Below are positions 1-64,000 of a stretch of 64,000 bases of DNA, in pieces. Every line of letters starts with the position of its first letter. The stretch's first letter is position 1. Below the pieces are notes generated by a model, which did no database searches, was not told the origin of the DNA, and saw nothing but the letters and a program-made list of their open reading frames with translations. The stretch is taken from positions 322,542 to 386,541 of the forward strand of contig CALKFG010000006.1 in NCBI GenBank assembly GCA_938084575.1, written 5' to 3'. Source of the stretch: an uncultured Hyphomonadaceae bacterium (GTDB lineage: Bacteria > Pseudomonadota > Alphaproteobacteria > Caulobacterales > Hyphomonadaceae). The position numbers and the translations under genes are program-made.

Positions 1-1
1 G

Positions 2-73
2 GACAACCTGCTTCCCAAGGAAATGCCGCGCGAATTAATGCATTTGTTTACGCGCTTCCTGTCCATCCGCTGA
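2..73 (+). CDS. C-terminal end of a truncated CDS (…DNLLPKEMPRELMHLFTRFLSIR*), product unknown
   Basis: Open frame from the window edge to TGA at 71-73; too short to identify. Confidence 0.35.
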   Translation, partial: DNLLPKEMPRELMHLFTRFLSIR

Positions 74-291
74 GCTGTTGGGCTTTGGTCAGGCCCGGCA
101 GGCATTGACCGGGTTTAAGGTTTGACCGTTTTGCATAATGTCCGGCCCGCGTGGGGGCTGCCGGCTTAAGCGTTCGCCGGCTGTTGCAGGCGGGTCCTCG
201 GACTGGGAAAACAGCGCGCCGATCTCGACAAGCGCAGGCGGCTCGCCTAAGCCCGCATCTCAGGTCTGTTCATCTAAGCCCGGAGCCCGCA

Positions 292-2289
292 ATGTTTGAC
301 AAAATCCTCATCGCGAATCGGGGAGAAATCGCCGTGCGAGTCATCAAGACCTGTCGACGCCTCGGCATCAAAACCGTTGTCGTGTATTCCGATGCGGATG
401 CCGGATCCATGGCGGTCGAGATGGCGGACGAGGCTGTCCACATTGGAGGATCGCCTGCGTCGGAATCCTATCTGGTAATGGACAAGATCGTTGCGGCGGT
501 GAAGCAGACAGGCGCCCAGGCGGTTCATCCGGGTTTCGGATTCCTGTCTGAGAATGCTGAATTTGCGAAGCGTCTGGAGCGCGAAAAAATCGCGTTTATT
601 GGTCCGAATCCGCGTGCGATTGAGGCGATGGGTGACAAGATCAGTTCCAAGAAACTTGCCGCGGCGGCCGGTGTCTCCACCGTGCCGGGGCATATGGGGC
701 TGATTGAGAACACGCAGGAAGCGCTGAAAATTTCCAAGGAGATCGGCTATCCGGTCATGATCAAGGCGTCGGCGGGTGGCGGTGGAAAGGGCATTCGGAT
801 TGCATTCAGTGATCGCGATGTGGAAGAGGGATATCCTGCGGTGAAAGCCGAAGCAGCGGCCTCTTTCGGGGATGATCGTATTTTCATCGAGAAGTTTATC
901 CTCGAGCCGCGGCACGTGGAAATTCAGGTGATGGGCGACAAGCATGGTGGTTGTGTCTATTTGTTCGAGCGTGAATGTTCGATCCAGCGCCGCAATCAGA
1001 AGGTTTTGGAAGAAGCGCCGTCGCCTCTGCTCGATGAAGCGACCCGCAAAAAAATGGGTGAACAGGCCGTCGCCCTGTCACGGGCCGTTGATTATGACAG
1101 TGCTGGCACCGTTGAATTTGTGGCATCCGGCAAGGATAAGAGTTTCTATTTCCTCGAAATGAACACGCGCCTACAGGTCGAGCATCCTGTGACGGAAATG
1201 ATCACAGGCGTGGACCTGGTTGAACAGATGATCCGGTCGGCGGCGGGCGAGAAGCTGGCCCTGTCTCAGGACACACTGAAGATTAATGGCTGGGCCATTG
1301 AGAGCCGGGTTTATGCAGAAGACCCGTACCGGAACTTCCTGCCGTCGATTGGGCGCCTGAAGCGATTCAAGCCGCCGGCTGAAGGGGCGCTGGAGGGGGG
1401 AACGGTGCGGATCGACAGTGGCGTGCGGGAGGGCGACGAGATCTCCATGTTCTACGATCCCATGATCGCCAAACTTGTCACTCACGGGCCCACCCGGGAT
1501 GTCGCGCTCGATACTCAGGCCAAAGCCCTGGACCGGTTTCAGATTGCCGGAATTCAGGACAATATACCATTTTGCGCTGCGGTTATGGACGAACCGCGTT
1601 TCCGGTCTGGTGACATCACGACCGCCTATATCAAGGACGAATTTCCCGAGGGATTTGCCGGCACACTGCCAACGGCGTCTCAGAATGTCATGCTGATTGC
1701 AGCCAGTGCTTATGTCCAGTGTGTGATCAGCCGGCGGGCTGCACAGACCACGGGCCGGCTGGCGCCGCTTGATTTCCAGAGGCAGGACTGGGTCGCCATA
1801 CTCGGTGATGTTTATCACCCCGTCACGGCAATGCTGGGTGACGGCGAGGCGACGCTCACCATTGATGGGGTCACTCACACTCTCGTCACCCGCTGGCAGC
1901 CTGGACAGCACCTGATTGAAGGTGTGCTGGATGGTCAGCCTTTTGCTGTAAAATTTGAGGACCGGACGGAGGGCTTCCTGATGCAGCATCGTGGTGTCCG
2001 CCTGCGGATACTTGTGTGTCGCCCGGACGTGGCGGAGATGCACCGCCGCCTGCCTGAGAAGGAAAAGCCCGACTTGTCTAAAATGATTATCTCGCCGATG
2101 CCCGGGCTCGTGGTTTCGGTCGATGTGGGGATGGGTCAGGAAGTGCAGGAAGGCGAGCCGGTCTGTATCGTTGAGGCCATGAAGATGCAGAATATTATCC
2201 GTGCCGAGACCAGTGGGACGGTTAAGCTCATCAATGTTGGAGCAGGCGACAGCGTCGCGGCGGACCAGATCATGGTCGAGTTTGATTAA
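292..2289 (+). CDS. pccA: Acetyl/propionyl-CoA carboxylase alpha subunit (biotin carboxylase + BCCP)
   Basis: MFDKILIANRGEIAVRVIKTCRRLGI start, ATP-grasp motifs, C-terminal biotinyl motif EAMKMQN; ORF track start 151 trimmed to ATG 292. Confidence 0.9.
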   Translation: MFDKILIANRGEIAVRVIKTCRRLGIKTVVVYSDADAGSMAVEMADEAVHIGGSPASESYLVMDKIVAAVKQTGAQAVHPGFGFLSENAEFAKRLEREKIAFIGPNPRAIEAMGDKISSKKLAAAAGVSTVPGHMGLIENTQEALKISKEIGYPVMIKASAGGGGKGIRIAFSDRDVEEGYPAVKAEAAASFGDDRIFIEKFILEPRHVEIQVMGDKHGGCVYLFERECSIQRRNQKVLEEAPSPLLDEATRKKMGEQAVALSRAVDYDSAGTVEFVASGKDKSFYFLEMNTRLQVEHPVTEMITGVDLVEQMIRSAAGEKLALSQDTLKINGWAIESRVYAEDPYRNFLPSIGRLKRFKPPAEGALEGGTVRIDSGVREGDEISMFYDPMIAKLVTHGPTRDVALDTQAKALDRFQIAGIQDNIPFCAAVMDEPRFRSGDITTAYIKDEFPEGFAGTLPTASQNVMLIAASAYVQCVISRRAAQTTGRLAPLDFQRQDWVAILGDVYHPVTAMLGDGEATLTIDGVTHTLVTRWQPGQHLIEGVLDGQPFAVKFEDRTEGFLMQHRGVRLRILVCRPDVAEMHRRLPEKEKPDLSKMIISPMPGLVVSVDVGMGQEVQEGEPVCIVEAMKMQNIIRAETSGTVKLINVGAGDSVAADQIMVEFD

Positions 2290-2315
2290 AGCGATCTGCC
2301 CAAGAGGGGTGCGGA

Positions 2316-2807
2316 ATGAGGTCTCTTCTTTTTAGTCCAGCCGGACGGCTTGCGCCCCGGCGGTTCTGGCAGGCCCTGGTCATACTCACCGTTGCAAGCA
2401 CGCTTGTCGTGGCTGGTCAGGTCATGCTGTCAAGCAGTGTTGGCCTGTTCGGCTATTTTCTGATTTTTCCTTACATCTGTGTCTATGGAAAACGGCTCCA
2501 CGATACCGGGCGCACCGCCTGGTGGGTGGTTGGCGTTCTTTTCGCGACCCTGACCGTGCAATTTGTTGCCACCTTGTGCCTGGAGCCGGTTTTTTCGACT
2601 GAAGAAATTGAGTCCGTGCGCAGCCTGGTGACAGATCGCTTTCAGGCAGGTGATCTGGCGGGAATGATGCAGCAGGGCGAACGGCTGAACGCGCTTCTTC
2701 TGCCGTTAAACCTGCTCAACACGATTATCGGAAATGCTGTGGTGGGATATCTGGTCGGGCGTCTCAAGGGTGAAGCCGGGCACAATCAGTTTGGTCCCCG
2801 CCCCTGA
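2316..2807 (+). CDS. DUF805-type small membrane protein
   Basis: GRLAPRRFWQAL... YGKRLHDTGRTAWW pattern with several hydrophobic segments. Confidence 0.75.
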   Translation: MRSLLFSPAGRLAPRRFWQALVILTVASTLVVAGQVMLSSSVGLFGYFLIFPYICVYGKRLHDTGRTAWWVVGVLFATLTVQFVATLCLEPVFSTEEIESVRSLVTDRFQAGDLAGMMQQGERLNALLLPLNLLNTIIGNAVVGYLVGRLKGEAGHNQFGPRP

Positions 2808-2922
2808 CGCCTATAAGGGGATTGAAGGGCGATTTTTATTGAAAAACAAAAAGAAAATATCGATTGTAAATAAGGATTGGGCTGTGCTAAGGAAAGAAGC
2901 CCAGCGAAGATTCGTATAATCC

Positions 2923-3705
2923 ATGTCCCATTCGACTTCAGACTTACCGCCGCTTGACCCAGCCCGTCCCTGGATCACAGATCCGGAGGACCTCCCGTCT
3001 CGGATAAATTGGCTGGCCACCCTTTTCAATGTGATGGGGCGCAGCTCCAGATTACACTTCACGCGGGCCTGGACCCTGCTATTCATGTTACAATTCCTCT
3101 TCGTCTTCGGTGGCGGGCTGCTCCTCTTCATCCTGGCGTTGACCGGTGTCGACACGGCGGGCTTGTCGGTGGCAAAACAGTATGCCAGTGCGGCCGTCTT
3201 TCTGGTCACTGGCCTGATGTCTTTTGTTATTCACAATCGGCGGCTGGCGGATGCGGGCAAGTCATCGGCCTGGGCAGTTTTGATCCTCTTGCCGCTTGTG
3301 ATTGCAGGCACGGTCACTCTTGGAAATATTCAGAAGAGCGCGGCGGAGTATGACGTTATGTACCAAAAACGTGCGGCATTCCTGGAGGACCCGGGCGCGT
3401 TCCGTGAAGAGGCGCTGGAACGCCGCCGGGAGGCGCAGAAAGCACGCGCAGATGCCCGCGAGGATGACGATGCGGGTGGCGAGGCGGCAAGCCGTGGCCC
3501 GAGACGCGGCGGCGATCGGGGAGGCCGTCGCGGCTTTAATGCAGAGAATGAAATGCCGGATCAGGAGACGTTCGTTCTGAGACCGCATGTTGGGGCTTTT
3601 GTTACGCTGATGATGCTTCTCAGTGCCTTTCTGGTGCCATGGAGCCTGATGGTCGTGGCGCGTGCAGCTCCAAAGGGAAGAGACCTGCAGGCTGCTGCGG
3701 GTTAA
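2923..3705 (+). CDS. DUF805-like membrane protein with charged loop
   Basis: NRRLADAGKSSAWAVL motif, TM segments, Arg/Asp-rich loop. Confidence 0.6.
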   Translation: MSHSTSDLPPLDPARPWITDPEDLPSRINWLATLFNVMGRSSRLHFTRAWTLLFMLQFLFVFGGGLLLFILALTGVDTAGLSVAKQYASAAVFLVTGLMSFVIHNRRLADAGKSSAWAVLILLPLVIAGTVTLGNIQKSAAEYDVMYQKRAAFLEDPGAFREEALERRREAQKARADAREDDDAGGEAASRGPRRGGDRGGRRGFNAENEMPDQETFVLRPHVGAFVTLMMLLSAFLVPWSLMVVARAAPKGRDLQAAAG

Positions 3706-3707
3706 GG

Positions 3708-4400
3708 TCAGGCCGGGACCGGCGGCAGTGCCGGGCGGGTTTTGCACTCAAAGATTGTCTCGAAAGCTGCCTTCAGCGCCGCATCTGCATCGGCCATGCC
3801 AACGGGGTAACCAAGATCGACAAGGCTGGTGACGCCGTATCGTGGATCAGCAATGCCACAGGGTGTTATGCCTGAAAAATGTTCGAGGTCCGGCTCAACA
3901 TTCAGGCTGATGCCGTGGAAACTGACCCAGCGCTTGAGCCGAATACCAATCGCCGCAATTTTGTCTTCCCGTAACGTCCCGCCCGCCTGGGTCCGGTCGA
4001 CCCAGACGCCGACACGTCCGGCGCGAGTGTCGGCTTTAACATTAAACTCTGCGAGGCTGGAAATGATCCATGCCTCCAGCCGGGCCACAAATTTGCGAAC
4101 GTCGCGCCCCATCGCGGCCACATCCAGCATGACATAGGCCACACGCTGACCGGGCCCGTGATAGGTATACTGCCCGCCCCGGCCGGCATCGAATACCGGA
4201 AACCGGTCCGGACTGACAAGGTCGCTGGGCTGGGCGCTTGTTCCAGCTGTGTAAAGCGGGGGGTGTTCAAGCAGCCAGACAAGCTGCGCAGCAGTACCTT
4301 CCCGAATGGCTACGGCACGGGCCTCCATAGCGGAAACGGCCTGCTCATAGGGGACGAGTTTGTGGCTGATGGCCCACTCGATTGGGAAATGCTCAGACAT
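3708..4400 (-). CDS. lipB: Octanoyltransferase LipB
   Basis: [65 protein letters not shown] motifs; start trimmed to MSEHFPIEW. Confidence 0.92.
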
Positions 4401-4473
4401 TACACTGCATATAGCGAAGACTTTTCGCTTCACAATCCGAATAGCGCCCAGTATACCGCGGTCTCCTCGGCGT

Positions 4474-4558
4474 GCGGCCGTGGCGGAACTGGTAGACGCG
4501 CAGCGTTGAGGTCGCTGTGGGGCAACCCGTGGAGGTTCGAGTCCTCTCGGCCGCACCA
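4474..4558 (+). tRNA. tRNA-Leu (anticodon GAG), CCA encoded
   Basis: Acceptor stem GCGGCCG/CGGCCGC + ACCA; anticodon arm CAGCG-TTGAGGT-CGCTG; long class-II variable arm; T-loop TTCGAGT. Confidence 0.93.
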
Positions 4559-4797
4559 TTTTTCTGCTCGCAGGGCGATGTATCTCTGAGAAAATTCTGG
4601 CAGCCAGCCTGGCCGGGAAAGATCGGGCCCTGCCGTTAGCCTCAGCCGAACAGACCCGGCGCCGACACGATGCCGAGCGACCATGACATCCAGACATGCG
4701 TCTGTGGACCCTTTAATTCAAACGGAGGCTTCCGGATACGGTGCGACGACGCGTCCCGACTATTGACCTGTCCTGCTGAGGCAAGTCACAACGCTTT

Positions 4798-6189
4798 ATG
4801 GCAAGAATTTCCGGACATCCAAAGCAATGGCCAGAGGGGCAGGGACAACGCGTATGTGTCGTTGGGGCAGGTCCTTCCGGACTAACCACGACGAAGACGC
4901 TGATCGAGGCAGGACTTCAAGTTGACTGCTTTGAGGCGTCGCCGGACATCGGCGGACACTGGGTGCTGGGGAACCCCAATGGTCGGTCCTCAGCCTACCG
5001 GTCGCTGAGGACCAATACCACCAAGCGCATGAGCCGTTTCAGTGATTACGAAATGCCGGAGCACTGGTCAGAATTTCCCGCATGCGAAAAAGTACGGGAG
5101 TGGCTGAACCTCTATGTCGACCATTTTGGCTTCCGGCATGCCATTCGCACCAAGACAGAGGTCATCTCCGCGGTCCCACGTGAGGGCGGCGGGTGGCAGC
5201 TGGTCTTGAATGGTCCAGACGGTTGGTACACCTCCGACTATGACGCGCTGATCGCAGCCAGTGGCAGTTACTGGGATCCACAAATACCCGACTGGCCGGG
5301 GACTTTTTCCGGTAAGATGATCCACGCGCAGGAATATCTCGATCCGGAGACCCCGCATCAGCTCAATGGGCTGGACGTGGTCATTGTCGGTATTGGGAAT
5401 ACCGGGTGCGAGCTGGCCTGTGAAATTGCGAAGGCCGGTGCCGGCACTGTCTGTCTGTCCGCGCGCAGCGGAACCTGGATTTTGCCGAAGACGATCAATG
5501 GCGTTGCCGCTGCCGAGGGTGTCCCGCTCACCCACCCTACGGATGAGGTGCCCTCCGAACTGGCATGTTTGGCAGAGGAAGACCGTGAAGCCTTTTTGGC
5601 GCAACGCGCCAGTCAAACGATCAAACAGGCCCATTCTGAACGTATGCGACGGTTCGAGCATCTGGGATTGCCGCCCGCGCCGGAGCATCCGCTGCTGAAG
5701 AGACCGACCATTTCCCAGGATATTTTGGCCTGTCTGGAGTCCGGCCATGTCATCGCGAAACCTGCCATAACGCGGCTGGACAGAGACGCGGTCGTTTTCG
5801 CACCTGACGAACGGGTCCGGGCGGATGTCATCATCTGCGCGACCGGCTACAAATTAAGCTACCCCTATCTAAGTCAGGATGTCGCCGACACCCGTGAAAA
5901 TGACCTGACGCTCTTTTGCGGCATTGTTCCACCCGACCGGGATGACCTGTTCTTTGTTGGCGTTAGCCGCCCGACCGGCGCGTTCTGGCCGATTGCGGAG
6001 GCTCAGGCCAAGTTTGTGGCGGCGCTTTTGACAGAAGGCTACAGCCTGCCCCCTGCCAGAGAGATTGAACGCCGGGCCCGTCCGATGCTCAACCGCCTTG
6101 CCCTGAATCCTGGGCTTTATGGACTGAGCCTCAGGGAGGAACTGGAGCGGGGACGCAGACGGGTGCTGGAGGGGGAGGAGCTGCCTTGA
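4798..6189 (+). CDS. Flavin-containing monooxygenase (FMO family)
   Basis: GAGPSGL FAD motif, FSGKMIHAQEY FMO signature, VGIGNTGCELACE NADP motif, ATGYK. Confidence 0.85.
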   Translation: MARISGHPKQWPEGQGQRVCVVGAGPSGLTTTKTLIEAGLQVDCFEASPDIGGHWVLGNPNGRSSAYRSLRTNTTKRMSRFSDYEMPEHWSEFPACEKVREWLNLYVDHFGFRHAIRTKTEVISAVPREGGGWQLVLNGPDGWYTSDYDALIAASGSYWDPQIPDWPGTFSGKMIHAQEYLDPETPHQLNGLDVVIVGIGNTGCELACEIAKAGAGTVCLSARSGTWILPKTINGVAAAEGVPLTHPTDEVPSELACLAEEDREAFLAQRASQTIKQAHSERMRRFEHLGLPPAPEHPLLKRPTISQDILACLESGHVIAKPAITRLDRDAVVFAPDERVRADVIICATGYKLSYPYLSQDVADTRENDLTLFCGIVPPDRDDLFFVGVSRPTGAFWPIAEAQAKFVAALLTEGYSLPPAREIERRARPMLNRLALNPGLYGLSLREELERGRRRVLEGEELP

Positions 6190-6358
6190 GGCAGTGCTGT
6201 GTATCTCGCTTCACCGCTCGATCACCCAGATGTAGATATCCGGCGGGCTGCCAGAGACGGTGCCATGGCGCGCGATCTGAACGGAAACAGGCGCTGATCG
6301 GCACGAAATATTGCTTGCATGGCTTGCCTGCCGGCCCAGTTCGGGTCAAGCAACCCAA

Positions 6359-7738
6359 ATGACAGAACGCCGCATCGATCCTGCTGGTCCGGATGAGCCG
6401 ACGGATGAAGGTCGTCAGCTCGACGATCTGCGTCACGCTATACTCGATGGTGACGGGGGCTGGCTACGTGCGAAATTAGATGAGATGCATCCGGCTGACG
6501 CGTCAGATCTTCTGGAGCAACTCTCTACCGATGATTTCGAGACGGCGGTGGAAATGCTCGGAGGGGCGCTGCCAAGCGAGATCCTGATCGAGCTGCGTGA
6601 TGAATATCGCGAAGATGCCGTCGACATGCTGTCGGATGCTGCCGTTGTCGGCGCCCTCGATGATCTCGAATCCGATGACGCAATCGCTGTCCTTGAAGAT
6701 CTCGACGCTGACCGGCGCGAGCGCATTCTTGATGAAATGGCGCCTAATGACCGGGCGTTGCTGGAGGCCAATCTGCTGTATGCAGAAAAAACGGCCGGCC
6801 GTCTTATGCAAAGGGAGTTTCTGTCCGCGCCTGAGTTCTGGACCGTCGGCCAAACGATCGATTTTGCCCGCGACAATGCAGAGGATTTGCCAACAGACTT
6901 TTATGAGGTTTACGTCGTTGATCCGATGAACCGGCCTATTGGCTATGTGCTTCTGTCCCAGCTCCTGCGCACCCGCCGGGATGTCGGCCTGGCAGATATT
7001 TTGACGGACATACAGTCTGCGATCAAAGTCGATATGGATCAGGAAGAGGTCGCCTACCAGTTTCAGAAATACTCCCTGGCGTCCGCGCCGGTTACGGACG
7101 GGGAGGGACGTCTGGTTGGAATGATCACCGTCGATGACATGGTTCATGTTATTCAGGACGAGAACACCGAAGACCTGCTCGCCCTGTCGAATGTCTCGTC
7201 CGCCGACGGATCTGATACGGTCTGGGATTCGGTCAGGGCGCGCGCGCCCTGGCTGGCGGTCAATCTGGGGACCGCGTTTGTGGCATCGGCCATTATTGCC
7301 CTTTTCGAAGACGCCCTGAACGCACTTGTTCAGCTGGCAATCCTTATGCCGGTTGTGGCAGCCCTTGCGGGAAATGCCGGCAGCCAGGGTCTGGCCGTTG
7401 CCGTTCGGGCTATTGCTGAGCGCGAACTGGATGGTCCCGCGGCACGGCGGGCTATTGTAAGAGAAGCCCTGACCGGACTGGTCAATGGGGTGATTTTTGC
7501 CCTTGGCGTTGGGTTGATTGCCTGGCTCTGGTTTGGTGATCCGCTTCTGGCTGCCATCATCGCCATCGCCATGCTGGCCAGTTTTTTCTGGGCCGGCTTA
7601 TCTGGCATACTGGTTCCGTTAAGCCTTAAACGGTTTGGTGCGGATCCTGCAGTCGCTTCCTCTGTCTTTGTGTTGACCCTGACCGATACAATGGCATTTT
7701 TCAGCTTTCTGGGGCTCGCATCTCTGGTTCTCTTGTGA
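6359..7738 (+). CDS. mgtE: Magnesium transporter MgtE
   Basis: MgtE N domain (DLLEQL/ALPSEILIEL), CBS pair, five-TM C-terminal domain (PVVAALAGNAGSQGLAVAVRAIA). Confidence 0.92.
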   Translation: MTERRIDPAGPDEPTDEGRQLDDLRHAILDGDGGWLRAKLDEMHPADASDLLEQLSTDDFETAVEMLGGALPSEILIELRDEYREDAVDMLSDAAVVGALDDLESDDAIAVLEDLDADRRERILDEMAPNDRALLEANLLYAEKTAGRLMQREFLSAPEFWTVGQTIDFARDNAEDLPTDFYEVYVVDPMNRPIGYVLLSQLLRTRRDVGLADILTDIQSAIKVDMDQEEVAYQFQKYSLASAPVTDGEGRLVGMITVDDMVHVIQDENTEDLLALSNVSSADGSDTVWDSVRARAPWLAVNLGTAFVASAIIALFEDALNALVQLAILMPVVAALAGNAGSQGLAVAVRAIAERELDGPAARRAIVREALTGLVNGVIFALGVGLIAWLWFGDPLLAAIIAIAMLASFFWAGLSGILVPLSLKRFGADPAVASSVFVLTLTDTMAFFSFLGLASLVLL

Positions 7739-7818
7739 GGCTGTGGACCCGACTTCGGCGCGGGATTTGCATCTGACAGCCGGTCTGGGACGTTTACTGT
7801 CCCATAGCGGAGCAGGAT

Positions 7819-8985
7819 ATGGTCGCCAATATGCGGACATCCATTGCGGGTCTTGACCTGATCAAGACCTATGAAGGGTTTCGGGCTGATCCACTGTCGC
7901 TGGGTGAGGCCCGCTGGCTCATCGGATTTGGGCATGTCCATGTCGGCGAAAAACCGGGTCGGCTGAGCCGGGGTGAAGCGGAGATTCTTCTAAAGGAATA
8001 TGATCTGGTTGCGGCGGAAGACAGTCTCCAGCAGAGGATTTTAACGCCCCTCAACCAGAACGAATTCGATGCCCTGGTCAGCTTCGCCTTCAGTCTCGGG
8101 CTGGAAGCCTTTGAAACCAGCGATGTTGCGTCCTTGTTGAACTCGGGGGATCGCATCGCCGCTGCACATGCCTTTGAGCAGTGGAATCAGAGCCTTCTGG
8201 CGAACAAGGTCCAGATCGTGGAATCTCTGGTGCGACGCCGGGCGGCTGAAAAAGCGCTTTTTCTGACGACTCCGGGAGAGATGCCGGCGACCGCGTCTGC
8301 CCTTTACCGGCCGGTGAGATCTCCTGCCTTTGGACCGGGCCTTGCTGACGCCGCACCCGAGGCGGAGGCGCCACCAGCAGCCATAGCGCCGGCCATGTCG
8401 TCAATCCCTCTGGCGCCAGCCGAATCAGGGGGCAGGCGGGCTGAGGCATTTGAAGGACGGCGTCTGGTTCGGACACTCGGGGAAGATACTGAGGACACGT
8501 CCGAACAGATCAGTCCGGAAGCGATCACCAAGGCTGTATCTGATCTGGCGCGCCTGACGCGGGAGAGCCCGCCGGAGGCCCTCGATGTCATTGCCGGGGC
8601 CAGATCCGACAAGGCAGAGCCGCCGCGCCAGCCCATCGACGATCTTGAGGTGGTCAGGCTGTCGGCGGATGATGTCGCCAGAGGGATTGAGGAGAACCGC
8701 CGTTTGGCCGGTCAGTCGCTCGCTGTTTTGACACCGGGTGTCGTGGTGTTCGCGCTCGCCTCATTGGCCGGATTTGTTATTTCCCTTGCCGGCTTGTTTG
8801 GTGCCATCCATTTTGCCCGCGACTCCGACGCGTCGTCGGGTTTCCTCGTCACATATGGACCCGTTCTGGCATATGTTTCAGGCGGCTTGGTCTGCGTGAT
8901 GATGATCTATGCGCTTGTCCTGACCTGGCACAGAAATCACTTTCATGCGGGCGGGGGGCTTGGCGATGAAGGGTCTCTCGGTTAG
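7819..8985 (+). CDS. spmX: SpmX-like protein: degenerate GH24 muramidase domain, Pro/Ala-rich linker, two C-terminal TM segments
   Basis: TYEGFRADPLSLGEARWLIGFGHV / PLNQNEFDALVSFAFSLGLEAF / LVRRRAAEKALFL resemble Caulobacter SpmX; two C-terminal hydrophobic helices. Confidence 0.75.
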   Translation: MVANMRTSIAGLDLIKTYEGFRADPLSLGEARWLIGFGHVHVGEKPGRLSRGEAEILLKEYDLVAAEDSLQQRILTPLNQNEFDALVSFAFSLGLEAFETSDVASLLNSGDRIAAAHAFEQWNQSLLANKVQIVESLVRRRAAEKALFLTTPGEMPATASALYRPVRSPAFGPGLADAAPEAEAPPAAIAPAMSSIPLAPAESGGRRAEAFEGRRLVRTLGEDTEDTSEQISPEAITKAVSDLARLTRESPPEALDVIAGARSDKAEPPRQPIDDLEVVRLSADDVARGIEENRRLAGQSLAVLTPGVVVFALASLAGFVISLAGLFGAIHFARDSDASSGFLVTYGPVLAYVSGGLVCVMMIYALVLTWHRNHFHAGGGLGDEGSLG

Positions 8986-8994
8986 ACCCGCACC

Positions 8995-10167
8995 ATGATT
9001 TCCAACCTGTATCCGAGCCTGAATTTCGACTTGGGCGAAACTGCTGATATGATCCGGGACAGTGTCCGGGCTTTTGCGCAGAGTGAGATCGCGCCGCTGG
9101 CGGCCGAGATTGATCGCAGCGATTGTTTCCCGCGCCAGCTTCTGCCCAAGATGGGCGAGCTGGGGTTGCTTGGCATTACAGTCGAAGAAGAGTGGGGCGG
9201 CACCGGCCTGGGCTATCTTGAGCACTGTGTCGCCATGGAGGAAATTTCCCGCGCATCTGCCTCCATCGGTCTGTCCTATGGCGCGCACTCCAATCTGTGT
9301 GTCAATCAGCTCCGCCGATGGGGGAATGATGACCAGAAGACAAGGTATCTCGGTCGTCTGGTCACGGGTGAACATCTGGGCGCGCTGGCCATGAGCGAAA
9401 GCGGTGCCGGGTCTGATGTGGTGTCCATGCAGTTGCGTGCAGACCGCAGAGGCGACCACTATGTCCTGAATGGCTCCAAGATGTGGATTACCAACTCCCC
9501 GGATGCCGACACGCTGATCGTCTATGCAAAGACGGACCCTGAGAAGGCCTCACGTGGGATTACCGCTTTCCTGATTGAAAAGGGCATGAAAGGCTATTCC
9601 GTGGCGCAGAAGCTTGACAAGTTAGGCATGCGCGGATCCGAAACCGGGGAGCTTCTGTTTGAAGACTGCGAAGTTCCCGCAGAAAATATTATGGGGCCAC
9701 TCAATGGTGGTGTCGAAATTCTGATGAGCGGACTGGATTATGAGCGGGCTGTCCTGGCAGCCGGGCCGACCGGGATAATGCAGGCCTGCCTTGATGTCGT
9801 TCTGCCTTATGTCCACGATCGGCGGCAGTTTGGAAAATCCATCGGGGAATTCCAGCTCGTACAGGGAAAACTGGCGGATATGTATGTTCAGATGAATGCG
9901 GCAAAGGCCTATGTCTATGCCGTTGCCAAGGCGTGCGATCGCGGTGAGACGGCCCGCAAGGATGCTGCGGGCGCCATCCTTTATGCAGCGGAAACGGCAA
10001 CCCGGCTTGCCCTCGATGCGATCCAGCTCTTGGGCGGTAATGGCTATATCAACGATTATCCGACCGGCCGGCTCCTGCGCGATGCCAAGCTGTATGAAAT
10101 TGGCGCCGGCACAAGCGAGATCCGCCGTTTCCTGATCGGGCGCGAGCTTTTTGGCGAGAGCGCCTAA
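8995..10167 (+). CDS. ivd: Isovaleryl-CoA dehydrogenase (acyl-CoA dehydrogenase)
   Basis: Acyl-CoA DH motifs ([74 protein letters not shown]); liu context. Confidence 0.88.
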
Positions 10168-10171
10168 GCAA

Positions 10172-10198
10172 CCGGGTCTGATCCGGGTCTGATCCGGG
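10172..10198. repeat. 11-bp tandem repeat (CCGGGTCTGAT)x2 + CCGGG between convergent ivd and patatin genes
   Basis: Read directly. Confidence 0.6.
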
Positions 10199-10216
10199 CT
10201 TGGGGGTGAGGCTCCT

Positions 10217-12007
10217 CTAAGCGCTCCGTTTGGTCAGCTGTCGCCCCGAGAGCGCCGCCTGGGCGGCGGTATACCCAGCCTCCACGCAGGTGTCATAGGC
10301 CTTCCAGTCCCGCAGCTCGACCTGCTGAGTTTCCGGCAGGACGAGGACATCCACCAGCTCTCGGCCGGCTTTTGGGTTCACATTGAGGGTTCCGGACCGC
10401 ATCAGCAGGCCGGCAATGGGCGGCGGGCTGGAAAAACCATGTCGTGCAACCCAGCCAAGGAAGCCGGGAGGATTGATAAAATCCTCGGGGTTCAGTCCCT
10501 GGTGAACCCGGGTGACGTCGGATCCGATGATATACCCGCGCTGGAATTCCCGCATCACATCGGCTGGGAAATTGTTCAGCACCGCACCATCAACCAGGAC
10601 GTCTTGACCTTCAACGACAGGTGGCAGAATCCCGGGCAGCGACAGGCTGGCTCTGAGCGCCTGGCGCAGCAGGCCGCGACTGTGGACCCGGAAGCTGCCG
10701 CTGCTGAGATTGGTTGAGACGGCGAAGAAGGGAAGGTCAAGACGGCTGATGTCTGTCTCCCCGAAATGTGTCTTCAGCCGTTTATCCACCCGCTTGCCAC
10801 GCAGCATCGCTACCACCGGAAGATTCCAGTCATTCAGGGGGTTGGTTTCAACAAAGGCCTTGCGAATGCGGCGGTCTATTTCATCATCATCCCAACCCAT
10901 GGCGACACAGGCGGCAATGACGGCTCCCATGGATGAGCCTCCGGCAAAATCGATCGGCAGTCCATGGTCCCGCAGGGCGCGCACGACACCGATATGGGCA
11001 TAGGCTCTGGCGCCACCGCCGGACAGGACAAGTCCCACCGATCGCCCGGCCATGACCCGGGCCAGGCGATCGCAGTGGTGACCGGACATCTCATTCCAGT
11101 GAAACAGGCGCGTTCCGCCTGAGGCATCGAGCCAGTCCTCAGGACGGGATGCCTCGCGATAACCGGGTCTGCGGATCAAAAGGACGTCGACGAGCTTCAG
11201 GGCCTGGGCCGGCGAGGTGTCCGGCGGAAACAGGGGATCGGAGGGGCGGGCGTCGGCCCGGGCAACGAGCCATATCCGATCGGCCTGACGCATGGCCAGG
11301 CGGCTCCAGCCGGGATCTCCCAGGGTGCAGACCAGAACCACGATGTCATGCGCCTTTTCCAGCGAGTCAAAAAACTCCGATGGCTTGTCCTGGCCTTCTT
11401 CCGCCATGACGAAGCGGGCCCGGACGCCAAGCCGGTCAAGTGACGCCATCAGGCTGCCCGCACGTTGCTGGATGTCGATCGAAGGTGAGGTCGACACCAG
11501 CGCATACACCTTCGGATCTGACCGTCTGGCGGGTTCGGTGCTGTCGCGAAGGCGCTCCAGCATCAGGCGGACCATGGTCGACAGCAGCTCGGGTTCGGCC
11601 TTGATCAGGCGGTCGAACCCGGCGCGTGACAGCTGCAGAACTTCGGAATCCCTCAAGGCATAAACGGAGGAGGTGTGTCGTGCATTATCGGGTATGGAAT
11701 CGCCATCGAGGTCGATACCCCCCCGAAACAGAGCCATTTCACCCACGGGCTCCCCGGCACGGATATGACCCAGAAACTCGTCCCGACCATCGGGCATGGA
11801 CCGAAAGGCCCCGAAAGATCCGTTCAAAACGAAGAAAATTGAGCTGGCCTCCTCGCCGGATTTAAACAGCGGCCAGCCGGCGGGCACAGAATACCAGTGG
11901 GCTTCCCGACCCGCGGCCCTGAGGGCGCGTCTCGGGACATCTCCAAGAAAGGAGATCGAGGATAAAGGCGGTATGATGTCCGCGCGTGGTCCTGAAAAAA
12001 GAGGCAT
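10217..12007 (-). CDS. Patatin-like phospholipase with N-terminal cyclic-nucleotide-binding domain (NTE/RssA type)
   Basis: cNMP-binding-like N-terminus; GLVLSGGGARAYAHIGVVRAL, GGSSMG nucleophile elbow, DGA(V) dyad (VDGAVLNNFPADVM). Confidence 0.88.
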   Translation of the reverse strand: MPLFSGPRADIIPPLSSISFLGDVPRRALRAAGREAHWYSVPAGWPLFKSGEEASSIFFVLNGSFGAFRSMPDGRDEFLGHIRAGEPVGEMALFRGGIDLDGDSIPDNARHTSSVYALRDSEVLQLSRAGFDRLIKAEPELLSTMVRLMLERLRDSTEPARRSDPKVYALVSTSPSIDIQQRAGSLMASLDRLGVRARFVMAEEGQDKPSEFFDSLEKAHDIVVLVCTLGDPGWSRLAMRQADRIWLVARADARPSDPLFPPDTSPAQALKLVDVLLIRRPGYREASRPEDWLDASGGTRLFHWNEMSGHHCDRLARVMAGRSVGLVLSGGGARAYAHIGVVRALRDHGLPIDFAGGSSMGAVIAACVAMGWDDDEIDRRIRKAFVETNPLNDWNLPVVAMLRGKRVDKRLKTHFGETDISRLDLPFFAVSTNLSSGSFRVHSRGLLRQALRASLSLPGILPPVVEGQDVLVDGAVLNNFPADVMREFQRGYIIGSDVTRVHQGLNPEDFINPPGFLGWVARHGFSSPPPIAGLLMRSGTLNVNPKAGRELVDVLVLPETQQVELRDWKAYDTCVEAGYTAAQAALSGRQLTKRSA

Positions 12008-12151
12008 TTTAGTCCGGAGGGTCTCCTTGATCCCGCCATGCTAAGATGAACCGGTGCCCGAGACAATTTTATCTTGGTCCGAAGACGTTGGCAGGATGAC
12101 AGAGGTCATATCGGGGGTTAAGCCTTTGGTCAGACAAGCTGGAGTCCTCTC

Positions 12152-13759
12152 ATGGCGGTTCTGAAGTCAGATCTCGATGTCACAAGCCCGAAATTCGTTG
12201 CCAATCGCGATGCCATGTCGGCCCTGTTGGGCGACCTTCGGACACTCACGGCCAAAGCGGCACGCGGCGGACCGGATGGCGCCCGGGAGCGACACATTGA
12301 CCGGGGAAAATTATTGCCCCGGGACCGGGTGGAGCGCCTGCTCGATCCAGGAACGCCTTTTCTGGAAATTGGCGCGCTCGCAGCCCATGGCATGTATGAG
12401 GAGACGGCCCCGGCTGCAGGTCTGATCACCGGCATTGGTCGGGTTGAGGGCCGTGAATGCATGATTGTCTGCAATGATGCCACCGTGAAAGGCGGCGTCT
12501 ATTTTCCGATCACCGTCAAAAAGCATTTACGGGCGCAGGAGATCGCGCTTCAGAACCACCTGCCTTGCATCTACCTCGTCGATTCCGGCGGTGCCAATCT
12601 GCCCCACCAGTCGGAAGTCTTCCCGGACCGGGAGCATTTCGGCCGGATCTTTTATAATCAGGCTCATATGAGCCGCATGGGAATCCCGCAGATTGCCGCC
12701 GTCCTTGGCAGCTGTACAGCTGGCGGCGCTTATGTGCCGGCCATGTCGGATGAGACCATCATTGTGCGTCGCCAGGGGACAATTTTTCTGGGCGGACCCC
12801 CTTTGGTCAAAGCGGCCACCGGGGAAGAAATTTCCGCGGAGGACCTCGGCGGTGCCGACGTCCATGCCCGCCAGTCCGGCGTTGCAGACCATTATGCCGT
12901 CAGCGACGACCATGCCCTTGCCATCGCCCGGTCGATTGTCCGTACCCTCCACCAACCGCGGCCAGAAACCGTGGGTCTGACACCGTCAATCGACCCGCTC
13001 TATGACCCGGCCGAGATCCATGGCCTGGTTCCTCAGGATGCGCGCGAACCTTATGATGCGAGGGAAGTGATCGCCCGGCTCGTCGACGGATCGGAGTTTC
13101 ACGAGTTCAAGAAACTTTACGGGGAAACGCTGGTGTGTGGCTTCGCCCGCTTGTCTGGCATGCCGATCGCGATCCTTGCCAATAATGGCATTTTGTTCAG
13201 CGAAAGCGCGCAGAAGGCGGCGCATTTCATCGAGCTTGCGGATCAGCGCCGCACGCCGCTTCTGTTCCTCCAGAACATTACCGGTTTCATGGTCGGGTCA
13301 AAATATGAGGCCGGGGGCATTGCCAAGGACGGCGCCAAAATGGTGACGGCCGTTGCAACCGCCAGCGTGCCCAAACTGACTGTGATAACAGGCGGGTCGT
13401 TTGGTGCGGGCAATTATGGCATGTGCGGCCGGGCCTATTCGCCACGGTTCTTATTCATGTGGCCGAATGCGCGGATTTCGGTCATGGGCGGCGAGCAGGC
13501 TGCCTCTGTGCTGGCCACGGTTCGCCGCGACGGGATTGAACGCAAGGGCGGTGACTGGCCGGCGGCCGAAGAAGCCGCTTTCAAACAACCCATCCGGGAC
13601 CTTTATGAGGCCGAAGGCTCGCCTTATTTTTCCACCGCCCGGCTGTGGGATGACGGCATCATCGACCCGGCCGATACACGGCGTGTTCTCGGGCTGGCCC
13701 TGGCTGCCAGCCTCAATGCCCCCTTCGCGGACCGGGGCTTTGGCGTGTTCCGCATGTAG
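12152..13759 (+). CDS. liuB: 3-Methylcrotonoyl-CoA carboxylase beta subunit
   Basis: Carboxyltransferase motifs ([59 protein letters not shown]). Confidence 0.88.
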
Positions 13760-13782
13760 CAATCCGGACCTGGGAGGACGGT

Positions 13783-14577
13783 ATGGCAGAGTATGAAAAC
13801 ATCACCCTCGACGCGACCCGGGAAGGCATCGCGATTCTCAGTCTCAATCGGCCTGGCAAACATAATGCCTTCAATGGAGAGGTCATTGAGGAGCTGATCG
13901 ACGCCCTCGAAACACTGGAGGAACAGGACACGCTGCGGCTGGTGATCTTGCGGGGCAATGGGCCGAGTTTTTCAGCCGGTGCAGACCTTCAGTGGATGAA
14001 GGCCGCCCAGGACTGGAGCCGGGCCGAGAATGAGCAGGACGCCATGCGTCTGGCCGAAATGCTGCGAAAGCTGGCCGAGTTGCCCCAGATGACGCTGGCG
14101 CTGGTTCAGGGCGCTGCGATGGGCGGCGGCGCCGGCCTGGTCGCGGCCTGCGACATTGCCGTGGCCCTGCGCGACACCCGGTTTCAGTTTTCCGAAGTGC
14201 GTCTGGGCCTGACCCCGGCCACCATATCCCCCTTTGTGATTCAGGCGATTGGCCCGCGCTGGGCCAAGGCCCTGTTCCTGTCCGGAGAGTCCTTTGATGG
14301 CACGTTTGCCGAGCGGATCGGCCTGGTGCAGTTCGTCGTCGAGGATGCTGACGGGCTGGCCGAGATGGAAGAGCATATCGCAGAACTTGCCCTGGCGGCC
14401 GCACCCGGCGCCATTCGCGACGCCAAGGCGCTGGTGCTGGATTTCGCCGGCGAACCCCTCAGCCAGGCGCTCAGCCAGGAAACTGCCAAACGGATCGCGG
14501 CGCGGCGGGTCAGCGAGGAAGGGCGTGAGGGGCTGGCGGCGTTCCTGGAGCGACGGAAGCCAGGCTGGACCCGCTAG
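13783..14577 (+). CDS. liuC: Enoyl-CoA hydratase (probable methylglutaconyl-CoA hydratase)
   Basis: Crotonase fold motifs (FSAGADLQWMK, QGAAMGGGAGLVAACDIAVA, EVRLGLTPATISPFV); liu context. Confidence 0.85.
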   Translation: MAEYENITLDATREGIAILSLNRPGKHNAFNGEVIEELIDALETLEEQDTLRLVILRGNGPSFSAGADLQWMKAAQDWSRAENEQDAMRLAEMLRKLAELPQMTLALVQGAAMGGGAGLVAACDIAVALRDTRFQFSEVRLGLTPATISPFVIQAIGPRWAKALFLSGESFDGTFAERIGLVQFVVEDADGLAEMEEHIAELALAAAPGAIRDAKALVLDFAGEPLSQALSQETAKRIAARRVSEEGREGLAAFLERRKPGWTR

Positions 14578-14891
14578 AAGGGCATGATCGCGATGACATC
14601 ATTCAGCAGGGTCCCGAACGAGGTCGTCGGGTCGAGGCCCAGCATGGTCTCCATCGGCTGGCGGAAGATGTAAATCACCGCAGCCACCAGGACGATGTAC
14701 AGGATCAGCGACCCGAGAGTGCGGAGCATGAACCCCCCGGCGCTGCCGACGATCAGGCCGAATGCGCCCAGAATGAGGGCGCCCTGGACCGGGCTGATGC
14801 CGGCTTCCAGCGCTTGCCGGTACCCCATCAACCCGCCCAGTATGGCGCCGATCAGGCCGAAAACGCAGCTGTTCTGTCTACGTGAAACCAT
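14574..14891 (-). CDS. Small two/three-TM hypothetical membrane protein
   Basis: MVSRRQNSCVFGLIGAILGGLMGYRQAL… hydrophobic segments; ORF trimmed to ATG at 14891; tail-to-tail with liuC. Confidence 0.55.
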   Translation of the reverse strand: MVSRRQNSCVFGLIGAILGGLMGYRQALEAGISPVQGALILGAFGLIVGSAGGFMLRTLGSLILYIVLVAAVIYIFRQPMETMLGLDPTTSFGTLLNDVIAIMPF

Positions 14892-14997
14892 GTGTCTTGC
14901 CCTTTCTCTTTCCTGCCGGGCAGCATAGTCTGGCGACCGAGCCCGAGACAAGTCATGGCCGGGTTCGGTCCGGGTGGGGCCAGACCGGGAGCAGGGT

Positions 14998-16893
14998 ATG
15001 TTTGCACGTCTTCTGATTGCCAATCGCGGCGAAATCGCCTGTCGGGTGATGGCCACGGCCCGTCGGCTCGGGATCCGCACCATTGCGGTCTATTCCGACG
15101 CCGATGCCGGAGCAAAACATGTTCGCGAGGCCGATATGGCGGTCCGCATCGGGCCGTCACCGGCGCAGGACTCCTATCTCAATATTGAGGCGCTTCTGGC
15201 CGCAGCCGAGGCGACGGGGGCCGACGCGGTTCATCCCGGTTATGGCTTTCTGTCGGAGTCGGCGGCGTTCGCTGATGCGGTTCAGACTGCCGGTCTGATC
15301 TGGGTCGGTCCGGCCCCCGACACGATCCGGTCGATGGGCCTCAAGGACCAGGCCAAGGCGATCGCCGAAGCCGCGTCTGTCCCGGTTCTGCCGGGCTATC
15401 GCGGAGCGGGACAGGATGGGGATATGTTGCGCGGAGAGGCGGAATCGCTGGGCTATCCGCTGCTCATCAAGGCGGTGGCGGGCGGGGGCGGACGCGGAAT
15501 CCGCGCGGTCATGAGCGGGGCCGAGTTTGACTCCGCGCTCGAAAGTGCCCGGCGCGAGGCCGAGGCGGCCTTTGGCGATGGCCGCGTCATGCTGGAAAAA
15601 CTGATCACCCAGCCACGTCATATTGAGGTCCAGATTTTCGGCGACGGCCATGGTCAGGTCGTGCATCTGTATGAGCGCGACTGTTCCCTGCAGCGGCGGC
15701 GTCAGAAAGTGATTGAAGAAGCCCCCGCACCGAACATGCCGGAGGATGTCCGGGCCGCCATGTGCGAGGCGGCAGTGCGTCTGGCCCGTACCGTCTCCTA
15801 TCGGGGGGCCGGGACCGTGGAATTCATCGTCGACGGGTCCCGACCGCTGTCGCTCGACAGCTTCTGGTTTCTGGAAATGAACACCCGCCTGCAGGTCGAG
15901 CACCCGGTGACCGAGGCCGTTACCGGCATCGATCTGGTGGCCTGGCAGCTGGCCATTGCGGCGGGCGACGGCCTGCCCGTCGGGCAGGAGGAGATCCGGC
16001 TGACGGGACATGCCATTGAGGCCCGGATCTGTGCCGAGGCGCCGGAGGATGGCTTCCGCCCCGGGGCCGGGCTGATTGAGGCGTTTGCTCTGCTGCAGCC
16101 CGATGGCGCGTCCGGGGCCCGCTGGGACACCGGCTTTGAGTCCGGCGACCGGGTGCCGTCTCACTATGATTCCATGTTGGCCAAGCTGATCCTGACCGGG
16201 CCCGACCGGACCCGCACGATCGCCCGTCTCGGCGCGGCGCTCGACCGGGTGCAGCTGGTCGGCGTGCCGAGCAATGCCGGTTTTCTGAAACGCTGTGTGT
16301 CGAGCCCGGCCTTTGCTGCCGGCACGCATCATGTCAACTGGATCGAAACCCAGGGGGCGGCGCTGACCGCCGTGCCCCGCGCCGTTCGCGACGCCGCGAT
16401 CCAGGCCGCCTGCGCGGTGCAGCTGCGGGCGGGCGACGCATCGGTCTGGTCCCGGCGCGACGGCTGGCGGATGAATGCCGCAGACCGGGTCAGCGCAGCC
16501 GTGGCCACGCCCGATGACGTGGTCTGGCACAGGCCGGCCGCGCCGCTGGCAGACCAGCCCGCGCCGGTGCTGACCCTGCTGTCGCCGCGGCGCTTTGCCG
16601 TCACGGTGGCCGGCGAGTCCTTCCTTCTGACCGTGCCCGATTATGAAGCCGAGGCCGAGGCGATCGCCGGTGGGAATGCCATCAAGGCGCCGATGCCCGG
16701 CAAGATTATTGCAATCCCGGTCAGGGACGGGGACACGGTCAGCCGGGGTCAGACCGTCCTGGTGATGGAGGCCATGAAGATGGAGCATAGCCTGGCCGCG
16801 CCCCGCGACGGGGTGATCGCGGCGCTTCTGGCCGCTGTCGGCGATCAGGTCGGGGACGGTGCGGTCCTGGCGCATCTGGTCGATGAAGACTGA
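14998..16893 (+). CDS. liuD: 3-Methylcrotonyl-CoA carboxylase alpha subunit (biotin-containing)
   Basis: MFARLLIANRGEIACRVMATARRLGI, ATP-grasp, biotinyl motif MEAMKMEH. Confidence 0.88.
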   Translation: MFARLLIANRGEIACRVMATARRLGIRTIAVYSDADAGAKHVREADMAVRIGPSPAQDSYLNIEALLAAAEATGADAVHPGYGFLSESAAFADAVQTAGLIWVGPAPDTIRSMGLKDQAKAIAEAASVPVLPGYRGAGQDGDMLRGEAESLGYPLLIKAVAGGGGRGIRAVMSGAEFDSALESARREAEAAFGDGRVMLEKLITQPRHIEVQIFGDGHGQVVHLYERDCSLQRRRQKVIEEAPAPNMPEDVRAAMCEAAVRLARTVSYRGAGTVEFIVDGSRPLSLDSFWFLEMNTRLQVEHPVTEAVTGIDLVAWQLAIAAGDGLPVGQEEIRLTGHAIEARICAEAPEDGFRPGAGLIEAFALLQPDGASGARWDTGFESGDRVPSHYDSMLAKLILTGPDRTRTIARLGAALDRVQLVGVPSNAGFLKRCVSSPAFAAGTHHVNWIETQGAALTAVPRAVRDAAIQAACAVQLRAGDASVWSRRDGWRMNAADRVSAAVATPDDVVWHRPAAPLADQPAPVLTLLSPRRFAVTVAGESFLLTVPDYEAEAEAIAGGNAIKAPMPGKIIAIPVRDGDTVSRGQTVLVMEAMKMEHSLAAPRDGVIAALLAAVGDQVGDGAVLAHLVDED

Positions 16894-16941
16894 TTCTCTT
16901 TGACACTTGGCGGGGCGACGCGGCTGGGCTTAACAAGAGGC

Positions 16942-18408
16942 ATGACCCCATCGAAACCGCCCGCAATTGCAGAAGAAACCTCGCTCGATCCGGCGGACTG
17001 GGAGGCGTTCGCCAACACCGCGCACCAGCTTCTGGACCAGGCCATGGACCGGCTCAGAACCGCGCGGGACGGCCCGGTCTGGCGCCCGGTGCCCGAGGCG
17101 CTGAAGGCCGGTCTGGCCGCGCCCGTGCCACGTGATCCCGAAGGCAGTGCCGATGTGGCCACCGCGCTGGCCGGGCTTCTGCCCTATGGCGTGGGCAATA
17201 CCCATCCGCGCTTCTTTGGCTGGGTTCATGGCTCAGGTGCCCCGGGAAATCTGCTGTCTGACATCACCGCGGCCGCCCTGAATGCCAATTGCGGCGGACG
17301 GGATCATGCCGCCATCTATGTCGAACGCCAGGTCGTCGCCTGGTGCCGCGAGCTGTTCGGTTTCCCGCAGACCGGCTCTGGCCTGGTGGTGTCGGGCACC
17401 TCCATGGCGACGCTGATCGCGCTCAAAACGGCCCGCGATGCGGCGCTTGATTTCACCAGCCGGGACCAGGGCCTCGGGCCGTCGGTTCTGGTCGGCTATG
17501 CTGCGCGGTCCGCCCATAGCTGCATTGCCCGGACCTTTGACCTTCTGGGTCTCGGGACCGACGCGCTCCGGCGCATTGAGACCGATGCCGATGGCCGCAT
17601 GAACCTCGACGCCCTGGCCTGCCAGATCCGGCGGGACCGCGACGCCGGCCTGCAGCCGGCCATGCTTGTTGGAACCGCTGGAACGGTCGATATCGGCGCA
17701 ATTGACGATCTGTCCGCCCTCGCCGACATTGCGGCTGAACAGGGCTTGTGGCTGCATGTCGACGGCGCGTTTGGCGCCTGCGCGATCCTGTCGGACGAGC
17801 TGCGCCCCCGGCTGGCGGGGATTGAGCGGGCCCAGTCCTTGGCCTTCGATTTCCACAAATGGCTGCATGTGAATTATGATGCCGGCTGTGTCCTGATCCG
17901 TGACGGAGCGCTGCATCGCCGGGCCTTTGCGGTGACCCCCGACTATCTGTCACAGGAGGTCCGGGGCCTGGCCGCCGGCGCGCCCTGGCCGGTGGATTTC
18001 GGTCCCGAACTGTCCCGCGGCGCACGGGCCATCCGGGTCTGGGCGCATCTGAAAGAGCATGGCACCCGCCGCCTGGGACAGATGATCCGCCGCAACTGCG
18101 AACAGGCGGCCTATCTCGCCGACCGGGTCGATGCGACTCCCGAACTGGAACGTCTGGCCCCCGTCGCGCTGAATATTGTCTGCTTCCGGGCGACACGCCC
18201 GGAAGGCGAGGCGGGCGCACTGGACCAGCTGAACCGGGACATCGTCATCGCCCTGCAGGAAAGTGGTCTGGCTGCCCCGTCGACGACGCGGATCGGTGGT
18301 GTTCTGGCCATCCGGGTCAATCTGACCAATCACCGGACGCGCCGTCAGGATCTTGACCTTCTGGTCGAGGCGACGGTGCATTTGGCCCGTGAGCTGACCG
18401 CCGGATGA
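16942..18408 (+). CDS. PLP-dependent group II (aromatic-L-amino-acid type) decarboxylase
   Basis: LWLHVDGAFGACAIL and FDFHKWLHVNYDAGCVLIRD (Schiff-base Lys) motifs; start trimmed to MTPSKPP. Confidence 0.82.
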   Translation: MTPSKPPAIAEETSLDPADWEAFANTAHQLLDQAMDRLRTARDGPVWRPVPEALKAGLAAPVPRDPEGSADVATALAGLLPYGVGNTHPRFFGWVHGSGAPGNLLSDITAAALNANCGGRDHAAIYVERQVVAWCRELFGFPQTGSGLVVSGTSMATLIALKTARDAALDFTSRDQGLGPSVLVGYAARSAHSCIARTFDLLGLGTDALRRIETDADGRMNLDALACQIRRDRDAGLQPAMLVGTAGTVDIGAIDDLSALADIAAEQGLWLHVDGAFGACAILSDELRPRLAGIERAQSLAFDFHKWLHVNYDAGCVLIRDGALHRRAFAVTPDYLSQEVRGLAAGAPWPVDFGPELSRGARAIRVWAHLKEHGTRRLGQMIRRNCEQAAYLADRVDATPELERLAPVALNIVCFRATRPEGEAGALDQLNRDIVIALQESGLAAPSTTRIGGVLAIRVNLTNHRTRRQDLDLLVEATVHLARELTAG

Positions 18409-18532
18409 CCCCGGGCTGAGGACCGGCTGACCCCGGTCTGACCTCTGGCCAGGCCCGGGCCGGACGGTGATAAGGACCGGCCTGTCCAGCACAGATCGCC
18501 CGTCAATACAGGAAAATCGGACAAACAATCCG

Positions 18533-18552
18533 ACCGGGTCCGTAACCGGGTC
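18533..18552. repeat. Direct repeat ACCGGGTC-N4-ACCGGGTC upstream of GTA gp1
   Basis: Two exact 8-mers with 12-bp period just before ATG 18563. Confidence 0.6.
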
Positions 18553-18562
18553 ATGATGGGGC

Positions 18563-19099
18563 ATGACCGAATTGCCCGCCAGGCCCCAGCGACGCTGGGC
18601 ACGACAGCACGAGCTTGAAACGCGGCTGCGCCTGGGGCTGGGGCAGGGGCCAGCGGAAATTGCCGCGGCGCTGGGATTTCATCCCCGCACCGTGCGCGGT
18701 CACATTCGCGGCGATGGGCTGTGCCCGCCTGCCAGTGGGTCCGAGCGCCGCGCGCTGGCCCTGTCACTGGATGAAGAGCGGGCCGTCCAGGCCCTTTTGT
18801 CCGCACAACCGGGATCGCCGGCGCAGGCCCGGCTCAGGACCAGCCTGATGGCAGGCCTGCCGGCATCCCCGCCGCTGCAAGAGCAGGAGACCGAAATGAG
18901 ATCACTTAAGGAAATCAGGGAGATGAGCGACGATGAGCTGCGGGCTTATGTGGCCTCTCTGGTGCCGGGACTGGAGAGCAAAGCCACTCCAGACCCTGAC
19001 GCCCGGCCAGAACGCACTGATGGCGAAATATCCGTTTCTGAGGACGGCCCGTCCGGATCAGAAACCCCCGGCGCCGGGTCCGGGCCCGACCTGGCGTAA
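18563..19099 (+). CDS. GTA gp1-like terminase small subunit (HTH protein)
   Basis: HTH-like segment (GQGPAEIAAALGFHPRTVRGHIR) immediately upstream of and overlapping TerL; position = GTA gp1. Confidence 0.6.
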   Translation: MTELPARPQRRWARQHELETRLRLGLGQGPAEIAAALGFHPRTVRGHIRGDGLCPPASGSERRALALSLDEERAVQALLSAQPGSPAQARLRTSLMAGLPASPPLQEQETEMRSLKEIREMSDDELRAYVASLVPGLESKATPDPDARPERTDGEISVSEDGPSGSETPGAGSGPDLA

Positions 19100-20255
19100 C
19101 TGGCTGATGCTGGGCGGACGCGGAGCCGGAAAGACCCGGGCCGGAGCCGAATTTATCCGGTTCGCCGTGACCACCGGCTTTTATCGCAGGGTGGCCCTGG
19201 TCGGCCCGACCCTCGGCGATGTGCGCGAGATCATGATTGAGGGCCCCTCCGGGCTCAAGGCGATTGAGCAGGTGACCGACTGGTATCCCCATTACAACGC
19301 CTCCCGGCGCCGGCTGGAATGGCCTTTCGGGGCCAGCGCCACGGTGTTTTCTGCGGAAGAGGCGGACCGGTTAAGGGGGCCGCAATTCGATGTCGCCTGG
19401 TGTGATGAGATTGCCAGCTGGCCGCGGGGTGAAGACAGCTGGGACATGCTGCAGCTGGCTCTGCGCCTTGGCCCGGCGCCATGCTGCGTTGCCACCACCA
19501 CGCCGCGTCCGGTGCCCCTGCTGCGCCGGCTGGTCGGGGGTGAGGCGACGATTACCCGCGCCACCACAGCCGACAATCGCGCTTTCCTCGCGCAGGGCTT
19601 CGTCGATCAGGTCAGCCGGGCCTATGCCGGCACCCCTCTGGGGCGCCAGGAACTGAATGGCGAGCTGATCGATGACCCCGACGGCGCCCTGTGGACCCGC
19701 TCCATGATTGACGCCGCGCGGGTGACCGCGCCGCCAGACCGGTTTGACGATCTGATCGTTGCGCTGGACCCGGCGGCCAGCAGCGGGGCGCGGGCCGATC
19801 AGTGCGGCATCATTGCCGCCGGCGTGGCCAGCGAATCCGGCTTCGGCCGCCGGGCCTTTGTCCTGCGAGACGCGACCGTGCGCGGCCTGCGCCCACTCGA
19901 CTGGGGCGCGCGCGTTGCCGCCCTGGTCCGGGAGACCAGCGCCCGCAGCATAATTGCCGAGGCCAATCAGGGCGGGGAGATGATCCGTGCCGTGCTCGAC
20001 AGCGCGGCGTGCGGGGTTCCGGTGGACCTGCGCCACGCCCGGCTTGGCAAGCGCGCCCGGGCGGCACCCGTTGCGGCGCTGTATGGCCGCGGCCTGGTCA
20101 GCCATGTCGGGGTCCTTGCCGGTCTGGAAGACGAAATGTGCCGGTTCGGCGTCGAGGGTGTGTTGCCCTCGCCCGATCGGGTCGATGCGCTGGTCTGGGC
20201 GATCAGTGCGCTTCTGGTCGAACCCGGCGGGGCGCCCCGCCTGCGGTCTGTGTGA
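19020..20255 (+). CDS. GTA terminase large subunit (gp2, TerL)
   Basis: Walker A GGRGAGKTRAGAEF, RLRGPQFDVAWCDEIA, nuclease motif VALDPAASSGARADQCGIIAAG; start trimmed to MAKYPFL. Confidence 0.92.
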   Translation: MAKYPFLRTARPDQKPPAPGPGPTWRNWLMLGGRGAGKTRAGAEFIRFAVTTGFYRRVALVGPTLGDVREIMIEGPSGLKAIEQVTDWYPHYNASRRRLEWPFGASATVFSAEEADRLRGPQFDVAWCDEIASWPRGEDSWDMLQLALRLGPAPCCVATTTPRPVPLLRRLVGGEATITRATTADNRAFLAQGFVDQVSRAYAGTPLGRQELNGELIDDPDGALWTRSMIDAARVTAPPDRFDDLIVALDPAASSGARADQCGIIAAGVASESGFGRRAFVLRDATVRGLRPLDWGARVAALVRETSARSIIAEANQGGEMIRAVLDSAACGVPVDLRHARLGKRARAAPVAALYGRGLVSHVGVLAGLEDEMCRFGVEGVLPSPDRVDALVWAISALLVEPGGAPRLRSV

Positions 20256-20280
20256 TGCGTCGTGATGATGGAGAAGCCTT

Positions 20281-21393
20281 ATGAGATGGCCCTGGCAACC
20301 TGCTGAAACCAAGACGGCGCGGGCCTTTACCGCCCTGTCCGGCCTGCCCGCGGTGCAGTGGGGCAGCCGTGATGACGGGGCGCTGATGCGCGACGGCTAT
20401 GTCGGCAATGCGGTGTGTCATCGCTGCGTCCGCATGGTGGCGGAAACGGCAGCCTCGATCCCGCTGCGCGCGGCGCCTTCCGACCTTGCCAGCCTGTTGC
20501 AGACGCCGTCGCCGGACATGTCGGGCCGGGTGTTGCTGGAGCGGATCTATACCGACCTTCAACTGACCGGTAATGCCTGGCTTGAGGCCGTCTCCCTGCC
20601 GGATACGCCGCGGCCGCGGGGGCTCTATGCCTGGCCGGTGCATGCGGCCCGGCCGGTCCGCAACCGTCTGGGCCAGGTGATCGGTCATGCGCTGCGCACG
20701 GTGCGGGGTGACCGGACCGTCCTGCCGGGGCCGGATGGCTGGTCGTCGGTGCTGCATCTGAAACTGTATCATCCGGGCGATCCCGGTCTTGGCCTGTCGC
20801 CCCTGGCGGCGGCCCGGCAGGCGCTGGATCTGCACAATGGCACGGCCAACTGGGCCAAGGCCCTGCTGGACAATGCGGCCCGGCCCTCTGGCGCCCTGGT
20901 CTATGGACGCGAGGGGCAACGCCTGAGCGATGACCAGTTTGACCGCCTCAAGGAAGAGCTGAACCGGACCCAGTCCGGGGCGGAGAATGCAGGCCGGCCG
21001 CTGCTTCTGGAAGGCGGGCTGGACTGGCGCCCGATGTCGCTCAGCCCGACCGAGATGGACTTTCGTGAAACCCGCCATGCCGCGGCGCGTGAAATTGCGC
21101 TCGCTTTCGGTGTGCCGCCCATGCTGCTGGGGATTCCCGGTGACAACACCTATGCCAATTACCGCGAGGCGAATCTGGCCTTCTGGCGGATGAGCGTTCT
21201 GCCCCTGGTGGTGCGGACCGCGGAGACCCTGGCGCATTGGCTGGACGGACGCTTTGCCGGTGCCAGCCTGTCGCCCGATCTCGACGAGGTCCCCGCTTTT
21301 GCTGCCGAGCGCGAGGCGCTGTGGAACCGCATCGGCGCGGCAGACTTTCTCAGCGATGCCGAGAAACGCCGGCTTCTGGGGCTGCCGGCATGA
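20281..21393 (+). CDS. GTA portal protein (gp3, HK97 family)
   Basis: HK97 portal signatures (NAVCHRCVRMVAETAASIPL, TGNAWLEA, FGVPPMLLGIPGDNTYANYREANLAFWR). Confidence 0.92.
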   Translation: MRWPWQPAETKTARAFTALSGLPAVQWGSRDDGALMRDGYVGNAVCHRCVRMVAETAASIPLRAAPSDLASLLQTPSPDMSGRVLLERIYTDLQLTGNAWLEAVSLPDTPRPRGLYAWPVHAARPVRNRLGQVIGHALRTVRGDRTVLPGPDGWSSVLHLKLYHPGDPGLGLSPLAAARQALDLHNGTANWAKALLDNAARPSGALVYGREGQRLSDDQFDRLKEELNRTQSGAENAGRPLLLEGGLDWRPMSLSPTEMDFRETRHAAAREIALAFGVPPMLLGIPGDNTYANYREANLAFWRMSVLPLVVRTAETLAHWLDGRFAGASLSPDLDEVPAFAAEREALWNRIGAADFLSDAEKRRLLGLPA

Positions 21394-21803
21394 CCCCCGC
21401 GGCCAGCCTTTTGACACCGGCACCGCTGCTGATTGAGGGGTATGCCAGCCTGTTCGGCGCGGTGGATCTCAGCGGTGATACCGTGCGCCCGGGCGCCTTT
21501 GCCCGGTCCCTGAAATCCGGACCTGTGCCGATGTTGCTGCAACATAAATCCGGTGCCGTCGCCGGCAGCTGGACCCGGCTGCGGGAGGATGGCCGCGGCC
21601 TCTATGTCCGCGGCCTGGTCGAATCCGACACCGCGAAACACCTGGTCCGGACTGGCCGGATCACCGGCCTGTCGATCGGTTTTCGCCCCCGGATCTGGTC
21701 GGCCAAGGCCGGTGCCGGGCGGTACCTCGCCGATGTCGACCTGGCTGAAATTTCACTGGTGGCCCTGCCAATGCTGGCCGCCGCCCGGTTTTCCATTGTC
21801 TGA
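21390..21803 (+). CDS. GTA prohead protease (gp4, HK97 family)
   Basis: LIEGYASLFGAVDLSGDTVRPGAFARSL; MLLQHKSGAVAGSW; LSIGFRP; ATGA overlap with portal stop. Confidence 0.9.
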   Translation: MTPAASLLTPAPLLIEGYASLFGAVDLSGDTVRPGAFARSLKSGPVPMLLQHKSGAVAGSWTRLREDGRGLYVRGLVESDTAKHLVRTGRITGLSIGFRPRIWSAKAGAGRYLADVDLAEISLVALPMLAAARFSIV

Positions 21804-21818
21804 AGAAAAGGAGACAGC

Positions 21819-22985
21819 ATGACTTTACCTTCCCCCCAGGACGCGCTGGCAGAGACGTTTGCGGCGTTTCGAGCGGAAAATGACGCGCGGCTGGCCGCGC
21901 TGGAAGCGGGCCGCGGGGCGGACCCGCTGGTCGAGGACAAGCTGCAGCGGATCGAGCGCTGTCTCGAGACACTCAGCCTCAAGGCGGCGGACCCTGATGC
22001 GTCACCCGTGTCGGCTGCGATGCCGGCCGATGCCCGGGGATCGGGTCCGGCCTGGCAGGCTTATTTGCGGGCCGGAGATGAGGCCGGCCTGCGCCGGCTC
22101 GACACCAAGGCGCTGTCGGCGAGCGTGCCGTCGGAGGGCGGATATGTTGCCCCGGCCGAGCTCGACCGGCTGATCGAGTCGCGGCTGCTGCAGGCCTCGC
22201 CCATGCGCCAGATTGCCAGCCTTCGCCAGACCTCGGCCGGCACCTATCGCAAGCCGGTCAGCCAGGGCGTCGGCGCCCAGTGGGTTGGCGAAAGCGACCC
22301 CCGGCTGGAAACCCCGGTCGAGGCGCTCAGCCTGCTGGATTTTCCGGCCGGAGAGCTGTTTGCCATGCCGGCCGCGACCCAGACCCTGCTGGACGATGCC
22401 TGGGCAGACCTTGATGCCTGGCTGGCCGACGAGGTCGAGGCCGCCTTCGCGGCGCAGGAAAATGCCGCCTTCATCCATGGGGACGGGGTCAACAAGCCGC
22501 GCGGCCTGCTCACCTATCCCCGGGCGCCGGAAGGTCAGGCGGGCTGGGGCGAGATTGCGACCCTGCCGGGGGATTTCTCCCAGCCGGAGGCGGGCGACCA
22601 GCTGATCGAGCTGATCCATGCCCTGAAAGCGCCGTATCGTGCCCAGGCCCGCTTTGTCATGAACCGCCGGACCGCGGCGTCGGTGCGCCGTCTGAAAGAC
22701 GCTGAGGGCCGGTATCTCTGGGCCCCCGGCGAGGCTGGCCAGTCCGCCCGCCTGCTTGGCTATGATCTGACCGAACTGGAGGACATGCCTGACATTGCGC
22801 CCGGCGCGGCGGCTGTCGCCTTTGGCAATTTCCGGAGGGCCTATCTGATCCTTGACCGTCAGGGCGCGCGGGTGCTGCGCGATCCCTATTCGGCCAAGCC
22901 CTATGTGTTGTTCTACACCACCAAGCGGGTCGGGGGCGGTGTGCAGAATTTCGATGCCGTCAAATGCCTGACGTTCGCGGGGTGA
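21819..22985 (+). CDS. GTA major capsid protein (gp5, HK97 family)
   Basis: Coiled N-terminal scaffold region; EGGYVAPAELDRLIE, FIHGDGVNKPRGLLTY, GYDLTELEDMPDI, AYLILDRQGARVLRDPYSAKPYVLFYTTKRVGG. Confidence 0.93.
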   Translation: MTLPSPQDALAETFAAFRAENDARLAALEAGRGADPLVEDKLQRIERCLETLSLKAADPDASPVSAAMPADARGSGPAWQAYLRAGDEAGLRRLDTKALSASVPSEGGYVAPAELDRLIESRLLQASPMRQIASLRQTSAGTYRKPVSQGVGAQWVGESDPRLETPVEALSLLDFPAGELFAMPAATQTLLDDAWADLDAWLADEVEAAFAAQENAAFIHGDGVNKPRGLLTYPRAPEGQAGWGEIATLPGDFSQPEAGDQLIELIHALKAPYRAQARFVMNRRTAASVRRLKDAEGRYLWAPGEAGQSARLLGYDLTELEDMPDIAPGAAAVAFGNFRRAYLILDRQGARVLRDPYSAKPYVLFYTTKRVGGGVQNFDAVKCLTFAG

Positions 22986-22988
22986 GCG

Positions 22989-23543
22989 ATGCTGCTGGAG
23001 GTTCTGAGCCCGCCAACCGGACCGGCTGTTCCCCTCGACGAGACCCGCGCCTTCCTGCGGCTTTCGGGGACCGGGGAGGATGCGCTGGTGGCGGGCCTGG
23101 CCGCCGCGGCCGAGACCCGGGTCGAGAGCGAGACAGGCCTGGTGCTGACGCCGCGACGCCTGCAGCGCCATCTGGCGTTTCGCCGGTCCGAGCTGCACAG
23201 CCCCGGGCTCCGGCTGCGGCCGGGACCGGTCCGCCGGATCGAGGCCGTGGTCCTCTCGACCGGGGCCGACCTGACCGCGCGGATGCGCTGGACCGGCCAC
23301 CGCCTTTGCCTGAGGGCGGGCGCCTGGCTGTCGGACCTGCCCCGCGACGGCGTCGTCCGGGTCATCTGGACGGCAGGCTTTGCCGCCCCCCCCGGCGTGC
23401 CGGCGGATCTGCGCCTGGCCATCAATCGGCTGGCGGCGGAGGGCTTCGCCCGCCGGGGGTTGCCCGGGGAGAGCGGGCTTCCGGCGCGCCTGCCGGCGGA
23501 CGTTGCAGCGATACTGGGGCACTATGCCGAGGTCCGGCTATGA
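22989..23543 (+). CDS. GTA head-tail adaptor (gp6; phage gp6-like connector)
   Basis: LDETRAFLRLSGTGEDALVAGLAAAAETRVESETGL; order in cluster. Confidence 0.85.
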   Translation: MLLEVLSPPTGPAVPLDETRAFLRLSGTGEDALVAGLAAAAETRVESETGLVLTPRRLQRHLAFRRSELHSPGLRLRPGPVRRIEAVVLSTGADLTARMRWTGHRLCLRAGAWLSDLPRDGVVRVIWTAGFAAPPGVPADLRLAINRLAAEGFARRGLPGESGLPARLPADVAAILGHYAEVRL

Positions 23544-23947
23544 CCCCGGAGCAGGCACTGGAAGAGGCACTGGTCGGTGGTCTGGCGGCGCAGCCAGAGG
23601 TCCAGTCCGTGCTCGGCCATCCGGCCCGGCTCTATGCCCGGCGACCGGGCCGGCCCGCCTATCCCTATGGCCTGGTCGAGCGCCACAGCGTCCAGCCGCT
23701 GGCGGCCGGCGACGGCGCCGCGACCGAGCACCGGATCGACATTGCCCTGTTCACCCGGCATGGCGGACGGGCCGATGCGCGCGACGCGCTGGCCGTGCTG
23801 CGTGGCGCCTTCGAGACGCTGCACCTGCTTCCGGAAGGCCGGCGCGTGATCCTGGCCCATACCGTCTATGCCGATACGATGCGGACCGCTCAGCTGACCG
23901 CTTTTCGCGGGTTGATGCGGGTGCGCATCCTGATGGAGGCGGCCTGA
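23540..23947 (+). CDS. GTA tail terminator (gp8, DUF3168)
   Basis: DUF3168-like protein; ATGA overlap with gp6 stop; ORF track entry 22964-23947 starts upstream, trimmed to ATG 23540. Confidence 0.82.
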   Translation: MTPEQALEEALVGGLAAQPEVQSVLGHPARLYARRPGRPAYPYGLVERHSVQPLAAGDGAATEHRIDIALFTRHGGRADARDALAVLRGAFETLHLLPEGRRVILAHTVYADTMRTAQLTAFRGLMRVRILMEAA

Positions 23948-23948
23948 T

Positions 23949-24365
23949 ATGCCGGCTTTGAAAGGACAGGACTTGCTGCTGAAAATGTCGGACGGCCAGG
24001 TCCCGGAGGGGTTTGTCACCCTGGCGGGCCTCCGAAGCCGCGAGATTGTGATGAATGCCCGCCCGGTTGATGCGACCAGTGCCGACAGTCCGGAGGGCTG
24101 GCGGGAACTGCTCGGGGGCAGCGGCCTGCGCACGGCCCGGATTGAGGGCCGGGGCATTGTCCGTGACGCCGCCAGTGATGCCCGGATCCGGACCGTTTTC
24201 TTTGCCGGTCATCCGGTACGCTGGCAAATTGTCGTGCCGGGCCAGGGCCGGCTGACCGGCCCGATGCAGATCACGGCCCTGAGCTGGTCAGGCCAGCATG
24301 ACGGCGTCGCGAGCTTTGCCATCACGCTGGAAAGCGCCGGGCCACTGGCCTTCGAGACGGCATGA
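23949..24365 (+). CDS. GTA major tail protein (gp9, TP901-1 type)
   Basis: KGQDLLLKMSDGQVPEGFVTLAGLRSREIVMNARPVDATSADSPEGWRELL. Confidence 0.9.
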   Translation: MPALKGQDLLLKMSDGQVPEGFVTLAGLRSREIVMNARPVDATSADSPEGWRELLGGSGLRTARIEGRGIVRDAASDARIRTVFFAGHPVRWQIVVPGQGRLTGPMQITALSWSGQHDGVASFAITLESAGPLAFETA

Positions 24366-24661
24366 CCGGCCCGGCTGTCAACACGGCCCGCGGCGAGGTT
24401 GCGCTGCGGCTGGGCCGCGACTCGGTTCGGCTGTGTCTCACCCTCGGGGCGCTTGCCGAGCTGGAAAGCGCGCTCGGCTGTGACTCGATATCGGACCTGC
24501 AGGTCCGGCTGGGACGGCTCGGTGGGGGCGAATTGCTGACTGTGCTGGATATTCTGGTCCGGGCGGGGGGCGGCCCGCCCGCGGGGGTCAGCCTCGCCGC
24601 GGTTCATCCCGGTGATGCGGCCCGGGCCGTGGCGGAGGCGTTCCGTGTTGCCCTGGCCTGA
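24362..24661 (+). CDS. GTA gp10 (tail tube/GTA-gp10 family)
   Basis: NTARGEVALRLGRDSVRLCLTLGALAELESALG pattern; position. Confidence 0.82.
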   Translation: MTGPAVNTARGEVALRLGRDSVRLCLTLGALAELESALGCDSISDLQVRLGRLGGGELLTVLDILVRAGGGPPAGVSLAAVHPGDAARAVAEAFRVALA

Positions 24662-24662
24662 C

Positions 24663-24854
24663 ATGTGGCGGGCGGCCCGCCATGCGGGCCTGGCGCCGGA
24701 GGCCTTCTGGCGCCTGTCCCTGAAAGAATGGCGCTGGTTGTGTGCGGCGGGGGGGGACCCCCTCGACCGGGCCCGGCTGGCTGAATTGATGGAGATGTGT
24801 CCCGATGACGGACTTCGAAGACGAACTGACAGCGGCGGGTGCCGCACTGAGTGA
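24663..24854 (+). CDS. GTA tail assembly chaperone (gp10.1, TAC-alpha like)
   Basis: MWRAARHAGLAPEAFWRLSLKEWRWLCAA; ORF trimmed; position between gp10 and gp11. Confidence 0.72.
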   Translation: MWRAARHAGLAPEAFWRLSLKEWRWLCAAGGDPLDRARLAELMEMCPDDGLRRRTDSGGCRTE

Positions 24855-25185
24855 GCTGGTCGAAGGGCCGGGTCAGGCCGCGGCCGAGGCCCTGCAACGC
24901 GCCTTTGAGACCGCCGGCACCGGGATTGAGCAGGCCCTGTCGCGGGCGGCGCGCACGGGCGAGCTGGATTTTCAGCATATGGCGGATTCGATCCTCGCCG
25001 ATCTCGCCCGGATAGCGGCCGAAGCGATCCTCGCCCGCACCGGCATGACCCAGCTGGCACAGCCGCTAACGGTCAATCTGGGCCTTGGACAGGCACCTCC
25101 AACAGGGGCGCGGTCGGGGCCCGTGCCGGGAGAGATCGCCGGTATGGTGGCGGCCCTGGCGGCGCGGGGCGGGCGGTTCCTGTGA
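24805..25185 (+). CDS. GTA tape-measure-like protein (gp11), short
   Basis: Helical 126-aa protein between gp10.1 and gp12. Confidence 0.75.
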   Translation: MTDFEDELTAAGAALSELVEGPGQAAAEALQRAFETAGTGIEQALSRAARTGELDFQHMADSILADLARIAAEAILARTGMTQLAQPLTVNLGLGQAPPTGARSGPVPGEIAGMVAALAARGGRFL

Positions 25186-25799
25186 GGGGGTTTCATTATG
25201 TCTCTTTCCCGGCGGAGCTGGCACCGGGCATTCGCGGCGGCCCTGAATTCAGGACCCAGATCACCGAGCTGGCCAGCGGCCATGAGCTGCGCAACAGCCC
25301 GTGGGCCGGCTCGCGCCGCCGGTGGGAGGTCGGAACGGCGCTTCGTGACCTGGCAGAATTGCGGGTGCTGATGGCGTTTTTCGAGGCCCGGCGGGGCCCG
25401 CTGCATGGGTTTCTGTTCCGCGACCCGTTCGACCATAGCAGCGCCGCGCCCGGTCAGCGGCCCGGTCCGGACGATGTCCGGCTGGGGACCGGCGATGGGA
25501 CCCGCACGCGATTCGCACTGCTCAAGGGGGAGGGGGTGTCGGCCCGGCCCATACTGACCCCGGTGGCGGCCAGCGTGCAGGTGTCGGTCGACGGACAGCC
25601 TCGCCGGCAGGGATGGACCCTTGCGGCTGGCGGGGTGCAGTTTGAACGCCCTCCCGCCGCCGGCGCCGAGGTCCGGGCCGGGTTTTTGTTCGATGTTCCG
25701 GTTCGCTTTGAGCAGGACCGGCTTGACGGGCTCATTGATGCCTTTGGCGCGGGCCGGGTGGTGAGCCTTGGCCTGGTTGAATTGCTGGAGATAAGCTGA
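25182..25799 (+). CDS. GTA distal tail protein (gp12, DUF2460)
   Basis: FHYVSFPAELAPGIRGGPEFRTQITELASGHELRNSPWA…RRWEVG; FRDPFDHSS. Confidence 0.92.
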   Translation: MRGFHYVSFPAELAPGIRGGPEFRTQITELASGHELRNSPWAGSRRRWEVGTALRDLAELRVLMAFFEARRGPLHGFLFRDPFDHSSAAPGQRPGPDDVRLGTGDGTRTRFALLKGEGVSARPILTPVAASVQVSVDGQPRRQGWTLAAGGVQFERPPAAGAEVRAGFLFDVPVRFEQDRLDGLIDAFGAGRVVSLGLVELLEIS

Positions 25800-26446
25800 T
25801 GAAATCTGTGTCACCTGCCCTGAAAGCCCGACTGGACGGGGCTGTCACCACCATATGCCTGGGATGGAAACTGATCCGGCGCGATGGCGTGGTCATTGGC
25901 CTGAGCGACCATGATCGCCGCATCGTGGTAGACGGGCTGGAGCTGCATCCGGGGGCCAGCCTCGAGGCTGTGCGCTTGACCCAGACGACGGATTTGCGAC
26001 CGGGCCAGGCCGAAATTCGCGGTGCACTGTCGGCCGATGCTCTGAGCGAGTCCGATCTCGAGGCCGGCCTTTGGAACCGCGCCCGGGTCGAGGTTTTCCG
26101 GTTTGACTGGACGACACCGGAGCTGGGCGGACTGCCGGTCTGGACCGGGTTGCTCAGCGAGGTCGTTCAGCGCGCAGACGGCGCCTTCTCGGCCGAGCTG
26201 GTGTCGCTCAAGGCAGAACTCGAACGCCCCGTTGGCCGCCGGATCATGCGGCACTGTGATGCCGAACTGGGCGACCGGCGCTGTGGGATCGCGCCGGGGC
26301 AGGGGATGCGCTGTGACCAGCGGTTCGAAACCTGCCGGGACGTGTTCCGGAACACCGAGAATTTCCGCGGCTTTCCCCATTTGCCGGGTCCGGATTTCAT
26401 TCTCGCCGGTCCGGGTGCCGGCCCGCATGATGGCGGCCGGCGATGA
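25799..26446 (+). CDS. GTA gp13 (DUF2163, tail hub, Cys-rich)
   Basis: DUF2163-type N-terminus; CDAELGDRRCGI…CDQRFETC…NTENFRGFPHLPGPDF; TGATG coupling with gp12. Confidence 0.9.
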   Translation: MKSVSPALKARLDGAVTTICLGWKLIRRDGVVIGLSDHDRRIVVDGLELHPGASLEAVRLTQTTDLRPGQAEIRGALSADALSESDLEAGLWNRARVEVFRFDWTTPELGGLPVWTGLLSEVVQRADGAFSAELVSLKAELERPVGRRIMRHCDAELGDRRCGIAPGQGMRCDQRFETCRDVFRNTENFRGFPHLPGPDFILAGPGAGPHDGGRR

Positions 26447-26925
26447 CCCGGGAGGATGTGATCGCCGCGGCGCGTCTGTGGATCGGGACGCCCTATCGCC
26501 ACCAGGCCAGCGTGCGCGGGCAGGGATGTGACTGTCTCGGCCTGTTGCGGGGGGTCTGGCGAGACTGCGTCGGCGCAGAGCCGGAGGTCGTGCCGCCCTA
26601 CAGTCCTGACTGGGCTGAGCTGTCGACCCGGGACACCCTGCTGATGGCCGCCCGGCGGCACCTTGTGGCGTGCGCGCTCGACGCGCTGCGCCCCGGCGAC
26701 GTGCTGCTGTTTCGCATGGGGCCAGGGCATCCGGCCAAGCATTGTGCCATCCTGTCACGGCCGGCACGGATCATTCATGCCTATTGGGGGCGCACAGTCT
26801 GTGAAACCGCTTTGGTTGGCTGGTGGCAGCGGCGCCTTGTGGCGGGTTTCTCCTTCCCCGGGCTCGATCCGGATCAGACCCGGGCGCGCCCTGATCCCGG
26901 GCGCGCCGGGATGGGGGCGGCCTGA
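26443..26925 (+). CDS. GTA NlpC/P60 cell-wall peptidase (gp14)
   Basis: RLWIGTPYRHQASVRGQGCDCLGLLRGVWR; GHPAKHCAIL (Cys/His). Confidence 0.92.
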   Translation: MTREDVIAAARLWIGTPYRHQASVRGQGCDCLGLLRGVWRDCVGAEPEVVPPYSPDWAELSTRDTLLMAARRHLVACALDALRPGDVLLFRMGPGHPAKHCAILSRPARIIHAYWGRTVCETALVGWWQRRLVAGFSFPGLDPDQTRARPDPGRAGMGAA

Positions 26926-29900
26926 TGGCACAGCTTGTTCTGTCCCAGATCGGGGCGACGATCGGGACCCATGTCCTGCCCCAGGGCCTGTCTGTTCTGG
27001 GTCAAAGCCTGTCGGGCGCAGCCCTTGGTGGCACGCTGGGGGGACTGGTGGGCCGGACAATCGATGCCAGCCTGGCGCCGCCGGTCCATGGCCCGCGCCT
27101 GCACAGCCTGCACATCATGGAAAGCCGGGAAGGGGCCAGCCTGCCCCTGCTTTACGGGCGCATGCGGGTGCCCGGACAGCTCATCTGGGCGTCCCGGTTC
27201 CGGGAGCAAAACCGCAAGGTTTCGGCGGGCAAGGGCGGGCCCAAACAGGTCCAGTACAGCTATACCGTCAGCCTTGCGGTTGCCCTGTGCGCGGGCGAGG
27301 TGACCCGGCTGGGACGCGTCTGGGCGAATGGGGCGCCACTCGATCTGGGTGACCTGAACTGGCGGTTTTACCCGGGGTCTGCAGATCAGATGCCCGACCC
27401 TCTGTTGCAGGCGGTTGAGGGGACCGATCAGGTCCCGGCCTATCGAGACACCGCCTATATCGTTCTGGAGGACCTGCCGCTTGGCCCGTTTGGCAACCGG
27501 CTGCCACAGCTGTCCTTCGAAGTTATCCGGGCCAGCGCCGTGTATCCGGGCAGCCTGCGACAGGCCCTGACCAGCATCAATATCATTCCGGCCTCGGGCG
27601 AGTTCGTCTATGCGACCCGCCCCGTGCGTGCCCGCAGGTTCCCGGCATCGGAACGGCCGCTTAATCTCAATGCATCGGCCCGGGAGCCAGATTTTCTGGT
27701 GTCGCTGGCGCAGATGCAGGCGGACCTGCCCGCCCTTACCGCGGCGACGTTGCAGGTTGCCTGGTTTGGCGACGACCTGCGCGCAGGCGTGGCCAAACTG
27801 CGTCCGGGTGTCGAAACCCGTGATCGCGACACCGTGCCTTATGTCTGGCAGGTTGCCGGGCAGAAGCGTGGCCTGGCCTATCGGGTCTCGCAACAGGATG
27901 GCCGCCCGAATTATGGTGGCACACCGGCGGACCAGGCGGTTCTGGAGGGGCTTACAGCCTTGCACCAGGCCGGGCTGGCGACGACTCTGTCCCCGTTCCT
28001 CCTGATGGACATACCGGCCGGCACGACCCGCCCGGGCGTCGACGGGAAAGGGCCTCAGCCGGCCTTTCCGTGGCGGGGGCGGATCCGGTCGGGCGCTGAT
28101 GGCCAGCGCGCCGCGCGTGCCCACATCGACGCATTTATGGGACAGGATGGCGGGTTTGGGTATCGCCATTTTATTCTGCATTATGCGCGGCTGGGCGCAG
28201 CGTTTGGGCGGTTGGAGGCCTTCCTGATCGGCTCTGAACTGGTTGGCCTGACCCGGTTGCGCGATGATGAGGGCCGGTTTCCCTTCGTCGAGGCCCTGAT
28301 CAGCCTGGCGGCCGAGGTTCGCCACATTCTGGGGCCGCAGGTCAAGCTGTCCTATGCCGCGGACTGGACTGAATATGGCGCCTGGCAGCCGACGGGGCAG
28401 GCGGATGCCCTGTTTCCACTGGACCCGCTCTGGGCCAGTCCCGACATCGATTTCGTTGCGATTGACTGGTACCCGCCGGTGACGGACTGGCGCGACGGCG
28501 ATCAGCATATAGACGCCCGGGCTGGGGTGCCATCGGTGGACGACCCCGGCTATTTGCGGACCGGCATGGCCGGTGGCGAGGCCTATGACTGGTTTTATAG
28601 CGATGCGGCGGATCGCGAAGCGCAGCGCCGCACCCCGATACGGGACACCGCGCATGGTGAGGACTGGGTGTTTCGGCCCAAGGATGTGTCGGGATGGTGG
28701 CGTCATGCGCATTATCCCCGCCGGAGCGGAGAGCGACAGGCAACGCCGACGGGCTGGAGTCCGAAAAGCAAGCCGGTGCGCCTGACCGAACTGGGGTGCG
28801 CCGCGGTGGATCGCGGGTCGAATGCGCCGAACCGGTTCCTCGACCCGAAGAGCGATGACAGTGGCCTGCCGCCCTTCTCGACGGGACAGCGCGATGACGT
28901 GTTGCAGCGCCGCATGCTGGAGGCGGCCCTCGACTGGGCCGGACAGGAGCCGGCGATTGAGCAGGTCAGTGCCTGGTGCTGGGATGCCCGCCCCTGGCCG
29001 GCCTTTCCCCAGCGCGCTGAGGTGTGGAGCGATGGTGACAACTGGGCCCGCGGCCATTGGCTGAATGGCCGGATCGGTCAGATCAGCCTTGGCGAGGTGA
29101 TCGACGACCTGCTGTCACTGGCCGGGCTGAGGACGGATGTCCGGGCCCTGAACGGTCCGGTTGACGGCATCGCCCTGCACGGACCGGTTCGTCTGCGCGA
29201 TGCCTTGGCCCCGTTCATGGCGGCCTTTGACCTGATCTGCCTCGAACGGGACGCTGCGCTGGTGTTCCGGCCGGCCCTGTTGGCCGGGCCGCCCCATTCG
29301 CTGGGTCGGCCGGTAAGCCACAGCGAGTTTCGGACCCGAAGCCTGATGGATAAGGCGCCCTGGGCCCTGCAGCTGAGCTATGTCTCGGACACCGACGCCT
29401 ATGCGCCTTCTGTGGTCGAGGCCCGACGCCGGCCGCAACACACGCCGGACCGGGCCCAGCTTGTCCTGCCCATGGTGCTGGGAGCGGCCCGCGCCCGGGC
29501 GATTGCAGCCCACCTTCTCGACCGGATGCTGGATCCGGGGGATTGGCGGGTCTCGCTGGGTCTGGGCAGCAGCATGCTGGAGCCGGGGGATCATCTGGCG
29601 GATGCGGATGGCCGGCTCTGGCGCCTCATCGGGCTGGTCGATCAGGGGCCAGTGCGCCAGCTTGAGCTGATCCCGGCGCCGGAGGCGCTGGCATTGCCCC
29701 GGGCCCTGGCGCCGCCTGATCCGGGACCGCCACCGGTCCGTCCGGCCGACCCTGAGCTGTGGGTGATTGACGGTCCGCGCCTCGACCCGGCGATCGTCGG
29801 CCCGCTGCTGGCCTGTGCGGCGGATCCCTGGCCGGGCCCGGTCACGGTGCGCGCCGGCCGCGATGAAACAGGACTGACCGACCGGGCCGTCTGCGACCAG

Positions 29901-30596
29901 CCGGCTGCCATGGGGCAGGTGGTGCAGCCCCGGGGGGCTGGTCCCCTCGGGCGCTGGGATCTCGGGCCTCCGCTGAGGGTTGAGCTGCCCGGACAGGCGC
30001 TGGCGCGGGTTTCGACCGGTGCCATGCTGGCCGGTGCCAACCGGCTGCTGGTCCAGCATGACAGGGGCTGGGAGCTGATCGGCTTCAAGGATGCCGAATT
30101 GACCGCCCAGGGGCACTGGGCCCTGTCGGGCTTGCTGCGGGGGCTGGCGGGCAGCCCGGTGGGTGTTTTTGGGGCCGGCGCCCGATGTGTCCGGGTTGAT
30201 CCGGATCTGCGCGTGGCGGCGGTCTCCGCTTCCGAGATCGGGGTGGAGCTGATCTGGCAGGCTGGCGGCGGGGCACCCCGGCCGGTGCGGTTTGATGATC
30301 GGGCGGGCCGGCCCTGGCGGGTCGGACATTTGCGGGTACAGCCCGTCGGGACCGGCTGGAGGCTGCGCTGGACGCGGCGTGGTGCTGACATCGCGGTGGC
30401 CTGGGCGCTGCCGGAGGCCGAAAATCACGGCCGCTTCCGGCTGCGGGCCCTGCTGCCGGACGGGACCTGGGAAGAGACGGAAACCCGGCGGGCCGGGGCG
30501 GAGCTGGCGGGTCAGGTCTTGCAGGCCGAGGTGTCGGAAATCGGGCCCGACGGGCGCACAGGTCCATGGGTTTCCATTCTTCTGCCACGCGATTAA
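26925..30596 (+). CDS. GTA gp15 host-specificity/tail tip protein ('megatron', TIM-barrel-like domain)
   Basis: 1223 aa; LYGRMRVPGQLIWASRF…, TIM-barrel segment LSYAADWTEYG…FVAIDWYPPVTDWRD, KPVRLTELGCAAVDRGSNAPNRF; last gene of GTA cluster. Confidence 0.93.
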   Translation: MAQLVLSQIGATIGTHVLPQGLSVLGQSLSGAALGGTLGGLVGRTIDASLAPPVHGPRLHSLHIMESREGASLPLLYGRMRVPGQLIWASRFREQNRKVSAGKGGPKQVQYSYTVSLAVALCAGEVTRLGRVWANGAPLDLGDLNWRFYPGSADQMPDPLLQAVEGTDQVPAYRDTAYIVLEDLPLGPFGNRLPQLSFEVIRASAVYPGSLRQALTSINIIPASGEFVYATRPVRARRFPASERPLNLNASAREPDFLVSLAQMQADLPALTAATLQVAWFGDDLRAGVAKLRPGVETRDRDTVPYVWQVAGQKRGLAYRVSQQDGRPNYGGTPADQAVLEGLTALHQAGLATTLSPFLLMDIPAGTTRPGVDGKGPQPAFPWRGRIRSGADGQRAARAHIDAFMGQDGGFGYRHFILHYARLGAAFGRLEAFLIGSELVGLTRLRDDEGRFPFVEALISLAAEVRHILGPQVKLSYAADWTEYGAWQPTGQADALFPLDPLWASPDIDFVAIDWYPPVTDWRDGDQHIDARAGVPSVDDPGYLRTGMAGGEAYDWFYSDAADREAQRRTPIRDTAHGEDWVFRPKDVSGWWRHAHYPRRSGERQATPTGWSPKSKPVRLTELGCAAVDRGSNAPNRFLDPKSDDSGLPPFSTGQRDDVLQRRMLEAALDWAGQEPAIEQVSAWCWDARPWPAFPQRAEVWSDGDNWARGHWLNGRIGQISLGEVIDDLLSLAGLRTDVRALNGPVDGIALHGPVRLRDALAPFMAAFDLICLERDAALVFRPALLAGPPHSLGRPVSHSEFRTRSLMDKAPWALQLSYVSDTDAYAPSVVEARRRPQHTPDRAQLVLPMVLGAARARAIAAHLLDRMLDPGDWRVSLGLGSSMLEPGDHLADADGRLWRLIGLVDQGPVRQLELIPAPEALALPRALAPPDPGPPPVRPADPELWVIDGPRLDPAIVGPLLACAADPWPGPVTVRAGRDETGLTDRAVCDQPAAMGQVVQPRGAGPLGRWDLGPPLRVELPGQALARVSTGAMLAGANRLLVQHDRGWELIGFKDAELTAQGHWALSGLLRGLAGSPVGVFGAGARCVRVDPDLRVAAVSASEIGVELIWQAGGGAPRPVRFDDRAGRPWRVGHLRVQPVGTGWRLRWTRRGADIAVAWALPEAENHGRFRLRALLPDGTWEETETRRAGAELAGQVLQAEVSEIGPDGRTGPWVSILLPRD

Positions 30597-30629
30597 GACA
30601 GACCGAACAGTCTTCTGGACGAGCGTGGC

Positions 30630-31499
30630 ATGGCCAAAGATCTTTATGCGACATTGGGGGTCTCCCGATCGGCACCGGCCGACGAGATCCGGCGCGTCTA
30701 CAAGCGCAAGGTCAAGGAGCTGCACCCCGACCTGCACCCCGGTGATACCGCCAAGGCAGACGCCTTCAAGCAGGTCTCCGCGGCGTATGAAATTCTCGGG
30801 GATGAAACCCGTCGCCGGCAATATGACCGGGGTGAAATTGATGAGCAGGGTGCCCCGCGCGGCTTTGCCCGGGCTGGCCCGGGTGGTGCAGGTCCAGGGG
30901 GGCGGCCTGGTGGGTTTAGCCATTCGGGAAGCTTCCAGGGCGACCCGTTTGAAGACATTCTGTCGGGCATGTTTGGCGGTGGACGCCGGCGACCCGGTCC
31001 GCAGAAGGGCGGCGATATTCGCTATCAGGTCGAGGTCGCCTTTGAAGACGCCGCGCTCGGAGCCAAGCGGGAAATGACCATGGCGGATGGCCGGGTCCTG
31101 AATGTGTCGATACCGGCCGGCGTGGAGACCGGGCAGACCCTGCGGCTGAAAAGCCAGGGGCGGCCCTCGCCAAGTGGTGGCCCGCCCGGCGACGCGCTGC
31201 TCGAGCTGATCGTTCGCCAGAGCAAGGTCTGGATCCGCGACGGCGATGATCTGCGCATGAATGTACCGGTGCCGCTGAGCATAGCGGTGCTTGGAGGCAG
31301 CATCGAGGTCGCCACGCCGACCGGACCGATTACGCTGAAAATCCCTGAGGGATCGAATTCGGGTGCGGTCCTGCGCCTGCGACACAAGGGCATTCAGCGC
31401 AAGGGCGCCCCCGGCCATCTTTATGTCCGGCTGGAGATCATGATCGACCATCCCAAGGATCCCGACCTGCGAAAATGGGCCAAGTCGGTACGCAAATGA
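30630..31499 (+). CDS. DnaJ-class molecular chaperone
   Basis: J domain DLYATLGVSRSAPADEIRRVYKRKVKELHPDLHPGD; GGRPGGF G/F region; DnaJ C-terminal domain. Confidence 0.88.
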   Translation: MAKDLYATLGVSRSAPADEIRRVYKRKVKELHPDLHPGDTAKADAFKQVSAAYEILGDETRRRQYDRGEIDEQGAPRGFARAGPGGAGPGGRPGGFSHSGSFQGDPFEDILSGMFGGGRRRPGPQKGGDIRYQVEVAFEDAALGAKREMTMADGRVLNVSIPAGVETGQTLRLKSQGRPSPSGGPPGDALLELIVRQSKVWIRDGDDLRMNVPVPLSIAVLGGSIEVATPTGPITLKIPEGSNSGAVLRLRHKGIQRKGAPGHLYVRLEIMIDHPKDPDLRKWAKSVRK

Positions 31500-31558
31500 A
31501 CCGGGTTGCGGCTGGCCATTCACGCGACATTCAGAGCCAAGCGTCCATACAGCCGGGG

Positions 31559-31864
31559 ATGAAAGCTGTTCTGGCCTCTTGTGCGCTGATCCTGCTCGGC
31601 GTTGCCTTCGGGCCTGCACCGGCCCAGGCGCAATGGGCCGATTCCTTTTCGGCCGGGGAAGCCCGCACCGCCCGGGACAAGGGACAGGTCGTGCCCCTGC
31701 GGGATATTTTCAGACAGCTGCGCCAGCGCCATGGCGGCTACCAGATCGACGCAAACCTGTATGATCGCGGCGGCCGGCAAGTCTATATTATTGACTGGAT
31801 GACCGGTAAGGGCCGCCGGCTGCAGGTGACCGTGGATGCAAGAACAGGACGAATCCTGTCGTGA
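31559..31864 (+). CDS. Secreted PepSY-domain protein, FeuN-like
   Basis: Signal peptide MKAVLASCALILLGVAFGPAPAQA; VPLRDIFRQLRQRHGGYQIDANLYDRGGRQVYIIDWMTGKGRRLQVTVDARTGRIL; directly upstream of RR/HK. Confidence 0.72.
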   Translation: MKAVLASCALILLGVAFGPAPAQAQWADSFSAGEARTARDKGQVVPLRDIFRQLRQRHGGYQIDANLYDRGGRQVYIIDWMTGKGRRLQVTVDARTGRILS

Positions 31865-31880
31865 GGATAAGGAGACAAAG

Positions 31881-32567
31881 ATGCGTATTCTTGTCGTAGA
31901 AGACGAGGCCGATCTCCGGCGTCAGCTGGGAGACGCCCTGACCCATGCCGGCTATGCAGTTGATCTTGCGGCTGACGGCGAGGAGGGGCATTTTCTGGGT
32001 GATACCGAACCCTATGATGCGGTCATCCTCGATCTTGGCCTGCCGAAAATGGATGGTGTCTCCATTCTTGAACGCTGGCGCGGCGATGGTCACATCTTCC
32101 CGGTCATGATCCTGACGGCCCGGGACCGCTGGAGTGAAAAAGTCGCGGGTTTCGATGCCGGGGCCGATGATTATGTGACCAAGCCGTTTTACACTGAGGA
32201 GGTCCTGGCCCGGCTGCGGGCCCTGTTGCGCCGGGCATCCGGGCACGCGGTCGCCGCCATCGATGTCGGCGCGCTGCGTCTCGACACGCGGGCGGCGCGG
32301 GCAACGATTAATGGCGATCCGATCAAGCTGACGGCGCACGAATACAAGGTTCTGGCCTATTTGATCCATCATCAGGGCCGGGTCGTGCCGCGGACCGAGC
32401 TGGTAGAGCATATTTATGACCAGGATTTTGACCGCGACTCCAACACGATAGAGGTCTTTATCGGCCGGCTGCGCAAGAAGATTGGCGGCGACCGGATCGA
32501 AACGGAACGTGGCCTGGGGTACAGGCTGGTCACGCCGGAAGCTGAACAAAACCGTGTCAGCGGATAA
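31881..32567 (+). CDS. OmpR/PhoP-family response regulator, FeuP-like
   Basis: MRILVVEDEADLRRQL… receiver + winged helix (RTELVEHIYDQDFDRDSNTIEVFIGRLRKKI). Confidence 0.88.
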   Translation: MRILVVEDEADLRRQLGDALTHAGYAVDLAADGEEGHFLGDTEPYDAVILDLGLPKMDGVSILERWRGDGHIFPVMILTARDRWSEKVAGFDAGADDYVTKPFYTEEVLARLRALLRRASGHAVAAIDVGALRLDTRAARATINGDPIKLTAHEYKVLAYLIHHQGRVVPRTELVEHIYDQDFDRDSNTIEVFIGRLRKKIGGDRIETERGLGYRLVTPEAEQNRVSG

Positions 32568-33990
32568 GCCGGGCGGCGATCCGCCTCGTGCGGGCCTCAT
32601 GGGGCGACTGGCGGGGCATCGCCTGTCGCTGGCGCAGCGCCTGCTGATCGGGGCCCTGATCTGGAGCATCGCGGTTGTGATCGGTGGCGTCGTCGCCCTG
32701 TCGGCCGCCTACCGTGCCCAGTCGCTCAGCCTGCTCGAGCAGGAGCTTGAATCCACGCTCGTCACGATTTCCCGAGCCATCGATGTCGACCCGGGCGGTG
32801 GTCTGGTTCAGGATGCTGACAAATTGCCCAAGGACCCCCGCTATGACATCCCGCTGTCGGGACGGTACTGGGCGGTGGTCTCGCTCGACCCGTCGGGACA
32901 GCCCGGGGAGGATATCCGTCCGCGCAGTGTCTGGGATGGCAATTTGCCGCTTCCCGCCACGATGATCCGCGAAGCCGTGGCGATGCCCGGCGATATCATT
33001 GGTGGCAACGCAGAAGGACCGGCCGGAGAGCCTGTCCGCGTCGCGGTCCAGTCGGTTATATTGCCGGCCTCCGACAGGCCGGTTCTGCTGGTGGCGGCTT
33101 TCGACCGGACCCAGACCGATGAGGGCGCCAACCGGCTGCGGAATATCCTTCTGGTTGCCATGTTGGCGCTGGCGGCAGGGACGCTTCTCGCCCTGGTTTT
33201 CGGGCTGCGTTATGCGCTGCGCCCCCTGGAGCGGATCCAGCTGGACATCAATGCGGTCAGGGAAGGCCGGCGCGCCGTTCTGTCGGAGGACTATCCGGTC
33301 GAGGTCCGTCCCCTGACGGAGGCGCTCAACCGGCTTCTGGAACACAACCGTGCGGTTGTGTCCCGCGCGCGCACCCATGTGGGCAATCTGGCACATGCGC
33401 TGAAGACGCCGCTGGCTGTCCTGCGCAACGAAGCTGGCGGGGAGAGCCAGCTGGACGACGTGGTGCGCCGACAGACCGAGGCGATGAGAGCCAATGTCGA
33501 ACATTATCTGCAGCGGGCTCAGGCTGCAGCGCGTGCCGAAGTGCTCGGTGCCCGTGCGCCTGTGAGCCCCACGCTGGATGGGTTGGCGCGGATGATGAAT
33601 CGGCTTTATGGCCACGAGGGCAAATCCGTGGAAATTGACTCCGAGGCGGACCTGGTGGCCCGGGCAGAAGTGCAGGATCTGGAAGAAATGCTGGGAAATC
33701 TGATCGACAATGCCTGCAAATGGGCGCGCCGTGAGGTTCATATTGTCGCGCATGCCGTGGACGAGGACAGCCTGATCATCACCATAGATGATGATGGGCC
33801 GGGCCTCTCGCCGGCGCAGCGTGAACCGGCCATGAAGCGCGGCGTCCGCCTCGATGAGACGGCACCGGGCACCGGCCTGGGCCTGTCCATTGTCGCCGAT
33901 CTTGCCGATATGAATGGCGGCGCGCTTGAACTTGGCACTTCGGCTCCCGGCGGTTTATCTGCGCGCCTCAGACTTCGGCGGGCGGCGTGA
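32554..33990 (+). CDS. Sensor histidine kinase, FeuQ-like
   Basis: Two TM segments, HAMP-like region, H-box ARTHVGNLAHALKTPLAVLRNEA, HATPase DDGPGLSP…GTGLGLSIV; GTG start proposed at 32554. Confidence 0.85.
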   Translation: MSADKPGGDPPRAGLMGRLAGHRLSLAQRLLIGALIWSIAVVIGGVVALSAAYRAQSLSLLEQELESTLVTISRAIDVDPGGGLVQDADKLPKDPRYDIPLSGRYWAVVSLDPSGQPGEDIRPRSVWDGNLPLPATMIREAVAMPGDIIGGNAEGPAGEPVRVAVQSVILPASDRPVLLVAAFDRTQTDEGANRLRNILLVAMLALAAGTLLALVFGLRYALRPLERIQLDINAVREGRRAVLSEDYPVEVRPLTEALNRLLEHNRAVVSRARTHVGNLAHALKTPLAVLRNEAGGESQLDDVVRRQTEAMRANVEHYLQRAQAAARAEVLGARAPVSPTLDGLARMMNRLYGHEGKSVEIDSEADLVARAEVQDLEEMLGNLIDNACKWARREVHIVAHAVDEDSLIITIDDDGPGLSPAQREPAMKRGVRLDETAPGTGLGLSIVADLADMNGGALELGTSAPGGLSARLRLRRAA

Positions 33991-34583
33991 TGCGGCGGGA
34001 CCTGATCTGCCTGGCTCTGGTCGTTGTCGGGGCCAGTGCGGTCTATGTCTGGATGGGACGTCCGGGCCTTCCGGATCAGCCCTTCACCGAGCGGGCGGCG
34101 GAAATTGCGCAGCGGGATGTCCGCGATCTCACCCCCGACGAATTTCTGACACGTCTTCAGGGGGTCGCTCAGGAGCGTCCGGACCTTCCGGATCCGCATT
34201 ATTATATCGGGATCCTGTTGCAGGGTCAGGGGCGGGACGAAGATGCCATCCGGGCCTTCCAGGCTGCTCTGCGCCGGGATGAGCGGCATGTGCCGTCTCT
34301 GATCGGGCTGGCCGATACGCTGGTTATGCGGGAAACCGGCACGCTGATCCCGATTGCCGAGCGGTTGTATGCCCAGGCCTGGCAGATTGATTCAGGTGAG
34401 GTCCGGGCCGGGTTCCTGGCCGGGCTCGCGGCCTGGCGGGACGGGCGGGCGGAAGAGGCCGAGGCGAGATGGTCCGCGGTGGAGTCCGGACTTGGCGAGG
34501 ATGCGTCTGAACTGGCTGAATTTCGCAACTGGGTACAGGGCGCGCGCGACGACGTGCCCGCGGTAGAAGAAGCGCAACCATGA
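33987..34583 (+). CDS. ccmI: Cytochrome c biogenesis TPR protein CcmI/CycH-like
   Basis: N-terminal TM, TPR repeats (DPHYYIGILLQGQGRDEDAIRAFQAALRRD); position before ccmE. Confidence 0.75.
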   Translation: MMRRDLICLALVVVGASAVYVWMGRPGLPDQPFTERAAEIAQRDVRDLTPDEFLTRLQGVAQERPDLPDPHYYIGILLQGQGRDEDAIRAFQAALRRDERHVPSLIGLADTLVMRETGTLIPIAERLYAQAWQIDSGEVRAGFLAGLAAWRDGRAEEAEARWSAVESGLGEDASELAEFRNWVQGARDDVPAVEEAQP

Positions 34584-34626
34584 CGCAGTGGTATGCGGTC
34601 CAACGCATCGATATATATGGTCGGTC

Positions 34627-35058
34627 ATGAGAGCACGAACCAAACGTCTTTATGCGGTCGGTGCGGCAAGCCTGCTTGTCCTGTCGAGCCTCGGCCTGGC
34701 CTTTGTTGCCCTGGGGCAGCGCGCCGACCTCTTTTACACACCCCAAATGCTGGTTGAGCGGGGCCAGCCAGAGCCGGGCAAACGCGTCCGGCTTGGAGGG
34801 TTTGTGCAATCCGGGTCGCTGGATTATGGCGAAGGCGCTGAATTGTTTTTCACTGTTGAGGATGGCTCAGAGGCTACGGTGCGTGTGACCTATACCGGGA
34901 TCACGCCTGACCTGTTCCGGGAAGGCCAGGGGGTCGTGGCGACCGGCCGCTTCGGGGAAAGCTCTGATCTGTTCGAAGCTGAACAAATCCTCGCCAAGCA
35001 TGACGAAAATTACCAGCCGCGAGAGCTGAGAGACCTGCAGGCGGCGCCCGCCTCATGA
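34627..35058 (+). CDS. ccmE: Cytochrome c maturation protein CcmE (heme chaperone)
   Basis: LFYTPQMLVERG…RVRLGGFVQSGSL…VTYTGITPDLFREGQGVVATGRF…ILAKHDENYQP (heme-binding His). Confidence 0.93.
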   Translation: MRARTKRLYAVGAASLLVLSSLGLAFVALGQRADLFYTPQMLVERGQPEPGKRVRLGGFVQSGSLDYGEGAELFFTVEDGSEATVRVTYTGITPDLFREGQGVVATGRFGESSDLFEAEQILAKHDENYQPRELRDLQAAPAS

Positions 35059-36962
35059 TCGAAGCCGGTCATTTCTTCGCCTGCCTCGCCCTGATGCTGA
35101 GCCTTTGGCTCGCTTTTGCCGGACTGGGCGGGGACCGGCGCCTGGCGGGACGGGTCGCCTGCGGCCTGTTCCTGGCTCTGGCACTGTCATTTCTCACCTT
35201 GATCGTGGCCTTCATGCGGTCGGATTTTTCGGTGGCGCTTGTTGCCAGTAACAGCCACACCATGAAGCCGCTGTTGTACAAATTCGCCGGCACATGGGGC
35301 AATCATGAAGGGTCGATGGCCCTGTGGTGTCTCGTCATGGGGGGCTTCGCGGCCGCCGGGGCGCTGCTGATGCGGTCAGAGCGGCCGGTCTTTGAGGCCA
35401 GGACCCTCGGCGTTCAGGGCCTGCTGACCAGCGGCGCGCTGGCTTATTTGTTGTTTGCCTCATCGCCGTTCACCCGCCTTGAGGCGCCGCCCCTGCAGGG
35501 CGCCGACCTCAATCCGCTGCTTCAGGATCCGGCTTTGGCAGCCCATCCTCCGATGCTGTATCTGGGGTATGTCGGATATTCTTTTGTCTTTGCAATGGCG
35601 GCTGCCGGTCTGCTGGAGGGGCGCGTTGACCGGGTCTGGGCCCGGATTGCCCGGCCATGGGCCATGGCGGCCTTTGTGCCTCTGACCCTCGGTATCGGGC
35701 TGGGCTCCTATTGGGCCTATTATGAGCTGGGATGGGGCGGATGGTGGTTCTGGGACCCGGTCGAAAATGCCAGCCTCATGCCCTGGCTTGTTGGCGCAGC
35801 CTTTCTCCATTCCGTCGTGGTCACGGAAAAGCGTGACAGCCTCCGGGCCTGGACGGTGCTGCTGGCGGTCATGGCGTTCTGCTTTTCCATACTGGGCGCA
35901 TTCCTCGTCCGGTCGGGCCTGTTGACCAGCGTTCATGCCTTTGCGGTTGATCCGACCCGTGGGGCCCTGCTTCTCACCGGTCTGCTGGTCTATGGTGGCG
36001 GGGCGCTGGGTCTGTTCGCCCTGCGCGCGCCCCGTCTCAAGGGCGGTCCGGCGCATTTGCTGGTCAGTCGTGAGGGCGCGATTATCGGTAACAATCTGGT
36101 GCTGTCGGTGGCCACGCTGACCGTGCTTCTTGGCACGCTGTTTCCGCTGCTCGCCGAGGCCTTCGGCCAGGTCATGTCGGTCGGGGAGCCCTATTTCAGC
36201 CTGACGTTCACGCCGATCATGGCGCTGGCGCTGGTTGCCCTGCCAGTGGTTCAGGCGTGGAGCTGGGGCAAGGCCGACTGGAGGTCTGTCTGGCGCTGGG
36301 CACTTGGATTTGCGGCGATTGTTGCGGTGTTCTGGCTGTTCGGCGTGGCGGCATTCGATATCCCGCTGCTGGCCGGGACAGGGTTCGCGCTGGGAGTCTG
36401 GCTTGTGTTTGGCGCGGCGTGGGAAATCTGGCGCCGGGCCGGAAGCCTGCGACGTCTGGGACGCCTGCCAGCCCGGGTCTGGGGCATGACGCTCGCGCAT
36501 GCCGGCCTTGGCGTGTTTACCCTCGGAGCGGTGGGCGAAACCGCGCTTCGGTTTCATGGAACTCTGGCCCTGCAGCAGGGCCAGGAGGTCGAGCTGGCTG
36601 GCTGGACCTTCCGTCTGGATGATGTCGATTCGATTGAGGGGCCCAACTGGTATGCCGACCGGGCGTATCTGACGGTCATGCGGGGCGAGCGCGCCGCCGT
36701 GCTTGAACCGGAGAAACGGATTTATCCCGCGGCCCGCATGCCGACAACAGAAACCGCAATCTACACAATGGGTGCGACCGACCTGTATGTTGCCCTGGGC
36801 GATCGACGGACGGTTGAGGGCACACCCCGCTGGACGTTTGAGGTCTTTATCAACCCGATGATCGGCCTGGTTTATTGGGGTGTTTGCCTGATCGGGCTGG
36901 GTGGCCTGTTAAGCCTGCTGCCGCGGGCGCGGCGCCGGCGTACGGCGGGAGACGCCGCATGA
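35055..36962 (+). CDS. ccmF: Heme lyase CcmF
   Basis: KFAGTWGNHEGSMALWCLV; WWD-type GWGGWWFWDPVENASLMPWL; multi-TM. Confidence 0.95.
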   Translation: MIEAGHFFACLALMLSLWLAFAGLGGDRRLAGRVACGLFLALALSFLTLIVAFMRSDFSVALVASNSHTMKPLLYKFAGTWGNHEGSMALWCLVMGGFAAAGALLMRSERPVFEARTLGVQGLLTSGALAYLLFASSPFTRLEAPPLQGADLNPLLQDPALAAHPPMLYLGYVGYSFVFAMAAAGLLEGRVDRVWARIARPWAMAAFVPLTLGIGLGSYWAYYELGWGGWWFWDPVENASLMPWLVGAAFLHSVVVTEKRDSLRAWTVLLAVMAFCFSILGAFLVRSGLLTSVHAFAVDPTRGALLLTGLLVYGGGALGLFALRAPRLKGGPAHLLVSREGAIIGNNLVLSVATLTVLLGTLFPLLAEAFGQVMSVGEPYFSLTFTPIMALALVALPVVQAWSWGKADWRSVWRWALGFAAIVAVFWLFGVAAFDIPLLAGTGFALGVWLVFGAAWEIWRRAGSLRRLGRLPARVWGMTLAHAGLGVFTLGAVGETALRFHGTLALQQGQEVELAGWTFRLDDVDSIEGPNWYADRAYLTVMRGERAAVLEPEKRIYPAARMPTTETAIYTMGATDLYVALGDRRTVEGTPRWTFEVFINPMIGLVYWGVCLIGLGGLLSLLPRARRRRTAGDAA

Positions 36963-37408
36963 TGCAGGCGTGCCTTCTGTCGCTGGTTCTGTCCCTTTTG
37001 CAGGTCGGGACCATGCTCGAAGATCCTGCGGCCGAAGCGCGGGCACAGGACCTGATGCGCGAGATCAGGTGCGTTGCCTGTGAGAATGAACCGATCAGCC
37101 AGTCCGGGTCTGATATTGCCGCAGATATGCGGGACCGGGTTCGCGCCATGGTCGCTGCCGGGGAAAGCGATGATGACATTCGCGACTGGTTCGTGACCCG
37201 ATATGGCGATTTCGTCCTGTTTCGTCCCCGCGCCGATGGGGTGTCGGGGGGCTTGCTGTGGGGCCTGCCGTTTTTCCTGCTCGCGGTGGGCGCAGCCTGG
37301 CTTGTTGTCCGGCGCCGGGAACAGGATGACGCGGGCTCAGGGATCGAGGCGGTCCCGGCGGAGGGTGCCGAATTCGATGCCAGCGGGGCGGAGGAAAACG
37401 CCCGATGA
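36959..37408 (+). CDS. ccmH: Cytochrome c maturation protein CcmH (CycL)
   Basis: LMREIRCVACENEPISQSGSDIAADMRDRVR…FVTRYGDFVLFRPR. Confidence 0.93.
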   Translation: MMQACLLSLVLSLLQVGTMLEDPAAEARAQDLMREIRCVACENEPISQSGSDIAADMRDRVRAMVAAGESDDDIRDWFVTRYGDFVLFRPRADGVSGGLLWGLPFFLLAVGAAWLVVRRREQDDAGSGIEAVPAEGAEFDASGAEENAR

Positions 37409-37441
37409 CCATGGCGCCGCGACAGACAGCTAAAAGATGTT

Positions 37442-37473
37442 TAATGCCGAAGAGGGTGGCGCTTCCGGCATTA
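37442..37473. repeat. Inverted repeat TAATGCCG…CGGCATTA in ccmH-degP intergenic region
   Basis: 8-bp perfect arms, extendable with one bulge; no T-run after it on plus strand. Confidence 0.6.
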
Positions 37474-37518
37474 CAGCATCAGATAAGAGTCACACATCAT
37501 ACTGAGGAATAGAAGCGT

Positions 37519-39024
37519 ATGAAATCCCTAAACATTTCGACCCCGTCTTGGATTGCGGCTCTGGTCGGCGCAGGTGCAATGGCGGCTGTCGTCTGGGGAC
37601 CGGGTCTGGGAGCGGCTGACACTCAGCCGATTCTGATCGAGGCGCCCGCGGGCGCCCCGCTGAGTTTCGCTGATCTGATCGAACAGGTCAGCCCGGCGGT
37701 GGTCAGTGTCAATGTCGTATCGGAGCAGGAACAGGCAGACATGTCGGAGATGGAGCGGTTCTTCGAACGGTTTCGTCAGGGCCCCGGTGCCGTTCCGCAG
37801 GAGGAAGAGCCTGAGCCCGAGACCCGTGAGGCCCGGTCGCTGGGATCTGGCTTTTTCATCTCCCGCGAGGGGTATGTTGTGACCAATAATCACGTCGTCG
37901 CCAACGCCACCCAGATCCAGATCGTGCTCGAGGACGGACGGGAACTCGAGGCCTCTCTGGTGGGAACCGACCCGCAAACCGATCTCGCCGTCCTGAAGGT
38001 CGAAGAATCCGGCGACTATCCTTTCGTCCAGTTTGGGTCGAGTGCGGAGCTGCGTCGGGGAGACTGGGTCGTGGCGCTGGGCAATCCCTTTGGGCTCGGC
38101 GGAACCGCGACAGCTGGCATCCTGTCGGCGGACGGCCGCGATCTCGGCAATTCTAATCCCTATACGGATTTTCTCCAGATTGATGCGGCGATCAATCGTG
38201 GCAATAGCGGCGGTCCGACCTTTGACCTGTTCGGTCGCGTGGTCGGTGTGAACACGGCTATTTTCTCGCCGACAGGGGGATCTGTGGGCATCGGTTTCGC
38301 CATCCCGTCCGACCTGGCGATGGAGGTGACGTCCACGCTGATCGAAAAGGGGCGGGTCTCGCGTGGCTGGCTGGGGGTTACCATTCAGGATGTCACCGAG
38401 GACATGGCCGATGCTCGCGGGCTCGACATGGCCGAGGGCGCGATTGTCGCCGACCTCGTGGCAAACAGCCCGGCCAAGAAATCGGGCATTCGCCGCGGGG
38501 ACATCATCGTCGAGGTCAATGGACAGAAGGTTACCGATGCGACCAGCACCACGCGCATCGTCGGACGCCTGCCGGCCGGATCCAGAAACCGGTTCGTTGT
38601 CCTGCGTGACGGCGTTCGCAAGACCATTTCGGTTCTGGTCGGTGAACGTCCCGAGGACCCCAATGCGGTTCTGGAGTCGACCGATGACATCCCGGGAGAG
38701 GACGGTGTCGCCGCAGAACAGGCGCCACTTGGCCTGTACCTGCGCCCGCTGGATGCCGAAATGCGCAGCACCCTGAATATGGCGGATGACGAACCTGGAC
38801 TGGTGGTTGAACGAATCGCGCCGGACAGCCCGCTGCGTGAGCTGGGCATCCAGCCGGGCATGGTGCTTCTGGATGCCAACAATGTGCAGCTGTTCAAAGT
38901 CGAGGACCTTGTCTCCGCGATTGACGCCGCCCTGTCCCGAGGTCGCGACAAGGTGCTTCTGGCCATTCATGTCGGTGCAGGAACACGGTTCGTGACAGTC
39001 GATATTGGTGACAGCGAAAACTAG
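37519..39024 (+). CDS. degP: DegP/HtrA-family periplasmic serine protease
   Basis: TNNHVVANAT, DPQTDLAVLKVE, NRGNSGGPTFD catalytic triad; two PDZ domains. Confidence 0.93.
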   Translation: MKSLNISTPSWIAALVGAGAMAAVVWGPGLGAADTQPILIEAPAGAPLSFADLIEQVSPAVVSVNVVSEQEQADMSEMERFFERFRQGPGAVPQEEEPEPETREARSLGSGFFISREGYVVTNNHVVANATQIQIVLEDGRELEASLVGTDPQTDLAVLKVEESGDYPFVQFGSSAELRRGDWVVALGNPFGLGGTATAGILSADGRDLGNSNPYTDFLQIDAAINRGNSGGPTFDLFGRVVGVNTAIFSPTGGSVGIGFAIPSDLAMEVTSTLIEKGRVSRGWLGVTIQDVTEDMADARGLDMAEGAIVADLVANSPAKKSGIRRGDIIVEVNGQKVTDATSTTRIVGRLPAGSRNRFVVLRDGVRKTISVLVGERPEDPNAVLESTDDIPGEDGVAAEQAPLGLYLRPLDAEMRSTLNMADDEPGLVVERIAPDSPLRELGIQPGMVLLDANNVQLFKVEDLVSAIDAALSRGRDKVLLAIHVGAGTRFVTVDIGDSEN

Positions 39025-39038
39025 GAAAGGGTCCTGCC

Positions 39039-39716
39039 ATGCGCGTTCTTGTCATAGAAGATGATCGGGAGCATGCGGACTTCATCTGCCGGATCCTGAC
39101 CGAGGCCGGGCACGATGTTGAAACAGCGCAGGACGGGATTAGCGGGCTGGTTCGGGCCCGGGAGTCGGCCTTTGACGTCCTGGTCGTTGACCGCATGCTG
39201 CCGGAAAAACCTGGTCTGCAACTGGTCAAGGAGTATCGTGATGCCGGCGGCGCGACCCCGGCACTGTTCCTGTCGGCCCTGTCAGACGTGGACAATCGCG
39301 TTGAAGGGCTGAAGGCCGGCGCCGATGATTACCTGGCCAAGCCCTTCGCGCCGGAAGAGCTGGTCGCCCGGGTAGAGGTTCTTGGTCGCCGCCAGGCCGT
39401 GCCCGATGATGTCCCCGTGACCCGCCTGAAGGTCGGCGATCTTGAAATGGACCTGTTGTCACGCCGCGTAGCTCGGGGTGAAACACGCATCGATCTTCAG
39501 CCACGCGAGTTCAAGCTGTTGGAATTCCTGATGCGTCATGCTGGTCAGACGGTGACCCGGACCATGCTCCTGGAGAAGGTCTGGAACTATCACTTCGATC
39601 CTCAGACCAATGTGATTGACGTTCATATTTCTCGCCTGCGCGCCAAGATCGACAAGGAATTTGAGCGGCCTCTCTTGCAGACTGTGCGGGGAGCGGGGTA
39701 CTGCCTGCAGGCATGA
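39039..39716 (+). CDS. OmpR-family response regulator
   Basis: MRVLVIEDDREHADFI… receiver + winged helix. Confidence 0.88.
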   Translation: MRVLVIEDDREHADFICRILTEAGHDVETAQDGISGLVRARESAFDVLVVDRMLPEKPGLQLVKEYRDAGGATPALFLSALSDVDNRVEGLKAGADDYLAKPFAPEELVARVEVLGRRQAVPDDVPVTRLKVGDLEMDLLSRRVARGETRIDLQPREFKLLEFLMRHAGQTVTRTMLLEKVWNYHFDPQTNVIDVHISRLRAKIDKEFERPLLQTVRGAGYCLQA

Positions 39717-41119
39717 AGTCCGGACCATTTGCCTTCATTCAGACGACCACGTTCCGGTTGGCCCTGGTTTATACCGTCCTGTTCGCTCTGTTCTCGGCCG
39801 GATTGCTCACATTCTTGTTCCAGGCGACGGTCGGGGCCATGCGGACCGAAGCGAAGACACGACTTGAATCGGAATTCCGGACTCTCGCCGTGGCCTGGAA
39901 TACCGGTGGCCCGGGACGCCTGGAGCAAAGTCTTCTCGAGCGGGCCCTGGTCCGTGTCAGGGACTTCACCTACCAATTCGAAACGGTCGATGGCGTCATC
40001 ATTGTCGGGGACCTGCCGCGCATGCCGATCGACACTTCCGGCGATCTCAGCGAGGTGCGCAGTGTTACCTTTCAGGTCGAAGGGGGCGTGGGGGAAGGCG
40101 ATGCTGATGTTGCAACGATTGAAGGGCGCGTCTTGCGGCTTGGCGATGGCAGCGTTCTTCTGGTCGGCATCAAGATGGATGAGCGTCTGCGCCTGGTCCG
40201 GCGGGTCACCCGTGCCGTGGCGACGGCCGCGCCATTTGGAATTCTGCTGGCCCTTCTGGGCGGGTATTTCAGCGCCCGCTATGCTGCCCGGCGTGCCGAG
40301 GGCCTGACGCGGATCGCGGAAGCCGTCATGGGCGGTGACCTGACGCAAAGAGCGGATATCAGCGCGTCCGGAGACGAATTTGACCGGCTGTCTGAGCGTT
40401 TGAATGCAATGCTGGCTCGGCTTGAGCAATTGATGTCCACGACCCGCCATGCCGGAGAGGCCATCGCACATGATTTGCGGTCGCCGCTCTCGCGTCTTCG
40501 AAACCGTCTGGAGGCGGCTTTGCGGACGGATATGGATGAGGCCAAAGCGCGTGAGGCGCTGGTTCAGACGGTCGAGGATGTCGACCGGGTGCTGTCGACC
40601 TTTAATGCCATTCTCAGCCTGTCCCGGGTGAATGCGGCATCCAGCAACACTTTTGAGACGCTCGACCTGACCGAACTGGTCGACGAGATGGCGGAGCTGT
40701 TTGCCCCGGCCTGCGAGGACGCCCGGCTGACATTCCGATCCGAGATTGCTGCCGGCCTGTCTATTCGGGGAGACCGGACCCTGCTGGCGCAGGCGATTTC
40801 AAACCTGCTTGATAATGCTGTGAAATATACCCCTGCGGGCGGGGAGATTGTGTTCGGGGCGCGGGCTGTCGCTGACAATCGCGTTGAGGTCTGTGTGCGC
40901 GATTCCGGGGCGGGTATTCCCGTCGAAGACCGGGCGCGTGTTAAAGAACGCTTTGTACGTCTGGATCAGGCCCGGACCCTTGCCGGGTCCGGGCTTGGTT
41001 TGGCGCTGGTGGAAGCGGTGGCCATTTTGCATAAGGGCAGCCTGGACCTGACCTCTGCCGATGGTGACGCCCCCAATTCCGGCCTTCTGGTCAGGCTGAT
41101 TCTTCCTGTGTCCGTCTGA
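39713..41119 (+). CDS. HAMP-domain sensor histidine kinase
   Basis: TM, HAMP, H-box AGEAIAHDLRSPLSRLRNRLEA, N-box and G-boxes (GSGLGLALVEAV). Confidence 0.88.
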   Translation: MKSGPFAFIQTTTFRLALVYTVLFALFSAGLLTFLFQATVGAMRTEAKTRLESEFRTLAVAWNTGGPGRLEQSLLERALVRVRDFTYQFETVDGVIIVGDLPRMPIDTSGDLSEVRSVTFQVEGGVGEGDADVATIEGRVLRLGDGSVLLVGIKMDERLRLVRRVTRAVATAAPFGILLALLGGYFSARYAARRAEGLTRIAEAVMGGDLTQRADISASGDEFDRLSERLNAMLARLEQLMSTTRHAGEAIAHDLRSPLSRLRNRLEAALRTDMDEAKAREALVQTVEDVDRVLSTFNAILSLSRVNAASSNTFETLDLTELVDEMAELFAPACEDARLTFRSEIAAGLSIRGDRTLLAQAISNLLDNAVKYTPAGGEIVFGARAVADNRVEVCVRDSGAGIPVEDRARVKERFVRLDQARTLAGSGLGLALVEAVAILHKGSLDLTSADGDAPNSGLLVRLILPVSV

Positions 41120-41126
41120 CAGTATC

Positions 41127-43850
41127 ATGCAAGCGCCGCGGATCATCCCTCTTGCTAAGACGCCCTCCGGGGCATTGGCTGCGGCGGCCCGCCATGCGCC
41201 CTATCTGGCGCGCCTTGAGGCACAGTATGGTGAGGAACTGGCCTCTCTTGGTGCAGAGGCGGTTTTCGAAGCCGCCCTGCAAGAGGTCCTGGCCTGTCCC
41301 AATACGGCTGACCGAGACGATATTTTATGCCGCCTGAGAGTGTCACGAAAAAGGGCCCATGCGGCCATTGCTGCCCTCGACCTTAGCGGTCTGGATCTTC
41401 CGGAGCGCACAACCCTGCGGATGACGCAGCTGGCCGATGCCTGTTTGAGCAAGGCCCTCGACTGGGCCGTCGCGGCGCGGGGACTGAGCACGACTGGCCT
41501 GTTCGTGATCGCCTTGGGCAAGATGGGCGCCGGGGAGCTGAATTATTCCAGTGATATCGACCTCGCCGCCTTTTTTGATCCGGACCTGTTTGATCCGGGC
41601 GGACTCGATGCGGGCGATACCGCATCGCGGGTCGTCCAGGCAGCCATGCGCCTGCTGGACGATCAGACGGCTGATGGGTTTGTGTTCAGGACAGATCTTC
41701 GCTTGCGGCCTGACCCGTCATCGACACCGGTTGCGGTGTCGGTCCGTCGGGCGCTGATCTATTACCAGACAGTTGGTCAGAACTGGGAACGCATGGTCTG
41801 GATCAAGGGACGCCCTGCGGCCGGCGACCTGGCAGCTGCATCCCGGTTCATTGAAAACATCACGCCTTTTGTCTGGCGTCCCCATCTGGATTACTGGGCT
41901 ATCGCAGATGTCCATGCGATCAAAAACATGATCAACACCAAAGCAAATACCGGTACGTCCGGGGCTGCAGCCAATGTCAAGCTGGGTCCCGGCGGTATCC
42001 GTGAAATCGAGTTTTTTGCCCAGACACAACAGATCATACTGGGCGGGCATGTGCCCTCGCTGAGGGCGCCGTCAACGCTCCAAGCGCTGAAAAGCCTGGC
42101 CGATCACGGAGTGGTGTCCGCCGCGGTCCATGATGATCTTTCCCTGGCCTATCCCTTCCTGCGCGCGGTCGAGCACCGGATACAAATGCTGGGTGACCAG
42201 CAGCGCCACAGCCTGCCCGAGGATCCTGGCGACCGGCGCGCCGTTGCGGCATTGTGCGGGTTTGGAGGTCTTGAAGAGTTCGAGGCCGGTCTGGCGCAGA
42301 CCAGGCGGGTGGTGCATGACCATTACAGCCGTCTTTTCGCAACCGAGACCCGGAAACGGCGCTCCGCTATTGAGGGTAATCTGGTGTTCACCGGCGTGGA
42401 CCCCGATCCCGGCACTGTTGAGACCCTGACTGGGTTGGGCTTCGAGGCACCGGAGGACGTCATTCAGACGATCGCTCGATGGCATCGCGGACGGACCCCG
42501 GCCACCCGAACCGAGCGGGGTCGGGAACTTCTCACCGCCTTGCTGCCGGATGCTCTGGTCGCCATGTCGGGGACCGGCGAGGCTGATATCGCATTTCGAC
42601 GGTTCAGCCAGTTTCTCGAGGGCCTGTCATCCGGGGTGCAGACACTGTCAATGCTCGGCGCCGAGCCGGGTTTGCTGAATGACCTTATTGCGACGCTGGC
42701 ACTGGCCCCGCACATTGGGCGCAGCCTGGCCAAGCGCCCAAGCCTTCTGGAAGCTCTTGTCTCTGTTGAAGTCCGCAGGCCGGCGCCACGTATTGCTCCA
42801 GAGACGGATTTTGAAACGGCCATTGACCTGTTCCGGCGGTGGCATGCCGAACAATTCTTTCTCATTGGGCACAGGCTTTTGCATGGGGAGCTGGCCGCTT
42901 CGGACGCTGCAACCGCGTTTAGCGATTTGGCGGATACGTGTGCGCGGGAGATGGCCGCCATTGCCGAGGCGGAGACGCAAAGGAGGTTCGGGGTCGCGCC
43001 GGGCGTCTGGTGTGTGGCGGCTATGGGAAAGTTTGGTGGCCGGGAAATGACGGCGGGCTCAGATCTCGATATGCAGCTGATTTTCGACCGGGGTGAACAT
43101 GACGAGGCTCAGGCCTGGTTTACCCGGTTGACCCAGCGTCTGATCACGGCTCTGGCGGCGAACACAGCTGAAGGCCATATGTATGAGGTCGATATGCGCT
43201 TGCGCCCCTCCGGGCGGGCCGGTCCGGTTGCAACATCGATCGAAGCCTTCGACTCATATCACCGGGATGGAGCCTGGACCTGGGAATTAATGGCGCTGAC
43301 CCGGCTTCGTCCGATGATCGGCGATCCCGCGCTGTGCGAGCGCGTGACAGGGATCGCTCAGACGGCGATGCTGGGGGCGCGGATGAAGTCGGAACTTGAT
43401 GCCGACATTCTGGATATGCGGCGGCGGTTGTGGCGGGAGAAAGCGCCGAGCGGACCGTGGGATTTGAAACAGCGGGCCGGCGGCATTGTCGATCTCGAAT
43501 TCATCGTTCAGCAAGCCATGTTGAAGGCGGGGCGTCCGGACGTGTTTTACCCATCCATGTCACGGGCGATCCGCGCTCTGCATGAGTTTGGTTTCCTGAC
43601 ATCCGAGGAGTCGGGTACATTGCGGATGGCGCATAAATTCTTTCAGGCCCTGCAGCAGGTTCAGCGGCTGGCTTTTGGCAGCGGGCAAACGAAGGCGCCT
43701 GTGTCCAGGGGCTTGCGTGACCGCATGCGGCGAGCGGTTTCCGGGGAGAGTTTTGCGGATGTCGAAGTCCAGCTTGAGTGGCATTGCGCGAGGATCTCGG
43801 AACTTCGTACCAAAAAAATTGGGACATTGGAGACGGATTCAGAGGTGTGA
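41127..43850 (+). CDS. glnE: Bifunctional glutamine synthetase adenylyltransferase/deadenylase GlnE
   Basis: GKMGAGELNYSSDIDLAAFFD and GKFGGREMTAGSDLDMQLIFD nucleotidyltransferase motifs; PGGIREIEFFAQTQQIILGG. Confidence 0.95.
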   Translation: MQAPRIIPLAKTPSGALAAAARHAPYLARLEAQYGEELASLGAEAVFEAALQEVLACPNTADRDDILCRLRVSRKRAHAAIAALDLSGLDLPERTTLRMTQLADACLSKALDWAVAARGLSTTGLFVIALGKMGAGELNYSSDIDLAAFFDPDLFDPGGLDAGDTASRVVQAAMRLLDDQTADGFVFRTDLRLRPDPSSTPVAVSVRRALIYYQTVGQNWERMVWIKGRPAAGDLAAASRFIENITPFVWRPHLDYWAIADVHAIKNMINTKANTGTSGAAANVKLGPGGIREIEFFAQTQQIILGGHVPSLRAPSTLQALKSLADHGVVSAAVHDDLSLAYPFLRAVEHRIQMLGDQQRHSLPEDPGDRRAVAALCGFGGLEEFEAGLAQTRRVVHDHYSRLFATETRKRRSAIEGNLVFTGVDPDPGTVETLTGLGFEAPEDVIQTIARWHRGRTPATRTERGRELLTALLPDALVAMSGTGEADIAFRRFSQFLEGLSSGVQTLSMLGAEPGLLNDLIATLALAPHIGRSLAKRPSLLEALVSVEVRRPAPRIAPETDFETAIDLFRRWHAEQFFLIGHRLLHGELAASDAATAFSDLADTCAREMAAIAEAETQRRFGVAPGVWCVAAMGKFGGREMTAGSDLDMQLIFDRGEHDEAQAWFTRLTQRLITALAANTAEGHMYEVDMRLRPSGRAGPVATSIEAFDSYHRDGAWTWELMALTRLRPMIGDPALCERVTGIAQTAMLGARMKSELDADILDMRRRLWREKAPSGPWDLKQRAGGIVDLEFIVQQAMLKAGRPDVFYPSMSRAIRALHEFGFLTSEESGTLRMAHKFFQALQQVQRLAFGSGQTKAPVSRGLRDRMRRAVSGESFADVEVQLEWHCARISELRTKKIGTLETDSEV

Positions 43851-43890
43851 GGCGTTGCAGAGGGAGATCAGCAACAAGAGGAATGACACG

Positions 43891-44376
43891 ATGTTGAGAG
43901 CTTCATTACGGGCGGCTGTGGCCATGTGGGTGATCGGACTGAGCGGGACGGCTCTGGCCCAGATGGGGCCAGAGCATCGGTCAGGGGCGGCCTGGGACGT
44001 CGTCGACCTCAACGGGGACGGCATGGTCAGTCGCGAGGAAATGACGGCCCAGAGGGCTGCAGGGTTCAAGGCGGCCGACAGTGACGGGGACGGCGGCGTC
44101 ACACTGGAGGAATTTAACCAGGCCCTGGACGAGATGCGGGAAGAGCGTCTTGCTCAGCGCCGAGCCAGCCAATTCTCGAAATTGGATGCCGACGGAGATG
44201 GTCAGATCCGTCAGTCTGAGTTCGAAGCCGGTCGTCTGGAGCGTCGCATGCGGGCCTTTGACCGCATCGATTCCAATGATGATGGTCTGATCTCTGCCGC
44301 CGAACGGGATGTGGCAGCCACCGCCCGGCGAGACAGAAGGCCGAGACGCGTCCGGGGGCAGTCGGATGACAGATAG
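43891..44376 (+). CDS. Secreted EF-hand protein
   Basis: Signal peptide; EF-hand loops DLNGDGMVSREE, DSDGDGGVTLEE, DADGDGQIRQSE, DSNDDGLISAAE. Confidence 0.82.
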   Translation: MLRASLRAAVAMWVIGLSGTALAQMGPEHRSGAAWDVVDLNGDGMVSREEMTAQRAAGFKAADSDGDGGVTLEEFNQALDEMREERLAQRRASQFSKLDADGDGQIRQSEFEAGRLERRMRAFDRIDSNDDGLISAAERDVAATARRDRRPRRVRGQSDDR

Positions 44377-44434
44377 TCTGGTTTTCCTGGCTCGGATCCG
44401 CCATGGTTTTTCGTCGACCACTTCCTAGACCGTC

Positions 44435-44980
44435 TTGGCACCCTTCAGCTCCGAACTGGACGAGATTCGTCGCGCCTCTGTCGGTGACCGGGCCGCTCAA
44501 AAGGCTTTGGTGCACCGCCACATGCCGGTCATCTATCGTATCTCTTTCCGAGTGCTTCGCGACAAGGCCGAAGCGGAGGACATCACCCAGGAGACGTTCT
44601 TACGGGCGTGGAAAATGCTTCCGGACTGGGAACCCCGGGCAAAATTCTCGACCTGGGCCTGCGGGGTTGCGCTTAATCTCTGCCGTGACAGGTTGCGGCG
44701 GAAAAAGGCCATCCTGGTGGATGTTCTGCCGGAGTGCGCTGACCCGGCACCTCACCCGGAGGCCCAGCTTGCCATGAACCAGACCGTAGAGCGGATTGCC
44801 GGCCATATTGCGGCTTTACCCCCCCGTCAGCGCGAAGCCCTGACTTTGTGTGCATTTGAAGGTCTGGGCAATAAGGAGGCCGCCGTGGCCATGTCGATCA
44901 GCGTCCATGCGCTCGAGGGCCTGCTTGGCCGTGCGCGGCGGTCCCTGAAAGCGGTTTTGCAAAAGGACATCATGCCATGA
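44435..44980 (+). CDS. ECF-family RNA polymerase sigma factor
   Basis: sigma2 AEAEDITQETFLRAWKML; sigma4 LPPRQREALTLCAFEGLGNKEAAVAMSISVHALEGLLGRARRSL. Confidence 0.9.
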   Translation: MAPFSSELDEIRRASVGDRAAQKALVHRHMPVIYRISFRVLRDKAEAEDITQETFLRAWKMLPDWEPRAKFSTWACGVALNLCRDRLRRKKAILVDVLPECADPAPHPEAQLAMNQTVERIAGHIAALPPRQREALTLCAFEGLGNKEAAVAMSISVHALEGLLGRARRSLKAVLQKDIMP

Positions 44981-45438
44981 CCGACCTGAGCCTGACCCAT
45001 GACCGGGTGCTTGACCTGATCGCCATATATGGAGCGGACCCGGAGGTCTGGCCAGAGGCTGAGAGAGCGGCGGCGAGGAGACATCTTTCGGTGTCCCCTG
45101 AGGTCTTTGCAGATGCCCTTGCCGAAGCGCATGCGCTGGACGCCTGCCTGGCACGAGTTCCTGTGCCGGAGCCGGATCCGTCACTTGCGAACCGAATTAT
45201 GGCCACGGCTCCCAAAATGCGGCGGCGGCAGGCTGCCCCCGTATATCTCTTCCGGTGGTCCGGTCGCCGGTCCGATATCGGTGCCGCGCTGGCGGCTTTG
45301 GCGGTCGGTCTTGTTGCCGGTTATGCGACCGCATCTGAAGCTGTCGATCCGCTGATTCCGGTGGAGACAGGGTGGAGTGTGCCTTGGGAGACCAGCGATG
45401 AGCTGCCATTCTGGCTGAAAGAAGGTGACATGGAATGA
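44977..45438 (+). CDS. Putative anti-sigma factor (single TM)
   Basis: ATGA overlap with sigma gene; cytosolic N-terminal half, TM segment, short periplasmic tail. Confidence 0.65.
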   Translation: MTDLSLTHDRVLDLIAIYGADPEVWPEAERAAARRHLSVSPEVFADALAEAHALDACLARVPVPEPDPSLANRIMATAPKMRRRQAAPVYLFRWSGRRSDIGAALAALAVGLVAGYATASEAVDPLIPVETGWSVPWETSDELPFWLKEGDME

Positions 45439-45968
45439 CGATCTTACCCCATGGGCGACTGCCCCTCATTCTCACCCTGTCTGTCCTGATCAACATGCTT
45501 CTGATGGGTTTCCTGCTGGGCGGGGAGATGGCGACCCGGACCAACACCCAGGACCGGCCGACGGTGGAAACGCCTGGCATGGCGATCGGGCCCGGGTTTT
45601 TGTTGGCGGTGCCGGAGGCTGACCGGCCGGCTGTGCGGCGGGCCTTTCGCGATGCTTTTTGGGATACGCGACTGGAACGGCGGACATTCAGGCGTGCAAA
45701 ACGGGCGCTTGAAGAAGCGGTCCTGACAGAGCCCTATGACCGCGACGCGGCGCTTACGGCTTTTACAAGCCTGCGTCAGGCGAAAACGGCGCTTGATCGG
45801 CGATATCACCATGTCCTCGCCGACCAGTTCGGCCGGTTAAGCCTATCCCAGCGTCGGGCCCTGCTCAATCCGCGGAGCCGGGGTCCCGGATCACGTCTGG
45901 ACAGACCAGCGACCGGCGAGCGGGGGCCGCCGCGCCGGGAGCGCGAGGCTGCGCCAGAGCCGGATTAG
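45435..45968 (+). CDS. CpxP/Spy-like periplasmic sensor (heavy-metal-resistance type)
   Basis: N-terminal TM, helical VRRAFRDAFWDTRLERRTFRRAKRALEEA…; overlaps anti-sigma gene. Confidence 0.6.
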   Translation: MTILPHGRLPLILTLSVLINMLLMGFLLGGEMATRTNTQDRPTVETPGMAIGPGFLLAVPEADRPAVRRAFRDAFWDTRLERRTFRRAKRALEEAVLTEPYDRDAALTAFTSLRQAKTALDRRYHHVLADQFGRLSLSQRRALLNPRSRGPGSRLDRPATGERGPPRREREAAPEPD

Positions 45969-46369
45969 AGTTCGGGCTCTTTTGATTTCGAGGCCAGGCG
46001 GGCGGCATTGTCTTCCCAGTTGATTCCGTCGAATGCCTCAATGTGGACGTCCAGCGCGTCGGCATCGTCGAGGCATTTCCATGTCACGGCATACCCATCG
46101 GGGTTGGAGCGGGGAATATAGAAGCTTTTCACGCCGCATTTGCGACAGAACAGGTGCTGCGCTGTGCCGGTGTGAAATTGATAGCGGGTGAGCATGTCTG
46201 CGCCTGCTGTCAGACGAAAGCAGGCGGCCGGCACGATGATATGGTCGTTGCCGCTCATGGCACAGATCGAGCAGTTGCAGATTTCGACATCAACCTGATC
46301 GGGCAGATCAACATCGAAGCGAACGGCCTGGCAATGGCACCCGCCGGCCCAGGTGGAGCGTATCGCCAT
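45965..46369 (-). CDS. GFA-family (Mss4-like, zinc-binding) protein
   Basis: GGCHCQAVRFDV, CNCSICAMSG, LFCRKCGVKSFYIPRSNPDGYAV. Confidence 0.85.
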   Translation of the reverse strand: MAIRSTWAGGCHCQAVRFDVDLPDQVDVEICNCSICAMSGNDHIIVPAACFRLTAGADMLTRYQFHTGTAQHLFCRKCGVKSFYIPRSNPDGYAVTWKCLDDADALDVHIEAFDGINWEDNAARLASKSKEPEL

Positions 46370-46379
46370 TGAGACGCCC

Positions 46380-64000: not shown

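Follow-up and report, generated by a model that had tools for sequence, protein, structure and literature searches.

Gene transfer agents (GTAs) are inherited bacterial genes for virus-like particles which move pieces of the producer's DNA into other cells. The locus described here is of a kind already known from RcGTA of Rhodobacter capsulatus (PMC7296036) and CcGTA of Caulobacter crescentus (PMC9632790, PMC11150451). The Caulobacter cluster has two activators, GafY and GafZ, the latter letting RNA polymerase past a terminator, and gafZ is strictly required for cluster transcription (PMC11150451). A homologue of gafA was found in 196 of 208 GTA-containing genomes, so that the gene is not universal (PMC9765227). 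That gp7, and indeed entire clusters, can be lost has also been published in general terms (PMC9765227, PMC10883770). In Sphingomonadales, g7 was present in only 7 of 55 genomes, the slot held nothing in 26 of the 55 and some members carried a short replacement gene in its place (PMC9765227).

The window analysed covers 64 kb of contig 6 in a 2.33-Mb, 96% complete assembly of a Hyphomonadaceae bacterium whose named relatives are Henriciella and Hyphomonadaceae MAGs. Between positions 18563 and 30596, it carries 15 genes, gp1 to gp15, on the forward strand and in the RcGTA order, without gp3.5 and gp7. These include every gene named in a sequence-only reading of the same DNA, and no internal stop was detected in any of the 15 cluster ORFs. 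The cluster is flanked upstream by a pyridoxal-dependent decarboxylase gene (16900-18408) and downstream by a dnaJ-type host gene (30630-31499, forward strand; DnaJ_C, E = 2.2e-36), a conserved 3' flank which adjoins gp15 or a gp15 remnant in nearly all loci. Adjacent genes overlap at nine of the 14 junctions (five by 4 bp, two by 1 bp and the others by 80 and 50 bp) and the remaining five junctions are gaps of 1-25 bp; the 15 head and tail genes are a probable single operon.

Searches with Pfam, NCBIfam and PHROGs identified TerL, portal, protease, capsid, adaptor, terminator, tail tube, two tail chaperones, tape measure, DUF2460, hub, NlpC/P60 peptidase and megatron. The product of gp1 (18563-19099), a 178-aa HTH protein in the small-terminase position, was recognised by a weak HTH match on an intact ORF, and homologues occupy the same place in G013 and G007 (44-52%) and in G024 (76%). 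TerL, of about 411 aa, is encoded by gp2 (19020-20255); Terminase_6N (9.8e-27) and Terminase_6C (2.7e-10) were matched on the longer ORF starting at 18933, and the Walker A (GGRGAGKT) and Walker B (DE) motifs were read by eye in the sequence. The head genes continue with the portal gp3 (20281-21393; RcGTA portal Rcc01684, 1.1e-96; Phage_portal, 2.1e-73), the prohead protease gp4 (21390-21803; TIGR01543, 1.2e-21) and the major capsid protein gp5 (21819-22985; RcGTA capsid Rcc01687, 5.5e-81; TIGR01554, 1.7e-95). When the small proteins were joined and searched with phmmer, the tape measure alone gave a match, and gp6 and gp8 were recognised by profiles. The adaptor gp6 (22989-23543) matched TIGR02215 (5.9e-20), and the gp6 profile built from relatives had the RcGTA adaptor Rcc01688 as its sole match (1.7e-28). 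For the tail terminator gp8 (23540-23947), the profile matched the RcGTA terminator Rcc01690 (5.9e-7) and also SPP1 gp17. The tail genes are completed by the tail tube gp9 (23949-24365; RcGTA tail tube Rcc01691, 1e-33), gp10 in a tail assembly chaperone position (24362-24661; PF11836 GTA-gp10, 1.5e-9), the tail assembly chaperone gp10.1 (24663-24854; PF09550 Phage_TAC_6, 1.5e-11 on the ORF from 24612), the tape measure gp11 (24805-25185; Tape_meas_lam_C, 9.2e-12), the distal tail protein gp12 with a GTG start (25182-25799; DUF2460; RcGTA Rcc01695, 8.1e-46), the baseplate hub gp13 (25799-26446; RcGTA hub, 1.6e-38, in two stretches), the NlpC/P60 tail peptidase gp14 (26443-26925; TIGR02219, 4.9e-61) and the 1223-aa megatron baseplate protein gp15 (26925-30596). 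The latter reached 1215 bits with the NCBI equivalog NF048004 GTA_megatron, the cut-off of which is 800 bits, and matched the RcGTA megatron (6.8e-203) and the GTA TIM-barrel PF13547 (3.5e-119). The locus shares with RcGTA (PMC7296036) both the gp1-gp15 order and homologues of the portal, capsid, adaptor, terminator, tube, distal tail, hub, peptidase and megatron proteins.

At 18500-18540, upstream of gp1, the inverted repeat TCGGACAAACAATCCGA was observed. It is the window version of an element, AATCCGAC, which precedes gp1 in three species (the window, L040 and L050) and could be a regulator site. In L037 (G008), an in-frame stop apparently divides gp1 into an HTH part and a C-terminal part, and in the sister clade (clade A) no gp1 was detected within 2.6 kb upstream of gp2.

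In comparison with RcGTA, the cluster lacks gp3.5 and the gp7 stopper, genes whose presence varies among such clusters (PMC9765227). The sequence-only reading had noted that there is no room for either, in agreement with the 4-bp overlaps measured at both gp3/gp4 and gp6/gp8. In most family members, the gap between portal and protease holds an ORF of ~75 aa with membrane and coiled-coil character (gp3.5); it was missing from the window genome, G009 and G010. As most congeners still have the gene, this pattern indicates a local loss. A different distribution was found for gp7. A profile built from seven gp7 proteins of Caulobacterales, which recognised the RcGTA stopper among PDB entries, detected a stopper in none of 37 Hyphomonadaceae genomes, whereas it matched 14 genomes of other Caulobacterales families. 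On these profile searches, the loss of gp7 is an old trait of the whole family and not as a feature special to the window genome.

In six relatives (L045, L046, L048, L053, L057 and L058), the gap between gp5 and gp6 contains a conserved ORF, of 67 aa in most, with the sequence MFESIxxxLxRQAxLLTKPQQDEFTTK... This short ORF was considered as a displaced gp7 and rejected, its product being unlike gp7.

Two other tail proteins are shortened. The 215-aa hub (296 aa in RcGTA) aligns with the flanking domains of the RcGTA hub, the missing middle being exactly the oligosaccharide-binding domain, and it retains the four Fe-S cysteines (153, 162, 172 and 179). Because the same cut is present in most genera of Hyphomonadaceae (G034 excepted), in another family (G041, G045) and in G051, this hub form probably arose more than once, as far as the alignments indicate. 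The tape measure gp11, of 126 aa, is shortened after the long helix when compared with RcGTA: the helical part is retained and the block around AYLVGERGPELF, a beta/loop region present in other families, is missing. The sequence-only reading was right about the absence of gp3.5 and gp7 and had overlooked the loss of the hub domain, the short gp11, the absence of gafZ and the cluster losses in relatives.

A probable GTA tail-fibre gene (53393-54652, forward strand) combining DUF2793 (PF10983, 1.4e-24) with an S74 chaperone domain (PF13884, 2.3e-8) was found 23 kb downstream of the cluster; its true start is probably ~50 codons inside the called ORF. Of 61 Caulobacterales genomes, 53 contain DUF2793, as does the C. 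vibrioides control. RcGTA and the window have in common a DUF2793-type fibre encoded apart from the cluster, and in RcGTA the domain is carried by Rcc00171. Rcc00171 is the RcGTA tail fibre (PMC7296036).

Upstream, 9.6 kb from the cluster, a lysozyme-domain gene (PF00959) lies at 7819-8985. Its product has a long linker and two apparent C-terminal membrane segments, and it is a candidate lysis gene.

The fate of the activators was followed in the whole assembly. GafY is encoded on another contig (C3:224321-224626), as a protein separate from any GafZ. Pfam PF20057 alone was too weak for Hyphomonadaceae, as it missed GafZ in most of the congeners which have the gene, and a family profile was rebuilt; with this profile, no GafZ was found in the window assembly. 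The conserved gene order is a MucR-like gene, a PAS-like gene, gafY, gafZ where present, and sufE (minus strand), the names other than gaf being read from sequence and not from a family search. In the window genome, gafY is followed directly by sufE with a gap of about 70 bp and the gafZ slot is empty. By profile and by synteny, gafZ is cleanly missing; a distant gafZ, or a gp7, could lie in an assembly gap. GTA-containing genomes usually encode GafA or both GafY and GafZ, a trait which is not strictly defining, and the window genome has GafY alone. This differs from RcGTA, in comparison with which GafY is a separate protein, and from CcGTA (PMC9632790, PMC11150451), which belongs to the same bacterial order, has a homologous cluster and a separate GafY, but needs the anti-terminator that is missing here.

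Among the 20 congeners whose cluster is mostly intact, 14 show the same absence, and GafZ was present in five species with the cluster lost. In clade A, GafZ was absent from all 14 species and most of the cluster was kept in 13 of them, two of which have an apparently shortened gp2. The loss of GafZ thus does not quickly bring the loss of the cluster, and intact clusters devoid of gafZ are stable, suggesting that, in clade A, the cluster may be controlled independently of GafZ. Borderline GafZ matches in this clade (E 0.04-0.06) were rejected, as they covered the HTH part only and the same second match occurs in genomes with a real GafZ.

In G001, G003, G025 and G028, gafZ is intact though the GTA cluster is lost, and gafY is intact too where it was checked (G001 and G003). 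The occurrence of gafZ in cluster-less species and its absence in many with an intact cluster raise the idea that these regulators may have another job.

In the genus comparison (29 species), the megatron was above the cut-off in 21 species, including G019, in which the stretch from gp2 residue 287 to gp15 residue 155 is deleted, and the other eight gave fragments or nothing. In total, the cluster has been lost or gutted at its site in nine of the 29 species. These nine include the nearest relative of the window genome, G024, in which the deletion extends, at the same site, from gp2 residue 31 to gp15 residue 1155. In the next relative, G007, it extends from gp2 residue 137 to gp15 residue 1007 and gafZ contains a stop. 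The other end points were gp3 104 to gp15 849 in G028 and gp3 325 to gp15 1004 in G003; in G015 (and in record L033) the cluster breaks off around residue 52 of gp4, immediately ahead of dnaJ, and in G006 the deletion lies inside gp15. Since the breakpoints differ between species, they indicate at least six or seven independent losses in place.

These data bear on two questions, namely whether the cluster is a GTA at all and whether it is still in use. Its parts are of phage origin, as would be expected also of an active or recently integrated siphophage prophage, but a prophage is extremely improbable here. Eight products (gp3, gp5, gp6, gp8, gp9, gp12, gp13 and gp15) matched solved RcGTA proteins, which were the best or nearly the sole matches for gp3, gp5, gp9, gp12, gp13 and gp15. 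In a TerL tree of class-wide genomes and phages, the window sequence was placed among the Hyphomonadaceae GTAs (support 99), themselves within the Caulobacterales GTAs (95), and the six true-phage TerLs fell outside the GTA clade; support for the deeper branches was 82-93. The cluster occupies the same site beside dnaJ in nearly all Caulobacterales loci examined, and the concatenated GTA tree and the GlnE tree recovered the same two groups of the genus. Together with the TerL tree, this constant site and the agreement of the trees point to a GTA that is vertically inherited at a fixed chromosomal position. No integrase, repressor, replication or other lysogeny gene was found among the window genes scanned with Pfam. 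The earlier remark that there is no other phage gene nearby was mistaken, as the tail-fibre gene shows. Even the two closest 'phage' database matches, MW091529 (L204) and MW462191 (L205), are GTA clusters themselves. With homologues of gp2 to gp15 in order, a megatron containing the TIM-barrel, TerL in the GTA clade and inheritance at a fixed site, the cluster is a domesticated RcGTA-type GTA and not a prophage, as the sequence-only reading had proposed. On the second question, the genes could be a relic, intact but disused, in a species en route to cluster loss like its nearest relatives. The clean absence of gafZ, the large gp2-to-gp15 deletions of both G024 and G007, the absence of most of the cluster in nine of 29 congeners and the small genome (2.33 Mb) are all compatible with this, as is a slight excess of changes at conserved sites. 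At otherwise invariant columns, the window genome has 88 changes in 1118 GTA positions (7.9%) and 16 in 298 GlnE positions (5.4%), a ratio of 1.47 against 0.74-1.06 in other long-branch species, an excess over GlnE judged not significant by hand calculation; its distance to the outgroup, relative to close congeners, is 1.22-fold for GTA and 1.12-fold for GlnE. Against disuse, the 15 genes carry neither stop nor frameshift despite a deep divergence from G024 (GlnE 77% identical in the matched part), the catalytic motifs were read as intact and 13 of the 14 gafZ-less species of the sister clade keep most of the cluster. A relic is thus somewhat unlikely. The unbroken genes and motifs make it rather probable that the cluster is functional, or recently was, the missing gafZ and the recurrent losses in relatives calling for caution. 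As an overall explanation, a vertically inherited RcGTA-type GTA of a Hyphomonadaceae bacterium, most likely functional or recently so, is held with good confidence.

By analogy with RcGTA and CcGTA, TerL would load HK97-type heads, matured by the protease, with host DNA in successive head-fulls, and the tail would deliver this DNA to kin after lysis of the producer. As no stopper ring is present, either the gp6 adaptor ring would dock straight onto the gp8 terminator ring, or a stopper with an unrecognised sequence would be supplied from elsewhere. The latter case, a working GTA in which an unrelated protein encoded elsewhere has taken over the role of gp7, competes with the two-ring neck and not with the GTA identity. 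The short replacement gene in the slot of some Sphingomonadales lends it plausibility (PMC9765227). That order is a different one, and the empty slot of the window resembles instead the 26 of 55 Sphingomonadales genomes with nothing there: the slot is without a gene in the window and in the other family loci measured, save G034 with its large gap, and the small gp5-gp6 ORF of some relatives is impossible in the 3-bp gap of the window. A substitute for gp7 was consequently considered unlikely. Direct contact between gp6 and gp8 is retained, tentatively, within a family particle that would combine this two-ring neck with a hub devoid of the sugar-binding domain, and with a GafY switch working without GafZ in at least two lineages, that of the window included; this combination is possible and stays short of probable. 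With the sugar-binding domain of the hub lost, contact with the receptor would be left to the fibre and to gp12 and gp15, and without GafZ the cluster would be switched on by GafY alone or by a replacement.

The cluster highlights GTA parts that can drop out while the rest stays intact, and it raises two questions, namely by what means a stopper-less head is joined to its tail and what activates a GTA in which the anti-terminator is missing. The genus, with intact clusters beside sisters carrying different in-place deletions, is a fine-grained record of recurrent GTA loss, which bears on why bacteria retain GTAs and on the origin of 'cheaters', an idea already put forward for GTAs (PMC10883770). 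No report of the hub-domain excision, of natural GafZ-less intact clusters or of a genus-level series of in-place deletions was found in the literature searched, in which subscription journals were thinly covered.

Some minor observations were made on the loci compared. MW091529 and MW462191, both labelled 'Bacteriophage sp.' by their depositors, contain GTA clusters of alphaproteobacterial type that lie on bacterial contigs, and they are apparently mislabelled: one ends in efflux genes and the other is surrounded by bacterial genes, among them penicillin-binding protein and fimbrial genes. A gene for a DM13-domain secreted protein of ~145-160 aa (PF10517, 2.5e-15), not present in the window, stands between gp14 and gp15 in L037 (10340-11020), L040, L042 and L047. 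Between gp2 and gp3, many family members (L037 at 1942-3487, L042, L047, L051, L058 and L059, and the decayed L033 and L049), but not the window, carry a 1.5-kb antisense pair coding for a ParA-like ATPase (~300 aa) together with a small protein whose C-terminus reads ...YxGRKxFRTG. In decayed clusters, gp2-parA-gp3 is often retained, as if the ParA pair were under selection.
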